Positions 1-64,000 of a stretch of DNA of 64,000 nucleotides are shown piece by piece. This stretch comes from Nitratireductor alexandrii. Its GTDB lineage: Bacteria > Pseudomonadota > Alphaproteobacteria > Rhizobiales > Rhizobiaceae. The notes under the pieces were generated by a model. The model saw only the letters and a list, made by a program, of their open reading frames with translations. It was not told the DNA's origin and ran no database searches. Both the position numbers and the translations under genes were made by a program. The stretch is taken from the NCBI RefSeq assembly GCF_004000215.1, contig NZ_RBVY01000006.1:71910-135909 (forward strand), in the 5' to 3' direction. The number at the start of each line of letters is the position of its first letter. Within the stretch, counting starts at the first letter, position 1.

Positions 1-96
1 ATCGCGGTTTGCCGAAGCGCCAGGGAGTTGGTGTGCGTCGTCTGCATGAGGTCAGGAAATCCAATCGCCTGTAAGTGTTTCTGTTTTTGATTGACC

Positions 97-113
97 GTTT
101 CGATTACTGGAAT
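97..113. promoter_or_regulatory. Weak copy of the IclR-like motif upstream of the regulator
   Basis: GTTTCGATTACTGGAAT matches 12 of 17 positions of the motif at 2413-2429 and lies 68 bases before the preferred IclR start. It could be an autoregulatory site, but the symmetry is poor and a chance match cannot be excluded. Confidence 0.25.
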
Positions 114-180
114 GTATTCACATCTTGGGTCAAGTAAGCGGCACCGTCGCCGGCTTGGCCGACAGCCAACCGAGGTCGAA

Positions 181-993
181 ATGCCGCCATCGAACATGTC
201 CCGGACCGACGGGATCGATCCGCGAACGCAACCCAATCTGAACCTGGCGCGCGGGCTGCTCATCCTGGAGGCGTTCGACAGCGAACATCCCGAATGGGGC
301 GTTCGGGACTTGTCGCGCGCGCTCGACGCCAATCCGACGACGATCCACCGGCTTCTGACCACGCTCGAGAATTTCGGCTATGTCGAACACTCCAGGAACT
401 CGCAGCGTTATCGGCTGAGCGCCAAGGTCATGCGCCTGGCCAGCCGCTATGCGGAACAAAACCCGGTGCAGGACGTGGCGCGCCGCGTGTTCGAGGAATT
501 GTCGGGAGAGTTCGAACACAGTTTCTATCTTGGTGTCCTGAGCAATTTCGAGGTCGTCTACACGGCGGTTGTCGAAGGACGCGGCGCGCTCAAGATCTCC
601 ACCCATGTCGGCGAGCGCATCCCTTTGCACACCACGGCGATCGGCAAGGTGCTGCTGGCCGCGCAGGACGGCGCCTTCTTCGAACGCTTCATCGCCGCTG
701 CGCCGCTGACCCGGCGCACCGACAAGACCAAGACCACGCCCGAGGCGTTGCAGGAAGATATCGAGGAAGTGCGCCGGTCGGGCTTCGCCGTCAGTCTCGG
801 GGAGAATTTCGAAGATATCGGCGCGGTCGGCGTGCCGCTCTACGACGCCCAGGGCGGCGTCGTCGCGGGCCTTTCGCTCGGCTTTCCGCTGCATCTGCTG
901 ACGACCGGCCGCCTCGAGATCACCGCGCTCGTTAAGCTCGCGCAGACGCTGTCGGCGGGAATCACCTACCGGATCGACGGCCGGCTGCCCTGA
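181..993 (+). CDS. IclR family transcriptional regulator
   Basis: Predicted DNA-binding regulator of about 270 residues. The N-terminal winged helix-turn-helix (about residues 20-80, LARGLLILEAFD, then NPTTIHRLLTTLENFGYVE) is followed by the IclR effector-binding domain (STHVGERIPLHTTAIGKVLLA, GFAVSLGENFEDIGAVGVPL), as in full-length family members. The frame is open from a TTG at 91, but I prefer ATG 181, which has AGG five bases upstream; ATG 196 is also possible. IclR proteins bind short inverted repeats and respond to small organic acids or aromatics. The next genes are a convergent M24 peptidase and a divergent F420 operon, and an IclR-like motif recurs in the 2238-2455 gap, so both are plausible targets. 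The effector is unknown. Confidence 0.9.
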   Translation: MPPSNMSRTDGIDPRTQPNLNLARGLLILEAFDSEHPEWGVRDLSRALDANPTTIHRLLTTLENFGYVEHSRNSQRYRLSAKVMRLASRYAEQNPVQDVARRVFEELSGEFEHSFYLGVLSNFEVVYTAVVEGRGALKISTHVGERIPLHTTAIGKVLLAAQDGAFFERFIAAAPLTRRTDKTKTTPEALQEDIEEVRRSGFAVSLGENFEDIGAVGVPLYDAQGGVVAGLSLGFPLHLLTTGRLEITALVKLAQTLSAGITYRIDGRLP

Positions 994-1028
994 CGACAGG
1001 AAATCACCGCGAGACTTGATGGCGGCGT

Positions 1029-2237
1029 TCACGGCGCCACCACCATCAATTCACGGGTCAACCCGGTCAAAAGCGTGTTCTCGCCGCCCTCGCCCAGCAC
1101 GAAGGGATCCTCGACATGGATGCCGCCGGTGCCGAACTCGTAGTAGGGCGTCTCGACATTCAGCACCATGCCGGCTTCCAGCACGAGATCGTTGCCGGGC
1201 GTGAGGACCGGCTTTTCATAGATCTCCGCACCGATGCCGTGCCCGACATGGTGACGCCGATAATGCGGAATGCCCGCCTGCCGGACGCCGTCGACCATCA
1301 GGTCGAAAAGCGCGCCGGCGGTCATGCCGGGGCGGGCCGACTCAATCGCCACATCCTCGCCGTGCTTGAGCGCGGCATAATAGGAGGCCACCCGCGGATC
1401 GGGCTCGCCGAAGGAAACGTTGCGCGCGATATCGGACCAGTAGCCGTCGCGCGTACAAGCGACGTCGAACCAGATCGTGTCGCCCTTGCGCAACCGAGTC
1501 AGGTCGGGCAGCACCTGCCCGCCGACGCCGTTGCGTCCGAACCGGATCATGGTCAGTTGCGGGGTCGCCTCCTGCGAGGCGATCGCCCGGTTGAACTCGA
1601 GCATCATCTCGCGTTCTGTCACGCCCTCCTCGAGCACCGCTGCAACCGCACGGATCGCCTGCTCGGTGGCCGCCGCGGCGCGGCGCAGGCGGCGGACCTC
1701 CTCCGCCGTCTTGACCCGGCGGGTCCAGGACAGAAGGTCGGAAGCGTTTGAAAACCGCGCCTCCGGCAACAAGCGCCGGAGTTCCTCGCCGATGCCGGGC
1801 TTCATGCCGTCCTCGTCGAGACCGATATGCGCGCGCGCAAGGCCGGCCGCCTCCAGCGCGGAGGCCAAAGCAGCCGCCGGTGCACCCGAAGACGCAAGCT
1901 CGACCGACGCCGCCTTGAGCCGCGTCTCCGCCTCCGTCAACTGCAGCGGCCCGTCGTCCCGCATTTCGCGATAAAAGGTGCCGAAGGTCGCCGCGACCTC
2001 GACCCCGCTGAAGGAATCGAGCACCTGATCAACCTCGCCGACGCTCGAAACGAGCTTCGCGCCGCCGGTCGCGCCGGCGGTCACGAAGGCGAAGCAATTG
2101 CCGAAATAAGGATGGATCTTCAGGGAGACGCTGCCGATCCCCGTGAAGTAGCGGACGTTCTCGAACGTGGCAGCGACAACCGCGTCGACTTTGTTTTCCG
2201 CCAGAGCGCGGTCCAGACGTTCGCGGTTCAACAGCAT
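1029..2237 (-). CDS. M24 family metallopeptidase (Xaa-Pro peptidase/creatinase-like)
   Basis: Pita-bread-fold metallohydrolase of about 402 residues: N-terminal creatinase domain (about 1-140) and C-terminal M24 domain (about 175-400). All five metal ligands are visible: Asp in WFDV, Asp in YWSDIAR, His in HHVGHGIG, Glu in NVETPYYE and Glu in GGIHVEDPF. A dinuclear metal site cleaving Xaa-Pro dipeptides or a creatinine-like C-N bond is therefore expected; the true substrate cannot be read from sequence. I chose ATG 2237 because GGAG lies nine bases upstream; an upstream in-frame start at 2282 lacks that. It is divergent from the F420 operon and convergent with the IclR gene, so shared control is plausible. 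Confidence 0.88.
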   Translation of the reverse strand: MLLNRERLDRALAENKVDAVVAATFENVRYFTGIGSVSLKIHPYFGNCFAFVTAGATGGAKLVSSVGEVDQVLDSFSGVEVAATFGTFYREMRDDGPLQLTEAETRLKAASVELASSGAPAAALASALEAAGLARAHIGLDEDGMKPGIGEELRRLLPEARFSNASDLLSWTRRVKTAEEVRRLRRAAAATEQAIRAVAAVLEEGVTEREMMLEFNRAIASQEATPQLTMIRFGRNGVGGQVLPDLTRLRKGDTIWFDVACTRDGYWSDIARNVSFGEPDPRVASYYAALKHGEDVAIESARPGMTAGALFDLMVDGVRQAGIPHYRRHHVGHGIGAEIYEKPVLTPGNDLVLEAGMVLNVETPYYEFGTGGIHVEDPFVLGEGGENTLLTGLTRELMVVAP

Positions 2238-2260
2238 GCATTTTCTCCAACCGATCGAGC

Positions 2261-2277
2261 GTACCGATTTTCGGAAC
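2261..2277. promoter_or_regulatory. Candidate IclR-type operator, copy near the peptidase gene
   Basis: GTACCGATTTTCGGAAC is a near-perfect inverted repeat (CCGA-TTT-TCGG core) 24-40 bases upstream of the M24 peptidase start. A related 17-mer stands at 2413-2429 close to the oxidoreductase gene. TTCCG/CGGAA half sites are typical of IclR family operators; assignment to the neighbouring IclR gene is inference. Confidence 0.45.
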
Positions 2278-2371
2278 GCCATTTCGATATTTTTAGGTTA
2301 GAGGACGCTATCCTGACATGTCAACATCTGTTATCACGAACTTCAGTTTTGCAAAATTGACCTACACAAGC

Positions 2372-2400
2372 TTGACAAAGGAAATTCCGCACCTGATGAT
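2372..2400 (+). promoter_or_regulatory. Candidate sigma70-type promoter of the F420 operon
   Basis: TTGACA at 2372-2377 is a consensus -35 box, followed after 17 bases by GATGAT at 2395-2400 (four of six -10 positions). It lies about 56 bases before the first gene. The gap 2238-2455 is visibly AT-richer than the flanking genes, as expected for a divergent promoter region. A perfect TTTTGCAAAA palindrome at 2347-2356 lies just upstream. Confidence 0.45.
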
Positions 2401-2412
2401 TTTCGCAACAAC

Positions 2413-2429
2413 GTTCCGATTATCGAATT
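2413..2429. promoter_or_regulatory. Candidate IclR-type operator, copy near the F420 operon
   Basis: GTTCCGATTATCGAATT shares GT.CCGATT.TCG.A with the dyad at 2261-2277. It sits just downstream of the proposed -10 box, a position suited to repression. A more distant CGGAA at 2435-2439 pairs with the TTCCG half. Confidence 0.4.
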
Positions 2430-2455
2430 ATCTGCGGAAATAAGGAAGCGAAGCC

Positions 2456-3460
2456 ATGAAAGTAAGCGTAGGCCTGCCGACCGGCATGGAAGGCATGATG
2501 TACCCGGTGCCGTTTGCCGGAGTTCATGACCTGGTGGACATGGCCAAGCGGGCAGAAGCCTTGGGCTACGATTCCGTGTGGGGCAACGACCACATGACGA
2601 CCCAGCAATATGTCCGCGAGGAATTTTCCCAGGCCCCCAATTTCTGGGAGATCCTGTCGACCTACGCCTATATCGCCGCCGAAACGACGTCGCTGCGGTT
2701 GGGCACCGGCATGCTGGTCCTGCCGATGCGGCGCGACATCGTGGTGGCGGCCAAGCAGATCGCCACGATCGATCATCTAAGCCGCGGCCGGCTGGAAATC
2801 GGGATCGGCATCGGCGCCTACCGCGAGGAGTTCGAGGCGCTGCATCCCGGCTGGAAGGTTCATCGCGGCCGTATGGTCGAGGAGGCGTTCCAGGCGCTCG
2901 ATCTTCTCTACAACCAGCGCTCCGCCAGTTTCAACGGCGAGTTCTACAAGTTCAACGACATCGAGATGTACCCCAAGACGTTCCAGCCCGTCCTGCCGAC
3001 CTATGTCGGCGGCAACAACGTCAACGCCCTGCAGCGCACGGTCGACTACGCGACCGGCTGGCTGCCGGCCTGTCTGGAGGTCGAGAAGCTGCGCCAGAAC
3101 GTCGAGAAACTCCACGCCCTGGCCGAACAGAAAAACCGCGACCCCAAGCAGATCGAGGTGGCGCCGCAATATGTCGTCTATGTCGGCCGCACCCGCGAAC
3201 AGGCCGTCGCCCGTTACCAGGAAAGCCAGATGCACAAACATCTGGTCTCACTCTCGCAATCGACGCTGAAGGACCAGGGCGAAGTCCGGCACGAGGACAT
3301 CAACCTGATCGGCACGCCCGAGCAGGTGATCGAGAAGGCGCAGGCGCTCAAGGCGGCCGGCGCAACCCACCTGCTCGGGCTGTACTTCGCCGTCAACACC
3401 CTGCCGGAGCTCTACGACCAGATGGAAATCTTCGCCAAGGAAGTCGTGCCGCACATCTGA
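2456..3460 (+). CDS. LLM class flavin/F420-dependent oxidoreductase
   Basis: Luciferase-like TIM-barrel oxidoreductase of 334 residues. Recognisable parts are the N-terminal strand MKVSVGLPTG, the ALGYDSVWGNDHM segment, LRLGTGMLVLPMRRDIVVAAKQIATIDHLSRGRLEIGIGIGAYREEF and the C-terminal GTPEQVIEKAQALKAAGATHLL. Families with this layout use reduced FMN or coenzyme F420. Being first gene of an operon that makes F420 and carries an F420:NADPH oxidoreductase, F420 is the likelier cofactor, but this is context, not proof. The substrate is unknown. AAGGAAG precedes the ATG. A 42-base gap separates it from the next gene. Confidence 0.88.
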   Translation: MKVSVGLPTGMEGMMYPVPFAGVHDLVDMAKRAEALGYDSVWGNDHMTTQQYVREEFSQAPNFWEILSTYAYIAAETTSLRLGTGMLVLPMRRDIVVAAKQIATIDHLSRGRLEIGIGIGAYREEFEALHPGWKVHRGRMVEEAFQALDLLYNQRSASFNGEFYKFNDIEMYPKTFQPVLPTYVGGNNVNALQRTVDYATGWLPACLEVEKLRQNVEKLHALAEQKNRDPKQIEVAPQYVVYVGRTREQAVARYQESQMHKHLVSLSQSTLKDQGEVRHEDINLIGTPEQVIEKAQALKAAGATHLLGLYFAVNTLPELYDQMEIFAKEVVPHI

Positions 3461-3502
3461 GGCGACCTCCCACTTCCCGCGCAAGGCAAGGACATTCAAG
3501 AC

Positions 3503-4183
3503 ATGAGTGAGATAAAGAACATCGCTATCGTGGGCGGCACCGGCGCGCTGGGCGGCGGGCTGGCCATGGCTTGCGCCCGCGCCGGGCTTGCCGTCTTCAT
3601 CGGGTCGCGCGACGTAGCGCGGGCCGAGGCGGCCGCCGCCGAGATCGCCGAAAACACAGGTGCGAAAGTCGTCGGGCTCGACAATGTCGCTTGCGCGGAG
3701 GCCGGCGAGATCGTGGCCATCACCGTGCCCTCGGCCAACCATGTCAGCACGCTCGAGACCATCGCCGACAAGGTCGCCGGCAAGATCGTGCTCGACACCA
3801 CCGTGCCGCTGGTGCCGCCGAAAGTTGCGCGCGTCCAGATGCCGGCGGAGGGCTGCGCGGCCAACCGGGCAGCCGCCACGCTCGGCCCGCAAGCGCGGCT
3901 GGTAACCGGTTTCCACAGCGTCTCGGCCCAGAAGCTGCGCAAGGGCGAAAAGATCGAAGGCGACGTGTTGCTGTTTTCCGACGATGTGGCTGCCCGCGAG
4001 ACGATCGTGGCGTTGGCGGACCGGATCGGCCTGCGCGGCGTCCATGCCGGGCCGCTCGCCAACTCGGTCGCCGCAGAGGCGCTGACGTCTGTGCTGATCG
4101 GCATCAACAAGCGCTACAACATTCCCGAAGGCGCCGGCATCGTCGTCACCGGAATCCGGGACAAGGCCGCCGAACGGGCGTGA
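3503..4183 (+). CDS. npdG: NADPH-dependent F420 reductase (Fno-like)
   Basis: 226-residue Rossmann protein matching the NADPH-dependent F420 reductase family, which moves hydride between NADPH and coenzyme F420. The N-terminal dinucleotide-binding motif is IAIVGGTGALGGGLAMACA, followed by FIGSRD, whose Arg suits NADP phosphate binding. The middle contains VPLVPPKVARVQMPAEG and TGFHSVSAQKL, both typical of the family. It is about the usual length and lies between an LLM oxidoreductase and cofE. Its stop overlaps the cofE start by one base (TGATG), implying coupled translation. It probably supplies F420H2 to the upstream enzyme, and could run in reverse. Confidence 0.87.
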   Translation: MSEIKNIAIVGGTGALGGGLAMACARAGLAVFIGSRDVARAEAAAAEIAENTGAKVVGLDNVACAEAGEIVAITVPSANHVSTLETIADKVAGKIVLDTTVPLVPPKVARVQMPAEGCAANRAAATLGPQARLVTGFHSVSAQKLRKGEKIEGDVLLFSDDVAARETIVALADRIGLRGVHAGPLANSVAAEALTSVLIGINKRYNIPEGAGIVVTGIRDKAAERA

Positions 4184-4959
4184 TGACCGGGATGGCCCCG
4201 ATCGAGATCCTGAAGCTGGCCGGCCTGCCGATAATCGGGCCGGACAGCGATCTCTGCGCGGAAATCGCGGGTGCGATGGAGCGCAGCGCGATCGCCTTGC
4301 AGGACGGCGACATCGTCGTGGTGGCGCAGAAGATCGTCAGCAAGGCGGAGGGCCGCAAGCGAGCCTTGAGCGACTACGTTCCCTCGCCGGCCGCGCGCGA
4401 CCTCGCCGGCACGGTGAACAAGGATGCCAGACTGGTCGAGGCCGTCCTGTCGGAAAGCCGCGCCGTCATCCGCGCCGTCCCGAACGTGCTGATCGTCGAG
4501 CACAGGCTCGGGCACATCATGGCCAATGCCGGCATCGACCAATCCAATGTCGAAACAGACAGCGCAGACGGCGAGACGATCCTGCTCCTGCCCGAGGATC
4601 CCGACGCCTCCGCCTGCGCGCTGCGCGACCGGCTTCGCCCGCACGGCGTCGAGCGCATCGGCGTGGTCATCTCCGACAGTTTCGGCCGGCCCTGGCGGAT
4701 CGGCACGACGGGCGTTGCGATCGGCGTCGCTGGCGTGCCGGCCGTCATCGACCGGCGCGGCGAAAAAGACATGTTCGGCCGGGTGATGCAGGTGACGGAA
4801 GTCGGCTTCGCCGACGCGGTTGCCGCCGCCGCGTGCCTGGCAATGGGCGAAGGCGCGGAAGCGATCCCGGCCGCGATCGTTCGCGGGCTCGACTGGCACG
4901 CCGGCACGTGCAACGCCAGCGACGGGCTGCGCGATCCGGAAAGGGACCTCTTCCGATGA
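4183..4959 (+). CDS. cofE: Coenzyme F420-0:L-glutamate ligase
   Basis: GTP-dependent ligase that adds gamma-linked glutamates to F420-0. The 258-residue protein carries the family signatures DIVVVAQKIVSKAEGR, HRLGHIMANAGIDQSNVE and ISDSFGRPWRIGTTGVAIG. It is a stand-alone CofE: there is no C-terminal nitroreductase-like domain as in actinobacterial FbiB. The start ATG 4183 overlaps the preceding stop; ATG 4192 is a close alternative. Its stop overlaps cofD by four bases (ATGA). It should act in the cytoplasm after CofD. Confidence 0.93.
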   Translation: MTGMAPIEILKLAGLPIIGPDSDLCAEIAGAMERSAIALQDGDIVVVAQKIVSKAEGRKRALSDYVPSPAARDLAGTVNKDARLVEAVLSESRAVIRAVPNVLIVEHRLGHIMANAGIDQSNVETDSADGETILLLPEDPDASACALRDRLRPHGVERIGVVISDSFGRPWRIGTTGVAIGVAGVPAVIDRRGEKDMFGRVMQVTEVGFADAVAAAACLAMGEGAEAIPAAIVRGLDWHAGTCNASDGLRDPERDLFR

Positions 4960-5933
4960 GCCGCACCGTTTCCTCACCCACTGTCACCGGCCGCGTCGTC
5001 GCGCTGTGCGGTGGCATCGGCGGCGCCAAGCTGGCGCTCGGCCTGTCGCACGTGGTGCCGGCCGACAGGCTGACCATCATCGTCAATACCGGCGACGATT
5101 TCCGCCATTTCGGCCTGCATGTCAGCCCCGACATCGATACCGTCACCTATACGCTCGCAGGCCGCTCCAACCGCGACAACGGCTGGGGCCGCGACGGCGA
5201 GAGCTGGCGTTTCATGGAGGCCGTCAAGGAACTGGGCGGCGAAAGCTGGTTCGCGCTCGGCGACACCGATCTCGCCACCAAGGCCGTGCGTACCCAGCGT
5301 CTGGCACAGGGCGCGCGGCTGACCGAAATCACCGGCGAGATCGCCCGCGCCCTCGGCGTCGGCTGCACGATCCTGCCGGCGACGGACGACGCCGTGGCCA
5401 CGATCATCGACACCGAGGAGGGCGCCCTGCCCTTCCAGCACTACTTCGTCGGCCAGCGCTGGCAGCCACGGATTCGCGGCCTGCGGTTCGAAGGCGCCGA
5501 GCGGGCGCGTCCGACCCGGGAGGCGCTGGCCGCGTTAGGCGCCGAGCCGCTGGCCGCGCTGGTGATCTGCCCGTCCAACCCCTATCTGTCGATCGATCCG
5601 ATGCTGGCCATCCCCGGCCTGCGCGACGCGATCCGCGCCGTCCGCGCACCGGTTGTGGCGGTGTCGCCGCTGGTCGGCGGCAAAGCCGTCAAGGGTCCGC
5701 TTGCCAAGATGATCGGCGAACTCGGTCACGCAGCAGCGCTGCAGACGATCGCCGATCATTATGCCGACTTCCTCGATATCCTGATCGCCGACGAGGCCGA
5801 CAGCGGCGCCGCGGTGACCGGCCCGAAAACCCTGTTCGCGCCAACGCTCATGCATGGCCTCGAGGAGTCCGTCGCGCTGGCCCGCACGGTGCTCGCGGCA
5901 GCCGGCGCCCACGCAGCGGACGCGCAATCATGA
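4956..5933 (+). CDS. cofD: 2-phospho-L-lactate transferase (F420-0 synthesis)
   Basis: CofD/FbiA joins the FO deazaflavin to the activated phospho-acid delivered by CofC. The 325-residue protein has the N-terminal motif VVALCGGIGGAKLALGLS, the NTGDDFRHFGLHVSPDIDTVTY segment, WFALGDTDLATK and the VICPSNPYLSIDPML region, all typical of the family. ATG 4956 overlaps the cofE stop; an open frame further upstream runs inside cofE and was not used. The end overlaps cofC by four bases. Function is well supported; whether the activated acid is 2-phospholactate, phosphoenolpyruvate or 3-phosphoglycerate depends on the partner CofC. Confidence 0.93.
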   Translation: MSRTVSSPTVTGRVVALCGGIGGAKLALGLSHVVPADRLTIIVNTGDDFRHFGLHVSPDIDTVTYTLAGRSNRDNGWGRDGESWRFMEAVKELGGESWFALGDTDLATKAVRTQRLAQGARLTEITGEIARALGVGCTILPATDDAVATIIDTEEGALPFQHYFVGQRWQPRIRGLRFEGAERARPTREALAALGAEPLAALVICPSNPYLSIDPMLAIPGLRDAIRAVRAPVVAVSPLVGGKAVKGPLAKMIGELGHAAALQTIADHYADFLDILIADEADSGAAVTGPKTLFAPTLMHGLEESVALARTVLAAAGAHAADAQS

Positions 5934-6628
5934 GCCGCGGCGCCTGGGCCCTGTTACCCGTCAAGGAGGGCGCGCGGGCGAAGTCCCGGCTCGCCGGCAT
6001 CCTGACGCCGCCGCAGCGCGCCGACCTGCAGCAGGCCATGCTGCTCGACCTGCTCGACGGGCTGCGCGCGTCCCAGCTTCTGTCCGGCATCGCGCTCTGC
6101 GGTCCCGATCCCGCGACGGCGACGCTGGCCGCGCGATCCGGTCACACCTTCATCCATCAGCCCGCCGGCACGGACGGGCTCAACGCCGCCGTCGCCTTCG
6201 CCACCCGCGCCCTGGCGCGCAGCGGCGCGCGAATCGTGGCCGTACTGCCCGCCGACCTGCCGCTCCTGGACGGCGCGGAACTGGATCTCGCCATAACAGC
6301 CGCCGCGCTCTCAGGCGCCTGCGCGGTCGTGCCGGACCGGCGCTGCACCGGCACCAACGGTCTCGTTTTTCCGGCATCGACGCCGCCCGAATTTCGCTTC
6401 GGCCCCGACAGTTTCCGTCGCCATCTCGGCCGCCCCGACGACCGGCGCATACCGCCCAGGCACGGGCTTCGCCTCGCCTCGCTGGCCTGCGACATCGACC
6501 TGCCAGACGACTTTGAGCGGTTGCGCGCCACGCCATCCGGCGACAGAGGCCACCGGTCACGCGCCCTGGCACGCGCCGTGCAACAAAAAAGCCAGGCCCA
6601 AAGCCCGACAAAGGAGATTGCGCAATGA
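5930..6628 (+). CDS. cofC: 2-phospho-L-lactate guanylyltransferase-type enzyme
   Basis: Nucleotidyltransferase-fold protein of 232 residues that would activate a three-carbon phospho-acid with GTP for CofD. The N-terminal ALLPVKEGARAKSRLAGILTPPQR matches the CofC/FbiD substrate loop, VAVLPADLPLLDGAEL is the metal-binding strand, and VVPDRRCTGTNGLVFPAS plus FRFGPDSFRRHL are family hallmarks. It overlaps both neighbours by ATGA. The last 30 or so residues look like a poorly conserved tail. Family members differ in substrate (2-phospholactate in methanogens, phosphoenolpyruvate in actinobacteria, 3-phosphoglycerate in Mycetohabitans); I cannot assign it here. Confidence 0.92.
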   Translation: MSRGAWALLPVKEGARAKSRLAGILTPPQRADLQQAMLLDLLDGLRASQLLSGIALCGPDPATATLAARSGHTFIHQPAGTDGLNAAVAFATRALARSGARIVAVLPADLPLLDGAELDLAITAAALSGACAVVPDRRCTGTNGLVFPASTPPEFRFGPDSFRRHLGRPDDRRIPPRHGLRLASLACDIDLPDDFERLRATPSGDRGHRSRALARAVQQKSQAQSPTKEIAQ

Positions 6629-9081
6629 CCACGCCGCCAATCGCACAGTGGAGCGAGCGTATCATCAAGGGGGGCATGCTCGACGACGACGAAGCCCTGC
6701 TGCTTGCCGCGTGCGGCGACCTCGAAGGCCTGACAGAAGCGGCCAGCGCCATCCGCGATGCCGGTCACGGCGACGTCGTCACGGTCTCGCGCAAGGTGTT
6801 CATTCCGCTCACCCAGCTCTGCCGGGACGTATGTCATTACTGCACCTTCGCGCAGGCACCGCGAAACTGCGGCGCGGCCTTCCTGACGCCCGATGAGGTG
6901 CTGGCGATCGCCGAAGACGGCGTCAAGACAGGCTGCGACGAGGCCCTGTTCACGCTCGGCGACAAACCCGAGCTGCGCTACCGGATCGCCCGCGATGAAC
7001 TGGCCGCGCTCGGCTACGAAACCACTGTCGACTATCTCGCCGCGATGGCCGACATGGTGCTGCGCAAAACCGGCCTGCTGCCCCATATCAATGCCGGTGT
7101 GATGAGCGAGGACGAAATCCGCGCACTGCGCGCGGTTTCGGTATCGCAGGGCATCATGCTGGAAACCGCGTCCGAGCGGCTGAGCGAACGCGGCGGGCCG
7201 CATTTCGGCTCACCCGACAAAAAACCCGCCGCAAGGCTGGCCACGATCGCAGCGGCCGGCCGCGCCAAGGTGCCGTTTACCAGCGGCATCCTGATCGGCA
7301 TCGGCGAGACGAGGCGCGAGCGCGTCGAGGCGCTGCTCGCCCTGCGCGCGCTCCACGCTGAACACGGCCACATCCAGGAAATCATCGTCCAGAACTTCCG
7401 CGCCAAGCCCGGCACCAAAATGGCCGATGCGCCCGAGCCGAGCCTCGACGACCAGCTCTGGACCATCGCCGTCGCCAGGATGATCTTCGGGCCCGACATG
7501 GCGATCCAGTCGCCACCCAATCTGCGCGCCGAGGGGCTGAAGCCGCTGATCGACGCTGGCATCAACGATTGGGGCGGCGTCTCGCCGGTCACCCCCGATC
7601 ATGTCAATCCGGAAGCGCCTTGGCCGGAGCTCGAACGGCTCGCCGCCGAGACCGCCCGCGCCGGCAAGACACTCGCGCCGCGACTGGCCGTCTACCCGGC
7701 CTGGCTGGACGCGTCCGGCACTTGGTTGGCGCCGGAACCGCGCAAGGCCGCTTTGCGCCGTCAGGACACGTCGGGCCTCGCCCATGAAAGCGGCTGGCGC
7801 GTCGGCCGGAGCGAACGCGGCCATGATTTCCCGGCCGCCGCCACCGTACCTTCAAATACCGCCGCCGCCATACGCGCGATCGATCTGGCCGTCGCCGGCC
7901 GGCCGCTCGGCGAAGAGGCGATCGTGTCGCTTTTCGAGGCGCGTGGATCGATGGCCGATGCTGTCATCGACGCCGCCGACGCGCTGCGCCGCGAGACGGT
8001 GGGCGACACGGTTGGCTACGTGGTGACGCGCAACATCAACTACACGAATGTGTGCACCTATGGCTGCCGGTTCTGTGCCTTTTCCAAGGGCCGGACGGCC
8101 GCGCATCTGCGCGGCAGTCCCTACGATCTGGACTTATCGGAAATCACCCGGCGGGTCGGCGAAGCCTGGGAGCGCGGTGGCGTCGAGGTCTGCATGCAGG
8201 GCGGCATCCACCCCGACTATACCGGCGAGACCTATCTGGAAATCTGCCGCGCCGCCAAAAGCGCTGCCCCCGGCATCCACGTTCACGCTTTCTCGCCACT
8301 CGAGGTCAGCCACGGCGCGCAATCGCTCAACATTCCGGTACGCGAATTCCTCGAACGGCTGAAGGAGGTCGGCCTCGGCAGCCTGCCGGGCACGGCGGCG
8401 GAAATCCTCGACGACGAGATACGCGCGGCGCTCTGCGCACAAAAACTATCGACGGAGGACTGGCTCGGCGTAATCGAGGCCGCGCACGAAACCGGCCTGC
8501 GCACCACGGCCACCATCATGTTCGGCCATGTCGAGCGCTATCGGCACTGGGCACGGCACATTCTGCGCATCCGCGCCCTGCAGGAACGCACCGGCGGCTT
8601 CACCGAATTCGTGCCGCTGCCCTTCGTGCACATGGAGGCGCCGATCTATCTCAAGGGCGACGCCCGCCAGGGGCCCAGCTTCCGCGAAGCGGTGATGATG
8701 CATGCCGTGTCGCGCCTGGCCCTGAACCCGGTGATCGCCAATATCCAGGTCTCCTGGGTGAAGATGGGCGAGGCCGGAATCGCCGCCGCGCTGCGGGCGG
8801 GCGCAAACGATCTCGGCGGCGTGCTGATGGACGAATCGATCAGCCGCGCCGCCGGCACCCGCCACGGGCAGGAGTTCCCGCCGCACCGCATGGAAGAGAC
8901 GATCCGCGCCGCCGGCCGCAACCCGCGCCAACGCACGACGCTCTACGGCACCCCGAACGAGGTGCAGCAGCGCCGGTCGCGTCAGGCGCCGCCGCTGGCC
9001 GAGCGCGTCCAGGCGCCGGCGCTCAAACGTGCCCGCATCGGCAGCCGGCACGCCCTGGCCGAAGCCGAGATGGCTGGCTGA
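6625..9081 (+). CDS. fbiC: Bifunctional FO synthase (CofG-CofH fusion, FbiC type)
   Basis: 818-residue fusion of two radical-SAM enzymes that make FO (7,8-didemethyl-8-hydroxy-5-deazariboflavin) from tyrosine and the flavin precursor diaminouracil. The CofG half comes first, with its [4Fe-4S] triad CRDVCHYC at residues 66-73; the CofH half has CTYGCRFC at 477-484. Each is followed by a full radical-SAM barrel (PHINAGVMSEDE, then MQGGIHPDYTGETY). Archaea usually encode the halves separately; the fused form is usual in actinobacteria and in bacteria that acquired the pathway. It overlaps cofC by four bases and ends the biosynthetic block. Confidence 0.95.
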   Translation: MTTPPIAQWSERIIKGGMLDDDEALLLAACGDLEGLTEAASAIRDAGHGDVVTVSRKVFIPLTQLCRDVCHYCTFAQAPRNCGAAFLTPDEVLAIAEDGVKTGCDEALFTLGDKPELRYRIARDELAALGYETTVDYLAAMADMVLRKTGLLPHINAGVMSEDEIRALRAVSVSQGIMLETASERLSERGGPHFGSPDKKPAARLATIAAAGRAKVPFTSGILIGIGETRRERVEALLALRALHAEHGHIQEIIVQNFRAKPGTKMADAPEPSLDDQLWTIAVARMIFGPDMAIQSPPNLRAEGLKPLIDAGINDWGGVSPVTPDHVNPEAPWPELERLAAETARAGKTLAPRLAVYPAWLDASGTWLAPEPRKAALRRQDTSGLAHESGWRVGRSERGHDFPAAATVPSNTAAAIRAIDLAVAGRPLGEEAIVSLFEARGSMADAVIDAADALRRETVGDTVGYVVTRNINYTNVCTYGCRFCAFSKGRTAAHLRGSPYDLDLSEITRRVGEAWERGGVEVCMQGGIHPDYTGETYLEICRAAKSAAPGIHVHAFSPLEVSHGAQSLNIPVREFLERLKEVGLGSLPGTAAEILDDEIRAALCAQKLSTEDWLGVIEAAHETGLRTTATIMFGHVERYRHWARHILRIRALQERTGGFTEFVPLPFVHMEAPIYLKGDARQGPSFREAVMMHAVSRLALNPVIANIQVSWVKMGEAGIAAALRAGANDLGGVLMDESISRAAGTRHGQEFPPHRMEETIRAAGRNPRQRTTLYGTPNEVQQRRSRQAPPLAERVQAPALKRARIGSRHALAEAEMAG

Positions 9082-9202
9082 ACGGCGCTCTTTCCGGCCG
9101 CACCGGCCTACGGCCGGCGCACAAACCGCTCCAAACCACGGCCGCGGGCCTGTCGGAGTGTCGTGATCTTCGCCGCCTCCACCAACAATAAGAGGACAAA
9201 AA

Positions 9203-10777
9203 ATGAAAATCGGAACGCCAAGGGAGGTACTTGACGGCGAGGCGCGCGTCGCAATGACGCCGGACAGCGCCAGGATGCTGCAGAAGCTCGGCTTCGTCTG
9301 CGCCATCGAGACCGGCGCCGGCGAGAACGCCGGCTTCAGCGACGCTGCCTATGAAGAAGCCGGCGTCGAGATCGTCAAATCGGCCGAGCGCCTGTGGGCG
9401 GATGCCGACCTCGTCGCCAAGGTGCGTCCGCCCACCGGGACCGAGGTCGCCCTGCTGAGCACGGGCAAGGTGCTGATTTCCTTCTTTCATCCGGCCCAGA
9501 ACGAGGCGCTGATGCGCCAGGCCGCCGACACGGGCGCGACCGTGGTGGCGATGGACATGGTGCCGCGCATCAGCCGCGCCCAGAAGCTCGACGCGCTGTC
9601 GTCGATGGCCAACATCGCCGGCTATCGCGCGGTGATCGAGGCCGGCAACAATTTCGGCCGTTTCTTCACCGGCCAGGTGACGGCCGCCGGCAAGGTGCCG
9701 CCGGCCAGGGTACTGGTGGTCGGCGCCGGCGTCGCCGGCCTCGCCGCGATCGGCACCTCCACCGCGCTCGGCGCGATCACCTACGCCTTCGACGTCCGCC
9801 CCGAAGTCGCCGAACAGATCGAATCGATGGGCGCGGAATTCGTCTATCTCGATTTCAACAGCGACCAGCAGGACGGATCCGCCAGCGGCGGTTACGCCGC
9901 GCCGTCCTCGCCCGAATTCCAGGCCAAGCAGCTCGAGAAATTTCGCGCGCTCGCGCCTGAGATCGACATCGTCATCACCACCGCGCTGATTCCCAACCGC
10001 GATGCGCCGGTGCTGTGGACCAAAGACATGGTCGCGGCGATGAAGCCCGGCTCCGTCATCGTCGACCTAGCCGCCGAACGCGGCGGCAATTGCGAACTGA
10101 CGGTCAAGGAGGACAAGATCGTCACCGACAACAAGGTGACGATCATCGGCTACACCGACTTTCCAAGCCGCATGGCAACCCAGGCCTCGACGCTTTATGC
10201 TAACAATGTCCGCCAGTTCGTGTGCGAACTCGCGCCGACCAAGGACGGCACGCTGGTTCACGACATGCACGACGACGTCATCCGCGGATCGACCGTCGCC
10301 CATCAGGGCGCCGTGACCTATCCGCCGCCGCCGCCGAAAGTACGGGCGATCGCGGCAGCACCGCGCAAGGACAAGCCGAAGGAGCCGAGCCCGGAAGAGA
10401 AGCGGGCGCTCGAAGTTGCCGCCTTCCGCGCCCAGACGCGGCGCCAGGCCGGCCTGCTCGTCGCCGGGGCGGTCCTGATCGCCCTTGTCGGCGCGGTCGC
10501 GCCGGCCTCCTTCATGCAGCATTTCATCGTCTTCGTGCTCGCCTGCTTCATCGGCTTCCAGGTGATCTGGAACGTCAGCCACGCGCTGCACACGCCGCTG
10601 ATGGCGGTGACCAACGCCATCTCGGGCATCGTCGTGCTCGGGGCGCTTCTGCAGATCGGCTCCGGCGATTGGCTCGTCGTGACACTCGCGGCGATTTCGA
10701 TGCTGATCGCCAGCATCAACATCGTCGGCGGCTTTCTGGTCACGCGCCGCATGCTCGCCATGTTCCAGAAATCCTGA
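9203..10777 (+). CDS. pntA: NAD(P) transhydrogenase subunit alpha (fused form)
   Basis: 524-residue alpha subunit of the proton-translocating transhydrogenase, which makes NADPH from NADH using the proton gradient. The cytosolic NAD(H)-binding domain I covers about residues 1-380 ([35 protein letters not shown]), followed by a charged linker and four membrane helices (about 425-515), i.e. PntAA and PntAB fused as in E. coli. AGAGGA-type spacing precedes the ATG. It lies 121 bases after fbiC; a short CCGGCC-TAC-GGCCGG hairpin at 9103-9117 sits in that gap without a T run. NADPH from this enzyme would feed the F420 reductase. A second, split Pnt set lies at 59.5-62.7 kb. Confidence 0.94.
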
Positions 10778-10791
10778 GGCGGAGGCAGCAC

Positions 10792-12234
10792 ATGTTCGCA
10801 CAACCATTGGTTACCTCCGCCGCCGTCGCGGCGAGCGTACTTTTCATCCTGTCGCTCGGCGGGCTCTCCAACCAGGAAAGCGCCAAGCGCGCGGTCTGGT
10901 ACGGCATCGCCGGCATGGCGCTCGCCGTGGTCTTCACCGCGCTCGGGCCAGGTGTCAGCAATTACGGGCTGATGCTGGCCATGGTGCTCGTTGGCGCCGC
11001 GATCGGCACGGTCGTCGCCAGGCGGGTGGAAATGACGCAGATGCCGCAACTGGTCGCCGCGCTGCACTCCTTCGTCGGCCTCGCCGCCGTGTTCGTCGGG
11101 CTCAACGCCGAGATGGAGCGGCTGCGCGTCGCCGGCTTGCGCGCGGCGGGCGAGAGCCTCGACGACCTGGCCGCCTTCGCCGCCAGGCTCGCCACCAAGA
11201 CGCCGACCGAGATCGCCTTTCTTCAGGTTGAAGTCGTGCTCGGCGTCTTCATCGGAGCGATCACCTTCACCGGGTCGGTGGTCGCCTTCGGTAAGCTCGC
11301 CGGCAAACTGGACGGCAAGCCCGCGCAACTGCCGGGCGGACATCTGCTCAACGCCGCCGCCGCACTCGCCTGCGTGGTGCTGGCGGTGTATTATCTGGCG
11401 TTCGGCGGCATGCTGCCCCTGATCGCCATCACCGTGCTGGCACTGTTCATCGGCTATCATCTGATCATGGGGATCGGCGGCGCCGACATGCCGGTGGTCG
11501 TCTCGATGCTCAACTCCTATTCGGGCTGGGCCGCGGCCGCGATCGGCTTCACGCTATCCAACGACCTGCTGATCGTCACCGGCGCGCTGGTCGGCTCCTC
11601 GGGCGCGATCCTGTCCTACATCATGTGCAAGGCCATGAACCGGGCCTTTGTGTCGGTCATCCTCGGCGGCTTCGGCGGCGCCAGCGGCCCGCAAATGACG
11701 GTCGAGGGCGAAATGGTCGCCACCACCGCCGACGAGGTCGCCGTCGCGCTGGACGACGCCGACAGCGTGGTCATCGTGCCGGGTTACGGCATGGCGGTCG
11801 CCCAGGCGCAAGGCGCGGTCTCCGAACTCACCCGCAGGCTTCGCGCCAAGGGCAAAGAGGTGCGCTTCGCCATCCACCCGGTCGCCGGCCGGCTGCCCGG
11901 GCACATGAACGTGCTTCTGGCCGAGGCCAAGGTACCCTACGACATCGTTCTGGAGATGGACGAGATCAACGACGATTTTTCCGACACCGACGTCGCGATC
12001 GTCATCGGCTCGAACGACATCGTGAACCCGGCAGCCCAGGACGATCCGAACTCGCCGATTGCCGGCATGCCGGTCCTGGAGGTTTGGAAGGCCGGTACCG
12101 TCATCGTGTGCAAGCGCGGCCAGGGAACCGGCTATTCCGGCATCGAGAACCCGCTGTTCTTCAAGGACAACGCCCGCATGCTTTATGGCGACGCCAAGAA
12201 GTCGATCGACGAGTTGCTGACCAAGACCGGCTGA
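10792..12234 (+). CDS. pntB: NAD(P) transhydrogenase subunit beta
   Basis: 480-residue beta subunit: multi-helix membrane domain (about 1-270) followed by the NADP(H)-binding domain III, with [14 protein letters not shown] and [19 protein letters not shown] as signatures and [29 protein letters not shown] near the end. Forms the proton channel with PntA in the inner membrane. ATG 10792 follows GGCGGAGG by nine bases, 14 bases after pntA. A clear hairpin terminator follows at 12261-12287. It differs clearly from the second PntB at 59.5 kb in its loop around 160 ([21 protein letters not shown]), so the two are not recent duplicates. Confidence 0.94.
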
Positions 12235-12260
12235 GCGGTTTCCGACCGCCAACGAAAAAG

Positions 12261-12287
12261 GCCCGGCGCGGCGGCCGGGCTTTTCTT
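12261..12287. terminator. Bidirectional intrinsic terminator between pntB and ridA
   Basis: GCCCGGC (12261-12267) pairs with GCCGGGC (12274-12280) across a six-base loop, followed by TTTTCTT and preceded by an A run (AAAAAG). It can therefore end transcription from both sides, matching the convergent pntB and ridA genes. Confidence 0.8.
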
Positions 12288-12309
12288 GTGCGCGCGAGCG
12301 CGAGACCGG

Positions 12310-12687
12310 TCAGTCGAGCTCGATCACGGCTTCGACTTCGACCAGCGCGCCTTTCGGCAAGGCCGAGACCTCGTAACAGGCGCGAGCCGGATAGGGTTGC
12401 GCGAAAGCCTTGCCGTATTCCTCGTTGATGGCGGCAAATCCTCCCAAATCGGTCAGAAGGATGGTGGTCTTGACCGTACGCGAGATGTCGCTGCCGGCTT
12501 CCTTGGCGATCGCCGCGATGTTGGCCAGGCACTGGCGCATCTGGCCAACCGCATCCGAGGCCGCGAATTCGCCCGTCTTCGGGTCGATCGGCAACTGTCC
12601 GGAAACGAACAGCAGCGAGCCGGTGCGGACGGCCTGCGAATAGGGACCGATCGCGGCGGGCGCGGCGGCGGTGGAAACTGGCTTCAT
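12310..12687 (-). CDS. RidA family protein (enamine/imine deaminase)
   Basis: 125-residue RidA/YjgF protein, a trimeric cytosolic enzyme that hydrolyses reactive enamines such as 2-aminoacrylate. Visible signatures are GPYSQAVRTGSLLFVSGQLPIDPKTGE and the C-terminal YPARACYEVSALPKGALVEVEAVIEL, which includes the substrate-binding Arg. ATG 12687 has GGAGAAAG upstream; the frame is open to 12726 but without a better start. Its upstream neighbour on the same strand, 186 bases away, is a GntR regulator, a frequent pairing for the RidA subgroups tied to amino acid catabolism. The precise subfamily is not resolved. Confidence 0.92.
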   Translation of the reverse strand: MKPVSTAAAPAAIGPYSQAVRTGSLLFVSGQLPIDPKTGEFAASDAVGQMRQCLANIAAIAKEAGSDISRTVKTTILLTDLGGFAAINEEYGKAFAQPYPARACYEVSALPKGALVEVEAVIELD

Positions 12688-12873
12688 TCGACTTTCTCCG
12701 TGGTTGAGCCGGGCCCTCGTCGACACGAAAGCCCGGGCTGGGTGAACTGGAAGTGCGGGGCGGATGGCGGCAGCGACAACCGTGTCGCGACCGTTGCGGT
12801 GGCCCGCGAGACAGCACCCGTTATGACCGTCCGTGCATTGGCCGACCGAACCCGGCCGATCGACGCAACGGCT

Positions 12874-13590
12874 TCAACGCCCGCTGCCGGCTGCCATGGC
12901 CGGGGCGATGTTTGCCTCGCTCAGGCTCGAATACTGGGTGATGCCGTCCATGACCATCTGGCGCACACTGTCGATATGCGCGATCGTGGTTGCGCGCGCC
13001 GTCGCCTTGTCGCCCTGTGCCAGCGCCTCGATCAAGGTGTGGTGCTCGGCGCGCACCTCGGTGGGGCGTTCGCGCAGCACGTAACCCAGATGCAGAAGCC
13101 GTGTCATCTCGTCGAGAATCTGCTCGAGCAATGTCGTCAGCCGCGAATTGTTGGCCGCGCGCGCGATCTCGAGATGAAACGCCTTGTTGGCGGCGATGAA
13201 GCGGGCCTCGCTCTCCACCTCTCCCGGCACGTAGCCATGCGCGCAGCGTGCGTCGAGTTCCAGCAACCGGTCGCGGTCGACCCGGCCGCAGGCCATCTCG
13301 CTGATTGCCGGCTCGACGATGCGGCGCAGCTCGAACAATTCGCGCATCGCCTTCAGCGTGACCGGCGCGATCACATGGCCCCGCCGCGGCTGCGGCACGA
13401 CATAGGATTCCTGAGACAGGCGCGAGAGCGCCGCACGGATCGGAGCTTTTCCGAAACCGTAGAGACCGCAGAGCTTGGTTTCGCTGACCTCCTCACCGGG
13501 ACGAAGCCGGCACCAGACGATGTCGTCCTTTATCTTCGCGTAGGCCTGTTCGCTCAAGCCGATCCGCGGCAGCGCGTCGGACGTGTTCAT
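12874..13590 (-). CDS. GntR family transcriptional regulator (FCD type)
   Basis: 238-residue regulator. The N-terminal winged helix (about 12-80) contains AYAKIKDDIVWCRLRPGEEVSETKL and APIRAALSRLSQESYVVPQPRRGHVI; the rest is an all-helical FCD effector domain with ELRRIVEPAISEMA, the metal-binding His region FHLEIARAANNSRL and EHHTLIEALAQGDKATARATTIAHI. ATG 13590 is preceded by GGAG at a longish spacing; the frame is open to 13782, but that extension looks non-coding. FCD regulators respond to carboxylic acids. It may control the ridA gene 186 bases downstream. The 243 bases upstream (13591-13833) hold no gene that I can support. Confidence 0.88.
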   Translation of the reverse strand: MNTSDALPRIGLSEQAYAKIKDDIVWCRLRPGEEVSETKLCGLYGFGKAPIRAALSRLSQESYVVPQPRRGHVIAPVTLKAMRELFELRRIVEPAISEMACGRVDRDRLLELDARCAHGYVPGEVESEARFIAANKAFHLEIARAANNSRLTTLLEQILDEMTRLLHLGYVLRERPTEVRAEHHTLIEALAQGDKATARATTIAHIDSVRQMVMDGITQYSSLSEANIAPAMAAGSGR

Positions 13591-13833
13591 AAGTCTGTCG
13601 GTCTCCTGTCGAGGCTTCGATTCATGCTTCCTTCTATCACTGACCTTGCACTTTAGGCAAATTGACATGTGCAGAGTAGGAGGCCGCATATGCGACCGTT
13701 TCGGCCACGAGCACGCGAAAAGGCGCGGCCGCACCGCCCCGTCCACTGGCAGGGTCGCAGTTCTCGGTTGGGATTCCGTCATACAACACGAACGGGATAT
13801 GGCAACGCCTCGATGTTGCCCGATGGCGACCAG

Positions 13834-14328
13834 TCAACGTCCCGGGACTTGGTCCACCGGTCTGTCCAGGCTGGCATTCGCGCCGAGACGCCGCAATCCG
13901 GATAGAGCGAGAGCGGCGAGCAAGACCGCCTTGCCGGTTTCAGCCACCGCGTAAAGCAGGTGGTGCCAGCTTGCCGGTTCCGGCTGCCCCTGGATGACGG
14001 CTTCGACCCGCGCGTCGAGGGCTGGCAGCAGCCAGATCGCCTCCACCGCGACGAGCGCGAGCACAAACGCGGCCAGCAGCCTCAAGCCGCGTCCGATGCC
14101 TGGCAGGCCGACCGCGACCGCGAGCAGCACGGCCATACCCCATTCGACCCGCGAAAACAGACCAAAGGTAACCCGGCCGACCTCGAGTGCGACCGGCAGG
14201 TCGAGCGATGGCGCTTCGAACTTGACCGGCGTGGCCAGGAAGGAGACGCCGACGACCATGCCGAGCCACACGGCGGCAACCAACGCGGTCAGGGCCAGGG
14301 GCAGTCGGGCAGGCACTCGCGCAGCCAT
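13834..14328 (-). CDS. Small integral membrane protein, DUF4149/TMEM205-like
   Basis: 164 residues with four predicted membrane helices (about 10-30, 52-72, 78-100 and 130-150). The segment VWLGMVVGVSFLATPVKFEAP followed by a FSRVEWGM stretch resembles the DUF4149/TMEM205-type family, whose role is unknown. ATG 14328 is one base after the stop of the truncated haemoglobin gene, so the two are almost certainly co-transcribed and translationally coupled. That pairing, with an NsrR-like site upstream of the operon, suggests a role linked to nitric oxide or oxygen chemistry. The family call is by eye and moderate. Confidence 0.72.
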   Translation of the reverse strand: MAARVPARLPLALTALVAAVWLGMVVGVSFLATPVKFEAPSLDLPVALEVGRVTFGLFSRVEWGMAVLLAVAVGLPGIGRGLRLLAAFVLALVAVEAIWLLPALDARVEAVIQGQPEPASWHHLLYAVAETGKAVLLAALALSGLRRLGANASLDRPVDQVPGR

Positions 14329-14329
14329 C

Positions 14330-14800
14330 TCAGCCCTCGCCCGGCGGCGTCGGATCGGTGCCCGCCGCGACCCCTGCCGCCGGCAGGCGGTAAAACATCG
14401 CAAGTTTCAGGCTGGTGGCGATCCGCTCGGCCCGTTCGACGAACACGGCCGCGAGCGCCGGTTCGCAACGCTGGGAAACCGTCTGCCGAAAAAGGTCGAG
14501 CCAGATATCGAAATCCTCCGGGCGCACCTGTTTCAGCTTGATGTGGGCCGGCACGGGGCGGCCGTGATAGGCTCCGTTGCGCAGGATCACCGAACACCAG
14601 AAATCGGTCATCTTCTCCAGATGCGGTTCCCAGGCCTGGCCGATCTCGCCGGCAAAGATCGGCCCCAGGCGCGGATCGGCGCGAACCCGACCGTAAAAAT
14701 CGCGCACCAGCTGGCCGATGAAGGCCCGGTCGACGCTGTCGGGAACCGCAGGCTCGCGCGGCTGAACCGGCCGGGCGCGCAATGAAAAGCGATCGGACAT
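14330..14800 (-). CDS. Group III truncated haemoglobin
   Basis: 156-residue 2/2 globin. The B-helix [15 protein letters not shown] carries the distal Tyr, and [32 protein letters not shown] holds the group III signature with the proximal His before the IKL motif. Proteins of this group bind oxygen and nitric oxide and are often induced by nitrosative stress. A 27-base dyad resembling an NsrR site lies 10-36 bases upstream of the ATG. The C-terminus (TDPTPPGEG) is a short disordered tail. It heads a two-gene operon with the membrane protein downstream. Confidence 0.92.
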
Positions 14801-14809
14801 GGTGCCTCT

Positions 14810-14836
14810 AAAAGAGATATTTCAAATATAGCTTTT
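14810..14836. promoter_or_regulatory. NsrR-like operator upstream of the truncated haemoglobin gene
   Basis: A 27-base dyad centred on C14823: arms AAAAG-AG-ATATTT and AAATAT-AG-CTTTT, with 11 of 13 pairs complementary. The central part follows the published NsrR pattern AAG-N4-ATTT-N-AAAT-N4-CTT. It is 10-36 bases before the haemoglobin ATG, consistent with repression relieved by nitric oxide. Whether the genome encodes NsrR or another Rrf2 protein is not visible in this window. Confidence 0.6.
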
Positions 14837-15013
14837 AACGCCCCCGAGGCTGCGCCGCAAGGGCGTGCATGTCGCACCCGCTGGCGACGGCGCGCCCGCC
14901 GCGCTTCGCAGACGGACCGGAAAACCGCCGCGTCGGACGGGCGCGGTTTACCGGGAACCTGCGGCCGCATCCCGCATCGAACGGTTGAATGCAACCGACA
15001 CGGAGAACCGGAT

Positions 15014-15688
15014 ATGAATATCACAGCCGACCATCTGCAGCGCCCGACACGCGCCACGACCCTGCCTGAAGACCGCGATTACGCGGCCGCCAAAGCGCAG
15101 CCGCGCCGAAGCGACACCCCTGTTCCGACGCGCAGCGAAACCGAGGCCGCCGTGGCGGCGCTGATACGCTGGGCCGGCGACGATCCGGCCCGGCCCGGCC
15201 TGGTCGACACCCCGGCGCGCGTGGCGCGCGCGTTCGAAGACTGGTTTGGCGGCTACGGCCTGGTGCCCGACAATATTCTGGGCACCACGTTCGACGAGAT
15301 CGGCGGCTACGCGGACCCCGTCGAGCTGCGCGACATTGCCTTCTTTTCGTGGTGCGAACACCACATGGCGCCGATCCGCGGCAAGGCGCATATCGCCTAT
15401 CTGCCCGATCAAAGGGTTGTCGGTATCTCCAAGCTCGCCCGGCTGGTCGATGCCTTCGCACGCCGGCTCCAGATCCAGGAACGCATGACCGATCAGATCG
15501 CCGCGGCGATCCAGCGGGTGCTGCAACCGGCCGGCGTGGCCGTCGTCATAGAAGCGCAGCACGACTGCATGCGCTCGCGCGGCATACGGGCCTGCGGGAC
15601 CAGCTTGATGACGAAAGCCATGTCCGGCGCCTACCGCGAGAATGCGGCTCTGCGCGGCGAATTCCTGGCCTCGCTTCAGTCACGCTGA
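15014..15688 (+). CDS. folE: GTP cyclohydrolase I
   Basis: 224-residue homodecameric Zn enzyme converting GTP to dihydroneopterin triphosphate, the first step of folate and pterin synthesis. The zinc site is visible as Cys in [12 protein letters not shown], the adjacent His, and the later Cys in [12 protein letters not shown]. Other signatures are [28 protein letters not shown] and [14 protein letters not shown]. The N-terminal 40 residues are a variable extension. ATG 15014 follows CGGAGAA. It is divergent from the haemoglobin gene; the 213-base gap between holds the NsrR-like dyad on the haemoglobin side. Tetrahydrofolate made from this pathway would also serve the sarcosine oxidase at 52-57 kb. 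Confidence 0.95.
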
Positions 15689-15769
15689 AAGCGCCGGGAA
15701 CCTTTTCGGCCCGCACGCATCCAATCGGCATCGCCCCGCGACGGGGCGGAAGATGAAAAGGACAGACCG

Positions 15770-16201
15770 ATGAGAACAATCCTTTCGGGCGCGGTTGCGC
15801 TCGCCCTCCTTCTCGCCCCTGCCGCGCCGGCCCTGGCGCACGGTCCCGACGAGGCGGTCGCGAAATCGCCGCCGGCCGCGCCCTACCAGCAGGTGTCGAA
15901 GCTGGTGAAACTGCCCGACTTCATCCCCGGCCTCGGCCAGCTTTTCGTCGATCCGGCCAGCCTGCCCGCGGGCCCCTTCCTGGCCTATGATCGCGACGGC
16001 GCGCTGGTCAGCACCATCTACATGATCCCAGTCGCCGATCTGAACCCGGACACCACCTTCGACGACCTGGCCGTGCCCGGCGGTACGGTCGACCATGTCG
16101 ATATCTACTATAATGCCGGTCATCCCGGCGTTGAGGTGCCGCACGCGCATATCGTGTTGTGGCATGTCGCGGCCGGCGAGGAGGCGCGGGTCGGACAATG
16201 A
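15770..16201 (+). CDS. Exported protein, TTHB210/DUF5602-like
   Basis: 143-residue protein with a Sec signal peptide (hydrophobic stretch to about residue 23, cleavage near ALAHG). The mature part contains FIPGLGQLFVDPASLPAGPFLAYDRDGALVSTIYMIP and VDHVDIYYNAGHPGVEVPHAHIVLWHV; the PHAHIVLWH histidines could bind a metal. The layout resembles the TTHB210-like (DUF5602) family, of unknown function. An AAAAGGA site precedes the ATG. The stop overlaps the cupredoxin start by four bases, so the two proteins are probably partners in the periplasm. A small hairpin at 15732-15748 lies just upstream. Confidence 0.7.
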   Translation: MRTILSGAVALALLLAPAAPALAHGPDEAVAKSPPAAPYQQVSKLVKLPDFIPGLGQLFVDPASLPAGPFLAYDRDGALVSTIYMIPVADLNPDTTFDDLAVPGGTVDHVDIYYNAGHPGVEVPHAHIVLWHVAAGEEARVGQ

Positions 16202-16719
16202 CGATCAGCAGGCGTCGATTGCTGTGGGCGGGGGGCGGCTTGGCCGCCCTCCTGCCCGCACTCAAACGGCCGGCCCTGTCGGCCGGCATCGTCGAGATCA
16301 CCATGGGCGGCCGCGACAATGGCGCCCATGTCTGGTTCGACCCGATAGGCGTTCTGGTCGAGCCCGGCCAGACCATCCGTTGGACCAATCGCGACCCGGG
16401 AAACTCGCACACCGCCACTGCCTACCACCCGCGAAACGACGATCGGCCACAACGCATGCCTCAGAACGCGGCGCCCTGGAATTCCGATTTCCTGTTGCCG
16501 GAAGAATCCTATTCGCTCACCCTCACGCAACCGGGCGTCTACGACTATTATTGCATTCCGCACGAACATGCGGGCATGGTCGGGCGCATCGTCGTCGGTG
16601 CTCCGGTCAAGGGCGGATGGACCGAAGACGACAGGGCCGGCGACCTGCCCGAGGTTGCGCTGCGCGCCTTTCCGCGCGTCGACGAGATCATGGCGCGCGG
16701 CATCGTGCGGCGCTCGTGA
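16198..16719 (+). CDS. Tat-exported cupredoxin (plastocyanin-like)
   Basis: 173-residue type I copper protein. The N-terminus MTISRRRLLWAGGGLAALLP is a twin-arginine signal. The cupredoxin ligands are visible: His in GNSHTATAYH, then Cys, His and Met in YYCIPHEHAGMVGRIVVG. Such proteins carry electrons in the periplasm. The C-terminal 45 residues (after GAPVKGGWTED) extend past the usual fold. ATG 16198 overlaps the upstream exported protein gene by four bases; the ECF sigma gene starts 28 bases downstream. An orphan cytochrome oxidase subunit I lies 2 kb away and might be an acceptor, but that is speculation. Confidence 0.9.
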   Translation: MTISRRRLLWAGGGLAALLPALKRPALSAGIVEITMGGRDNGAHVWFDPIGVLVEPGQTIRWTNRDPGNSHTATAYHPRNDDRPQRMPQNAAPWNSDFLLPEESYSLTLTQPGVYDYYCIPHEHAGMVGRIVVGAPVKGGWTEDDRAGDLPEVALRAFPRVDEIMARGIVRRS

Positions 16720-16747
16720 CGGCAAAAGGCAACGAAACGAGGTTGTG

Positions 16748-17449
16748 ATGGAACAGCGTCTTTTTACCCGCACCGAACCGGCCCCCGCCGACGACGCAGA
16801 CCTTGTCGCCCGCGCCAGGAGCGGCAGCGAGGAGGCGGTTCGCCTGCTGGTTAGAAAAAACAACCGGCTCCTGTTTCGTCTCGCGCGCGGTTTCGTGCAC
16901 GACGACGCCGAAGCCGAGGACGTCGTGCAGGAAACCTATGTGCGCGCCTTCAGCCGGCTCGACGGATTTCGCGGTGAGGCCGCGGTCTCGACCTGGCTGT
17001 CCAGGATCGCCATCAACGAGGCGGTCGGCCGCCTTAGAAAACGCCGGCCCATGGCCGATCTCGCCGAGTTGGAGACCGGCGCGGCGGGCCCGGCTGGAGA
17101 CAATGTCGTCATGTTCCCGATAGTCCCGAGCGCACCCGACCCGGAAACCGAGACCGCCCGCGAACAGATCAGGGCGACCCTGGAACGGGCGGTCGACATG
17201 CTGCCGCCCGCCTTCCGCACCGTGTTCATCCTACGCGACGTCGAAGGCATGAGCACCGAAGAGACCGCCGCCCATCTGTCGATCCGGCCCGAGACAGCCA
17301 AGACCCGTCTGCATCGCGCCCGGCGCCTGTTGAAAAGAGCGATCGAGAAGGAGCTTTCGGCCAGCTTTGCCGATCTGTTTCCGTTCGACGGCGACAGATG
17401 CGCCCATATGGCCGACAAGGTGATCGAGCGGCTGGGGCAAAGCCAGTGA
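16748..17449 (+). CDS. RNA polymerase sigma factor, ECF (sigma70 family)
   Basis: 233-residue group IV sigma factor. Region 2 (about 18-88) contains RLARGFVHDDAEAEDVVQETYVRAFSRLDGF and STWLSRIAINEA; region 4 (about 140-200) contains VDMLPPAFRTVFILRDVEGMSTEETAAHLSI and TAKTRLHRARRLLK. A C-terminal extension of about 30 residues (FPFDGDRCAHMADKVIERL) with Cys and His follows, as in several rhizobial ECF factors. No anti-sigma gene is adjacent, unusual for this class. It sits between a cupredoxin gene and a MOSC gene whose GTG start overlaps its stop. Its regulon cannot be told from the window. Confidence 0.93.
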   Translation: MEQRLFTRTEPAPADDADLVARARSGSEEAVRLLVRKNNRLLFRLARGFVHDDAEAEDVVQETYVRAFSRLDGFRGEAAVSTWLSRIAINEAVGRLRKRRPMADLAELETGAAGPAGDNVVMFPIVPSAPDPETETAREQIRATLERAVDMLPPAFRTVFILRDVEGMSTEETAAHLSIRPETAKTRLHRARRLLKRAIEKELSASFADLFPFDGDRCAHMADKVIERLGQSQ

Positions 17450-18171
17450 TAGAAACGGCAAAGAGCAAAGGCGCGACGTCGGGTTTCGTGGCCGAAGCTG
17501 TACTGGTCGGCCAGGTCGCGCCGCTCGGACCGAGGCGGATTGCCAGCGGCATCCGCAAGGCGCCGGTGGCCGGTCCCGTGCGGCTGACCCGCGAGGGGCT
17601 GGTCGGCGACCAGCAGGGCGACCGCAAGCACCACGGCGGCCCGGAAAAGGCGCTTCACCACTATCCGACCGACCACTACCCGACCTGGCGCGAACACCAT
17701 CCCGACACCGTCGCCACCTTGGCTACGATCGGCGCCTTCGGCGAAAACCTGTCTTCGCGCGGCGTCACCGAGGCCGATATCTGCATCGGCGACATCTTTC
17801 GCCTCGGCGGAGCGACGGTTCAGGTCTCGCAGGGGCGGCAGCCCTGCTGGCGCCTCAACGAGCGTTTCGGCGAGCCGCATATGGCGCGCCGGGTTCAAGA
17901 AAGCGGCCGGACCGGCTGGTATTACCGGGTGATCGAGGAAGGCGACATCGAGGCCGGCATGACGGCCGAGCTGATCGACAGACCGGCCGGGGCCTGGCCC
18001 CTGGCCCGGCTGGCGCACACGCTCTACCGCGACACGCTGAACCACGACGCGCTTGCCGAGATGGCCGAACTGGCCGTTTTGTCGACCTCCTGGCGCGATC
18101 TCGCACGTCGACGGCTCGCCCGCCGCGCGGTCGAAGACTGGACGTCGCGGCTTTCGACGCCGGCCGGCTGA
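17446..18171 (+). CDS. MOSC domain-containing protein (YiiM-like)
   Basis: 241-residue protein with a beta-rich MOSC domain (about 35-170) and a C-terminal three-helix bundle (about 185-235), the layout of E. coli YiiM. Key features are GDQQGDRKHHGGPEKALHHYP, GAFGENLSSRG and the QPCWRLNERF segment holding the presumed molybdenum-ligating Cys. YiiM reduces N-hydroxylated bases with molybdenum cofactor; substrate here is unknown. The likely start is GTG 17446, overlapping the sigma factor stop by four bases (GTGA). It closes the operon that began at 15770. Confidence 0.85.
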   Translation: MIETAKSKGATSGFVAEAVLVGQVAPLGPRRIASGIRKAPVAGPVRLTREGLVGDQQGDRKHHGGPEKALHHYPTDHYPTWREHHPDTVATLATIGAFGENLSSRGVTEADICIGDIFRLGGATVQVSQGRQPCWRLNERFGEPHMARRVQESGRTGWYYRVIEEGDIEAGMTAELIDRPAGAWPLARLAHTLYRDTLNHDALAEMAELAVLSTSWRDLARRRLARRAVEDWTSRLSTPAG

Positions 18172-18198
18172 GCGCAACCGGATTGCCGGCTCGAAAGA

Positions 18199-18798
18199 CT
18201 ACTCCGTGTCGGTCGCGACGAGCAGCCAGGTGGCGGCGCGCGATCTGTGCTCCCTGCGAAAAGTCCACAGATCCACCGCCTGCAGCAGGCGGGCAGCCTC
18301 TTGCCACGGCATGTCCGCGGCATTGGAGCGTTCCGAGACGAAAATCTCCGAACCGAACCGCACCTTGACGATCGCCGCCAGCTCATCGAAGGCGGTGTCG
18401 ACGATTTCCGCCTGCTGCAACGCGACGAATGTCAGCCACAAATGCCGGCCATTCGCCTCGCGCCGTTCGATCTCCCTGGCGAACACCTCCAGCACGGGTG
18501 GATCAAGCAAAGGCGCGAGGTCGTCGATCCTGCCGGCCGCGTAGCTCTTGAGGATGAACTCGTAGGCGCGCCTTGCTCCGCCCAGGAACTGGGCTTCGTT
18601 GAAAGCCGCGCCCGCCGCCGCGTTGCACGCAGGCGACATCGCCTGCGACGGCGCCACCGGCGGCGGCAGGCCGGAACTCAACAGCGTTTCCCGGCCATGC
18701 TGCTTGTGCCATTCGTGCCAGACAAGCAGATAGGCCCAATAGACGGCCAGAAAGATCACCGGGGCAAGGCTGACGCCGGTCTCGGTCGTCTCGGTCAT
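18199..18798 (-). CDS. Tim44-like domain protein with N-terminal membrane anchor
   Basis: 199 residues: one N-terminal transmembrane helix (about 9-28, APVIFLAVYWAYLLVWHEW), a linker and a Tim44-like domain (about 68-197: QFLGGARRAYEFILKSYAAGRIDDLAPLLDPPVLEVFAREIERREANG). Bacterial Tim44-like proteins (TimA and relatives) are membrane-associated with unclear roles, and some cluster with respiratory genes. It is 70 bases downstream of an orphan cytochrome oxidase subunit I gene on the same strand, and probably co-transcribed. The fold is recognised by eye; function not assigned. Confidence 0.75.
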   Translation of the reverse strand: MTETTETGVSLAPVIFLAVYWAYLLVWHEWHKQHGRETLLSSGLPPPVAPSQAMSPACNAAAGAAFNEAQFLGGARRAYEFILKSYAAGRIDDLAPLLDPPVLEVFAREIERREANGRHLWLTFVALQQAEIVDTAFDELAAIVKVRFGSEIFVSERSNAADMPWQEAARLLQAVDLWTFRREHRSRAATWLLVATDTE

Positions 18799-18868
18799 GA
18801 CACCACTCCTTCAAGCGACGGGTTCCTCGGGCTGTGTGAACGGCCCGCATCCGCCGCGCGTCCCCGTC

Positions 18869-20464
18869 TCAGCCAATCTTCGGCAAGCGCTCGAACTGGT
18901 GGAACGGCGGCGGCGACGGCAGCGTCCACTCGAGTGTGGTCGCGCCCCCGCCCCACGGGTTCGAGGCCGCCAGCCGTTTGCGCAAGAAGGCATCTGCGAC
19001 CGTGACGAAGAACACCAACAATCCGAGCGCGGAAATGTAGGACCCGAGCGAGGAGACCAGGTTCCAGCCGGCGAAAGCGTCGGGAAAGTCGACATAGCGG
19101 CGCGGCATTCCCGCAAGCCCCAGGAAATGCTGCGGAAAAAACACCAGGTTCACACCGACGAACGTCAGCCAGAAATGTAGCCGGGCCAGCGGCTCGCTGT
19201 AGAGATAGCCCGTCATTTTCGGCAGCCAATAGTAGAAGCCGGCGAAGATCGCGAACGCCGCGCCCAGCGACAAGACATAGTGGAAATGGGCGACGACGTA
19301 GTAGGTGTCGTGCAGGGCGCGATCGACGCCCGGATTGGCCAGGACCACCCCGGTCACCCCGCCGATCGTGAACAGCATCACGAAACCGAGCGCCCACAGC
19401 ATCGGCGCGCGAAAGCTGATCGAGCCGCCCCACATCGTAGCGAGCCACGAGAACACCTTGACCCCCGTCGGCACGGCGATGACCATCGACGCGAAAGCGA
19501 AATAGCGCTGCGAGGAAAGCGAAACACCGGAAGTGTACATGTGGTGCGCCCAAACCACGAAACCGATCATGCCGATGGCGACCATGGCGTAGGCCATACC
19601 GAGATACCCGAAGATCGGCTTCCTGGAGAAGGTCGAGATCACATGACTGACGATGCCGAAGGCTGGCAGGACCATGATGTAGACTTCCGGATGACCGAAG
19701 AACCAGAACAGGTGCTGATAGAGTACCGGGTCGCCGCCGCCGGAAGGAAGGAAGAAGGTGGTGCCGAAATTGCGGTCGGTCAGAAGCATGGTGATCGCAC
19801 CGGCAAGCACCGGCAGCGACAGCAGCAGCATGAACGCCGTCACCAGCATCGACCAGGCGAAAAGCGGCATCTTGTGCAGCGTCATGCCCGGCGCGCGCAT
19901 GTTGAAGATAGTGGTGATGAAATTGATCGCGCCGAGGATCGATGACGCGCCCGACAAATGTATGGACAGGATGACCAGGTCGACCGCGGGGCCTGGCTGG
20001 CCGGAAATCGCATAGGGCGGATAGAGCGTCCACCCGCCGCCATGGCCGTTGGTGCCGGGGCTGCCCGGTACGAACAGCGACAACGCAAACAGGAGAAACG
20101 AAACCACCAGCAGCCAGAACGAAATATTGTTCATGCGCGGGAAGGCCATGTCCGGCGCACCGATCATGATCGGCACGAACCAATTGCCGAAACCGCCGAT
20201 CAAGGCGGGCATGATGACGAAAAAAATCATCACCAGCCCGTGGGAGCTCACGAACACGTTGAAGAGCGCGGGATCGGCAAAGAACTGCAGGCCCGGCTGC
20301 TGCAGTTCCATCCGGATGCCGACCGAGAGCGCGGTTCCCAGCACCCCGGCCAGCATCGCGAAGCCGAGATAGAGCGTGCCGATATCCTTATGGTTGGTCG
20401 AGAAAAGCCAACGGCGCGCTCCCCGCGGACGATCGTGTGCCTGGCCGGTCGCATATTCGGACAT
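18869..20464 (-). CDS. ctaD: Cytochrome c oxidase subunit I (orphan, aa3-type)
   Basis: 531-residue haem-copper oxidase subunit I with 12 membrane helices. The essential residues are present: low-spin haem His in [10 protein letters not shown], the His-Tyr pair and D-channel Glu in [13 protein letters not shown], CuB histidines in [11 protein letters not shown]-channel Lys in [15 protein letters not shown], entry Asp in [12 protein letters not shown], and the haem a3/a ligands in [10 protein letters not shown]. This is an A-family proton pump. ATG 20464 follows AGGAGCCCGAG. No subunit II, III or haem A genes are adjacent, so it is an additional copy separated from the main operon. A Tim44-like gene follows. 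Confidence 0.93.
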
Positions 20465-20783
20465 CTCGGGCTCCTGTCGTTCTTCCGCTGCGCATCGACG
20501 TCGGCATCGTCTCCGCAAGCGGTCCTGGTCCGGCGAACCGGCCGCGCGCCAATGCCCCCGAGCGCGTGACCGAACGGGGGGAGTGACGTTCCTCCCGTGT
20601 GGACCCTGCCCGTTCGGCCACGCCTTGCTGTTGATGCCGGTCGTCCCGGCATTCACCCGTTCGCTATCCGGTTGGAGCTGGTGAAGGTCGCGAACGGAAC
20701 ATGATGAGCCTAGCCCGACCTATCCGAAAGACAAGCGGAATTAAATGCTGGTTAAATGCAAAAATATTGCATTAAATACAGGT
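20465..20783. other. Divergent intergenic region ctaD / LysR gene
   Basis: 319 bases without a gene I can support. The ctaD half is GC-rich and shows only a ribosome binding site and weak hairpins. The 80 bases before the LysR gene are AT-rich and hold the dyad at 20755-20773. Promoters of both genes should lie here, but I see no clear -35/-10 pair. Confidence 0.5.
20755..20773. promoter_or_regulatory. Dyad upstream of the LysR gene, candidate autoregulatory site
   Basis: AATGCAAAAATATTGCATT: seven-base arms AATGCAA/TTGCATT around a five-base A/T spacer, ending 10 bases before the LysR ATG. It contains a T-N11-A arrangement typical of LysR operators. Confidence 0.5.
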
Positions 20784-21674
20784 ATGGACATCGATCGGGC
20801 GCGCACTTTTCTGGCAATCGTGCATACGGGCAGTTTTCTGCGTGCCGCCGAACGGCTGCACGTCACGCAGACCACCGTGAGCGCGCGTATCAGGACGCTG
20901 GAGGACGAGCTCGGCCGCCGCCTTTTCGTGCGCAATCGCAACGGAGCGAGACTAACCGCCGCCGGAAGCGAGTTCGAGCGCTTCGCCCAGATGTTCGTCC
21001 AGGTGTGGGAAGGGGCCAGGCAGCAGCTCGCCGTTCCGAGCGGCCGCGACGGCGTGGTCAGCCTCGGCGCCGAACTCAGCCTGTGGAGCCCGCTGCTGGT
21101 CGAATGGATGGCCGAGATGCGCCGCCGTCAGCCCCGGCTTGCGGTGCGCGCGCATGTCGGAATTCCCGACCGGCTGATCGAGGATCTGCGAACGGGCGCA
21201 CTCGACGTGGCCCTGCTCTATGCCCCCCAATTGCTGCCCGGCTTCAAGGTGGAACTCCTGCGCGAAGAGCATCTCGTTCTGGTGCGTGCCGTCGGCCGGA
21301 ACGACGAGCCCGCCCCGTCCGAGGACTATATCTATGTGGACTGGGGGGCCGCCTTCTCGGCCCAGCACGGCGCCCATTCTCCGGCTTTCGGCGAGCCCGG
21401 CACCTATGTCGGCTTCGGCCCGCTCGGCCTGGCCTATCTTCTCAAGGTCGGCGGCAGCGGTTATTTCCGGCGCGGCATGGTCGCGCCGCTGATCAATGCC
21501 GGACAGCTCGAACTGGTCGAGAACGCGCCGCGCTTCACCTATCCGGCCTATGCGGTCTATCCCGAGGACGTCGACCAACGCCCCCAGATCGGCGCCGCCC
21601 TGTCGGTGTTGCGCAAGGTCCTGGCCGACGACGCGGCGCAGGCATCGGCCGCTAAACGCAGCACCCCGCGCTGA
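20784..21674 (+). CDS. LysR family transcriptional regulator
   Basis: 296-residue regulator. The N-terminal helix-turn-helix is IDRARTFLAIVHTGSFLRAAERLHVTQTTVSARIRTLEDELGRRLF; the remainder is the periplasmic-binding-like effector domain, with DVALLYAPQLLPGFKVELLREEHLVLV. The start ATG 20784 begins at the conserved MDIDRARTF; a frame open from 20745 would cover the palindromic operator. It faces a convergent iron alcohol dehydrogenase gene only 22 bases downstream. Target and inducer are unknown; it may regulate the alcohol/aldehyde dehydrogenase pair, though the two do not share a promoter. Confidence 0.92.
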   Translation: MDIDRARTFLAIVHTGSFLRAAERLHVTQTTVSARIRTLEDELGRRLFVRNRNGARLTAAGSEFERFAQMFVQVWEGARQQLAVPSGRDGVVSLGAELSLWSPLLVEWMAEMRRRQPRLAVRAHVGIPDRLIEDLRTGALDVALLYAPQLLPGFKVELLREEHLVLVRAVGRNDEPAPSEDYIYVDWGAAFSAQHGAHSPAFGEPGTYVGFGPLGLAYLLKVGGSGYFRRGMVAPLINAGQLELVENAPRFTYPAYAVYPEDVDQRPQIGAALSVLRKVLADDAAQASAAKRSTPR

Positions 21675-21696
21675 AGCAGCTAAGACGAGGCAACCG

Positions 21697-22872
21697 TCAA
21701 GAAACGGCGCCCTCGATCGCCGCCTCCAGGATGCTGCGCGCGCCCTCCGTCGTCAGCGCCACCGGATTACCGCCGGCGGTCGGGTCGACGATTGCCATTT
21801 GCGCGATCAGCTCCTTGCGGTCCGCATCCATGTCGAGCCCCGCGATCAGATCGCCGAGCCGATGCGGCACCTCGAGACAGTCGCGCAGGGCGAGGACCGT
21901 ACGAAAAAAACCGTCAAAACCGCCGGAAATGCCGCAATAGGCCGCGAGCCGGGCGATGCGTTCGTCGATCGCCGGGCGGTTCGCCGCCAGCACATAGGGC
22001 ATGAACACCGCGTTGGTCATGCCGTGATGGGTGTCGTAGAGCGCCCCGACCGGGTGCGAGAGCGCGTGGATCGCGCCGAGCCCCTTCTGGAAGGCTGTCG
22101 CCCCCATCGCCGCGGCCGCCATCATCCGCGCGCGCGCGGCAATGTCGCTGCCATCCAAAAACGCCTTGGGCAGGTTTTCCAGCACCAGGCGTACGCCCTC
22201 GGCCGCGATCCCGTCCGCCATCGGATGGAAGCCCGGCGCGCAATAGGCCTCCAGACAATGCGCCAACGCGTCCATGCCGGTTCCCGCGGTAATGAAGGGT
22301 GGCATGCCGACGGTAAGCTCCGGATCGGCAATGACGACCGCCGGCAGCATTTTGGGATGAAAGATCACCTTCTTGGTGTGTGTGGCCTCGTTGGTGAGCA
22401 CGCCGGCCCGCCCGACCTCCGAGCCGGTTCCCGCCGTCGTCGGCACCGCCACGATCGGCGCGACGGCCTCCGCGTCGGCACGGGTCCACCAGTCGCCGAC
22501 ATCCTCGAAATCCCAGACCGGGCGAGTCTGGCCGGCCTGGAAGGCGATCAGCTTGCCGAGATCGAGCGCCGACCCGCCGCCAAAGGCGATCACACCGTCA
22601 TGGCCGCCCGTCGCAAAGGCCGAAACGCCGGCCGTCAGATTGGCCTCGACCGGGTTGGGCTTGACCTCGGAAAAGACGCCGTGAGCGATGTTGGCCTCCG
22701 TCAAAATCGCCAGCGCCCGGCCAACCACCGGCAGCCTGGCCAGGCCGGGATCGGTGACGAAGAGCGGGCGGGCAATGCCGGCCATGCGCAGCGCCTCGGG
22801 CAACTCCGCGATGCGGCCCGGACCGAAGCGGATCGCGGTGGGAAAACTCCAATTGGCGGTCAATCTGGTCAT
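21697..22872 (-). CDS. Iron-containing alcohol dehydrogenase
   Basis: 391-residue group III alcohol dehydrogenase. The NAD-binding motif GGGSALDLGKLIAF and the metal site (Asp and His in TAGTGMDALAHCLEAYCAP, later His residues in ALSHPVGALYDTHHGMTNAV) are intact. These enzymes interconvert small alcohols or hydroxy acids with aldehydes or ketones using NAD. It lies 82 bases after an aldehyde dehydrogenase gene on the same strand, so the two likely carry an alcohol through to an acid. The substrate is not determined. Confidence 0.93.
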   Translation of the reverse strand: MTRLTANWSFPTAIRFGPGRIAELPEALRMAGIARPLFVTDPGLARLPVVGRALAILTEANIAHGVFSEVKPNPVEANLTAGVSAFATGGHDGVIAFGGGSALDLGKLIAFQAGQTRPVWDFEDVGDWWTRADAEAVAPIVAVPTTAGTGSEVGRAGVLTNEATHTKKVIFHPKMLPAVVIADPELTVGMPPFITAGTGMDALAHCLEAYCAPGFHPMADGIAAEGVRLVLENLPKAFLDGSDIAARARMMAAAAMGATAFQKGLGAIHALSHPVGALYDTHHGMTNAVFMPYVLAANRPAIDERIARLAAYCGISGGFDGFFRTVLALRDCLEVPHRLGDLIAGLDMDADRKELIAQMAIVDPTAGGNPVALTTEGARSILEAAIEGAVS

Positions 22873-22954
22873 GGCTGTCGGTTCGCTGGATTGGACGGAA
22901 AAGGAAATCTCGCGATCCGCACGCGGCGGGGCCGAGCAACGGACATGCGAAAGG

Positions 22955-24340
22955 TCACGACACCTCCCGCAGATGATAGCTCTTCGGCCGGGTCAGGTTC
23001 TCATAGCCGACCACCGACATCGCCCCACCCTTGCCGGTATCCTTGACGCCGGTCCAAACGAGGCCCGGATCGACATAGTCGCAGCGATTCATGAACACCG
23101 TACCCGTCTCGACCCGGTCGCCTATCGCGGCGGCATGGTCGGTGTCGCGCGTCCAGATCGAGGCGGTGAGCCCGTAGGGACTGTCGTTCATCAGCGCGAT
23201 CGCCTCCTCGTCGTTTCGCACCTTCATGATGCCGACGACAGGCCCGAAGCTCTCCTCGCGCATCACGCTCATCTGGTGGTCGACCTCGGTCAGCACCTCC
23301 GGCGCGATATAGGGCGAGCCCGGCAGGTCCCGTTCCACGCGCATGCCGATATGCGCCCGCGCGCCCTTGCGCAGCGCCTCGGCTTTCTGCTCGCGGATGA
23401 AATCGGCGAAGCGCGCCTGCGCCATCGGCCCCATCGTGGTCGCCGGATCGAGCGGATCGCCGACAACGTAGTTTTTCGTTTCGGCCACGAAACCGTCGAC
23501 GAAATCGTCATAGATGTCGGCATGCACGTAGACCCGCTCGATGCCGCAACAGCACTGGCCGGTATTGTAAAAGGCCCCGTCGACCAGATTGGCGATGGCG
23601 TGGTCGAGCTTGGCGTCGGGCAAAACGTAGGCGGGATCCTTGCCGCCGAGCTCGAGGCCGAGCGTGGTGAAGGTGCCGGCCGCCGCCTTTTCGATCGCGC
23701 GCCCGCCGCCGACCGAGCCGGTGAAATTGCAATGGTCGACCTTGCCGGACGCCAGAAGCCGCTCCGTCTGGCCATGGTTCATCACCAGGTTCTGGAACAG
23801 ACCTTGCGGCAGGTCAGCCCCGTCGAACGCGGCCTGGAAACGCTCGCCGACCAGAAGGGTCTGCGCGGCATGTTTCAGGATCACCGAATTGCCGGCCATC
23901 AGCGCGGGCACGATCGAATTGACCGCGGTCAGATAGGGATAGTTCCACGGCGCGATGGTGAAGACGACGCCCAGCGGCGCGCGTTTGAGATAGCGTCGGA
24001 AACCGGGCCTGTCGTCCGGCGGGACGAACGGCTTGAGCGCGGTCTCGGCCAGTTCCACCATATAGCGGGTGCGTTCCTCCACGCCGCCCTTTTCGCCACC
24101 GTAACGCACCGGCCGGCCCATCTGCCAGGCAAGTTCCGGCACGATCTCGTCATTCATGGCCAAAAGCGCGTCGAGGAAGCCGAGCAGGTATTTCGCGCGT
24201 TCGGCAAGCGGCGTCTGCGCCCAATCCGCCTGCGCAGCGCGCGCTCGCTCCGCCGCAGCATTGATTGCCTGGTCGGAAGCGACTGGCCGCTCTGCGTAAA
24301 CCGAGCCGTCGACGGGGGATTTCAGCTTCACGGTTTCCAA
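22955..24340 (-). CDS. Aldehyde dehydrogenase family protein
   Basis: NAD(P)-dependent aldehyde dehydrogenase of about 461 residues. Motifs seen are FTIAPWNYPYLTAVNSIVPALMAGNSVILK, FTGSVGGGRAIEKAA, the catalytic base Glu in LGLELGGKDPAYV and the nucleophile Cys in NTGQCCCGIERVYV. No ATG opens the frame: candidates are TTG 24367 (no ribosome site, overlapping the toxin gene), TTG 24340 preceded by TAGGGA, and GTG 24331. I chose 24340. It follows the PIN toxin gene by 20 bases on the same strand and precedes the alcohol dehydrogenase, so it may now be transcribed from the toxin-antitoxin promoter. Confidence 0.9.
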   Translation of the reverse strand: METVKLKSPVDGSVYAERPVASDQAINAAAERARAAQADWAQTPLAERAKYLLGFLDALLAMNDEIVPELAWQMGRPVRYGGEKGGVEERTRYMVELAETALKPFVPPDDRPGFRRYLKRAPLGVVFTIAPWNYPYLTAVNSIVPALMAGNSVILKHAAQTLLVGERFQAAFDGADLPQGLFQNLVMNHGQTERLLASGKVDHCNFTGSVGGGRAIEKAAAGTFTTLGLELGGKDPAYVLPDAKLDHAIANLVDGAFYNTGQCCCGIERVYVHADIYDDFVDGFVAETKNYVVGDPLDPATTMGPMAQARFADFIREQKAEALRKGARAHIGMRVERDLPGSPYIAPEVLTEVDHQMSVMREESFGPVVGIMKVRNDEEAIALMNDSPYGLTASIWTRDTDHAAAIGDRVETGTVFMNRCDYVDPGLVWTGVKDTGKGGAMSVVGYENLTRPKSYHLREVS

Positions 24341-24360
24341 GGTTTTTTTCCCTACTATCT

Positions 24361-24780
24361 TTAGCAAGCGAGCGTTCGAACATGGCCCTCGCGCCCATAT
24401 GCGAGGATCGGCCGATCACTGGTCACCAGGACGAAATCATGGGACCACGCCGTCGAAACCAGCATCCGGTCCATGGGGTCCCCGAGAATCTCTCCCGGCA
24501 GGAAGGAAGAGGCGATCATGATCGGTGGCGAAACCGGGCTCAGCTTGGCCTGCATCTGTTCGATGAATCTGTCGAAAAAATCGAGTGGCGCCAACGGCAA
24601 GCTCAATTGTCCTTTCGCCACTCCCACGCCCATCTCCCAAGCGGAAATTGGAGAGACGTAGAGGCGGCCATCGTGAGCCGCCTCTGAAATTGCGCGATCG
24701 GCTTCAGGATCAAGGCGCGTGTCGTTGGCCACGAATATCATCGCGCAGGTATCCAGAAGAAGGTCGGCCGCCTCAATCAT
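24361..24780 (-). CDS. PIN domain toxin, VapC-like
   Basis: 139-residue PIN-fold ribonuclease. The acidic metal-binding residues are visible: Asp10 in LLLDTCAM, Glu49 in SAWEMG, Asp101/Asp104 in GDPMDRML and Asp122 in LVTSDRPIL. Such toxins cleave RNA and are held inactive by a cognate antitoxin. ATG 24780 overlaps the upstream gene's stop by four bases, the classic antitoxin-first arrangement. The partner is not a standard VapB but a DUF7662-type protein with an antitoxin-like tail. Base composition appears less GC-rich than the neighbours by eye, suggesting acquisition. Confidence 0.88.
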   Translation of the reverse strand: MIEAADLLLDTCAMIFVANDTRLDPEADRAISEAAHDGRLYVSPISAWEMGVGVAKGQLSLPLAPLDFFDRFIEQMQAKLSPVSPPIMIASSFLPGEILGDPMDRMLVSTAWSHDFVLVTSDRPILAYGREGHVRTLAC

Positions 24781-25193
24781 TTCAGCCGGTCCTCGCCAAG
24801 ATAACCTTGATCCCAAGGCTCGTCGCTAAATGGCTGAGTGACGTCGAACCCCTCTTGGACCTTGATCATGCCCTTCATGAAGCCAAAACACCGATGCCGC
24901 GGACGCGGGGACGTCGGCGATCCATTGGAAGAACCGCTTCTGCTTCGCGCTTTGCGAACACGGCGGAACACGAGCTTCTCGCCCACGACATCTACAGATT
25001 CCGTCTCGGAACGCGCAGAAAGCCATTCCTTGGTCATGACGTTGTTTCTGAAATTGTTGCTCCACCATGCCCGGCGAGACTTAGATGGCGGTAATTTGCC
25101 GTTCAGCACGCGCTCGATATCCGCGAACCTCATCGGGATATAGTCGCGACCCTGACTCTTTAGGAATGTCTGCAAAGGCTCGTACTTGCTCAT
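24777..25193 (-). CDS. Putative antitoxin: DUF7662-like domain plus VapB/Phd-type tail
   Basis: 138 residues in two parts. Residues 1-80 (YEPLQTFLKSQ, MRFADIERVLNGKLPPSKSR, RAWWSNN, VDVVGEKLVFRRV) match the pattern of the DUF7662 domain, found in various defence and mobile-element proteins. Residues 81-102 are a Ser/Arg/Pro linker. The last 36 residues (CFGFMKGMIKV, EGFD, PFSDEPWD) resemble the C-terminal toxin-binding tails of VapB/Phd-type antitoxins (G-x-MKG-x-I then acidic residues). It overlaps the PIN toxin gene by four bases and starts at ATG 25193 after GGGAGAAACGC. Antitoxin function is inferred from order, overlap and tail. Confidence 0.75.
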   Translation of the reverse strand: MSKYEPLQTFLKSQGRDYIPMRFADIERVLNGKLPPSKSRRAWWSNNFRNNVMTKEWLSARSETESVDVVGEKLVFRRVRKARSRSGSSNGSPTSPRPRHRCFGFMKGMIKVQEGFDVTQPFSDEPWDQGYLGEDRLK

Positions 25194-25230
25194 TGCGTTT
25201 CTCCCAGGTCGACGATCACAACAATTCAAC

Positions 25231-25261
25231 CACACATATATTTAGTGTGTTTGTAAGTGTG
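25231..25261. promoter_or_regulatory. Candidate autoregulatory site of the toxin-antitoxin operon
   Basis: CACAC (25231-25235) and GTGTG (25245-25249) form an inverted pair in an AT-rich stretch, with a further GTGTG at 25257-25261 as a direct repeat. The site is 38-68 bases upstream of the antitoxin ATG, where autorepression by an antitoxin would act. Confidence 0.4.
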
Positions 25262-25268
25262 TCGACCT

Positions 25269-26639
25269 TCAATATCTCTCGAACCCCCGGTGCAGTTCCC
25301 AGTCCGTCACCCGGCGGTCATACTCGAGCTGCTCCCACCGGGCTGTGTGGACGTAGTGCTCGATCACCTCCTCGCCGAGAGCCCGCTTGAGCATTTTCGA
25401 CTTCGCCATCGTCTCGGTCGCCTCGCGCAGAGTTTTCGGGATCTCCTTGAGCCGCGCGCCATGATAGGCGTCGCCCTCGAAGGGGTCGGCGAGCTCGAGA
25501 TTTTCCTCCACGCCCGCCAGACCGGCGGCGATCAGCGCGGCGAAAGCGAGATGGGGATTGAGATCGGCGCCGCCGATCCGGCACTCGATGCGAATGCCCT
25601 TGGTTCCCTCCCCGCACAAGCGAAAGCCGGCCGTGCGATTGTCGCGGCTCCACACGATCTTGGTCGGCGCGAAGGTGCCGACCTGGAAGCGCTTGTAGGA
25701 ATTGATGTAGGGCGCCAGGAACCAGGTAATTTCGCGGGCATATTTGAGCTGCCCGGCGACCCAGGCGCACATCAGCGGCGTCATCGTATGGCGGGCGGAC
25801 TTGTCGAAAAACAACGGCGTCTCGCCATCCGCGCTCCACAGCGAATTGTGGATGTGGCTCGAATTGCCGGCGAGCGCATAGTCGTATTTGGCCATGAAGG
25901 TGACCGACTTGCCCATCGCCGTGGCGATATCCCTACAGCCGGTCTTCAAGATCGCGTGCCGGTCGGCCATCTCCAGGACCTCGGCATAACGGACATTGAT
26001 CTCCTCCTGCCCCGGTCCCCATTCGCCCTTCGAGTTCTCCACCGCAATGCCCGCCCCCTGGAGCCCGTTGCGGATCGCCCGCATCACCGCCTCTTCCTTG
26101 GTGGTGAGATGGATGACGTAGTCCTCGATATAGGGCGAGGTCGTGTCGAGATCGCGCCAATTCTTTTCGCGCGCGCTGCGATAGGTCTCCTCGAACAGGT
26201 AGAATTCCAGCTCGGAGGCGAAATAGGCCAGCCATCCGCGCTCCCGCAGCCGCGCCGCCTGGCGCTTGAGAATGCCGCGCGGCGAGTGCGGCAGGTCGCC
26301 ATGCGTGGCGTGATCCTGGATGTCGCAGATCACCAGCGCCGTCTTTTCCAGCCACGGCAGGGGCCGGATGGTGGCGAGGTCGGGCTTGAGAACGAAATCG
26401 CCGTAGCCCTTGGTCCAGCTCGCCGCCTTGTAACCCGGCACCGGCTCCATATCGATGTCATTGGCCAGCAGATAGTTGCAGCCATGAGTCTCGCCGTGGG
26501 CGCTCTCGACAAAATAGCTGCCGATGAAGCGTTTGCCGATCAGCCGGCCCTGCATGTCGACGGCAGCAGCCAGCACCGTGTCGATCTCGCCGGCCGCGAC
26601 CGCCCGTTTCAGTTCCTCGAAAGTCATCATTGCCGACAT
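25269..26639 (-). CDS. Glutamine synthetase family ligase (gamma-glutamylamide synthetase-like)
   Basis: 456-residue GS-fold enzyme. Seen are ASELEFYLFEETY (metal-binding Glu), NSKGEWGPGQEEINVRY, MAKYDYALAGNSSHIHNSLW (glutamate/metal His) and NRTAGFRLCGEGTKGIRIECRIGGADLNPHLAFAALIAAGL. It lacks the adenylylation loop region of housekeeping GlnA, and resembles PuuA-type enzymes that ligate glutamate to amines. GGGGAG precedes ATG 26639. It lies downstream of a TRAP transporter and an N-formylglutamate amidohydrolase-like gene on the same strand, so an amine or amino compound imported by the TRAP system is the likely substrate. Confidence 0.88.
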   Translation of the reverse strand: MSAMMTFEELKRAVAAGEIDTVLAAAVDMQGRLIGKRFIGSYFVESAHGETHGCNYLLANDIDMEPVPGYKAASWTKGYGDFVLKPDLATIRPLPWLEKTALVICDIQDHATHGDLPHSPRGILKRQAARLRERGWLAYFASELEFYLFEETYRSAREKNWRDLDTTSPYIEDYVIHLTTKEEAVMRAIRNGLQGAGIAVENSKGEWGPGQEEINVRYAEVLEMADRHAILKTGCRDIATAMGKSVTFMAKYDYALAGNSSHIHNSLWSADGETPLFFDKSARHTMTPLMCAWVAGQLKYAREITWFLAPYINSYKRFQVGTFAPTKIVWSRDNRTAGFRLCGEGTKGIRIECRIGGADLNPHLAFAALIAAGLAGVEENLELADPFEGDAYHGARLKEIPKTLREATETMAKSKMLKRALGEEVIEHYVHTARWEQLEYDRRVTDWELHRGFERY

Positions 26640-26713
26640 GAAGCTCCCCGCCGGTCGCCCGGCCCGTTTCGTTCTGCCGGGCCCTAGCCTTCTCGGCGGG
26701 CCCTTGCGGGTGC

Positions 26714-26745
26714 GCCGGCCGGGCCGAAAATTCGGTCCGGCCGGC
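26714..26745 (-). terminator. Strong hairpin between dctP and the GS-like gene
   Basis: A stem of 15 pairs (one G-T) with GAAAATTC at the tip, starting 12 bases after the dctP stop. No T run follows on either strand, so it may be a partial terminator or an mRNA-stabilising hairpin that sets a higher level of the binding protein relative to the ligase. A second smaller stem, GCCCGGC/GCCGGGC, lies at 26657-26682. Confidence 0.5.
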
Positions 26746-26756
26746 CGCAGCGGCGC

Positions 26757-27809
26757 CTAGCCGTAGCGGTAGGGCGGGCCCGCCTTGCGCATGGTGTCGC
26801 GGTATTCCTTCAAGATATTGACCACGCGCGCGCTGCGATCGCTTTCGGCGGCGATCTCCTCCCACAATTTTTCGGCCGCGTCCTCGACCTGCTGCCATTC
26901 GGATTCGGGAATCGTGGTCAGCTCCAGCTTGGTGCCGCCGGTCCTCAGCTTGGCCTCGCCGCCCCAATACCAGTGCTGGCGATAATAGTGCGAGGAATCC
27001 ATGCACAGCCTGAACAGCGTCTGCAGCCGTTCGGGGATCGCGTTCCAGCGTTCAGAATTCGCGAAGAACGAGCCAATCCAGGCACCGGTGATGTTGTTGG
27101 TCAGGAAGTAGTTGGTGACGTCGGCCCAGCCGACCGTGTAGTCCTCGGTGATGCCCGACCAGGCCATGCCGTCGAGCTCGCCGGTCTGCACCGCAACCTC
27201 GGCGTCCTCGTAGGGGATGTTGACAGGTACCACCCCGAACTGGCTGAGAAACCGCCCGGCGGTCGGGAAGGTGTAGACACGCAACCCCTTCAGATCCTCC
27301 AGGCTGCGGATCGGCTTGGTGGTGTTGAAGTGGCACGGGTCCCAGGAACCAGCGCTGAGCCAGGTGACGTTCTCGACCTCGGAATAGGCTTCTTCCCAGA
27401 TCTCCTTGAGCCCGTACTGGTTGAACAGCACCGGCACGTCGAGCGAATAGCGCGTCGCCGAAGGGAAATAGCCACCGAACACCGACACGTCGACCGGCGC
27501 CGCCATGGAATCCTCGTCGCTCTGCACCGCGTCGATCGTGCCCGCCTGCATGGCCCGGAACAGTTCGCCGGTCGGCACGATCTGGTCGGCGGTATAGAGC
27601 TCGATCACCATTTCGCCGTCGGCGACGGTGTTAAAGGCGTCGATCGCCGGCTTGATGACATGTTCGGCGAGCGCGACGCCGGCATAGGTCTGCATGCGCC
27701 AGCGGATCGGGCTTTGGGCACGCACATACGGCGTGGCCAGCGTCGTCGCACCGGCGGCGGTGACACCGGCAAGCCCGGCCTTCTTGATGAATTGGCGTCT
27801 GTTGTGCAT
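26757..27809 (-). CDS. dctP: TRAP transporter substrate-binding protein (DctP family)
   Basis: 350-residue periplasmic binding protein. The N-terminus MHNRRQFIKKAGLAGVTAAG is a twin-arginine signal, cleaved near VRAQS. The mature protein shows DctP features: VADGEMVIELYTADQIVPTGELFRAMQ, LEDLKGLRVYTFPTAGRFLSQFGVVPVNIPYEDAEVAVQTGELDGM. This matches the subgroup that binds keto acids, mannitol or chloroaromatics, but no ligand can be named. ATG 27809 is preceded by CAGGAGGAAG, an excellent ribosome site. It is the third transporter gene in the operon, 119 bases after dctM. Confidence 0.93.
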   Translation of the reverse strand: MHNRRQFIKKAGLAGVTAAGATTLATPYVRAQSPIRWRMQTYAGVALAEHVIKPAIDAFNTVADGEMVIELYTADQIVPTGELFRAMQAGTIDAVQSDEDSMAAPVDVSVFGGYFPSATRYSLDVPVLFNQYGLKEIWEEAYSEVENVTWLSAGSWDPCHFNTTKPIRSLEDLKGLRVYTFPTAGRFLSQFGVVPVNIPYEDAEVAVQTGELDGMAWSGITEDYTVGWADVTNYFLTNNITGAWIGSFFANSERWNAIPERLQTLFRLCMDSSHYYRQHWYWGGEAKLRTGGTKLELTTIPESEWQQVEDAAEKLWEEIAAESDRSARVVNILKEYRDTMRKAGPPYRYG

Positions 27810-27928
27810 CGTCTCTTCCTCCTGTTCGTTCACCCTCTTCAGGCCGCCCGCGTTGGGCGCCCCGTTGGCTCGCGGTTTTCGGACCTCACCTCCTTTCGCA
27901 TCGGCTTCACGCTCGAAGACCTCCGTCT

Positions 27929-29251
27929 TTAGCGAAGATAGACATGCTGCGGCAGCCACAGCGCGATCTGCGGAAACGCCATCACCACGACGAGGCCGAA
28001 GACCATCACCGCGACGAACGGAATAATGGACCGATAGATGTCGCCCAGACTGATTTCCGGCGGCGCCATGGCGCGCATCAAAAACAGATTGTAGCCGAAG
28101 GGCGGGGTCATGTAGGCGATCTGGCAGGTGATCGTGTAGAGGACGCCGTACCAGATCAGATCGAAGCCGAGCAGCTTGACCAGGGGCACGTAAAGCGGCG
28201 CGACGATCACCAGCATCGCCGTATCGTCGAGAAACATACCCATGATCAGGTAGGAAAGCTGCATCAATATCAGCACTTCCCAGGGCGTCAGGCCGAGCCT
28301 GTCGACGAAGAAATGCTCGATTGCCTTGACCGCACCGAGTCCGTCGAAGACCGCGCCGAAGCACAAGGCGGCGACGATGATCCACATGAACATGCACGAA
28401 ACCGCCAGTGACTTGCGCACCGTGTCGTGCAAGACCGTGCGCGTCAGCCGGCCCTTGACCAGCGCGGCCAGCGTCGCCGCCACCGCGCCGACGGCGGAGC
28501 TTTCAACCAGGCTGGTATAGCCCATCAGGAAAAGCCCGGTCATCATGAAGAAGATGAAGAACGGCAGGATGCCGGCCTGCAAGAGCCGCAGCTTCTCGCG
28601 CAGCGAGACATTGCGCTCGTCGGCCGGCAGAACCGGACCGAGATTGGGCTGCAGCCAGCAGCGCACGGCGATATAGACGATGAACAGACTCGCCATCAAA
28701 AGGCCGGGAAAGACACCGGCCAGCCAGAGCTGGCCGACCGGCTGGCGCGCGATCATGCCGTAAAGCACCAGCACCACGCTCGGCGGCACCAGGATGCCGA
28801 GCGAGGACCCGGCCTGGATGACGCCGGTCACCATCACCTTGTCGTAGCCGCGCCTGAGCAGTTCGGGCAGCGCGATTGTCGCCCCGATCGCCATGCCGGC
28901 GACCGACAGGCCGTTCATGGCCGAGATCACCACCATCAAGCCGATCGTGCCGATCGCCAGCCCGCCGCGCACCGGCCCGAACCAGACATGGAACATCTTG
29001 TAGAGATCGTCGGCGATGCCGGATTCCGACAGCATGTAGCCCATGTAGATAAAAAGCGGCAATGTCAGCAGCGGATACCATTTCATCAGCTTCATCGCCG
29101 CCGAGAAGCCGAGTTCGGAGCCTCCTGTCCCCCACAGAAGAAGCGCGAAGATCACCGCGACGAAACCGATCGCCCCGAAGACGCGCTGCCCGGTCAGAAG
29201 CAGCACCATCATGGAGGAGAACATGGTGACGGCGATCAGTTCGTAGCCCAT
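27929..29251 (-). CDS. dctM: TRAP transporter large permease (DctM)
   Basis: 440-residue membrane protein with about 12-13 helices, the sodium-driven channel subunit of a TRAP importer. Family features include the N-terminal LLLTGQRVFGAIGFVAVIF, LSVAGMAIGATIALPELLRRGYD, SSLGILVPPSVVLVLYG and MGMFLDDTAMLVIVAPL. ATG 29251 overlaps the dctQ stop by one base (TGATG). The frame stays open to 29614 over dctQ but that part is a shadow. It works with DctQ and the DctP binding protein downstream. Confidence 0.94.
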   Translation of the reverse strand: MGYELIAVTMFSSMMVLLLTGQRVFGAIGFVAVIFALLLWGTGGSELGFSAAMKLMKWYPLLTLPLFIYMGYMLSESGIADDLYKMFHVWFGPVRGGLAIGTIGLMVVISAMNGLSVAGMAIGATIALPELLRRGYDKVMVTGVIQAGSSLGILVPPSVVLVLYGMIARQPVGQLWLAGVFPGLLMASLFIVYIAVRCWLQPNLGPVLPADERNVSLREKLRLLQAGILPFFIFFMMTGLFLMGYTSLVESSAVGAVAATLAALVKGRLTRTVLHDTVRKSLAVSCMFMWIIVAALCFGAVFDGLGAVKAIEHFFVDRLGLTPWEVLILMQLSYLIMGMFLDDTAMLVIVAPLYVPLVKLLGFDLIWYGVLYTITCQIAYMTPPFGYNLFLMRAMAPPEISLGDIYRSIIPFVAVMVFGLVVVMAFPQIALWLPQHVYLR

Positions 29252-29757
29252 CAGAACTCCTCGCCGCGAAGCCGCGCGACATCGCGGAAGAACTGGGCCA
29301 GCGCCTGCAGGATCATGAAAACGATGCCGACACACATCACGATCTTGATCGGCGCCATATAGGGGGCCCAGGCCGAATAGCTCTTCTCGCCATAGTGCAG
29401 CGCGTAGCTGGTGCTGGAAAACCCGCCATAAAGCAGCATGGCGAGATAAAAGATCAAAAACAGGATGGTGACGGCGTCGATCGCGGCGCGCCGCCGCAGG
29501 CTCCAGCGGCCATAGATCAGGTCCATGCGCACATGGGCGTCGTTCTGCAACGACCAGCCGCCGCCGAGCATATAATAGCCGACCATCAGGAACTGGGCCA
29601 TTTCCAGCGTCCACAGCGGCGGGATCGCCACCGCCTTCATGATGGAGGAATACAAAAGCACGCCCATGATCGCGAAGATCAGATACATCGCAAACAGGCC
29701 GACGACCCGGTTGACCGCGTCGACGACGCGCACGAACCGCTTCACCGGCTCAGGCAT
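29251..29757 (-). CDS. dctQ: TRAP transporter small permease (DctQ)
   Basis: 168-residue protein with four membrane helices (about 13-35, 52-70, 92-112, 135-158) as typical of DctQ. The GGGWSLQNDAHVRMDLIYGRWSLRRRAAID segment between helices two and three is the family signature. It forms the membrane complex with DctM and lies 27 bases after the amidohydrolase gene, on which it probably depends for transcription. Confidence 0.93.
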   Translation of the reverse strand: MPEPVKRFVRVVDAVNRVVGLFAMYLIFAIMGVLLYSSIMKAVAIPPLWTLEMAQFLMVGYYMLGGGWSLQNDAHVRMDLIYGRWSLRRRAAIDAVTILFLIFYLAMLLYGGFSSTSYALHYGEKSYSAWAPYMAPIKIVMCVGIVFMILQALAQFFRDVARLRGEEF

Positions 29758-29784
29758 TGCGGGCCTCCGCCTTGGCCGGTCCGA

Positions 29785-30573
29785 TCATTGCCGGTACGCC
29801 CCCTTGCGCGCTGCGTAGCCCATGCCGGCCAGTATGTCGTAAAACCGCCCGGCCCACAGGCGCTGCCCCTCCTCGGTCGCGATCTCATCATTGCGGATTT
29901 CAATCATCGCACAAGGCAGGTTTCGCGTACCAGCATGCCGTGCAAGCGAATAATAGACGCCGTCCGACGGTGCATAAGGCCGATTGTCGCCGACCGCGAC
30001 GTTCGGCAGCCGCCCCAGACCGGCCAGCATCGGTTGCGCCATGCGCCGGTCGGCATCGTGCACGATGCCGACATGCCAGGGTCTGGCAACGCCACGATAG
30101 ACCGGCGTGAACGAGTGGACAGACACCACGGCAATCGTCCGGCCGGCCGCAAGCCGCTCCTCGATCAGCCCGGCGACGGCGGCATGAAACGGCGCGTGCG
30201 CCATCGCGATGCGCCGCGCGCGACCCCTGGCATCCAGGCCGCGATTGCCGGGCACCGGCGTCGTTTCGCTGATCTCGGGCACGAGGTCGGCCGCGTCGGG
30301 CAGGCGATTGCAGTCGGCTACCAGCCGCGACACGGTCGATTCGATCAGCGCGGCATCCAGCCGCGCCGCCATGGCGCGCGCGACCGCGGCCGCGCCCGGA
30401 TCCCAGGCGATGTGGCTTTGCAAGATGTCGGCGGACAGGCCGAGACCGGCCAGTTCGGCTGGAACGCGGTTGGAGGCGTGCTCGCACAAAAGCACGAGCG
30501 GACCCGGTGCCGAACGCCCGCTAAGGCGGACCGGATCGAACGTCTCCGCAAGCTGCGACGGCGCCGCTCCCAT
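29785..30573 (-). CDS. N-formylglutamate amidohydrolase family protein
   Basis: 262-residue zinc hydrolase of the FGase family. Motifs seen are LLCEHASNRVP, IAWDPGAAAVARAMAARLDA, TIAVVSVHSFTPVYRGVARPWHVGIVHD and IEIRNDEIATEEGQRLWAGRF. Named for formylglutamate hydrolysis in histidine breakdown, the family also acts on other N-acylated amino acids. Here it leads an operon with a TRAP importer and a GS-like ligase rather than hut genes, so a different amide is likely. ATG 30573 lies in a divergent promoter region shared with the RpiR gene. Confidence 0.87.
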   Translation of the reverse strand: MGAAPSQLAETFDPVRLSGRSAPGPLVLLCEHASNRVPAELAGLGLSADILQSHIAWDPGAAAVARAMAARLDAALIESTVSRLVADCNRLPDAADLVPEISETTPVPGNRGLDARGRARRIAMAHAPFHAAVAGLIEERLAAGRTIAVVSVHSFTPVYRGVARPWHVGIVHDADRRMAQPMLAGLGRLPNVAVGDNRPYAPSDGVYYSLARHAGTRNLPCAMIEIRNDEIATEEGQRLWAGRFYDILAGMGYAARKGAYRQ

Positions 30574-30599
30574 TGTTTGCGCAGATCCCCTTTTTTCGT

Positions 30600-30614
30600 A
30601 ACGTATCGTACGTT
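30600..30614. promoter_or_regulatory. Candidate RpiR operator in the divergent promoter region
   Basis: AACGTATCGTACGTT is a perfect inverted repeat (AACGTA-TCG-TACGTT) 27-41 bases upstream of the amidohydrolase ATG. It is centrally placed between the two divergent genes and may be bound by the neighbouring RpiR protein. Confidence 0.5.
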
Positions 30615-30719
30615 TTTATGATGTTGCGCGTTGGTGAATGATTTCATACATATTTCGCGGACGTGTCAAATGGCTTTTCCGTCGGCGGCAAGGCGGCGCG
30701 CCGCAAACAGGAGGGCGTC

Positions 30720-31550
30720 TTGGCCACAAGCATTGCAGAGCTGATCGCGGATCGGATGGATGCCATGCCGACCGGCGAAAAGCGCGCCGCGCAGACGCTG
30801 ATCGCCAATTATCCGCTGATCGGGCTGAAGACCGTCGCCGACTTCTCGCACCAAGCCGGCGTCAGTTCACCGACCATTCTGCGCTTCATTGCCAGGCTCG
30901 GGTTCCACAATTACGCCGAGTTCCAGTCCGCCCTGCAGGACGAGCTCGCCGCACAGCTCCAGTCCCCGCTCACGCGCACGACACAGCCCTCGCCCGCGCG
31001 CGGCAGGACGGCGCAGACAGTGGACGCGACGCTGGAAAACATCCGCGGAACGTTCCAACACGTCTCCGACCGCCAGATCCGCGACATCGTCGCACTGTTG
31101 TCGAACCGGCGCTGCGGCATCCATTTGGTCGGCGGTCGCTTCACCGACCCGATCGCCCGCTATATGGCAGCCCACCTGACCATCGTCCGCTCAAACGTGT
31201 CCCATCTCGCCGGTCAGGAAAGCAATTGGCGCGACCGGCTGATCGACATGGGCAAGCGCGACGTGCTGGTCGTCTTCGACATCCGCCGCTATCAGGACAG
31301 CCTGCTGCGCTTCGCCGAAATGGCGGCCAAGCGCGGCATTCACATCGTCCTGGTCACGGATCAATGGCTGTCACCCATCGCCCGCTTCTCGCGCCACGTC
31401 ATTGCCGGGCGCACGGCGGTGCCGTCAGCCTGGGACTCTTCGGCCGCCTTGTTCGTGATCGCCGAAATCCTGATCGGCGAACTCACCCGCGCCTTGGAGA
31501 CCGAGAGCCGAGGGCGCATCCGCGAGATGGAAGCGCTGCGCGGCGGCTGA
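30720..31550 (+). CDS. RpiR/MurR family transcriptional regulator
   Basis: 276-residue regulator with an N-terminal HTH_6 domain (about 1-75: SIAELIADRMDAMPTGEKRAAQTLIANYP, FSHQAGVSSPTILRFIARLGFHNYAEFQ) and a C-terminal SIS domain (about 115-245: CGIHLVGGRFTDPIARYMAAHL, KRDVLVVFDIRRYQDSLLRFAEMAAKRGIHIVLVTDQ). The frame is open from GTG 30663, but TTG 30720 has a perfect AGGAGG seven bases upstream and begins where the family begins, so I prefer it. The divergent amidohydrolase-TRAP operon is its probable target. The effector is likely a phosphorylated or amino compound. Confidence 0.88.
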   Translation: MATSIAELIADRMDAMPTGEKRAAQTLIANYPLIGLKTVADFSHQAGVSSPTILRFIARLGFHNYAEFQSALQDELAAQLQSPLTRTTQPSPARGRTAQTVDATLENIRGTFQHVSDRQIRDIVALLSNRRCGIHLVGGRFTDPIARYMAAHLTIVRSNVSHLAGQESNWRDRLIDMGKRDVLVVFDIRRYQDSLLRFAEMAAKRGIHIVLVTDQWLSPIARFSRHVIAGRTAVPSAWDSSAALFVIAEILIGELTRALETESRGRIREMEALRGG

Positions 31551-31597
31551 GATCGGCGCCGCAAAGGCGATAAACATGGACAAGATTTAACATTTTT

Positions 31598-31615
31598 CGG
31601 CGTGCAGGCACGCCG
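31598..31615. other. Short hairpin after the RpiR gene
   Basis: CGGCGTG-CAGG-CACGCCG, a perfect seven-pair stem 48 bases after the stop. There is no T run downstream on the + strand, so termination is uncertain. The 194-base gap before the efflux genes otherwise shows only a weak TTGACC at 31640. Confidence 0.35.
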
Positions 31616-31744
31616 GAGAATTGTCATAAAGACAGCCTATTGACCGTTTGCGAGGCCGGTCTCGCTTGCGCGCGCTTTTTTGGCGGCGACATGAGAGCGA
31701 GGGCAAGCCACAATGGCACATGTCCGGCGGTCCCGGAGTGATGG

Positions 31745-32926
31745 ATGTCGATCTGGAAGCAAATCGCGCTAACCCTGCTGGTGCTGCTTGTCGCGGCGGC
31801 GATCTGGGCGCGTTTTTTCCCCGGCGCCGACCAGCAGCTCGCACGCTGGGGTCTCGACTGGGGCCCCGGCGCGGCGACCGACGGCGGGAGCGGGCGCGAC
31901 AGCGGTCCGGCCAGCGGCCGCGGCGGCCGCCCGCCGCAAGGCGGCGTCGTGACCGTGGCCGTGCTCGAAAGCACCATCAACGACCGTCTCGTCGCCATCG
32001 GCACCGGGCGGGCAGCGCGGTCGGTTACCGTGACGCCCTTCGCCAGCGGCCGCATGACCGAATTGCTGGTCGAATCGGGATCGATCGTCGACGCCGGCGA
32101 CGTGATCGCCCGGCTCGACGCCGAAGCCGAGCAGATCGCGTTTGACCGGGCCCGCATCGCGTTGCGCGATGCCGAAGCCCGCCTCGAGCGCGTGCGCGCG
32201 CTTCGTGCCTCCAACACCGCCAGCGCGGTCCAGGTGACCGATGCCGAGCTCGCCGTCGACAATGCGCGTCTGGCGCTGCGCGACGCCGAACTGGAACTGT
32301 CGCGGCGCTCCATCGCCGCGCCGATCGGCGGCACTGTCGGCATCCTGCCGATCGCCGCCGGCAATTATGTCACCGCGCAAAGCGAGATCGCCTCGATCGA
32401 CGACCGCTCGGAAATCCTGGTCGATTTCTGGATTCCCGAACGCTATGCCGGCACCGTCACGGTCGGCTCGCCGCTGACGGCCGCCGCCATTGCGCGTCCG
32501 GGCGAAACCATTCAAGGCAGCGTCAGCGCGGTCGACAACCGCATCGACGCCGAAAGCCGCACGCTGCATGTCCAGGCCCGCCTCGACAACAGCGCCGACA
32601 GGCTGCGCGCCGGCATGTCGTTCCACGTTTCCATGCGTTTTCCCGGCGACACCTATCCCGCCGTCGACCCGCTGGCCGTGCAATGGGGCGCCGACGGCGC
32701 ATTCGTGTGGGCGGTGCGCAACGGCCGCGCAGAGCGCGTAGCGGTACGGATCGTCCAACGCAATGCCGACAGCATCCTGGTCGACGCGCCGCTGGCGCTG
32801 TCCGACGCCGTCGTCACGCAAGGTATCCATGCCGTACGCGAGGGCGCGGAAGTGCGTCTGGCAAGCCGCGACGGTGAAGCCGCGGCGCCTCAGACCGGGA
32901 CTTCGCGCCCCGCCAGCGGGTCGTAG
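31745..32926 (+). CDS. RND efflux system periplasmic adaptor (MFP) subunit
   Basis: 393-residue membrane fusion protein. An N-terminal membrane anchor (about 5-22) is followed by a Gly/Ser-rich linker, a lipoyl domain (SVTVTPFASGRMTELLVESGSIVDAGDVIARLDAEAEQIAFDRA), a coiled-coil hairpin (about 125-185) and beta-barrel domains (DRSEILVDFWIPERYAGTV, ESRTLHVQARLDNSADRLRAGMSFHVSM). It links the inner-membrane pump to an outer-membrane channel. GGAG precedes the ATG by seven bases. The pump gene follows 15 bases later. No outer-membrane TolC-type gene is adjacent. Substrate unknown. Confidence 0.93.
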   Translation: MSIWKQIALTLLVLLVAAAIWARFFPGADQQLARWGLDWGPGAATDGGSGRDSGPASGRGGRPPQGGVVTVAVLESTINDRLVAIGTGRAARSVTVTPFASGRMTELLVESGSIVDAGDVIARLDAEAEQIAFDRARIALRDAEARLERVRALRASNTASAVQVTDAELAVDNARLALRDAELELSRRSIAAPIGGTVGILPIAAGNYVTAQSEIASIDDRSEILVDFWIPERYAGTVTVGSPLTAAAIARPGETIQGSVSAVDNRIDAESRTLHVQARLDNSADRLRAGMSFHVSMRFPGDTYPAVDPLAVQWGADGAFVWAVRNGRAERVAVRIVQRNADSILVDAPLALSDAVVTQGIHAVREGAEVRLASRDGEAAAPQTGTSRPASGS

Positions 32927-32941
32927 GGCGGGTCACGGGCA

Positions 32942-35900
32942 ATGAGTACAAAAACCGATCCCGAACTCGGCCTGACGGCGCTCTTCGTCCGCCGGCCGGT
33001 TCTCGCCTTCGTGATGAACACGCTGATCGCGGTGGCCGGCCTCGCCGCCCTGCTAGGCGTGGAGATCCGGGAACTGCCGGAAGTCGACCGGCCAGTGATC
33101 ACCATCCGAACCGAATATCCGGGCGCCTCGGCCGAAACCATCGATCGCGAATTAACCGGCCTGATCGAGGGCGCCGTGTCGCGCATCGCCGGCGTGAAAT
33201 GGATTTCGTCCTCGTCCTCTTTCGGCCGCAGCACGGTGACGGTCGAGTTCAACGACAGCGCCAATATCGACACCGCCGCCTCCGACATGCGCGATGCCCT
33301 CGGCCGGATCGCGCACGAACTGCCCGAGGACGCCGACGCCTCACGCATTATCAAGGCGGATTCCAACGCCCAGCCGGTCATGAGGCTCGCCGTCACCTCC
33401 GCCACCATGTCTGTCCAGGACATGACCGTGCTGGTGGAGGACGAGATCGCCGACCAACTGGCCTCTGTTGCCGGCGTGGCCGATGTCCAGATCTATGGCG
33501 AACGCGACAAGATCTTCCGCATCGACATCGATCCCGCCCGGCTGGCCAGTCTCGGCCTGACCGTCGGCGACATCCGCAGCGCATTGTCGTCGATGGCCTT
33601 CGACGCCCCGGCTGGCTCGCTGACCAGCAACACCCAAGACCTGATCGTGCGCGCCTCCGCCACGGTCGCCACGCCCGAAGCGTTCGAGAAGATCGTGGTT
33701 AAGGGCAATACGCGCCTCGGGGATTTCGCCTCCGTGACCCTGGGCAAGGATCTCGGCGAGACCCAGTTGCGCGCCAACGGCAAGACCGGCATCGGCATGG
33801 GCGTGATCCGCGCGGCCCAGTCGAACACGCTCGAGATATCGGCCGGCATCCGCGAGGCGGCTGAGCGCATTCGCGAGAACCTCCCGGAGGGTGTCTCGAT
33901 CGACGTAACCAGCGACGACGCAACCTTCATCACCGGCGCCATCCATGAGGTCGAGATCGCGCTCGGCATCGCCGTTTCGGTGGTGCTTTTGATTATCTTC
34001 CTGTTCCTTTGGGATTTTCGCGCCACGATCATTCCCGCCGTGGCGATCCCGGTCGCGCTGGTCGGAACGGTGGCCGCCATCTATCTGGTCGGCTTTTCGA
34101 TCAATATCCTAACACTGCTCGCGCTCGTTCTGGCGACCGGCCTCGTGGTCGACGACGCCATCGTGGTGCTGGAAAACATCGTCCGGCGGCGCAATCAGGG
34201 TCTCGGCCCGCGCGCTGCGGCCGTACTGGGCACAGAGGAAGTGTTTTTCGCCGTCCTGGCGACCACCGCCACGTTGATCGCGGTGTTCGTGCCGCTGTCC
34301 TTCCTGCCCGGCCAGACCGGCGGCCTGTTCCGCGAGTTCGGCTTCGTGCTGGCGATCTCCGTTTTTCTGTCGTCGCTGGTGGCGTTGTCGCTGTGTCCGA
34401 TGCTCGCCTCGCGCTTTCTGCGCACCGGCGAGGAGGCGCAAAGCCAAGGCGCGATGGGATCGCTGGGCCGCGGCCTATCCAAACTGTATGCACGGATGTT
34501 GCGCGTGTGCCTCGACGCGCCGCTCGTCGTCGTCGTCGTTTCCGCCCTGATCGCCGGGTCGGCGGCCCTGCTCTATCCGACCATCAAGTCCGAACTGACG
34601 CCGCGCGAGGACCGTTCTCTCGCCTTCATGCGGGTGTCCGCGCCGCAGGGCGTCAGCCTCGACTATTTCGCTGACCAGATGCTGCGGATCGAGGCCCTGC
34701 TCGCGCCGATGCAGGAGCGCGGCGAGATCGAAAGCACGTTTTCCATCGCGGGCTCCGGCGGGTCGTCCAACGGCGGCTTTCTGGTGATGCGCCTGGCGCC
34801 GTGGGACGCGCGCCAGCGCTCCCAGCAGGAAATTCTCGACGAGGCAAACGCGCTGGTCGCTCAGGTGCCGGGCGTGCGCGCCTTCGCCTTCCAGCCCAAC
34901 AGCCTGGGCATACGGGGCGCCGGCAGCGGCCTGCAATTCGCCGTCGCGGGCGCCAATTACGCCGTGCTGAACGAAACCGCCGCCGCGATCGTGGCCGAGA
35001 TGGAAAAGGATCCGCGCTTCCGCCAGGCGCGCCTGTCCAGCGACACCACCCAGCCCCAACTCGCCGTCAGGATCGACCGCGAGCGGGCGAGCGATCTCGG
35101 CATCGAGATCGCCGGCATGGGCGAGGCCCTGCAGGCCATGCTCGACGGGCGTAAGATCGGCACCGTGTTCATCGACGACCGCAGCTTCGACGTGAAGCTG
35201 GTTTCCACCATCAATCCGATCAACGATCCCACCGATCTGGAAAACATCTTTTTGAAGACGCGCGACAATCGCTTCGTGCCGGTCTCCACCATCGCCACGC
35301 TGACCGAAATGGCGGTACCGCCGTCGCTGTCGCGCGAGCAGCAGATGCGCGCCGTTTCCGTCACCTCGGCGCTCGACGCCGATTTCGCGCTCGGATCGGC
35401 CTATGAACGCGCCTTGAAGATCGCCGAGCCGCTGCTGCCACCCGGCTACCGTATCATCCCGCTGGCCGAAACCGCCACGCTCGGCGAGCAGTCGGAAAGC
35501 ATGATGACAACCTTCGGCTTCGCGATCGTCATCATCCTCCTGGTGCTGGCGGCGCAGTTCGAAAGCTTCGTCAGCGCCGTTATTATCATGGCGACGGTGC
35601 CTCTGGGACTCGCCTGCGCGGTCTTCGCCATGCTTTTGACCGGCACAACGCTCAACGTCTACAGCCAGATCGGCCTGGTGCTGCTGGTCGGCATCATGGC
35701 CAAGAACGGCATTTTGATCGTCGAGTTCGCCAATCAGCTTCGCGACCGCGGCCAAAACGTGCGCGAGGCGATTGAAAACGCCGCCAATGTCAGGCTGCGC
35801 CCGGTGATGATGACCATGATCTGCACCATCGTCGGCGGCGTGCCGCTGGTGATGGCCAGCGGCGCGGGCGCCGAAGCGCGCGTGGCGCTGGGCTGGGTGA

Positions 35901-36061
35901 TTGTCGGCGGCCTCGGGCTGGCGACGGTTTCGACCCTGTTTCTGACGCCTGTCGCCTATCTGGTGCTTGGCCGCTTCGTCACGCCCAAGGCCCAGGAAGA
36001 GGCCCGGTTGCACAGGGAAATCGAGCAGGCGCAGCGTCCGGCAGCGACGCCAGGCGAATAA
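32942..36061 (+). CDS. RND efflux transporter permease (AcrB/MdtB-like)
   Basis: 1039-residue proton-driven efflux pump with 12 membrane helices and two large periplasmic loops. It begins ALFVRRPVLAFVMNTLIAVAG, has the hallmark helix-four acidic pair in ATGLVVDDAIVVLENI, the FVPLSFLPGQTGGLFREFGF segment and the second-half NGILIVEFANQLRDRG. Length and layout are those of the hydrophobe/amphiphile efflux family. It forms an operon with the adaptor upstream. The substrate cannot be predicted. Confidence 0.95.
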   Translation: MSTKTDPELGLTALFVRRPVLAFVMNTLIAVAGLAALLGVEIRELPEVDRPVITIRTEYPGASAETIDRELTGLIEGAVSRIAGVKWISSSSSFGRSTVTVEFNDSANIDTAASDMRDALGRIAHELPEDADASRIIKADSNAQPVMRLAVTSATMSVQDMTVLVEDEIADQLASVAGVADVQIYGERDKIFRIDIDPARLASLGLTVGDIRSALSSMAFDAPAGSLTSNTQDLIVRASATVATPEAFEKIVVKGNTRLGDFASVTLGKDLGETQLRANGKTGIGMGVIRAAQSNTLEISAGIREAAERIRENLPEGVSIDVTSDDATFITGAIHEVEIALGIAVSVVLLIIFLFLWDFRATIIPAVAIPVALVGTVAAIYLVGFSINILTLLALVLATGLVVDDAIVVLENIVRRRNQGLGPRAAAVLGTEEVFFAVLATTATLIAVFVPLSFLPGQTGGLFREFGFVLAISVFLSSLVALSLCPMLASRFLRTGEEAQSQGAMGSLGRGLSKLYARMLRVCLDAPLVVVVVSALIAGSAALLYPTIKSELTPREDRSLAFMRVSAPQGVSLDYFADQMLRIEALLAPMQERGEIESTFSIAGSGGSSNGGFLVMRLAPWDARQRSQQEILDEANALVAQVPGVRAFAFQPNSLGIRGAGSGLQFAVAGANYAVLNETAAAIVAEMEKDPRFRQARLSSDTTQPQLAVRIDRERASDLGIEIAGMGEALQAMLDGRKIGTVFIDDRSFDVKLVSTINPINDPTDLENIFLKTRDNRFVPVSTIATLTEMAVPPSLSREQQMRAVSVTSALDADFALGSAYERALKIAEPLLPPGYRIIPLAETATLGEQSESMMTTFGFAIVIILLVLAAQFESFVSAVIIMATVPLGLACAVFAMLLTGTTLNVYSQIGLVLLVGIMAKNGILIVEFANQLRDRGQNVREAIENAANVRLRPVMMTMICTIVGGVPLVMASGAGAEARVALGWVIVGGLGLATVSTLFLTPVAYLVLGRFVTPKAQEEARLHREIEQAQRPAATPGE

Positions 36062-36190
36062 GCCCTTCGGATCCAGCGGCGCCGTTCTGCGTTTTACCGA
36101 AGCGCGGATCGGCGCTCGAACATGTTGCTTTAACGCTTTTCCGGACGGCGAACCGGCTTCCGCTTCGCCTGGAAACGCTCACATAAAAGA

Positions 36191-36216
36191 GGCCGCGCGA
36201 AGATTATCGCGCGGCC
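36191..36216 (-). terminator. Intrinsic terminator after livK
   Basis: GGCCGCGCGA (36191-36200) pairs perfectly with TCGCGCGGCC (36207-36216) over a six-base loop. Read on the minus strand it follows the livK stop by 22 bases and is followed by TCTTTTATGT, so it terminates the liv operon. It may also stop read-through from the convergent efflux operon. Confidence 0.78.
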
Positions 36217-36238
36217 TTCGTCGTCTGGTTTCTGTCGA

Positions 36239-37414
36239 TCAGTTCGAGGTGGACGGATCGATACGGCCGACCTCAACCCATTTGTCGCCCACGATCTTGG
36301 AGATGATGATCAGCTCGCCGCCCTGGTGGTCGGGGCCGACATCGACGGGAACGTCGTTGATCACATCCTCGAACTTCACGCCTTCCATGGCCGTACGGAA
36401 ACTCTCCGACGTCAGGTCCGGACCTGCAGCCTCAAGCGCCATGACCAGCGTCTTGGCCGCTCCGTAGCCGAGCTGCGCGGCCGTGTCCGGCGCATTACCG
36501 GTATAGGCCTCGTAGCTTTCCGCCCACTCCTTGACCTCGGGAACATCGAGCCTGGCCTCGAAATCGACCCAGCCGGCCGCCGCGTAGTAGCCTTCCGTCA
36601 CTCCGCCGGGCACCTTGGCAACGGCGGTGTTGAAGCCTGCCGACGAACCGATGAAGGCGACATCGGTCCAGCCAAGCTTCTTGGCCGTGCCGAAAGCGAC
36701 GATGGTCTGACGCACGCCGAGCGCCGTGGCGACGATATCGCAGCCCGCATCCTTCAGCTTCTGGATCGAGCCGACGAAATCCTGCTCGTCGGGCTTGTGG
36801 GTGGTCTCGGCCGCCCAGGTCAGCCCCAGCTCCTCGGTCTTGCTCTTGGCGCCCTCCTCGATTTCCTTGCCGAAATCGGACGGGATGTACATTGCGCACA
36901 CTTCCTTGGCGTCGTCCTGCTTCACCAGGAACTCCACGCCCGCCCGGATCTGATCATAATAGGACGAGAAACCGGTATATTTATAGGCGATGTCGCCTTC
37001 GATCATCTGGCGCGCGGCCGTCAGCGGCGACACGTTGGCCACTTCTTTCGCTTCCATGATCTTGAAGCCGGCGATGTTGTGCGGCGTGCCCAGATTCAGC
37101 AGCATGGCGAACACCTTGTCGGAATTCACCAGCTTGTTGAAGTTCTGCACCGCCTTGGGCACCTGATAGCCGTGATCCTCGACCACGAAGCGGATCTTGC
37201 GTCCGTGAATTCCGCCCTGTTCGTTGACTTCGTCGAACACCTGCTGCGCCGCCTTGATGGCGCCGACATTGAAGGCGGCGAACACGCCGGACAAATCACC
37301 GTTGGAGCCGAGCACGATCTCGTCGTCGCTGACGCCCTGGGTGGCGTTGGCGGCCGAGGCCATCCCGGCCGCCAACGCGGCGGCGAGGATGGATCTGGTC
37401 AGTGTCTTCCTCAT
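36239..37414 (-). CDS. livK: ABC transporter substrate-binding protein, branched-chain amino acid type
   Basis: 391-residue periplasmic binding protein with a Sec signal peptide (cleavage near ANATQG). It has the family start SDDEIVLGSNGDLSGVFAAFNVGAIKAAQQVFDEVNEQGGIHGRKIRFVVEDHGYQ and a LivJ/K-like two-lobed fold. Such proteins in operons with an acyl-CoA ligase often bind aromatic or fatty acids or amides rather than leucine. GGAGGAAATACCC precedes the ATG. It is the last gene of the livHMGF-fadD-livK operon, 26 bases after fadD. Confidence 0.92.
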   Translation of the reverse strand: MRKTLTRSILAAALAAGMASAANATQGVSDDEIVLGSNGDLSGVFAAFNVGAIKAAQQVFDEVNEQGGIHGRKIRFVVEDHGYQVPKAVQNFNKLVNSDKVFAMLLNLGTPHNIAGFKIMEAKEVANVSPLTAARQMIEGDIAYKYTGFSSYYDQIRAGVEFLVKQDDAKEVCAMYIPSDFGKEIEEGAKSKTEELGLTWAAETTHKPDEQDFVGSIQKLKDAGCDIVATALGVRQTIVAFGTAKKLGWTDVAFIGSSAGFNTAVAKVPGGVTEGYYAAAGWVDFEARLDVPEVKEWAESYEAYTGNAPDTAAQLGYGAAKTLVMALEAAGPDLTSESFRTAMEGVKFEDVINDVPVDVGPDHQGGELIIISKIVGDKWVEVGRIDPSTSN

Positions 37415-37440
37415 GGGTATTTCCTCCTTGGCTATGATAT

Positions 37441-39351
37441 TCAGGTTTCGGCATGGCCGGGCTGGCCATACATGTCGTCGATCAGTTTCTTGTGTTTTTG
37501 TTCGACGAAACTGCGCTTCAACTTCATCGTCGCGGTCAATTCCTCATCCTCCGCCGTCAGCAGCACGTCGATCAAGCGGAAATCCTTGATCTGCTCGACA
37601 CGGGCGAATTCGGCGTTCGTCTCCGCGACGATACCGGCGATGAGATCGCGCACTTCCTGCGCCGCGCACAGCGACTTGAAATCGTTGAACGGCACGCGCC
37701 TTTTCTGCGCGAATTTCTCGACATTCTCCTGATCGATCATGATCAGGCTGGTCAGATATTTGCGCTTGTCGCCGATGATCACCGCATCGGCGATGAAGGG
37801 CGAGAATTTCAGCCGGTTCTCGACCTCCGCCGGCGTAATGTTCTTGCCACCGGCGGTGATGATGATGTCCTTGACCCGGCCGGTGATCGTCAGGAACCCC
37901 TCATTGTCGAGGCGTCCGACATCACCGGTCTTGAGCCAGCCATCCTCGGTGACGGTCTCGGCGGTCTTGTCGGGCTTGTTCCAATATCCCTTGAAGACAT
38001 TGGCGCCGCGATATTGGATCTCGCCTTCGGGCGAGAGCCGGATTTCGCCGCCCGGCACCGGCTGGCCGACCGTGCCGGTCTTGTTGCGCTCGATCAGATT
38101 GACCGAGATCACACCGGCGCTTTCGGTCATCCCGTAGCCTTCCAAAACGGTGATGCCGACGGCCCGATACCATTTCAAAAGCGCCGGCGAGATCGGCGCC
38201 GCGCCTGTCGTCCCGCGCCGCAGCCGGTCGAACCCGAGCATGCGGCGCAGATTCTTGAGCACCAGGAAATCCCAGATCGCGTAGGAAAGCCGGTTCATAG
38301 CGGAAACCGTCTCACCGGCCTCCAGCGCCTCGGCGCGCGCCATACCGGACGCCAATGCGCGACGGAAGGCCCATTTGCCGAGCGGCGTGGCTTCGTTGGC
38401 CATAATGGTGACGCGGGAGTAGATTTTCTCCCACACGCGTGGCACCGCCGTGAACACATGCGGCGAAACCTCGCGCAGATTGTCGAACACGGTTTCGGGG
38501 CTCTCGGCGAAATTAACCGTCGAGCGCAGCCCGATCGGCGTGAAGACGCTGATCAGCCGTTCCAGGATATGGCACAACGGCAGGAAGCAGACCTGCTCGT
38601 CGCTTTCGTCGACCGGCAGGGTCAGCACCGCGCCAGCAATCGACACGACGATGTTCTCGTGGCTGATCATCGCGCCTTTCGGCGGGCCCGTGGTCCCGGA
38701 CGTGTAGACCAGGATCGCGGTGTCGTCGGGTTTCGAGGTAGCGATCTCTTCCTCGAAACGGTTCGGATTCTGTTTCAGGAAATCCCGCCCGAGCCGGTAA
38801 AGCTCGTCGAGGAAAATGACCCGGTCGTCGGAAAACCCATGCAGACCGTCGGCATCGTAGACGATGACCTTGGCAAGCCCCGGCATCTCGTCCTTGACCG
38901 ACAAGAACTTGTCGAGCTGCTCGTCATTTTCCACGAACAGGAAGCGGCTGTCGGAATCGTTGACCAAATATTGCAGTTGCTTGGCCGAATCGGTCGTGTA
39001 GACGCCTGACGCGATGCCACCCACCGACTGGACCGCAAGGTCGGTGTAGATCCATTCCTTGTTGTCCTCCGACAGGATCGAGACCACTTCGCCGCGTTTC
39101 AGCCCGAGCGAGAGCAGGCCCAGTCCGATCAGGCGGGCGTGTTCGTAAAAATCCTCCCACGTATAGGACAGCCAGATGCCGTACTGTTTTTCGCGATGCG
39201 CGACGCGGTTGCCCAGTTCCTGGCAGCGCTGACGAAACAGCTTCACCAGCGTGTCGCAACCGTCGAACACATAGGGACCCTTTGACAGGTCCGCATTGAA
39301 ACTGTGTCCGTTAACCGTCTGTTGCGGAGGCAGTTTTTCGGCAATCGTCAT
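37441..39351 (-). CDS. fadD: AMP-dependent long-chain acyl-CoA ligase
   Basis: 636-residue ANL-superfamily enzyme activating a carboxylic acid to its CoA thioester through an acyl adenylate. The phosphate loop is ILVYTSGTTGPPKGAMISHEN, the core motif TGDVGRLDNEGFLTITGRVKDIIITAGGKNITPAEVEN and a C-terminal Lys lies in the small domain. Length fits the long-chain (FACL4-like) group. It lies within the liv operon between livF and livK, so imported acid is probably activated at once. RBS GGGAGGAAGC. Confidence 0.92.
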   Translation of the reverse strand: MTIAEKLPPQQTVNGHSFNADLSKGPYVFDGCDTLVKLFRQRCQELGNRVAHREKQYGIWLSYTWEDFYEHARLIGLGLLSLGLKRGEVVSILSEDNKEWIYTDLAVQSVGGIASGVYTTDSAKQLQYLVNDSDSRFLFVENDEQLDKFLSVKDEMPGLAKVIVYDADGLHGFSDDRVIFLDELYRLGRDFLKQNPNRFEEEIATSKPDDTAILVYTSGTTGPPKGAMISHENIVVSIAGAVLTLPVDESDEQVCFLPLCHILERLISVFTPIGLRSTVNFAESPETVFDNLREVSPHVFTAVPRVWEKIYSRVTIMANEATPLGKWAFRRALASGMARAEALEAGETVSAMNRLSYAIWDFLVLKNLRRMLGFDRLRRGTTGAAPISPALLKWYRAVGITVLEGYGMTESAGVISVNLIERNKTGTVGQPVPGGEIRLSPEGEIQYRGANVFKGYWNKPDKTAETVTEDGWLKTGDVGRLDNEGFLTITGRVKDIIITAGGKNITPAEVENRLKFSPFIADAVIIGDKRKYLTSLIMIDQENVEKFAQKRRVPFNDFKSLCAAQEVRDLIAGIVAETNAEFARVEQIKDFRLIDVLLTAEDEELTATMKLKRSFVEQKHKKLIDDMYGQPGHAET

Positions 39352-39375
39352 TGCTTCCTCCCGTCACGGCGCGCC

Positions 39376-40188
39376 TCAGCGCCAGGTCTTTTTCTGTTTC
39401 CAGCGCTTCTGGCCGCGCTGCGTCTCCTGCTGGACGCCGAGATAGAATTCCTGCACGTCCTTCGACTGCAGCAGGCGCTTGGCGTCGTCGGCCATGACGA
39501 TGCGCCCCAATTCCATCACGTAGCCGTAATCGGCCACCTCCAGGGCAACCTTGGCGTTCTGCTCGACAAGCAGCATCGTCACCTTCTGCTCGCGGTTGAG
39601 GCGGCGGATGATCTTGAAGATCTCCTTCACCAACAGCGGCGACAAGCCGAGACTCGGTTCGTCGAGCAGCATCAGGGTCGGACGGGCCATCAGGCCGCGG
39701 CCGATCGCCAGCATCTGCTGCTGGCCGCCCGACAGCGTGCCGGCGGCCTGTCGGCGCCGCTCGGCCAGGATCGGAAAATAGGAAAACACCATCTCCTCGT
39801 CGCGGTGCACCTCGCCCGTGTCGTTGCGGGTGAAGGCCCCCATCCTCAGATTTTCCTCGACGGTGAGCAGCGGGAAAACCTCGCGCCCTTCCGGCACGTG
39901 GACGATACCCTTGCGCACGATGCTGTCGGGGCTGGCGCCGGCGATGTCCTCGCCGCGGTAGACGATCTGCCCCTTCTCCGGGTCCATGACGCCCGAAATG
40001 GTCTTCATCAGCGTCGTCTTGCCGGCACCGTTGGCGCCGAGCACCGTCGCGATCTGGCCCTCGCGGACCTCGAGGCTGCAACCGCGGATCGCCATGATCG
40101 GCCCGTAATAGCTTTCCAGGTTGCGCACCGTCAGCAAGGCCTGTGGCGCCTGGTCGGGATGTGCCTGTGCTGCCGTGGCGCCGCTCAT
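39376..40188 (-). CDS. livF: ABC transporter ATP-binding protein (LivF)
   Basis: 270-residue ABC ATPase with Walker A GANGAGKTT, signature LSGGQQQMLAIGRGLM and Walker B LMLLDEPSLGLSP; the C-terminal VALEVADYGYVMELGRIVMADDAKRLL is typical of LivF. It carries a slightly longer N-terminus (to TAAQAHPDQAPQ) than usual. ATG 40188 overlaps the livG stop by four bases. It works with LivG on the LivHM channel. Confidence 0.94.
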   Translation of the reverse strand: MSGATAAQAHPDQAPQALLTVRNLESYYGPIMAIRGCSLEVREGQIATVLGANGAGKTTLMKTISGVMDPEKGQIVYRGEDIAGASPDSIVRKGIVHVPEGREVFPLLTVEENLRMGAFTRNDTGEVHRDEEMVFSYFPILAERRRQAAGTLSGGQQQMLAIGRGLMARPTLMLLDEPSLGLSPLLVKEIFKIIRRLNREQKVTMLLVEQNAKVALEVADYGYVMELGRIVMADDAKRLLQSKDVQEFYLGVQQETQRGQKRWKQKKTWR

Positions 40189-40973
40189 GCGACCTCCCTT
40201 TCCGCCGCCTCATCGGCCGAGCCGATATAGGCCTCGATCACCTTTGGATCGTTCTGGACTTCCGCCGGCGTGCCAAGGGCCAGCATCATGCCATCGGCCA
40301 GTGCAAGCACGCGGTCGCAAACCGAGGAAACGAGATGCATGTCGTGCTCGACCATCAAGACAGTGATGCCCATCTGAGTCTTGATGTCCTCGATCCAGAA
40401 GGCGACGTCCTGGGTCTCCTCAACCGAAAGACCGGAGGCCGGCTCGTCGAGCAGCAGCAATTTCGGTTCGATGGCGAGCGCCCGCCCCATCTCGACCACC
40501 TTGCGCACCCCGTAGGGCAGGCCGGCGATCATCTTCTCGCGATAGGGCTGCAGGTCGAGAAAATCGATCACCTTCTCCACAGCCGTGCGGTGACGCCGCT
40601 CCTCTTCGCGTACGAAGGGCGTGAACAGCAGTTCGGAGACGAAATTGGAATGGCGGTGGCGATGCCGACCGACGAGCAGGTTCTGCAGCACGGTGGCCTG
40701 CTCGAACAGCTCGATGTTCTGGAAGGTGCGCGCAATGCCCAGCCCGGCGATCTCGTGCGGCTGGCGCGTTAGGATGCTCTTACCGTCGAAGCGGATGTCG
40801 CCCTCGGCCGGCTCGTAGAAGCGCGAGATCAGGTTGAAGATCGTCGACTTGCCGGCGCCGTTGGGCCCCACCAGCGCGAAAACCTCTCCCGCCTCGACCG
40901 AAAACGAGACCTGATTGACCGCCACCACGCCGCCGAAGCGAAGCGTGACATTGTCGATTTCAAGCAGGCTCAT
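40185..40973 (-). CDS. livG: ABC transporter ATP-binding protein (LivG)
   Basis: 262-residue ABC ATPase with Walker A GPNGAGKST, Walker B LLLLDEPASGL and the LivG-specific insertion FVREEERRHRTAVEKVIDFLDLQPYR. The signature segment reads LPYGVRKVVEMGRAL, lacking the usual SGGQ, as commonly seen in this subfamily. The start overlaps the livM stop by four bases and the stop overlaps livF, giving tight coupling. Confidence 0.93.
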   Translation of the reverse strand: MSLLEIDNVTLRFGGVVAVNQVSFSVEAGEVFALVGPNGAGKSTIFNLISRFYEPAEGDIRFDGKSILTRQPHEIAGLGIARTFQNIELFEQATVLQNLLVGRHRHRHSNFVSELLFTPFVREEERRHRTAVEKVIDFLDLQPYREKMIAGLPYGVRKVVEMGRALAIEPKLLLLDEPASGLSVEETQDVAFWIEDIKTQMGITVLMVEHDMHLVSSVCDRVLALADGMMLALGTPAEVQNDPKVIEAYIGSADEAAEREVA

Positions 40974-42070
40974 CGCATGCGCTCCGTCTTGAGATAGCTC
41001 TTCTGGCGCCTGAACATGTCGCGGCGATAGAACGGAAACAGCTCGAAATAGGTTCTGATCTTAACCCAGCGGCCGTAAATGCCCATCGGTTCGAACAGGA
41101 TGAAACCGATCAGGATGGCGCCGAAGATCGCCGCTTCCAGCCCCGGTATCGCGATCGAGCCGCTGCCGATCAGGCCGGCGACGAAATCGCGTCCCATCGC
41201 GATCGCCTGCGGCATCAACGCCACGACGACAGCACCGAAAAAGGCGCCGTGGATGGAACCGAGCCCGCCGATGACGATCATCATCAGAAGCTGGATCGAG
41301 ATGATGATGTTGAAGGTCTCGTTGTTGAAGATGCCGGCGAAATGGCCCATCAGGGCCCCGGCCAGGCCGGTGATCGCCGTCGATATGCCGAAGGAAACCG
41401 CCTTGGTGCGGGCGATGTTGACCCCCATCGCCTGGGCCGACACTTCCGAATCGCGCACCGCGGCGAAGGAACGGCCGAGCGGCGAGCGCAACAGGTTGCG
41501 ATAGGCCAGCACGACCAGGATCGTGACGATCAGCACCAGCCAGTAGAACCGCTCCGGGTTGCCGTAACGATCGATCTCCAGTCCGAAAATGCTGATCGTC
41601 GGCGCGAACAGGCCGACCACGCCGTTGGTCAGCGGCTCGGCGATGACGATCAAATCGTCGGTCAAGATGGAGATCGCCAAGGTGCCGATGGCGAGATAGA
41701 TGCCGTGCAGCTTGGTGGTGGGGATGGCGATCAGCACGCCGGCCAGCCCGGCGATCACGCCGGCCAGCGGAAAGGACAGGATGAAGGGCAGGCCCAGCCT
41801 TTCCTGCAACAGCACATTGGCATAGCAGCCCACCGCGAGGAAGGCCGCATGGCCGAGGCTCGCCTGACCGGTCTGGCCGACCAGGATCATCAGCCCCATG
41901 CCGGCGATCGCCCAGATCAAAAGATTGGTCATCTCGCCGAGCCAGAACGTGTCGAAAAACAACGGCAACAGGATCGCCAGCGCGGCCAGGAGCAGATACC
42001 ACGCCGCCTGGACGCCATGCCGGAAATAATTGATGTCGGCGTCGTAGGATGTCTTGAAGACGATTCTCAT
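40970..42070 (-). CDS. livM: ABC transporter permease (LivM)
   Basis: 366-residue integral membrane protein with about nine helices. LivM features are GQTGQASLGHAAFLAVGCYANVLLQERLGLPF and SPLGRSFAAVRDSEVSAQAMGVNIARTKAVSFGISTAITGLAGALMGHFAGIFNNE (EAA-like loop for the ATPases). The C-terminal cytoplasmic tail has about 40 residues. It follows livH by seven bases. Confidence 0.94.
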   Translation of the reverse strand: MRIVFKTSYDADINYFRHGVQAAWYLLLAALAILLPLFFDTFWLGEMTNLLIWAIAGMGLMILVGQTGQASLGHAAFLAVGCYANVLLQERLGLPFILSFPLAGVIAGLAGVLIAIPTTKLHGIYLAIGTLAISILTDDLIVIAEPLTNGVVGLFAPTISIFGLEIDRYGNPERFYWLVLIVTILVVLAYRNLLRSPLGRSFAAVRDSEVSAQAMGVNIARTKAVSFGISTAITGLAGALMGHFAGIFNNETFNIIISIQLLMMIVIGGLGSIHGAFFGAVVVALMPQAIAMGRDFVAGLIGSGSIAIPGLEAAIFGAILIGFILFEPMGIYGRWVKIRTYFELFPFYRRDMFRRQKSYLKTERMR

Positions 42071-42077
42071 GGCCGCG

Positions 42078-42953
42078 CTACACCTTCTTCCGGTGGACCT
42101 GGGCGAGAATGCCGTGCGGTCGGAAGATCAGGATCAGGAACAGCAGCAGGTAAGGCATGATCTGCGAGTAGCCAGCCGCGATGTAATAGGACGAGAACGG
42201 CTCGATCAGCCCGACGATCAGCCCGCCGAGCAGCGCACCAGGCAGCGAGCCGAACCCGCCGATCACCGCCGCGGCGAAGGCCTTGATGCCGAGTAGGCCG
42301 ATCGAGGGATCGATCGACCCCTTCGAGGCGAACAGGATGCCGGCGATGGCGGCGACCGCGCCGGCGAGCGCCCAGATCAGCGAATGAACGCGCATCACCG
42401 GTATGCCCATATAATAGGCCGCGAGCTGGTTCTGGGAGGCGGCCTGCATGGCGACGCCGAGCTTGGTGCGGTTGAAGTAGAAATAGAGCGCGACGGTGAG
42501 GATCAGCGTGACGGCGATGATCATCACCTCGTCGAGGCCGAGCACCAGCCCGCCGAAGCGCACGTCCTTGCCGGCGATCGGCGATTCCAGCGAGATCGGC
42601 TCATGGCCCCAGATCAGCCCGGCGAAAAAGCGCAGCACGAAGCCGAGCGCGATGGTGAGGATGACGATCGCGATCTGCGACTGGCCGAACATGCGCCTGA
42701 GCACGAACAGGTCGAGCAGATAGCCGAAGGCGCCCATCACCACGATCGCGATCGGCACCGACAGCCAAAACGGCCAGCCCAGAAATTCCTGGTTGGTCAG
42801 GCCGAGCGCGATGAAGGCACCGAGCATCATGAAGTCGCCCTGGGCGAAGTTCACGGCTTCGGTCGCCTTGTAGATCAGGACGAACCCCAACGCGATCAGG
42901 CCGTAGACGCACCCATTGGCGAGGCCGCTTACAACAAGCTGCAAGACGTCCAA
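42078..42953 (-). CDS. livH: ABC transporter permease (LivH)
   Basis: 291-residue membrane permease with about eight helices, starting VSGLANGCVYGLIALGFVLIYKATEAVNFAQGDFMMLGAF and containing TKLGVAMQAASQNQLAAYYMGIPVMRVHSLIWALAGAVAAIAGI, the loop contacting the ATPases. The start codon appears to be TTG 42953, preceded by GGAGGAG at eight bases. First gene of the transporter operon, 98 bases after the preceding oxidoreductase gene on the same strand. Confidence 0.93.
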   Translation of the reverse strand: MDVLQLVVSGLANGCVYGLIALGFVLIYKATEAVNFAQGDFMMLGAFIALGLTNQEFLGWPFWLSVPIAIVVMGAFGYLLDLFVLRRMFGQSQIAIVILTIALGFVLRFFAGLIWGHEPISLESPIAGKDVRFGGLVLGLDEVMIIAVTLILTVALYFYFNRTKLGVAMQAASQNQLAAYYMGIPVMRVHSLIWALAGAVAAIAGILFASKGSIDPSIGLLGIKAFAAAVIGGFGSLPGALLGGLIVGLIEPFSSYYIAAGYSQIMPYLLLFLILIFRPHGILAQVHRKKV

Positions 42954-42975
42954 GACGTTCTCCTCCCATCATTGC

Positions 42976-42998
42976 CACGGTCTTTGCCGTGTTTTTTT
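42976..42998 (+). terminator. Terminator-like hairpin oriented against the operon
   Basis: CACGG (42976-42980) pairs with CCGTG (42987-42991), followed by seven T on the + strand. Both flanking genes run on the minus strand, so it would act only on antisense transcription, or be a 5' leader hairpin for livH. Confidence 0.35.
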
Positions 42999-43051
42999 AA
43001 ACCGTAACAGCGACTTGCCTGTCCCCGCAAGCAAACTCGCCAACTCTTTCC

Positions 43052-44092
43052 TCAGGGCTCGATAAACACCTTGCCGTTCGGTTTGGCGAGCTCGCCCGGC
43101 ACACGGTCGATCGCCTCGTCAAGCGGCACGATCGCCGTCACATCGGTCGACCAACGTCCGTCTGCGAAGCGTTTTTGCGCCTCCATCACCACCGCGACCC
43201 TGCGTTCCGGCGCGGCGTTGCGCAACCAGTCCGTCAGCCAGAAGCCTTCGATGCGCTTGCGCATGAAGATCAATTGACCGGGCTCAGGGATCGGCGTCGT
43301 CTGCGTGTCGAGCCGACCATAAACGATCCAGCGCGCCCGTTTCGGCATTGCGTTGAAGATCTGGCCGGCGAGCGGCCCCGTCACCGCGTCGAGCAGGATC
43401 CGCGGTTGCTCCTGCTTCATCACCGTCTTCAAAGTCGTCTCGAAATCGGGTGCGGAGGCGTTGAGCACATGTGCGGCGCCGGCCTTCTCGAGCAGCGGGG
43501 TCTGGTCGTCGCGGCGCACGATGGCGATCGGCCGATAACCGTCCTCGGCCGCCACGCCCATGATCAGCTTGCACAACTGGCTCGCCGCTGCCGTCAGCAC
43601 GAAGGCCTTTTCGCCTTCCTCCTTGACGATCCCGAACATGGCGAGCGCGGTCAGCGGATTGACGATCATCGCCGCGCCGTCGACGTCGTTGACGCCGTCG
43701 ATCAGCGGAATGCAGGCTGCCGCCTCGGCGACCGCGTATTCGGCCCACGCGCCCCAGTTCGACAGCCCAGTGGGAAAGGCGACGCGCGCGCCCACAAGCT
43801 TCTGGGCGGCGGCGTCCTCACCGGCCGCCACCACCTCGCCGACCCCTTCGAACCCGGCCGGCTGGCCCTTGTGGCGTGGCTGGCCATAGAGCCCCTTGAC
43901 GAACATGACATCCGACGGGTTGATCGCCGCCGTTCGGACCTTCACCAGCACCTGGCTGGCGCCGGGCATGGGCACGCCGATCTCGCCCAGTTCGACGAAA
44001 GAGCCCATATCGGCGAGCGAAGCGTCCGACGACTCGGCCGAATAGCCATCATGCTTCAAAAGAAGCGCCTTCATGGTGGGCGGTATCGTCAT
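43052..44092 (-). CDS. Zinc-free MDR oxidoreductase (quinone oxidoreductase-like), first copy
   Basis: 346-residue medium-chain dehydrogenase. The GroES-like domain (MPGASQVLVKVRTAAINPSDVMFVKGLYGQPRHKGQPAGFEGVGEVVAAG) lacks the catalytic-zinc Cys and structural-zinc Cys cluster. The nucleotide-binding domain has AFVLTAAASQLCKLIMG, an altered version of the usual glycine-rich A-x-G-x-x-G motif. It would reduce an enone or quinone with NAD(P)H. ATG 44092 overlaps the second oxidoreductase gene by four bases. Part of the tetR-acyl-CoA dehydrogenase operon, so an enoyl or keto intermediate is the likely substrate. Confidence 0.85.
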   Translation of the reverse strand: MTIPPTMKALLLKHDGYSAESSDASLADMGSFVELGEIGVPMPGASQVLVKVRTAAINPSDVMFVKGLYGQPRHKGQPAGFEGVGEVVAAGEDAAAQKLVGARVAFPTGLSNWGAWAEYAVAEAAACIPLIDGVNDVDGAAMIVNPLTALAMFGIVKEEGEKAFVLTAAASQLCKLIMGVAAEDGYRPIAIVRRDDQTPLLEKAGAAHVLNASAPDFETTLKTVMKQEQPRILLDAVTGPLAGQIFNAMPKRARWIVYGRLDTQTTPIPEPGQLIFMRKRIEGFWLTDWLRNAAPERRVAVVMEAQKRFADGRWSTDVTAIVPLDEAIDRVPGELAKPNGKVFIEP

Positions 44093-45072
44093 GCAATATC
44101 CTTCTCGGGTTTGAGAATCAGCTTGCCGGCTGCGCCGCGGTTCATCACCCGCGCCAGCACCGCCGGTGCGTCGGCAAGCCGGTACTCGCCCTCGATCACC
44201 GGCTTGAGCTTGCCGTCCAGATACCAGCCGACCAGTTCGCGCATGTTGGCGGCATAAGTGGCGGGCTCCTTGCGCGTGAACGCGCCCCAGAAGACGCCGA
44301 CCACGCTGAACCCCTTGACCAGGGCCAGATTGACGGGAAATTTCGGGATCGTGCCGGAGGCGAAGCCGATCACCAACAGCCGGCCGCCCCAACCCATGGC
44401 GCGGGCCAGCGCGTCGAAGGCCTCGCCGCCGACCGGGTCATAGCCGACATCGACCCCCTTGCCGCCTGTCGCCTCCTTCAACGCCTCTTTCAGATTGTCG
44501 TAGCCGAGCACGACATCGGCACCGGCCTCGCCCGCGATCCGGCGTTTTTCGGCGCTGGAGGCGACGGCGATCACCCGCGCGCCCATCGCCTTGCCGATCT
44601 GGACGGCCGCTAGCCCGGTCGCACCGGCCGCGCCGAGCACGCACAGGGTCTCGCCCGCAGCCAGCTTGCCGCGCTGCTTGAGCGCGTGGTGCGACGTCCC
44701 GAAGCCGCACAGCAGCGCGCAGGCATCGGCGTTGCCCATCTCATCGGGCAGGGCCATCACCGTGTCCTCGTGGGCGGCGACCCTTTCGGCATAGGCGCCG
44801 AGCGACGAGACGGACGCGACCCGATCGCCGACCTTGACGCGGCTCACCGCATCGCCGACCGCCACCACCGTGCCGGCCACTTCCATGCCCGGCACGAACG
44901 GCACTGGCGGCTTCATCTGATAAAGCCCCTGCACGAGCAGCCCGTCGGGATAGTTGACGCCGATCGCCTCGGCCTCGATCACCACCATGTGGCCGGTCGC
45001 CTCCGGTTCCGGCCAGTCGGCATATTCCAGCCGGTCGAGCGGGGCGAAATCGCGGGCAACGATCGCTTTCAT
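44089..45072 (-). CDS. NADPH:quinone oxidoreductase family protein, second copy
   Basis: 327-residue zinc-free MDR enzyme with the standard motifs MEVAGTVVAVGDAVSRVKVGDRVA, LAAGETLCVLGAAGATGLAAVQIGKAMGARVIAVASS and YDPVGGEAFDALARAMGWGGRLLVIGFASG. It resembles QorA/NQO-like proteins that reduce alpha,beta-unsaturated carbonyls. It is only about 30% alike by eye to the next gene. It follows the acyl-CoA dehydrogenase gene by seven bases and is translationally coupled to the downstream oxidoreductase. Confidence 0.9.
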   Translation of the reverse strand: MKAIVARDFAPLDRLEYADWPEPEATGHMVVIEAEAIGVNYPDGLLVQGLYQMKPPVPFVPGMEVAGTVVAVGDAVSRVKVGDRVASVSSLGAYAERVAAHEDTVMALPDEMGNADACALLCGFGTSHHALKQRGKLAAGETLCVLGAAGATGLAAVQIGKAMGARVIAVASSAEKRRIAGEAGADVVLGYDNLKEALKEATGGKGVDVGYDPVGGEAFDALARAMGWGGRLLVIGFASGTIPKFPVNLALVKGFSVVGVFWGAFTRKEPATYAANMRELVGWYLDGKLKPVIEGEYRLADAPAVLARVMNRGAAGKLILKPEKDIA

Positions 45073-45079
45073 GACGCCG

Positions 45080-46318
45080 TCACACCTTTTCCTGCGTGTA
45101 TTTTTTCAACTCGACCCGCGCCACCTGCCGGCGGTGCACCGCGTCGGGTCCGTCGGCCAGACGCAGCGTACGCAGATGCGTCCACGAGCGCGCGAGCGGC
45201 GTATCCTGGCTGATGCCCTGGCCGCCGAACATCTGGATCGCCTCGTCGGTCACCTTCAGCGCCACCCTCGGCGCGACCACCTTGATCTGGCTGATCCAGG
45301 GCGCGGCGGCACGCGGGTCGCCCTGATCCATCATCCAGGCGGCCTTGAGGCACAAGAGCCGCGCCATCTCGATCTCCATCCGGCATTCGGCGATGATGTC
45401 GTAGTTGGCGCCGAGTTGGGCCAGCGGCTTGCCGAAGGCCTCGCGCCGCATGGAGCGCCGGCACATCTGCTCCAACGCCATCTCGGCCTGGCCGATGGCG
45501 CGCATGCAATGGTGGATGCGGCCGGGTCCGAGCCGGCCCTGGGCGATCTCGAAGCCGCGCCCCTCGCCGAGAATGAGATTGTCGGCCGGAACCCGCACAT
45601 TCTCGAATTTGAGATGGAGATGGCCGTGCGGCGCGTCGTCCTCGCCATAGACATGCATCGCCCTGAGCTTGGTGATGCCGGGCGTGTCGGCCGGCACCAG
45701 GATCATGGAATGGCGCTGATGTTTCGGCGCGTCCTCGGCGGTCTTGACCATCACCACATAGATCGCGCAACGCGGATCGCCAGCACCCGACGACCACCAT
45801 TTCTCGCCGTTGAGCACGTAGTCGGCGCCGTCCCGCTCGCAGCGCATGGCGATGTTGGTCGCGTCCGAGGACGCGACGTCGGGCTCGGTCATCAAATAGG
45901 CGGAGCGGATGCGGCCCTCCAGGAGCGGCGCGAGCCATGCGCGCTTGTGCGCCTCGGAGCCGTAGCGCTCCAAAACCTCCATATTGCCGGTATCGGGCGC
46001 CGAGCAGTTGAACGTCTCCGCACCCAGATGGGCCTTGCCCATCTCCTCGGCCAGATAGGCGTATTCCACCGTCGTCAGCCCGTAGCCGCGGCTGGAATCG
46101 GTCAGCCAGAAATTCCACAGGCCGCGCTCGCGCGCCCTGGATTTGAGACCTTCCAGGATTTCGGTCTGGCGCGCCGTGTAGGCCCAGCGATCGCCGTCCT
46201 TGCCGATTTCGGCCAGAAATTCCTCGTCGAGCGGCATGATCTCCTCGCGGACCATGCGCGCGACCTTGTCGTGGATCGGCTTCAGCCGCTCGGTCATGCC
46301 GAGATCCATGGTGCTCAT
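45080..46318 (-). CDS. Acyl-CoA dehydrogenase, ACAD10/11-like
   Basis: 412-residue FAD-dependent acyl-CoA dehydrogenase. FAD and substrate motifs are AYLMTEPDVASSDATNIAMRCERDGADYVLNGEKWWSSGAGDPRC, GRLGPGRIHHCMRAIGQAEMALEQM and IQMFGGQGISQDTPLARSWTHLRTLRLADGPDAVHRRQVAR. The LRLADGPDAVH end is characteristic of the ACAD10/ACAD11 branch, which in animals and bacteria works on phosphorylated 4-hydroxyacyl-CoA. ATG 46318 overlaps the tetR stop. A kinase of the matching type lies across the divergent promoter at 48423. Confidence 0.92.
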   Translation of the reverse strand: MSTMDLGMTERLKPIHDKVARMVREEIMPLDEEFLAEIGKDGDRWAYTARQTEILEGLKSRARERGLWNFWLTDSSRGYGLTTVEYAYLAEEMGKAHLGAETFNCSAPDTGNMEVLERYGSEAHKRAWLAPLLEGRIRSAYLMTEPDVASSDATNIAMRCERDGADYVLNGEKWWSSGAGDPRCAIYVVMVKTAEDAPKHQRHSMILVPADTPGITKLRAMHVYGEDDAPHGHLHLKFENVRVPADNLILGEGRGFEIAQGRLGPGRIHHCMRAIGQAEMALEQMCRRSMRREAFGKPLAQLGANYDIIAECRMEIEMARLLCLKAAWMMDQGDPRAAAPWISQIKVVAPRVALKVTDEAIQMFGGQGISQDTPLARSWTHLRTLRLADGPDAVHRRQVARVELKKYTQEKV

Positions 46319-47004
46319 GTCGGGTTTTCCTGTGTTCCTCGCAGCCCGCCCTGGGCAAAATCCACGACCTGGCGGGCGATGGCCTCGATATCGGAGCGGG
46401 TTTCGCCGACACGCGGCGAGTACCAGAAGATAGGCGAATTGAGCGTCATGAACATCAGCTGATTGGCGATGCTCATGTCGTCGAACCGGAATACCCCCTC
46501 CTCGCGCCCCTGCAGCAGGGTCTCGCGAAACAGCTTGCCATAGGTGCTGCGATATTCCAGCAACTCGTTGAAAACCTCGCGCTGGGCTGGCGTTGTGGCG
46601 CCGCGCAGATGCATTTCGACCCCGATCCACACCGCACGCTGGAACGGCTTGGTGTCGATCATCTGGACCACGTGCACCATCGCCATCTTGCGCCAGCGCG
46701 GCAATGCCGGGCCCGGCAAGTGCCGGTAGGGCTCGACGGCCTGATAGTTCATGTCCATGCCGGCGCGGAAAACCTCGGCGAACAGATCCGCCTTGGACGG
46801 GAAATGGTGATAGATCCGACCCTTCGTGGCGCCGAGGCTGCGTGCCACGTCGTCGATCGAGGTGCTGGCGTAGCCGCGTTCCATGAAGCAGGTCGCCGCG
46901 GCGCGCAAAATGTCGGCACGCGAGCTGTCGACAACTTGTTCGCGAACGCCAAGCGACATCGCCGCCACGACCTCCCTGTCCGCCCTGTTATCGGTTCGGC
47001 TCAT
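46315..47004 (-). CDS. TetR/AcrR family transcriptional regulator
   Basis: 229-residue repressor. The HTH is ILRAAATCFMERGYASTSIDDVARSLGATKGRIYHHFPSKADLFAEVF; the C-terminal ligand domain (about 75-220) is TetR_C-like, with GVEMHLRGATTPAQREVFNELLEYRSTYGKLFRETL. ATG 47004 is preferred; frames open to 47043 would cover the palindromic operator, while ATG 46959 is also possible. It is the first gene of the tetR-acad-oxidoreductase operon and probably controls both divergent operons through the site at 47039-47058. The ligand is likely an acyl-CoA. Confidence 0.9.
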   Translation of the reverse strand: MSRTDNRADREVVAAMSLGVREQVVDSSRADILRAAATCFMERGYASTSIDDVARSLGATKGRIYHHFPSKADLFAEVFRAGMDMNYQAVEPYRHLPGPALPRWRKMAMVHVVQMIDTKPFQRAVWIGVEMHLRGATTPAQREVFNELLEYRSTYGKLFRETLLQGREEGVFRFDDMSIANQLMFMTLNSPIFWYSPRVGETRSDIEAIARQVVDFAQGGLRGTQENPT

Positions 47005-47038
47005 GGCCGATGGGCTCTTTACTGGCAGGGCAATGATG

Positions 47039-47058
47039 AACATACTACCGAGTATGTT
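47039..47058. promoter_or_regulatory. TetR-type operator between the divergent acyl-CoA operons
   Basis: AACATACTACCGAGTATGTT is a perfect inverted repeat with eight-base arms and a four-base spacer, 42-61 bases before the SDR gene and 35-54 bases before the TetR start. Such ATACT/AGTAT palindromes are typical of TetR repressors of fatty or acyl-CoA metabolism. Confidence 0.7.
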
Positions 47059-47099
47059 GTCAATGCGGACTCGCGTGGACGGGCCGCGAGGGGAGGAAG

Positions 47100-47921
47100 A
47101 TGGCTTATCTCGACGAACTGTTTTCGGTTGCCGGCAAGCGCGCCCTGATCACCGGCGCGGCGAGCGGCATCGGCCGCATGGCGGCGACCGCGCTGGTGCG
47201 CGCGGGCGCCGAAGTCTATATCGCGTCGCGCCGGCCGGAGGAATGCGAGAAGGTGGCCGGCGAACTGAACGCGATCGGCGCGGCGGGCAAGGCACAAGGC
47301 TTCGCCGGCGACGTCGGCAGCGAAGACGGGGTGGACGCGCTTGCCGAGGCGGTGCGGGCGCGCACCGACCAGTTGCACATCCTGATCAACAATGCCGGGC
47401 TGAGCTGGGGGGAGCCGCTGGACACCTTTCCCTATCATGCCTGGGCGCGGGTCTTAAACGTGAACGTGACCGGTCTGTTTCACCTGACCCGCACCCTTTT
47501 GCCGCTGCTCGAAAACGCGGCACGTGACGACGATCCGGCCCGCATCATCAATCTGGGGTCGGTGATGGGCACCCAGCCGATCGCCGACGGCGCCTATTCC
47601 TACACCGCCTCCAAGGCCGCCGTGCATCATCTGACGCGGACGCTGGCCTGCGAACTCGCCGGGCGGCGTATTACCGTCAACGCCTTCGCCCCCGGTCCTT
47701 TCCAGAGCCGCATGACGGCCTTCGCCACCGACACCGACGAAAAGGCCGCCAGGGTCGGAAGCCGCGTGCCGATGGGAAGAATCGGCAACCCGGATGACAT
47801 TGCCGGCGCAACGCTTTATCTGTGTGCAAAGGCTGGGAGTTATGTCACCGGCGCGATCCTGCCGATTGACGGTGGGCAGTCCGTTCAGCATGGCATGTCT
47901 CTGTTCAAGGAACCGGATTGA
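47100..47921 (+). CDS. SDR family oxidoreductase
   Basis: 273-residue short-chain dehydrogenase. Cofactor motif TGAASGIGRMAA, NNAGLSW, catalytic Ser in INLGSVMG, YSYTASKAA (Tyr-x3-Lys) and GRRITVNAFAPGPFQSRM are all present. The Arg in IASRRPEE suggests NADP(H). It leads an operon with a MaoC hydratase, an APH-like kinase and another SDR. It follows the TetR operator, with GGGAGGAAG before the ATG. Confidence 0.93.
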   Translation: MAYLDELFSVAGKRALITGAASGIGRMAATALVRAGAEVYIASRRPEECEKVAGELNAIGAAGKAQGFAGDVGSEDGVDALAEAVRARTDQLHILINNAGLSWGEPLDTFPYHAWARVLNVNVTGLFHLTRTLLPLLENAARDDDPARIINLGSVMGTQPIADGAYSYTASKAAVHHLTRTLACELAGRRITVNAFAPGPFQSRMTAFATDTDEKAARVGSRVPMGRIGNPDDIAGATLYLCAKAGSYVTGAILPIDGGQSVQHGMSLFKEPD

Positions 47922-47931
47922 TACGCTACTG

Positions 47932-48426
47932 ATGAGCAAGGAACCGCTGGAACCCGTCGACACCGATCATCTGACCGCCGCGATCGGGACCGAGATCGGC
48001 ATTTCGCCCTGGCGAACGGTCTCGCAACGCATGATCGACCAGTTCGCCGACGCGACCGACGATCACCAGTTCATCCACGTCGATCCCGAGCGGGCGGCGA
48101 GCGAGACGCCCTATGGCGGCACCATCGCGCACGGCTTTCTGTCGTTGTCGCTGCTGTCCGCGCTCGCCTACGAGACGCTTCCCCCGCTCAAGAACACCGT
48201 GATCGGCATCAATTACGGCTTCGATCAGGTCCGCTTCAAGGCGCCGGTCAAGGCCGGCGCGCGCGTGCGGGCGCGGTTTTTCCTCGCCAATGCCAATATC
48301 CGCCCCTCCGGTTGGGTCGAGATCGCCTATGACGTGACGATCGAGATCGAAAACGCGAGGAAACCGGCCCTGACGGCGCGCTGGCTCACCCTTTCCCAGC
48401 TTCAACGACTGGACAAAGCATCGTGA
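47932..48426 (+). CDS. MaoC family enoyl-CoA hydratase
   Basis: 164-residue hot-dog-fold hydratase. The active site shows as [38 protein letters not shown]: Asp and His of the R-hydratase motif are present. It likely adds water to enoyl-CoA to yield 3-hydroxyacyl-CoA. It lies 10 bases after the SDR; the kinase gene start overlaps its stop (GTGA). It would act after the acyl-CoA dehydrogenase of the divergent operon. Confidence 0.92.
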
Positions 48427-49457
48427 CCGACCCGAACCTTCTCGATCCCGCCACGCTCACGCCCTATCTCGAAACGCACGTTCCCGGTTTCAGGGGGCTC
48501 GGGGAGATCGAGAAGTTCCAGACCGGACAGTCGAATCCGACCTATTTGATCAATGCCAGCTCCGGCCGCTACGTGCTGCGAGCCAAGCCGCCTGGCAAGC
48601 TGCTGAAATCGGCGCACCAGGTCGACCGCGAATTCCGGGTCATGGCCGCGCTGGGCAAGGCCGGATTCCCGGTTCCGAAAGTGCTTCACTTGGCGCCGGA
48701 AGATTCCCCGATCGGGCGCATGTTCTACGTGATGGGGTTCATCGAGGGCCGGATTTTCTGGGATCCGGCCTTGCCGGAAGCCGCGGATAACGGGGAGCGC
48801 ACGGCGATCTACGATGCGATGAACGCCACGCTCGCAGCACTCCACGACATCGATATCGAAAAGGCCGGGCTTGCAGATTTCGGCCGTCCCGGCAGCTATT
48901 TCGAGCGCCAGTTCGGGCGCTGGAGCAGCCAGTATCGGGCATCGGCGACCGAAACCGTGGAACCGATGGAGCGGCTGATCGCCTGGCTCGGCGAGGCCCA
49001 GCCCGAGGATGACGGCCAGGTCTCGCTCGTGCATGGCGACTTCCGGCTCGACAATATGATGTTCGCGCCGGAGCGCCCGGTCGTGCTTGCCGTGCTGGAC
49101 TGGGAGCTTTCCACCCTCGGCCATCCGCTGGCCGACCTCGCCTATCAATGCATGCAGTGGCGCCTGCCGCACCGTTCCGGCTTTCGCGGCCTGGGCGGCA
49201 TCGACCGTGCCGCTCTCGGAATCCCGAGCGAGGAGGACTATGTCGCGTGCTATTGCGAGCACCGCGGCATCGGCGCGATCGACAATTGGACCTATTACCT
49301 GGCCTTTTCCTTCTTCCGGCTGGCCGCGATCTGTCAGGGCGTCTACAAACGCTCGCTCGACGGCAATGCCTCGAACCCGGAAAAGGCACGCATGTATGGC
49401 GAAGCCGTGCGGCTGTTGGCCGATCTCGCGATGAAGCGGATCGACGGAGGAAAATGA
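48423..49457 (+). CDS. APH-family phosphotransferase, ACAD10/LvaA-like kinase
   Basis: 344-residue protein kinase-like phosphotransferase. N-lobe [46 protein letters not shown], catalytic loop [15 protein letters not shown] and metal-binding [22 protein letters not shown] are intact. This branch includes the kinase domains of ACAD10/ACAD11 and the bacterial LvaA, which phosphorylate 4-hydroxyacyl-CoA. The start is GTG 48423, overlapping the MaoC stop. Its partner dehydrogenase would be the ACAD gene at 45080. No antibiotic resistance function is suggested by context. Confidence 0.9.
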
Positions 49458-50233
49458 TGGCGCGGTTTTCCGATCAGGTCGTGCTCGTCACCGGCGCCAC
49501 AGGCGGGTTCGGCCGCCGCACCGCCGAACGCCTGGCCGAAGACGGCGCCACGCTGGTGCTGTCGGATGTCGACGAAGCCAACCTCATCGACTTCGCCGGC
49601 TCGCTCTCCTGCCAGACAGCCGTTCTGGCGGGCGACATTGCCGAGGAAAGCCTGTCGGAACGATTGGTGGCGCTCGCCGTCGAGCGCTTCGGCCGGCTCG
49701 ACATCGCCATCAACAATGCCGGCATCGCCCAAAGCTATGTCAAGCTTGCGAGCGTGCCGAGCGAGGAAGCGCGGCGCATCATCGACATTGACCTGATGGG
49801 CGTGTTTTTCGCCATGAAGCACCAATTGCCGCAGATGGAACGACAGCGACGCGCCACGGGCCGGGCTGGTGCGATCGTCAACATCGCCTCGGTCGCCGGC
49901 GTCGCCGGCGCCCCGCGCCTTTCCGTCTATGCCGCTGCCAAGCACGGCGTTGTCGGTCTCACCCGCTCGGGCGCTGCCGAATATGCCGCCAAGGGCATCC
50001 GCGTCAACGCGGTCTGCCCCTCCTATGCCCGCACCAACATGGTGCAGGATTTCGTCAGGATGACCGGGCTCGGCGAGGACGAGGCGATCGAGCAACTGAC
50101 CCGGGGCGTGCCGATGAAGCGCGTCGCGGAGATCGACGAGGTGGTGGAGGTGATCCTGTTTGCCGCCGATCCGAAAAACAGCTTCATGACCGGCCACACG
50201 CTGTCCGTCGACGGCGGCATCGCCGCGTTGTGA
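49457..50233 (+). CDS. SDR family oxidoreductase, second copy
   Basis: 258-residue short-chain dehydrogenase. Motifs are TGATGGFGRRTAERLAEDGA, INNAGIAQ, VNIASVAGVAGAP (Ser) and YAAAKHGVVGL (Tyr-x3-Lys). The Asp in VLSDVDEAN suggests NAD preference. Two adjacent ATG codons at 49454 and 49457 are possible; GGAGG lies three and six bases before them, so 49457 fits better. It overlaps the kinase stop by one base. It ends the + strand operon and probably oxidises the 3-hydroxyacyl-CoA or 4-hydroxy intermediate. Confidence 0.92.
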   Translation: MARFSDQVVLVTGATGGFGRRTAERLAEDGATLVLSDVDEANLIDFAGSLSCQTAVLAGDIAEESLSERLVALAVERFGRLDIAINNAGIAQSYVKLASVPSEEARRIIDIDLMGVFFAMKHQLPQMERQRRATGRAGAIVNIASVAGVAGAPRLSVYAAAKHGVVGLTRSGAAEYAAKGIRVNAVCPSYARTNMVQDFVRMTGLGEDEAIEQLTRGVPMKRVAEIDEVVEVILFAADPKNSFMTGHTLSVDGGIAAL

Positions 50234-50324
50234 TCTTGTTGTCGGCGACGCCGTAAAGAGCCGCCCGAGCGCACCCGTAGCAACGGCCATTGTTCGCCCT
50301 AACGGGCGGCGATAGGAGGATAAG

Positions 50325-50678
50325 ATGCAGTTTGCCCTGCTTTGCTACCACTCTCAGGCCCAAACCAGTAGCCTGAGCGCCGACGAGGAGGCCGCGATGA
50401 TGGCGCGGGTGCGCGCGGCCGAGGACAAGATCCGCACCAAGGCCAACATCGGCCCGAGCCTGCGCCTCAAGCCGACAACGGCGGCACGTTTCGTCAAGGC
50501 GGGCGACGACCCGATGGTGATCGACGGTCCCTATGCCGAGACCAAGGAACAACTGCTCGGCTTCTGGATCATCGAATGCGACACGCTCGACGAGGCGATC
50601 GAGGCCGGCAAGCATCTGGCGCGCGAGCGCGAAGTCGGCGGGATCGAGGTACGCCCGCTGCTCGCCTTCAATCCCTGA
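50325..50678 (+). CDS. YciI-like (DGPF domain) protein
   Basis: 117-residue ferredoxin-like fold protein of the YciI/DGPF family: MQFALLCYHSQ, RLKPTTAARFV, VIDGPYAETKEQLLGFWIIECDTLDEAIEAGKHLARE. The DGPYAETKE motif is the family signature. The family often accompanies ECF sigma factors; none is adjacent here. A GGAGGA site precedes the ATG. It is convergent with the desaturase-like gene, 13 bases apart. Biochemical role unknown. Confidence 0.87.
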   Translation: MQFALLCYHSQAQTSSLSADEEAAMMARVRAAEDKIRTKANIGPSLRLKPTTAARFVKAGDDPMVIDGPYAETKEQLLGFWIIECDTLDEAIEAGKHLAREREVGGIEVRPLLAFNP

Positions 50679-50691
50679 TTTTTTGGCCGGC

Positions 50692-51600
50692 TCAGCCGCG
50701 CAAGTGGGCGAGATAGCGGGCGTGAAAGCGGCGATAGCCGTTTTCCGTCACCTGGAGGTTGCCACGGGCCAGGGCGTGGAATTCCGGCAACTTGTGGAAC
50801 GGCACCATGGGATAGGCGTGGTGCTCGGCATGATAGGGCATGTTCCAGGCGATCCAGCGCACCAGGCGGTTGGTGTAGGTGGTGCGGGTGTTTTCCAGCA
50901 TGTTGGCCACGAACGGGCAGCGCCCGTGCTCGGCGAGCAGGTAAAGCCGCAGAAAGGGCTGGCCGACCACAGCCGGAATCACCCAGATAAACAGGAGGAC
51001 GTCCGACCCGGCGGCAATCGACAGCCCGGCCAGCAAGCCATAGAGCGCGAGCGTAACGCGCGCCTCGCGCACCACCCGGCCCCTGGCATTGCCGGGCACG
51101 AAATCGCCGTCGACGCGGCTGGCCGCGTTGCGCGCCAGGGTGATCGCCAGCGACCACCACAGCGGCAGACCCGACACATGCAGCCCATACCCGCCTAGGC
51201 TTTCGGGTTTCGGCGCGGCAAGCTCGGGGTCGCGTCTCGGGTCCTGCGTGTGGCGATGATGGGCGAAATGGAAATAGCGAAACCAGGTGGCCGGGATCGC
51301 GATCAGGAAGCCGCAAATCTGCGCGACCCGCTGGTTGAGCCAGCCGGTGCGAAAGGCGGTGCCGTGGATGGTTTCGTGCTCGAGCGTGAACAGGAACACG
51401 ATCAGGATGCCCTGGATCGGCACCAGCAGCGGCCACAACGGCGCCCGCACCGCAATCAGCAGGCCGAGACCTGCGATCGACCCGAAATGCACACAAAGCC
51501 GCACGATCCCCGGCCGGTCGGATTTTTCGGTGAGCGCGCGACGTTGCTCGCGCGACAGCGCGGCGAGCAAGTGTCGATGGTCGAGGCGGGCGTCGTGCAT
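50692..51600 (-). CDS. Fatty acid desaturase family membrane protein
   Basis: 302-residue membrane protein with the three histidine boxes of the desaturase/hydroxylase superfamily: HETIHG, HFAHHRHTQDP and HAEHHAYPMVP, with about four membrane helices between. Such di-iron enzymes desaturate or hydroxylate alkyl groups. It starts 26 bases after soxG on the same strand, and so likely belongs to the sarcosine oxidase operon, a context that favours an N-methyl or amine substrate over a fatty acid. ATG 51600 chosen; the open frame to 51723 lies within soxG. Substrate not determined. Confidence 0.88.
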   Translation of the reverse strand: MHDARLDHRHLLAALSREQRRALTEKSDRPGIVRLCVHFGSIAGLGLLIAVRAPLWPLLVPIQGILIVFLFTLEHETIHGTAFRTGWLNQRVAQICGFLIAIPATWFRYFHFAHHRHTQDPRRDPELAAPKPESLGGYGLHVSGLPLWWSLAITLARNAASRVDGDFVPGNARGRVVREARVTLALYGLLAGLSIAAGSDVLLFIWVIPAVVGQPFLRLYLLAEHGRCPFVANMLENTRTTYTNRLVRWIAWNMPYHAEHHAYPMVPFHKLPEFHALARGNLQVTENGYRRFHARYLAHLRG

Positions 51601-51626
51601 GAGACCGGTCCGTTCGACGGCCAAGC

Positions 51627-52190
51627 CTACACGTCGCGCGCCGCCTCGGCCAGAAACGCGTAGGCGTACTCGGCGAAGGAACGCCACACCTCGACGTGGA
51701 AGGTCTGTTCGCCGGTGCGCCACAGCACGATCTCGACCTTACCCAGAACCGTGCGCGAGCAAGCCCCGACCGGAAAGGCGGCAAGCGACAAATCCTGCGG
51801 GCAGCCGGCGGCAAGACAGGCTTCCGCGCCTTCGCCGGCGACCAGGATCGCGACATTGCGATGCGACACGTCGACGGCCGAATGGAGCGCCTTCGCCCGG
51901 CCGGCGGCGGCCGGCAGATCGGCGCCGTCATCGTCGATCACCAACCATTCGTCCGGCCCCAGCCACAATGCGACCCGGCCGCCCGATTTCGCCCGTGCCG
52001 ATGTCTTGGGCTTGCGCGGAACACTGACGCCGAGCGCCCGCGAGACCGAGTTGAGAGCGTCCTCGCCCGCGCGCAGCGCAAGCCGCGCCGCCGGCGGTCC
52101 AGGCGTGACACTGACGTGCTCGCGGGTCGTCGACAGCCCGGCCAGCCTTTCGCGGCGCACCGCCGGTTCCTTGCTCGCCGCGTCAGCCAT
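51627..52190 (-). CDS. soxG: Sarcosine oxidase subunit gamma
   Basis: 187-residue gamma subunit of heterotetrameric sarcosine oxidase. It shows the SoxG features ARLALRAGEDALNSVSRALGV, RVALWLGPDEWLVIDD, VDVSHRNVAILVAGEGAEACLAAGCPQDLSLAAFPVGACSRTVLGKVEIVLWR and SFAEYAYAFLAEA. It overlaps the soxA end by eight bases; ATG 52190 is the best start. It is required for assembly of the tetramer with SoxA, B and D. Confidence 0.92.
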   Translation of the reverse strand: MADAASKEPAVRRERLAGLSTTREHVSVTPGPPAARLALRAGEDALNSVSRALGVSVPRKPKTSARAKSGGRVALWLGPDEWLVIDDDGADLPAAAGRAKALHSAVDVSHRNVAILVAGEGAEACLAAGCPQDLSLAAFPVGACSRTVLGKVEIVLWRTGEQTFHVEVWRSFAEYAYAFLAEAARDV

Positions 52191-55173
52191 GCACGCGCTC
52201 CCCTTGTTCGTCGAAGAAGACAGTCGATCCGATCTCCGCCTCGATCGCCCCGTCGGGCATCGGCACATAAACGGTTTCGCCGATCCGCTCGCGGCCGCCC
52301 GCGATTAGGGCGAGCGCGATCGAACGGCCGCAATTCTGCGACCAGTAGGACGAGGTGACGTGGCCGATCATCGTCATCGGCACCGTCTGGTTTGGGTCGG
52401 CGACGATCTGCGCGCCCTCCTCCAATACGATGTTCGGGTCCCGGGTTCTCAGGCCGACGAGTTGCTTGCGCCCGGCGGCCATCAGGTCGGGCCGCTTCAG
52501 ACCGCGTATGCCGACGAAATCGGTCTTCTTCTTGCCGATCGCCCAGGCAAGGCCGGCATCGTCGGGCGTCACCGTGCCGTCGGTATCCTGACCGACGATG
52601 ATGAAACCCTTTTCGGCACGCAACACATGCATGGTTTCGGTGCCGTAGGCGCAGGCGCCGTGCTTTTCGGCTTCCGCCCACAGCGCCTCCCACACCGCCT
52701 CGCCGTAATCGGCCGGGACATTGACCTCGAAACCCCGCTCGCCGGAAAACGACATGCGAAAGAGTCTGGCCGGCACGCCGCAGACCCGCCCCTCGCGCAC
52801 CGACATATGCGGCATAGCGGCGGCGTCGAGGTCGACGCCCTCAACGAACGGCGCGATGATGTCGCGCGATCTCGGACCCTGGACGGCGATCACCGCCCAT
52901 TGTTCCGACACAGAGGTCAGCCACACCTTTAGCTGCGGGAACTCGGTCTGGAGATAGTCTTCCATGTGATTGAGAACCCGCGCCGCGCCGCCGGTCGTGG
53001 TGGTGACGTGGAACCGGTCGGGCGCCAGCCGGCCGACGACGCCGTCGTCGTAGACAAAACCGTCCTCGCGCAGCATCACGCCGTAGCGGCAGCGGCCCGG
53101 CTCCAGCTTCTGCCAGGGATTGGTGTAAAGCAGCTCCATGAAGGCCGCCGCGTCCGGCCCCACCACCTCGATCTTGCCGAGCGTGGAGGCGTCGAACAGG
53201 CCGGCGGTCCGGCGCACGGTGGCACATTCGCGGTTCACCGCCTCGTGCATGTCCTCGCCCGGGCGTGGATAGTACCAGGGTCGTTTCCACTGACCGACAT
53301 CCTCGAACACCGCCCGCTGCTTTTCGTGCCAGCGATGCATGGCGGTCTTGCGCGTCGGGTCGAACAGCGCCCCGCGCGCCTGATTGACGATCGCGCCGAA
53401 AGTGACCGGCGTATAGGGCGGGCGAAACGTGGTCAGCCCGACCTCGGGCATCTCTTTGCCCAGCGCCTCGGCCGCGATCGCCAGCCCGTGCAAATTGGAC
53501 GTCTTGCCCTGGTCGGTGGCCATGCCGTTGGTGGTGAAGCGCTTGACGTGCTCGATCGAACGCATGCCTTCGCGCACCGCCTGGCGGATATCCTTGGCCG
53601 TGACGTCGTTCTGGAAATCGACGAACGCCTTGACCGCCGCCTCCGCACCCGCGCCTGGCGCAGCGCCGGGCATGCCGCCCGCCCAGCCCTCCGAGGTCTC
53701 CACGGCCGGCGCCTTGGCCGTCTTGCCCTTAGCGCCCACCGCCCGACCGACCCGTTCGCCCGCCGCGGCCGCCTCCTTGAGCGCGGCGGCGAGATCGTCG
53801 GTGCCGTTGCAGGCCCCGACCGACACGCAATGTTGCGGATAGGTATCCGGCAGGAAACGCTGCGAAGCAGGATCGAAGGCGACCTTGCCGCGCGACTGCG
53901 AATAAAGGTGAACCGACGGCGTCCAGCCGGAGGAGGTCAAGAGCGCGTCGATCGCGATCCGGCGCGACGGCCCGCCGGTGCGCGGCGCAACCGTCATGGA
54001 ACTGACCCGCGTCCGTCCGCCGACGCCGGTAACGGCCCGGCCCGGCAGCACGTCAATGCCGAGCCCGCGCGCCTCCTCGTAGAGCGCGCCCTTGGGTTTT
54101 TCGCGCAGATCGACGATCGCCGCGATCGCAACCCCGGCCCGTTTCAGGTCGATCGCCGCCGCATAAGCGGAATCGTTGCCCGCGTAGACGCCGACATTGC
54201 GGCCCACGCAGACCCCGTAATGATTGAGATAGGTACGCGCGGCCGAGGCCAGCATGATGCCGGGCCGGTCATTGTCGGCGAACACCATGTGCCGCTCGAT
54301 CGCGCCGGTCGCCAGCACCACCCGCTTGGCCCGCACCTGCCACAGGCGCTCGCGCGGCCGGTCAGCCGGGTCGGCCAGATGATCGCTGACGCGTTCGGCG
54401 AGCGCGACGAAATTCTGCGCATAATAACCGAAGGCGGTCGTACGCGTCAGCACGCGCACATTGTCCATGCCGGCGAGCCGCGCCGCGGCCTTTTGCGCCC
54501 AGTTCCAGCCCTCCTCGCCGTCGATGCGCGCGCCGCTTTCAAACCGCATCGCCCCGCCGGACGCGGCCTGCTCGTCGCAGAGTATGACCCGCACGCCGGT
54601 CTCTGCCGCGGCAAGCGCGGCCGCAAGCCCGGCCGCGCCGCCACCCACGACCAGCACTTCGCAATGGGCGTAGCGCGCGGCATAACGGTCGGGATCGGGT
54701 TGGTCGGGCGCCACGCCCAGCCCCGCCGCGGCACGGATCCCGGGTTCGTAGAGCGCCGCCCACGCCGCCTTCGGCCACATGAAGGTCTTGTAGTAGAAGC
54801 CGGCCGAGAAGAAGGGCGAGAACAGGTCGTTGACCGCGCCGACGTCGAAGGCGAGCGACGGCCAGCGGTTTTGCGACACCGCCGCCAACCCGTCATAAAC
54901 CTCCTGGACGGTGGCGCGTACGTTCGGTGTACGGCGCGCGGCGTCGCGGTGAACGCCCACCAGCGCGTTCGGCTCCTCCGCGCCCGCCGACAGGATGCCG
55001 CGCGGGCGATGATATTTGAACGACCGCCCGACCAGATGGACATCGTTGGCAAGCAGCGCGGAGGCAAGCGTATCGCCCTCCAGCCCCTGATAGGGACGCC
55101 CGTCGAAGGAGAAGGCAAGCCGCCCGGCTGCCGAAAGCCGCCCGGAGCCGGCGATGCGATTGGCTCCGACCAT
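52183..55173 (-). CDS. soxA: Sarcosine oxidase subunit alpha
   Basis: 996-residue alpha subunit. An N-terminal ferredoxin-like region (about 15-90), a NAD(P)-binding oxidoreductase domain (VLVVGGGAAGLAAALAAAETGVRVILCDEQAASGG, then VLATGAIERHMVFADND) and a C-terminal GcvT/T-protein tetrahydrofolate-binding domain (about 600-990, with VVGPDAAAFMELLYTN and EVNVPADYGEAVWEALWAEAEKHGA). The complex oxidises sarcosine to glycine, giving 5,10-methylenetetrahydrofolate and peroxide. Start overlaps the soxD stop by one base. Confidence 0.95.
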   Translation of the reverse strand: MVGANRIAGSGRLSAAGRLAFSFDGRPYQGLEGDTLASALLANDVHLVGRSFKYHRPRGILSAGAEEPNALVGVHRDAARRTPNVRATVQEVYDGLAAVSQNRWPSLAFDVGAVNDLFSPFFSAGFYYKTFMWPKAAWAALYEPGIRAAAGLGVAPDQPDPDRYAARYAHCEVLVVGGGAAGLAAALAAAETGVRVILCDEQAASGGAMRFESGARIDGEEGWNWAQKAAARLAGMDNVRVLTRTTAFGYYAQNFVALAERVSDHLADPADRPRERLWQVRAKRVVLATGAIERHMVFADNDRPGIMLASAARTYLNHYGVCVGRNVGVYAGNDSAYAAAIDLKRAGVAIAAIVDLREKPKGALYEEARGLGIDVLPGRAVTGVGGRTRVSSMTVAPRTGGPSRRIAIDALLTSSGWTPSVHLYSQSRGKVAFDPASQRFLPDTYPQHCVSVGACNGTDDLAAALKEAAAAGERVGRAVGAKGKTAKAPAVETSEGWAGGMPGAAPGAGAEAAVKAFVDFQNDVTAKDIRQAVREGMRSIEHVKRFTTNGMATDQGKTSNLHGLAIAAEALGKEMPEVGLTTFRPPYTPVTFGAIVNQARGALFDPTRKTAMHRWHEKQRAVFEDVGQWKRPWYYPRPGEDMHEAVNRECATVRRTAGLFDASTLGKIEVVGPDAAAFMELLYTNPWQKLEPGRCRYGVMLREDGFVYDDGVVGRLAPDRFHVTTTTGGAARVLNHMEDYLQTEFPQLKVWLTSVSEQWAVIAVQGPRSRDIIAPFVEGVDLDAAAMPHMSVREGRVCGVPARLFRMSFSGERGFEVNVPADYGEAVWEALWAEAEKHGACAYGTETMHVLRAEKGFIIVGQDTDGTVTPDDAGLAWAIGKKKTDFVGIRGLKRPDLMAAGRKQLVGLRTRDPNIVLEEGAQIVADPNQTVPMTMIGHVTSSYWSQNCGRSIALALIAGGRERIGETVYVPMPDGAIEAEIGSTVFFDEQGERVHG

Positions 55174-55493
55174 CAGCCTTTGTCCTTTCCGTCCGTCGCC
55201 GCGCCGGCGAATTTGGCTGCGTCCGGCTTCTTGCCGCCCGCCTTGTAGGTGGTGAAGAACCGGTCGCTCACCGTGTCGCGCACGGCGTTGAAGAAACGCC
55301 CGCAGCCATGGATGTGGCGCCAGCGCTCATAGGCGATCCCGCGCGGATTGGTGCGGATGAAGAAATAGCCCTCGAACGCCTCGTCGCTTTCGGCGCTGAT
55401 CTCGGCCGGCCGCGCGACATGCGCCTCACCGGCATGGCGGAACTCCAGTTCCGCGCGCTCTTCCTCACAATAGGGGCAGTGAATGAGAAGCAT
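55173..55493 (-). CDS. soxD: Sarcosine oxidase subunit delta
   Basis: 106-residue zinc-binding delta subunit. The Cys-x2-Cys (HCPYCEEER) and the later RWRHIHGCGRFFNAVRDTVSD provide the metal ligands. ATG 55493 is 13 bases after the stop of an unknown gene, and the stop overlaps soxA by one base. The C-terminal tail (KAGGKKPDAAKFAGAATDGK) is longer than in some homologues. Confidence 0.94.
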   Translation of the reverse strand: MLLIHCPYCEEERAELEFRHAGEAHVARPAEISAESDEAFEGYFFIRTNPRGIAYERWRHIHGCGRFFNAVRDTVSDRFFTTYKAGGKKPDAAKFAGAATDGKDKG

Positions 55494-55506
55494 CGCTTGC
55501 CGATCC

Positions 55507-55929
55507 TCACAATTCTCCCGGACCGAGCACGGTCCCGGGCGGCTGGTCGCAGAGACGTTCGCCGATCACCACATAGGGAGCGACGCGTTCGATCAGGGTC
55601 TCGATGCTGCCGGCCGGCGCAAACAGCGTCCGGTTGGCGATGTTGAGCACGGTCAGTTCGATCGGGTCGACCGAGAGGATCACATGTCGAGCGGCCTCCT
55701 CCTCGGTATCGGCCCCGTCGATGTCCTCGACAAAAATCGCCAGCGGCCGGCCGGCCGACCAGATGCAGGCGATATGTCCGGATGTCACCGAGAACGGCCA
55801 ACCACGTTCCCCGTCGGTACGCGCGATCGGCTGGACGCGCACCTCGTGCTCGTTCGGAAGGTGGAAGAAGTCCTGCTCCGAGGCGAAAAGGAGCGGCATG
55901 GCCACCACGACATCGGCCAGGCGCAGCAT
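55507..55929 (-). CDS. Unknown protein encoded inside the sarcosine oxidase operon
   Basis: 140-residue protein starting two bases after the soxB stop and ending 13 bases before soxD, so certainly in the operon. Sequence features: MLRLADVVVAMPLLFASEQDFFHLPNEHEVRVQP, RGWPFSVTSGHIACIWSAGRPLAIFVEDIDGADTEEEAARHVILSVDPIELTVLNIANRTLFAP. No signal peptide, membrane helix or metal motif is evident; the central half reads as a soluble alpha/beta protein. It is not one of the standard SoxB, D, A, G subunits and I do not recognise the family. It could be an accessory or regulatory factor for the oxidase. Confidence 0.72.
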   Translation of the reverse strand: MLRLADVVVAMPLLFASEQDFFHLPNEHEVRVQPIARTDGERGWPFSVTSGHIACIWSAGRPLAIFVEDIDGADTEEEAARHVILSVDPIELTVLNIANRTLFAPAGSIETLIERVAPYVVIGERLCDQPPGTVLGPGEL

Positions 55930-55931
55930 GG

Positions 55932-57185
55932 TCAGTGCGCCACGGCGGCCGCGGCCGCCTCGTCGATCAGCCGTCCGGTGCGGAAGCGCTCGAGCGTGAA
56001 CGGCGCGTTGATTGCGTGCGGCTCGTCGCGGGCGATGGTATGGGCGAAAACATGTCCCGAGCCCGGCGTCGCCTTGAACCCACCCGTGCCCCAGCCGCAA
56101 TTGACGTAAAGCCCCTTGACCGGCGTCTTGGCCAGGATCGGCGAGCGGTCGGGGGTCACGTCGACGATGCCGCCCCACGAGCGCAGCATCTTCATGCGCG
56201 TGAACATCGGGAACATCTCGCAGATCGCGTCGAGCGTGTGCTGGATGATGTGCAGCCCCCCGGTCTGCGAATAAGAGGTGTACTGATCGGTGCCCGCACC
56301 GATCACCAGTTCGCCCTTGTCGGACTGCGAGATATAAGCGTGCACCGTGTTCGACATCACCACGCAGGGAAAGCACGGCTTGACCGGCTCAGAGACCAGC
56401 GCCTGCAGCGGATAGCTTTCGAGCGGCATCCTGACGCCGGCCATGTCCATCAGCACGGTGGAGTGGCCGGCCGCGACCACGCCAACCTTGTTGGCGCCGA
56501 TAAACCCGCGCGCGGTCTCCACCCCGACGACCGCGCCGTCCGCGCCGCGGCGAATGCCGGTGACCGCGCAGTTTTGGATGATGTCGACGCCCCGCGCCGC
56601 CGCGCCGCGCGCATACCCCCAGGCGACGGCATCGTGGCGTGCGGTGCCGCCGCGCCGCTGCAGCGCCGCGCCCATTATCGGATATCGCGCATTGCCGGCG
56701 ATGTTGAGCGGCGGACAGAACGCCTTGGCGGCTTCGGGTGACAGCCATTCATTGTCCACGCCGTTCAGCCGGTTGGCGTGGATATGGCGCTTGAAAACCT
56801 GCACGTCGTGGACGTTGTGCGCCAGCATCATCACGCCGCGCGGCGAATACATGACATTGTAGTTGAGCTCCTGCGAGAGCCCGTCCCACAGCTTGATGGC
56901 GTGGTTATAGATGCCGGCGGATTCGTCGTAGAGATAGTTGGACCGGATGATCGTCGTGTTGCGGCCGGTATTGCCGCCGCCGAGCCAGCCCTTGTCCAGC
57001 ACGGCGATATTGGTGATGCCGTGCTCGCTGGCCAGATAATAGGCCGTCGCCAACCCGTGCCCGCCGGCGCCGACGATGACGACGTCGTAGGATTTTTTCG
57101 GCTCGGGCGACGACCACTGTGCCGGCCAGCCCTTGTGGCCGCGAAGCGCCTCGCGTGCGATGGCGAAAACGGAATAATTGCGCAT
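55932..57185 (-). CDS. soxB: Sarcosine oxidase subunit beta
   Basis: 417-residue flavoprotein subunit that carries the active site. The FAD motif is [52 protein letters not shown], followed by [17 protein letters not shown] and the C-terminal [33 protein letters not shown], including the region of the covalent-FMN His in this family. It is the first gene of the operon soxB-(unknown)-soxD-soxA-soxG-desaturase. The ATG is preceded by AGGCGG. A palindrome lies 90-107 bases upstream. Confidence 0.95.
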
Positions 57186-57607
57186 CGGCTGTCCGCCTCG
57201 AAACCTGTCCGACCACCGTCCGCGACGATCGTCGCAAGCGTATCCCTATCGACTTCGACGCCAAGTTTTTGCGCCAAATGCGACGGCATTTGCCGTTTTG
57301 CGTCAAGCCCGCCGACGCAAGCCGCCACGGCAGCCACCAATCCCTGCGCCGACGCCCCTCCCCCGGTCTGTCATGCCGTCGGCCAGGCGGGACAGACAGC
57401 GCTCGGTCAAGACACCAAAGCAACGTTGCTCCCGCGACGCGCCGATGGCCTTGCTGGCAACAGCTTAACCCTGCAACCGAATGCCTTTGACGCTGGACAA
57501 GACTTGGCGATTCTGCTATCAGCCGCTCCGTTTTGCAGCGATGTCGCTGCGGAGGCGTTTTTTGCTGATCACGCCTCAAGGATCGCAACCGACAAACAGG
57601 AACGCCC
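57186..57607. other. Divergent intergenic region soxB / rpsU
   Basis: 422 bases without a gene I can support. On the soxB side lies the CAAATGC/GCATTTG dyad (57275-57292). Towards rpsU, TTGACG at 57487 could be a -35 box, but no convincing -10 follows at 16-18 bases. Codon-like open frames here have no homology that I recognise. Confidence 0.5.
57275..57292. promoter_or_regulatory. Palindrome upstream of soxB, candidate operator
   Basis: CAAATGCGACGGCATTTG has perfect seven-base arms around GACG, 90-107 bases before the soxB start. No regulator gene is adjacent; a trans-acting factor is implied if functional. Confidence 0.4.
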
Positions 57608-57841
57608 GTGCAGGTACTTGTCCGCGACAACAATGTCGACCAGGCTCTTCGTGCATTGAAGAAGAAGATGCAACGCGAGGGTATTTTCCGCGAGATGAAA
57701 ATGCGCGGACACTACGAGAAGCCTTCACAGAAGCGTGCACGCGAGAAGGCCGAGGCGGTTCGCCGCGCGCGCAAGCTTGCCCGCAAGCGCGCTCAGCGCG
57801 AAGGATTGTTGTCTGGTCCGCGCGGTGCCGTGGCGCGTTGA
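57608..57841 (+). CDS. rpsU: 30S ribosomal protein S21
   Basis: 77-residue basic protein: [59 protein letters not shown]. This is the S21 family, involved in initiation on the small subunit. The Lys/Arg-rich C-terminus is extended by [11 protein letters not shown]. The start is GTG 57608 with AGGA six bases upstream. Single-gene unit preceding a lipoprotein gene. Confidence 0.95.
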
Positions 57842-57980
57842 TCGCGCCGCTATTTCGTCGATTTCGGGCGTTAGCAAGGGTGGGGCGATGAGAATCGCCG
57901 CCGCCTTTTTGCGTTTGGCGGCAGGCATTTTTCGAGAAACAGCACAACGGTCCTTGGGGCCGGACGGGGAACGGGGAAGC

Positions 57981-58823
57981 ATGCAGGCATATTCGGGCAA
58001 AACACGCGAAGGGCGGAGGTCGGCTACACCCTTCGCGGCTTTATTGTGCCTGGTGCTTGCGGGTTGCCAGTCGTCGGGGCCGGGCGCCGAAATCGCCGCG
58101 ATCGATACCGCCCAGGGGTCCGCGGAAAACATCGCCTCGCTGACGGCGGTCATCGAGCGCAGTCCGCGCGATGCCCAGGCCTATAATGTGCGCGGCTCCG
58201 CCTTCGGGCGGGCGGGCCGCTATCGCGAGGCGCTGGAGGATTTCGACACCGCTATCCGGCTGAACCCGTCCTACTACCAAGCCTATGCCAACCGCGCCCT
58301 CATCCACCGTTTCAAGGGCGACGACGGCAAGGCCGTGGCAGACTACAACAAGGCGCTGCAGCTCAACCCGAGCTATGATGCGGCCTATATCGGGCGCGGC
58401 AATCTCTATCGCCTGGCCGGCAGGACGCGCGAGGCTTTCGACGATTTCCAGCGCGCCATCCAGCTCGACACCACCGATCCGCGCGCCTATCACAATCGTG
58501 GCCTGCTCTATCAGGCGCAGGGCCAGCACAATCTGGCGCTCGAGGACTTTTCCACCGCCGTCTCGCTCGCGCCCAGTTCGGCCGAGCCCTATAATGGCCG
58601 CGGCGTGTCCTATCTCGCCCTCGGCGACGAGGAAAACGCCTTCGCCGACTTCAACACCGCCATCAAGCTCGACGGCGAGATCGCGGAAGGATGGGCCAAC
58701 CAGGCCCTGGTTTATGAACGGCGCGGCGAAAAGCAAAAGGCGATGCGTTCCTACCGCCAGGCCTTGAAGCTCGATCCCGAATACGGTCCCGCCAAGGCCG
58801 GCCTCGCACGCGTTCAAGGCTGA
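57981..58823 (+). CDS. Tetratricopeptide-repeat lipoprotein
   Basis: 280-residue predicted lipoprotein. The N-terminus contains TPFAALLCLVLAGCQSSG with a LAGC lipobox. Six TPR units of 34 residues follow from about residue 65 to the end, each with the AY..RG..Y...G....A..D...A..L.P pattern. Likely a periplasm-facing scaffold of outer-membrane or envelope assembly. ATG 57981 follows GGGGAACGGGG; ATG 57888 in the same frame is possible but would bury the lipobox. It lies 139 bases after rpsU. No partner is identified. Confidence 0.86.
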   Translation: MQAYSGKTREGRRSATPFAALLCLVLAGCQSSGPGAEIAAIDTAQGSAENIASLTAVIERSPRDAQAYNVRGSAFGRAGRYREALEDFDTAIRLNPSYYQAYANRALIHRFKGDDGKAVADYNKALQLNPSYDAAYIGRGNLYRLAGRTREAFDDFQRAIQLDTTDPRAYHNRGLLYQAQGQHNLALEDFSTAVSLAPSSAEPYNGRGVSYLALGDEENAFADFNTAIKLDGEIAEGWANQALVYERRGEKQKAMRSYRQALKLDPEYGPAKAGLARVQG

Positions 58824-58925
58824 GCCTACGTCCGGCGGCCTGCTCCTTGCGCCCGTCAAACCGTCACGCCGCACGGAACGCTATCGCGCCTCATCCGTTT
58901 AAGTCCCGAACAAGGAGACCAATGG

Positions 58926-59402
58926 ATGAAGACTTTTGTGATCGCCGCCATGGCCGGCCTGTTTGTCGCAGCACCCGCCTCCGCCCAGGAAGGCGTCAAA
59001 CTCGGCCTACTCGATTGCGTCGTTGAAGGCGGCGCTGGTTTTATCGTCGGCTCGACCAAGGATGTGAGCTGCACTTACAAACCGGCTGACGACACCAAAC
59101 CGACGGAAGCCTATTTCGGCGTCATCCGCAAATTCGGCCTCGATGTCGGCGTAACCGGCCAGTCGGTGATGCAATGGGTGGTGCTTGCACCGGCCGCCAA
59201 CGTTTACGAGCCGGGCGCCCTGGCTGGCGACTATGTCGGCGCCAGCGCCGAGGCCAGCGCTGGTGTCGGCGCTGGGGCCAACGTTCTGATTGGCGGATCC
59301 GGCGAGAGCTTTTCGCTGCAACCTGTGAGCGTCCAGACGCAGACCGGCGTCAATGTCGCGCTCGGCGTCAGCCGCTTCGAACTGCGTTCGGCGGCCGACT
59401 GA
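58926..59402 (+). CDS. DUF992 family exported protein
   Basis: 158-residue small exported protein with a Sec signal peptide (cleavage after APASAQ). The mature part fits DUF992: GVKLGLLDCVVEGGAGFIVGSTKDVSCTYKPADD, EAYFGVIRKFGLDVGVTGQSVMQWVVLAP and VLIGGSGESFSLQPVSVQTQTGVNVALGVSRFEL; two Cys could form a disulphide. The family is common in rhizobia and uncharacterised. ATG 58926 follows AAGGAG by nine bases; ATG 58922 is out of frame. Convergent with the transhydrogenase genes. Confidence 0.87.
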   Translation: MKTFVIAAMAGLFVAAPASAQEGVKLGLLDCVVEGGAGFIVGSTKDVSCTYKPADDTKPTEAYFGVIRKFGLDVGVTGQSVMQWVVLAPAANVYEPGALAGDYVGASAEASAGVGAGANVLIGGSGESFSLQPVSVQTQTGVNVALGVSRFELRSAAD

Positions 59403-59408
59403 AGTCGC

Positions 59409-59474
59409 TCGGCGCCGGCCGGCGCCGAACAGTCATGCAAACGACGACGGGCCGGTGCGCGCGCACCGGCCCGT
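59409..59474. terminator. Two perfect palindromes between DUF992 and pntB
   Basis: A 20-base perfect palindrome (59409-59428, arms TCGGCGCCGG) is followed by a 28-base one (59447-59474, arms ACGGGCCGGTGCGC). Both can form very stable hairpins on either strand and lie between convergent genes, so a bidirectional terminator is likely, though no clear T run is seen. Confidence 0.6.
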
Positions 59475-59522
59475 GTCATGTGATGGAGAAAATTGCGATA
59501 CGGCCGAAACGGCGAGGATCGC

Positions 59523-60920
59523 TCAGTGATCCATCGCCTTGACGATGTCCTCGGTCATCTTCTTGGCATCGCCCAGAAGCATCATCGTGCCGTCCTTGTA
59601 GAACAGGGTGTTGTCGATGCCGGCATAGCCCGAGCCGAGCGAACGCTTGACGAACAGGCAGGTGCGCGCCTTGTCGACGTCGAGGATCGGCATGCCGTAG
59701 ATCGGCGAGGATTTGTCGTCGCGCGCCGCCGGGTTGGTGACGTCGTTCGCCCCGATCACGTAGGCAACGTCGGCCTGGGCGAACTCGGAGTTGATGTCCT
59801 CCAGTTCGAACACCTCGTCATAGGGCACGTTGGCCTCGGCCAGGAGCACGTTCATGTGGCCCGGCATGCGGCCGGCGACCGGATGAATGGCGTACTTGAC
59901 CTCCACGCCGGCTTCCTTGAGCTTGTCGGCCATCTCGCGCAGCGCGTGCTGCGCCTGGGCGACCGCCATGCCGTAGCCCGGCACGATGATGACCTTTTGC
60001 GCATTCGCCATCAGATAGGCCGCGTCGTCGGCCGAGCCCTGCTTGACCGTGCGCTCGATGCCATCGTCCGCCGCCGCAGCGGTCTCGCCGCCGAAACCGC
60101 CGAGAATGACGGAGATGAAGGAGCGGTTCATGCCCTTGCACATGATGTAGGACAGGATCGCGCCCGACGAGCCGACCAGCGCACCGGTGATGATCAGCGC
60201 CAGATTGCCGAGCGTAAAGCCAATGCCGGCCGCCGCCCAGCCCGAATAGGAGTTGAGCATCGATACGACCACCGGCATGTCGGCGCCGCCGATCGGGATG
60301 ATGATCAGCACGCCGAGCGCCAGCGACAGCACCACGATCAGCCAGAAGACGGTCGTCGACTGCGTCGTCACCAGCATGATGATCAGCACCACCAGGCCGA
60401 TGGCCAGCGCCGCGTTCACCACGTGCCGCATCGGCAGCATGATCGGCTTGCCCGACATGCGCCCGTCGAGCTTGAGGAAGGCGATGATCGAGCCGGTAAA
60501 GGTGATCGCGCCGATGGCGACTCCCAGGCTCATCTCCACCAGAGCCTGGGCATGGATGGCCCCGACCTCGCCGATCCCGAAACTCTCGGGCGCGTAAAGC
60601 GCCGCCGCAGCGACCATCACCGCCGCCAGGCCAACGAGCGAGTGGAAGGCGGCGACAAGCTGCGGCATCGCCGTCATCGCGATGCGCTTGGCGATCACCG
60701 CGCCGAGACCGCCGCCGATCGCGATGCCGGCGACGATAAGCACGAACCCGCCAAAGGAGGGCGTGGCCAGAGCCAGCGTCGTTATGATGGCGATCGCCAT
60801 GCCGATCATGCCGTAGAGATTGCCCTGCCGGCTGGTGGTCGGGTGCGACAGGCCACGGAGCGCCATGATGAACAGCACGCCGGAAACGAGATAGAGGAAG
60901 GAAGCGAGGTTCACGCTCAT
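59523..60920 (-). CDS. pntB: NAD(P) transhydrogenase subunit beta, second copy
   Basis: 465-residue beta subunit: membrane domain (about 1-250) and NADP(H)-binding domain III ([87 protein letters not shown]). It is the third gene of the split set pntAA-pntAB-pntB typical of alphaproteobacteria; the pntAB stop lies 10 bases before it. Sequence clearly differs from the fused-type PntB at 10.8 kb. Confidence 0.95.
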   Translation of the reverse strand: MSVNLASFLYLVSGVLFIMALRGLSHPTTSRQGNLYGMIGMAIAIITTLALATPSFGGFVLIVAGIAIGGGLGAVIAKRIAMTAMPQLVAAFHSLVGLAAVMVAAAALYAPESFGIGEVGAIHAQALVEMSLGVAIGAITFTGSIIAFLKLDGRMSGKPIMLPMRHVVNAALAIGLVVLIIMLVTTQSTTVFWLIVVLSLALGVLIIIPIGGADMPVVVSMLNSYSGWAAAGIGFTLGNLALIITGALVGSSGAILSYIMCKGMNRSFISVILGGFGGETAAAADDGIERTVKQGSADDAAYLMANAQKVIIVPGYGMAVAQAQHALREMADKLKEAGVEVKYAIHPVAGRMPGHMNVLLAEANVPYDEVFELEDINSEFAQADVAYVIGANDVTNPAARDDKSSPIYGMPILDVDKARTCLFVKRSLGSGYAGIDNTLFYKDGTMMLLGDAKKMTEDIVKAMDH

Positions 60921-60930
60921 CGACTTGGCC

Positions 60931-61350
60931 TCACTTCTCTTTTTTCTTGTACATGGCCAGCATGCGCTGGGTGACCAGGAAACCGCCGAAAATATTCACC
61001 GAGGCGAGCACCAGGGCGATGAAGCCGAACCCGGTTGCCAGTCCCGAGGCCGAGATGCCGACCGCCAGCAGCGCGCCGACCACGATCACCGAGGAGATCG
61101 CGTTGGTGACCGACATCAGCGGCGTATGCAGCGCCGGCGTCACCGACCACACCACGTAGTAGCCGACGAAGATCGCGAGCACGAAAATGGCGAAACGGAA
61201 CACGAACGGGTCGATCGCTCCGCCGGTCGCCGCATGGGCGATCCCGCCAGCCGCATCGGCCGCCGTATCGGCCTCCTGAAGCGCCAGCCGCGCCGCGGCC
61301 GAGGCCTGGTCAAGCTGGTCGAGCGCCTGTTCCAAAGCGGATTTTTCCAT
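60931..61350 (-). CDS. pntAB: NAD(P) transhydrogenase subunit alpha, membrane part (PntAB)
   Basis: 139-residue membrane subunit with three or four helices (about 45-130), including [32 protein letters not shown] and INIFGG-like [22 protein letters not shown]. The N-terminal 40 residues ([30 protein letters not shown]) are an Ala-rich helical extension. It is the domain II part that is fused to PntA in the other set. Start overlaps the pntAA stop by one base. Confidence 0.94.
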
Positions 61351-62657
61351 CAGGCATCTCCCTTCGGCTTTGCGTCGCTGACCGGCTGCGCTGCAGCGGG
61401 TTTCTTCGCCGGCGCCTTTTTCGGCGGCGTTTTGCCGGCAGCCGGCTTCTTGGCCGCCGGTGCCTTGGTGGCTTGCTTGGTCGAGGCAGGCTTCTTGGCG
61501 GCGGGCTTTTTCGTCGCCGGCGCGGTTTGGGCACCGGCGAAATTCGCATGCACGACCGCGCCGTCATGGGTCAAAAGCGTCGCCTTGACCAATTCGTCCT
61601 CGCGATTGAGCGACAGCGCCTGCTTGTCCTTATCGATCATCGTTTCCAGGAAGGCGAACAGGTTTTTCGCATAAAGCAGCGACGCCGAAGCAGCCACCCG
61701 GCCGGGCACGTTGAGGTGGCCCACGATCTTGACGCCGTTCGCGGTGGTGACGACCTCGCCCGCCTTGGCGCCCTCGACATTGCCGCCGCGCTCGACTGCC
61801 AGATCGACGATCACCGAACCCGGACGCATCGACTTCACCATCTCGCCCGACACCAGTCTCGGCGCCGGGCGGCCCGGAATCAGCGCGGTGGTGATGACGA
61901 TGTCCTGCTTGGCGATATGCTCTGCGACCAGCTCGGCCTGCGCCTTCTTCTCCGCGTCCGTCAGTTCGCGCGCATAGCCGCCCTCGCCGGATGCGTCCTT
62001 GAGGGCGTCGGTCATGATGAACTTGGCGCCGAGCGAGGCGACCTGTTCGCCGGCCGCCGCGCGCACGTCGGTCGCCGTCACCACCGCACCCAACCGGCGC
62101 GCGGTGGCGATCGCCTGCAGGCCGGCAACGCCGGCGCCCATCACGAACACCTTGGCCGCGGGCACGGTCCCGGCCGCCGTCATCATCATCGGCAGCGCGC
62201 GGTCATATTCGCCGGCCGCGTCGATCACAGCCTGATAGCCGGCAAGGTTGGCCTGCGAGGACAAAACGTCCATCGACTGCGCGCGCGTGATGCGCGGCAT
62301 GAATTCCATCGCCAGCGCCGACACGCCCGCCTTGGCCATCGCCTCGACAGCGGCCTCGTTGCCGTAAGGGTCCATGGTGGCAAGCACCACAGCTCCCTTC
62401 TTGTAGGTTTTGAGCTCGGCCGCGCCCGGCCGACGGACCTTCAGGACGATGTCAGCCTTGCCGGCATCGCCGGCCTTGCCGATCGAGGCACCGGCCTTGA
62501 TGAAATCTTCATCGGGAATGCGCGACCCTGTGCCGGCGCCCTTTTCCACCACCACCGTGAAGCCAAGCCCGCAAAGCCGCTTGGCCGTATCGGGGGAAGC
62601 GGCGATACGGTCCTCGCCGGCCTCAAGTTCGCGTGGCACGAAAACTGTCTGTCCCAC
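61350..62657 (-). CDS. pntAA: NAD(P) transhydrogenase subunit alpha, NAD-binding part (PntAA)
   Basis: 435-residue NAD(H)-binding domain [83 protein letters not shown] and [37 protein letters not shown]. The catalytic part ends near residue 370; the last 65 residues are a Lys/Ala/Pro-rich tail, probably a flexible link to the membrane subunit. The start appears to be GTG 62657 after GGGAG. It leads the three-gene operon pntAA-pntAB-pntB. Confidence 0.94.
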
Positions 62658-62735
62658 CGCCTACTCCCTTCCGGTTGGAATGCGCCTGCCATCCGCTGCG
62701 GCGGGGCCCTCCCCGGGGTCCGCCGTGCCGTCGTG

Positions 62736-62963
62736 TCAGCGCAGGATATATGCCGCCAGGGCAACCACGATCAGGAAAAGGATCGTGGACGCGATGAACC
62801 CGCCGCCGGCGAAAAAGCCGAAAGCCATCGCAATCAGGATCGCAGCACAAACGATGGAGCCGTATTTCGTCAGCGACACGAACATCCCATAGGTCTTTTC
62901 GTGCTCACTGTAATCCATATCCGCGCCTGTTTCGACCGGACCGGTCGGCATATTCTCGGCCAT
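62736..62963 (-). CDS. aa3-type cytochrome c oxidase subunit IV
   Basis: 75-residue small membrane protein: an N-terminal soluble segment (ENMPTGPVETGADMDYSEHEKTYGMFVSLTKYGSI) and two hydrophobic helices (about 35-55 and 56-75). MDYSEHEKTYGMFVSLTKYG is the pattern of bacterial aa3 oxidase subunit IV. In alphaproteobacteria the gene commonly lies next to the transhydrogenase genes rather than in the oxidase operon, as here. ATG 62963 preferred to the TTG six bases upstream. It precedes pntAA by 78 bases. Confidence 0.88.
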   Translation of the reverse strand: MAENMPTGPVETGADMDYSEHEKTYGMFVSLTKYGSIVCAAILIAMAFGFFAGGGFIASTILFLIVVALAAYILR

Positions 62964-63076
62964 GTGCAAACCCCGTTAGAGACCTTCCGCTGCGCACATA
63001 GCGAAAAGCCGTGCCAAGAGCAATGGCGCGCGCCCCTTGCGGATCGTCGCAGGCAGGATCGCGCGCCCGCCCGCTC

Positions 63077-64000
63077 CTATTCAACGACCAGCTCGGTCTC
63101 GTAGAGCACCACGCGGCTGTGGCCGCTATGGTAGCGCAGCTGATAAGTGCCCGGCTCGGCCGGCGCCTTGATGCGGACGGTCTTGCCGTCATAGTCGCCG
63201 CCGATCAGCCGCGCGGAAGCGAGTACCTTGCCCTTGCCGGCCTTGGCCGCCGGATCGAATAGCTGCACGGCGTCGCGCGCGGCACCCGGCCCCACCCAGG
63301 CGACCTCGAAGAACTGCGCCGCCGGCACGGAAGCCGGCGCGTCAAGCGCGACCTCCATCGCCTCAACGACGATCGGGCGCTCGGCAAGCACCTTGCGACC
63401 GTCGCCGCTGAAATAGCGCAATACGTAGTCGCCGGCGATCGCCGGCACCACGAGACGCACGGACTGCGCATCCATGTCGCCGCCTACGATGCGCTGGCTG
63501 GTCTCGACCGCACCCTGACCGGCTTTGGCGTTCGGGTCGAAGATCTGGACGGCGTCACGGCGAGCGCCCGGCCCCTGCCATTTGATCTCGACGGTGTGCC
63601 CGATCAGCGCCGTGTCGGGCGCCTCCAGCGCGACCGCGATCTCCTCGACGGCGATCGGGCGCGTGGCGAGGACGGTGGAATTGTCGCCGTTATAATAACG
63701 CAGCAGATAGTCGCCCGCCGTCGCCGGCGCGTTGAGGGCGACGGTGCGCTTGTCCATATCGCCGCTGACGATGCGCATCGAGGTCAGCACCTTTCCTTCG
63801 CCGGCGCGCGCCTGCGGGTCGAAGATCTGGACGGCATCGCGCCGGGCCCCCGGTCCGGTCCATTCAACGGAGAAACGACGTCCCATCGGCACGGCGTCGG
63901 GCGCCGCGAGCGCGACCTCCGCCGCCGCCACAACGAGGGCGCGCGTTGCCAGCACGGTGCGGTTGTCGCCGTTGTAATAGCGCAGTTCGTAGCTGCCCGG
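63077..64000 (-). CDS. Tandem-repeat protein, C-terminal part, 5' end outside window
   Basis: Only the C-terminal 300 or so residues are in view; the frame continues beyond position 64000. It consists of a tandem repeat of about 94 residues with the pattern VALEAPD...G...E.+W.GPGARRDAVQIFDP.AKAG.G.V..S.RI.GGD.D...VRL..PA.AGDY.LRY..GD...VLA..P. At least three full units and part of a fourth are visible. The unit is likely an immunoglobulin-like beta domain; such tails occur at the end of rhizobial von Willebrand-type proteins, though no such domain is in view. Exported, substrate-binding or envelope role is possible. No signal peptide is visible here. Confidence 0.8.
   Translation of the reverse strand, partial: PGSYELRYYNGDNRTVLATRALVVAAAEVALAAPDAVPMGRRFSVEWTGPGARRDAVQIFDPQARAGEGKVLTSMRIVSGDMDKRTVALNAPATAGDYLLRYYNGDNSTVLATRPIAVEEIAVALEAPDTALIGHTVEIKWQGPGARRDAVQIFDPNAKAGQGAVETSQRIVGGDMDAQSVRLVVPAIAGDYVLRYFSGDGRKVLAERPIVVEAMEVALDAPASVPAAQFFEVAWVGPGAARDAVQLFDPAAKAGKGKVLASARLIGGDYDGKTVRIKAPAEPGTYQLRYHSGHSRVVLYETELVVE

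Follow-up and report, generated by a model that had tools for sequence, protein, structure and literature searches.

The Nitratireductor alexandrii genome carries an island of two divergent operons that encode a kinase and an acyl-CoA dehydrogenase (ACAD) together with a TetR-family regulator, and we consider it probable that a single TetR regulon here feeds 4-hydroxyacyl-CoAs into Pim β-oxidation. The island lies in a 64,000-nucleotide stretch of contig NZ_RBVY01000006.1 (the window), for which the original prediction had proposed a kinase and ACAD of the ACAD10/11 (LvaA/LvaC) type. Our computations of homology, diagnostic residues, palindrome occurrence, and regulon linkage bear this assignment out: similarity, residues, and the co-occurrence of the two genes support it strongly, which makes the predicted 4-hydroxyacyl-CoA function of the pair likely (family biochemistry as described in the available parts of PMC12440821 and PMC11342911).

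Organization of the island

The features, in window coordinates, are as follows.

36239–37414, minus strand: livK-like periplasmic substrate-binding protein, at the end of the presumed left operon (Peripla_BP_6, 207.6 bits)
37441–39351, minus: AMP-binding acyl-CoA ligase, long-chain type (Pfam AMP-binding, 235 bits)
39376–42953, minus: branched-chain-amino-acid-type ABC importer, family by sequence reading (livF 39376–40188, livG 40185–40973, livM 40970–42070, livH 42078–42953)
43052–44092, minus: MDR2, medium-chain dehydrogenase/reductase (Pfam ADH_N, ADH_zinc_N)
44089–45072, minus: MDR1, quinone-oxidoreductase/PIG3-like (PDB 4eye, E = 8.4e-64)
45080–46318, minus: ACAD, ACAD10/11-LvaC type (start MSTMDLGM; inner ATG at 46309)
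46315–47043, minus: TetR-family regulator, opening the left operon (TetR_N, 65 bits; TetR_C_24)
47040–47057, no strand: putative operator palindrome ACATACTACCGAGTATGT, a perfect 18-bp inverted repeat between the divergent operons
47100–47921, plus: SDR1, short-chain reductase, first gene of the right operon (nearest PDB 2b4q)
47932–48426, plus: MaoC-type hydratase (Pfam MaoC_dehydratas, 85 bits; PDB 2c2i, Rv0130, E = 1.8e-34)
48423–49457, plus: kinase, ACAD10/11-LvaA type (APH family), presumed 4-hydroxyacyl-CoA kinase (similarity, residues)
49454–50233, plus: SDR2, short-chain dehydrogenase (Pfam adh_short_C2, 189 bits)

The left operon runs TetR, ACAD, MDR1, MDR2, livHMGF, ligase, livK, and it probably continues beyond the start first proposed for it, taking in livHMGF and the ligase and ending with livK (36239). 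Its intergenic gaps measure 98 bp (MDR2–livH), 24 bp (livF–ligase), and 26 bp (ligase–livK). The right operon comprises SDR1, MaoC, the kinase, and SDR2. Overlaps of a few bases occur at TetR/ACAD, MDR1/MDR2 (the start of MDR2 over the stop of MDR1), livM/livG, livG/livF, MaoC/kinase, and kinase/SDR2. The genes flanking the proposed shared promoter are TetR and SDR1 rather than ACAD and kinase, which are the second gene of the TetR operon and the third of the divergent one, respectively. The TetR gene itself (46315–47043) was missing from the earlier inventory. The quoted motifs (LRLADGPDAVH in the ACAD, and that of the kinase) were found in the expected reading frames, and the families named for the MaoC protein, two SDRs, two MDRs, CoA ligase, and importer binding protein fit the Pfam matches across the island (Acyl-CoA_dh_1/M/N, APH, MaoC_dehydratas, adh_short twice, ADH_N/ADH_zinc_N twice, AMP-binding, and Peripla_BP_6).

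Finer assignment of the accessory enzymes is limited by their scores. The best NCBIfam match of the ligase is FadD11, at 400 bits under a cut-off of 950; both MDRs score under the PIG3 cut-off (MDR1 against TIGR02824, 201.8 versus 296.8 bits); and none of the 25 NCBIfam matches listed for SDR2 reaches its cut-off. SDR1 is closest to 2b4q, a rhamnolipids biosynthesis 3-oxoacyl-ACP reductase that we take to be RhlG (E = 2.4e-64; next structure, 2.5e-40). The livFGMH order is conserved in several relatives. Importer, TetR, and MDR1 fall outside the widely conserved core, being present in 15–18 of 60 full-length loci, a tally that leaves the ligase uncounted, its position lying beyond most of those loci.

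The kinase and ACAD resemble ACAD10/11

Judged from the E-values of a similarity search, ACAD11 and 4hr3 stand far above conventional ACADs as relatives of the island ACAD (mouse ACAD11, 8v3u, E = 7.5e-121; best conventional ACAD, 1.7e-44). In the alignment with mouse ACAD11, 197 of 387 residues are identical over nearly the whole domain, and R258, R263, H266, R269, and D385 (counted on window positions 45083–46306) correspond to mouse R626, R631, H634, R637, and D753; the catalytic Asp (D753) and the phosphate clamp (R626, H634, and R637) are thus all matched. The R263 equivalent is called general in the available text of published ACAD11 work. These phospho-substrate residues are kept in 29/29 of the best-scoring ACADs of the class and, among 80 named loci that yielded 64 ACADs, in all 64 (for D385 in 63, the other having a gap). 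Conservation was scored by alignment in place of a strict regular expression, which matched 63/80 and 21/30 loci. R258, H266, R269, and D385 are all absent from this genome's PimC and PimD, of which PimC retains R263.

The kinase matches Pfam APH (172 bits), and its best match of known function is ACAD11 (PDB 8v3v, mouse, E = 4.5e-81; the top structure is 3dxp, E = 1.4e-102). Identity to mouse ACAD11 is 142 of 326 aligned residues (about 44%), again over nearly the whole domain. The alignment retains D206, N211, R162, and R69-E70 (the first three being the published D220, N225, and R176), and the reported residues are kept in 80/80 kinases from the named loci. The Arg beside the kinase αC Glu is published as R86, and counting along the PDB chain gives 84–85, in native numbering, for the Arg-Glu pair.

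Both proteins come from large superfamilies, and the kinase has a weak match to NCBIfam APH(3'), so one might take it for a kinase of aminoglycoside resistance or of some unrelated small molecule, and the ACAD for a conventional dehydrogenase. The APH(3') score, 34 bits where the cut-off is 205, led us to reject a resistance kinase, and the ACAD11-specific residues, the similarity, and the strong co-occurrence of the two genes make this reading as a whole highly improbable. A role in defense was likewise rejected, a PADLOC search having given no match for the three proteins submitted.

ACAD10/11-type pairs are common in bacteria of the window's class: both genes occur in 98 of 289 genomes, the ACAD without the kinase in 6, the kinase without the ACAD in 6, and neither in 179 (104 genomes for each gene). 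Of 30 class-search loci, only 5 had a kinase detected within 1.5 kb on either side of the ACAD, and the window's own locus is among the misses. The genome holds a second complete pair, in which the published phospho-substrate residues are likewise kept, and the two pairs may divide the substrate range. Normal growth of a kinase mutant, offered at first as a refutation, is therefore an unsafe one. A phosphatase gene adjoins the second pair; none was found beside the ACAD in the 30 class-search loci.

A TetR regulon is predicted to link two loci

The nearest solved structure to the TetR protein is DarR (8svd, E = 1.9e-34). The palindrome overlaps the first ATG of its gene, which has an alternative start at 47004. 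One other copy of the palindrome exists in the 4.87-Mb genome, upstream of pcaD-pimFABCD, and no third was found genome-wide at up to two mismatches (14-base pattern) or three (20-base pattern). Among 151 genomes of the family, the palindrome (≤1 mismatch) is present in 43/43 with the TetR and 6/108 without it (Fisher 1.3e-31, a value that ignores shared ancestry of the genomes). Classification of 72 sites, from 40 of the 49 site-bearing genomes, placed 35 at the island, 26 at pcaD/pimF, and 9 at neither locus nor next to TetR; 23 of the 40 genomes have the palindrome at both loci, and three have it at neither. In one genome (G117), the TetR gene heads relatives of pimF, B, C, and D (46%–60% identical), with a second palindrome situated between the ACAD and kinase genes. 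A single regulon tying the island to pcaD-pimFABCD is thus well supported by these sequence patterns. The palindrome occurs in 28 of the 80 named loci, and 32 of the 33 Mesorhizobium-titled loci lack both an adjacent TetR and the palindrome; therefore, the island works under other control too.

The second locus and the role of PcaD

At the second locus, the enol-lactonase gene pcaD precedes a pimeloyl-type β-oxidation operon in the order pimFABCD. PimC scores above its curated cut-off with 695 bits, as do PcaD with 339 and the thiolase with 637.6; PimA (636.6 versus 705.6) and PimD (532 versus 652.7) fall below theirs, and we class the operon as pim-like. A comparison with six pim loci or regions from relatives detected PimA in all but two (L257 and L261).

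The original prediction of a γ-hydroxy acid or lactone substrate gains indirect support from the second palindrome, which stands before a PcaD-family lactonase and the pim operon; it is weakened by the possibility that PcaD is no more than a relocated protocatechuate enol-lactonase. The corresponding alternative, to which we give slightly less than an even chance, shares the enzymes and regulon of our preferred explanation and differs only on PcaD and lactones: the regulon would serve general fatty-acid or dicarboxylate β-oxidation, as a FadP/PsrA analogue with a 4-hydroxyacyl-CoA side-entry, PcaD would be a moved 3-oxoadipate enol-lactonase, and lactones would be no substrate. Consistent with this, pimFABCD is a complete β-oxidation set, and PcaD is well above its equivalog cut-off (TIGR02427, 255.85 bits) and is the genome's sole copy to exceed it. 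This pcaD lies directly before pimF, and the pca cluster lacks one. In 22 regulon genomes, pcaD comes first after the palindrome and directly before pimF, a 22/22 count that reflects how the genomes were picked (PcaD at the palindrome); the absence of pcaD from their pca clusters does not. There, pcaC and pcaH occur without an adjoining pcaD in 21/22, and PcaD was found in the 1.5-kb flanks of none of 23 pcaH loci, while in 19 of 22 TetR-negative genomes that have PcaD, its best-scoring copy adjoins pcaC. Six lower-scoring PcaD paralogues, two just over the cut-off, occur in 4 of the 22 regulon genomes, outside pca clusters. Against a moved protocatechuate gene, one 97%-complete genome (G025) has the palindrome-linked PcaD and no pcaH at E ≤ 1e-40, and a position between palindrome and pimF, in these 22 chosen genomes, is an odd site for such a gene. 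The 22 regulon copies form one clade in a PcaD tree, with low node support (0.41), and our claim for regulon pcaD is accordingly a different location rather than a number of moves.

Proposed pathway

We infer catalysis, and the roles of the SDR, MDR, and importer proteins, as follows. The APH-family kinase would phosphorylate the 4-OH of 4-hydroxyacyl-CoA, and the ACAD11-type flavoenzyme, with D385 as base and R258, H266, and R269 as clamp, would remove the phosphate by elimination, a step that is redox-neutral overall and leaves a 2-enoyl-CoA. Hydration and oxidation of this product would fall to MaoC and an SDR, and further SDR or MDR steps may yield 4-hydroxyacyl-CoA from 4-oxo or 2-enoyl precursors. 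The TetR protein is predicted to repress by binding the palindrome that separates its gene from SDR1 and the sole other one upstream of pcaD-pimFABCD, which would switch the island, the PcaD-family lactonase, the CoA ligases, and the pimeloyl-type operon jointly. The food is most likely a medium-chain 4-hydroxy mono- or dicarboxylate or its γ-lactone, with γ-lactones or dicarboxylates perhaps the source of 4-hydroxyacyl-CoA. A more specific version, which we regard as doubtful, is that a Rhizobiaceae lineage built a dedicated γ-lactone/4-hydroxy-(di)carboxylate pathway, controlled by a single TetR switch, in which pcaD captured from the β-ketoadipate cluster serves as the lactonase; the order would be lactonase, CoA ligase, 4-OH kinase, phosphate-eliminating ACAD, and Pim β-oxidation, and the lactonase may double for protocatechuate.

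Discussion

The island shares with mammalian ACAD10/ACAD11 near-whole-domain homology and the phospho-acyl-CoA residues, as given in the accessible portions of PMC12440821 and PMC11342911; it differs in having two proteins from divergent operons rather than one fused chain, no HAD domain, and a surrounding bacterial regulon. Our kinase is about 44% identical to mouse ACAD11; the figure published for LvaA against ACAD10/11 is 29% (PMC11342911).

With the Pseudomonas lva operon (composition from the accessible text of PMC6692424), the island has in common a separate kinase (LvaA) and ACAD (LvaC), an SDR, and a CoA ligase. These like kinds of parts would allow a levulinate operon, in which an SDR would form 4-hydroxyvaleryl-CoA from levulinyl-CoA by reduction, the kinase and ACAD taking over from there as they do in Pseudomonas putida. 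We find this unlikely, since the largest gap between island genes (98 bp) is too small for an LvaB-sized gene, the regulator is a TetR rather than the σ54-type LvaR (PMC6692424, same text), the linkage is to dicarboxylate-type β-oxidation, and SDR1, one of two SDRs present, is nearest to 2b4q. Absence of LvaB does not settle the matter by itself, because the P. citronellolis cluster also lacks lvaB in that account. A plain lva operon was rejected for want of both an LvaB-sized gap and LvaR; with its extra MaoC, MDR, and importer genes and a co-regulated pim operon, the regulon is a variant distinct from the levulinate operon.

The second locus resembles pimFABCDE reported from Rhodopseudomonas palustris in its F-A-B-C-D order and a PimC above the curated cut-off, and departs from it in the upstream pcaD and island-shared palindrome and in its low-scoring PimA and PimD. 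Likewise, PcaD belongs to the same family as in PcaQ-controlled pcaDCHGB, whereas here pcaD sits inside a TetR regulon and the pca cluster is without it. FadP and PsrA, likened here by description rather than by motifs or proteins, similarly place several β-oxidation operons under TetR-family control; the available portion of PMC5343134 reports FadP as unique to betaproteobacteria and mentions neither a kinase/ACAD pair nor pcaD. A search of titles and abstract openings in the open-licence literature found no published account of this TetR regulon.

To our knowledge, the natural substrates of bacterial ACAD10/11-type pairs outside levulinate are poorly known. Our analysis supports a bacterial cluster that would carry the phosphorylate-then-eliminate 4-hydroxy acid route also used by animals. 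Its link to pim β-oxidation and a PcaD-family lactonase yields a concrete, testable pathway, and the regulator, palindrome, and small two-locus regulon offer direct handles: the effector that releases TetR would reveal the food. Genomes that have the regulon, set against those that lack it, further suggest that pcaD switched operon and regulator inside a single bacterial family.

Layout of the island and its conserved core

The island consists of two divergent operons that meet at 47043-47100. A Pfam family search of its proteins bore out the domain families that the original prediction had assigned from sequence.

Operons of the island
47043 to 36239, minus strand: left operon, TetR, ACAD, MDR1, MDR2, livH, livM, livG, livF, CoA ligase, livK
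47100 to 50233, plus strand: right operon, SDR1, MaoC, kinase, SDR2

The widest intergenic gap of the left operon is 98 bp, just before livH. Bordering the island are genes whose putative names come from reading the sequence: a membrane-fusion protein and an RND-type efflux pump adjoin livK (31745-36061), and a fatty-acid-desaturase-like ORF lies beside sarcosine-oxidase-type subunits (50692-57185). The island is not classed as an lva operon because it has no LvaB-sized gene and no LvaR.

From 328 named relatives we retained 80, with 60 loci at full length. Nearest among those listed is Nitratireductor arenosus, with a kinase 91% identical and, as far as its locus extends, the same gene order as in the window. 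Scored by identity thresholds, the full-length loci contain SDR1 in 59/60, ACAD in 51/60 (divergent from SDR1 in 51/60), MaoC in 50/60, and SDR2 and MDR2 in 46/60 each, with TetR and MDR1 in 18/60 each and livH and livG in 15/60 each. These counts define a core of SDR1-MaoC-kinase-SDR2 plus divergent ACAD; the importer and TetR are lineage features outside it. A variant arrangement, SDR1-kinase-SDR2 with the palindrome described below, occurs in loci L066, L067, L069, L074, L075, L082, L085 and L086, from Hoeflea, Flavimaribacter, Pararhizobium, Nitratireductor sp. XY-223 and Rhizobiaceae MAGs, where MaoC, ACAD and TetR had no match alongside these genes.

The kinase and dehydrogenase belong with ACAD10/11

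By sequence comparison, the solved protein closest to the kinase is 3dxp (1.4e-102), labelled a putative acyl-CoA dehydrogenase yet a kinase by alignment; the mouse ACAD11 kinase domain comes second (4.5e-81). For the ACAD, the best matches are 4hr3 and the corresponding domain of ACAD11 (7.5e-121), versus 1.7e-44 for the best conventional ACAD. One report on ACAD11 gives D753 as the catalytic base, R626, H634 and R637 as holding the 4-phosphate, and D220, N225 and R176 as the kinase-acting residues (PMC12440821); in alignment, the window pair keeps them all. The diagnostic ACAD residues are kept in 29/29 best-scoring ACADs of the class search and in 64/64 ACADs obtained from the 80 named loci (D385, matching D753, in 63, with one gap), and the diagnostic kinase residues in 80/80 kinases of those loci; because these sets were chosen by similarity, the family would be expected to show such conservation. 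The genome's conventional dehydrogenases PimC and PimD are without R258, H266, R269 (matching R626, H634, R637) and D385. PimC retains R263, whose equivalent is described as common to ACADs generally (PMC12440821). Another study showed the ACAD10 domains to be replaceable by bacterial homologues (PMC11342911). By every sequence feature tested, the pair is assigned to the ACAD10/11-LvaA/LvaC family.

A palindrome shared by the island and a pim-like operon

The perfect palindrome ACATACTACCGAGTATGT occupies positions 47040-47057. The genome assembly (4.87 Mb, 40 contigs) holds one other copy, identical across 20 bases, and a whole-genome search found no third within 3 mismatches of the 20-base pattern. 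A PcaD-family gene follows the second copy, its likely start codon 23 bases downstream.

Second-palindrome operon (pcaD-pimFABCD)
pcaD, FadJ-like multifunctional enzyme, PimA-like ligase, thiolase, PimC, PimD-like dehydrogenase

This operon is pim-like, with PimC over its curated cut-off and PimA and PimD under theirs; PcaD is the genome's sole copy above the curated cut-off.

We surveyed 151 Rhizobiaceae genomes (TetR, E<=1e-40; palindrome, at most 1 mismatch). The palindrome was present in 43/43 TetR-positive and 6/108 TetR-negative genomes (Fisher 1.3e-31, kinship ignored), and since the reversed pattern, used as a chance control, was found in 12/151, the latter figure is about chance level. 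We classified 72 sites, drawn from 40 of the 49 genomes that bear one: the island accounts for 35 and pcaD/pimF for 26, with 2 beside TetR only and 9 elsewhere. By genome, both main sites occur in 23, only the island site in 11, only the pim site in 3 and neither in 3. In the compared genome G117, TetR heads a set of pimF, B, C and D relatives (46-60% identical), and the ACAD and kinase genes have the other palindrome between them. Regulator genes of one kind therefore occur in either operon, which strongly links island and pim operon. Counting against the switch, 32/33 Mesorhizobium-titled loci have neither TetR nor palindrome, which is present in 28/80 named loci. Locus L137 (genome G014) has a palindrome site next to livM/livH relatives and a TetR gene, which suggests that the regulon of that lineage directly includes the importer.

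Fatty-acid degradation is also the target of the TetR regulator FadP, which has been described as confined to betaproteobacteria (PMC5343134). The literature searched, whose coverage is incomplete, yielded no published description of the TetR regulon.

The position of pcaD shifts with the regulon

The window genome's protocatechuate cluster contains no pcaD.

Protocatechuate cluster
L172:5388-9251 (G000:C36, the window's own genome): pcaQ | pcaC, pcaH, pcaG, pcaB; named from sequence reading and, in the case of the two dioxygenase genes, Pfam Dioxygenase_C

In 22 regulon genomes, picked because PcaD had already been seen at their palindrome, pcaD lies directly on the upstream side of pimF in 22/22. 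Twenty-one of these genomes have pcaH, with pcaC adjoining it in all 21, and PcaD was found within the 1.5-kb flanks of 0/23 pcaH loci. Among TetR-negative genomes, PcaD is present in 22/25, its best copy adjoining pcaC in 19/22. The place of pcaD therefore shifts together with the regulon.

Two readings of this shift remain. PcaD may now open gamma-lactones for the 4-hydroxy pathway, perhaps keeping its old job too; G025, which has the regulon PcaD copy and in which no pcaH was found, favours a role beyond protocatechuate as a single case. Alternatively, PcaD may simply be the old enol-lactonase placed under new control.

Co-occurrence and a second pair

Across 289 alphaproteobacterial genomes (ACAD, E<=1e-95; kinase, E<=1e-45), ACAD and kinase were each detected in 104, both in 98 and neither in 179. 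The two genes are often apart: the kinase falls inside the ACAD's 1.5-kb flanks in 5/30 class-search loci, the window's own being among those where it does not. The window genome also carries a second pair.

Second pair and neighbour (locus L092, G000:C4, outside the window)
L092:7547-9894: ACAD11-type ACAD and kinase, with all diagnostic residues by alignment
L092:6770-7543, divergent from the pair: Y_phosphatase3 tyrosine-phosphatase-family gene (Pfam, 178 bits)

The second ACAD is 50% and the second kinase 47% identical to those of the window pair. Near them are genes related to those of the liv importer (29-43% identical) and an MDR relative (44%), and the genome search found no palindrome there. 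A phosphatase gene beside ACAD was found in 0/30 class-search loci. ACAD10 carries a HAD domain, and the lva cluster of Pseudomonas citronellolis holds a histidine-phosphatase-family gene (PMC6692424); phosphatase-like partners may recur.

Predicted pathway and regulation

Onto the homology, residues, gene layout, palindrome and regulon linkage obtained by computation, a pathway can be drawn from literature on close homologues. The kinase would convert 4-hydroxyacyl-CoA and ATP to 4-phosphoacyl-CoA, from which ACAD would release phosphate to yield 2-enoyl-CoA, needing redox-active FAD, which probably serves to store a hydride transiently. MaoC is nearest to Rv0130 and SDR1 to 2b4q, which we take to be RhlG. 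MaoC and SDR1 may carry an (R)-3-hydroxy route, FadJ/PimF would carry the (S)-route, and reduction of enoyl precursors may fall to the MDRs. TetR would act as a repressor, with an acyl-CoA or lactone of the pathway triggering its release.

Of the original prediction, the observation of a kinase-ACAD pair is confirmed; its interpretation as a route for gamma-hydroxy acids or lactones holds in part and is extended by the regulon. On sequence grounds, the enzyme pair is a predicted new member of an already known family, and the putative TetR regulon, which would tie the pair to pcaD-pimFABCD, is a new variant that merits a bench test.
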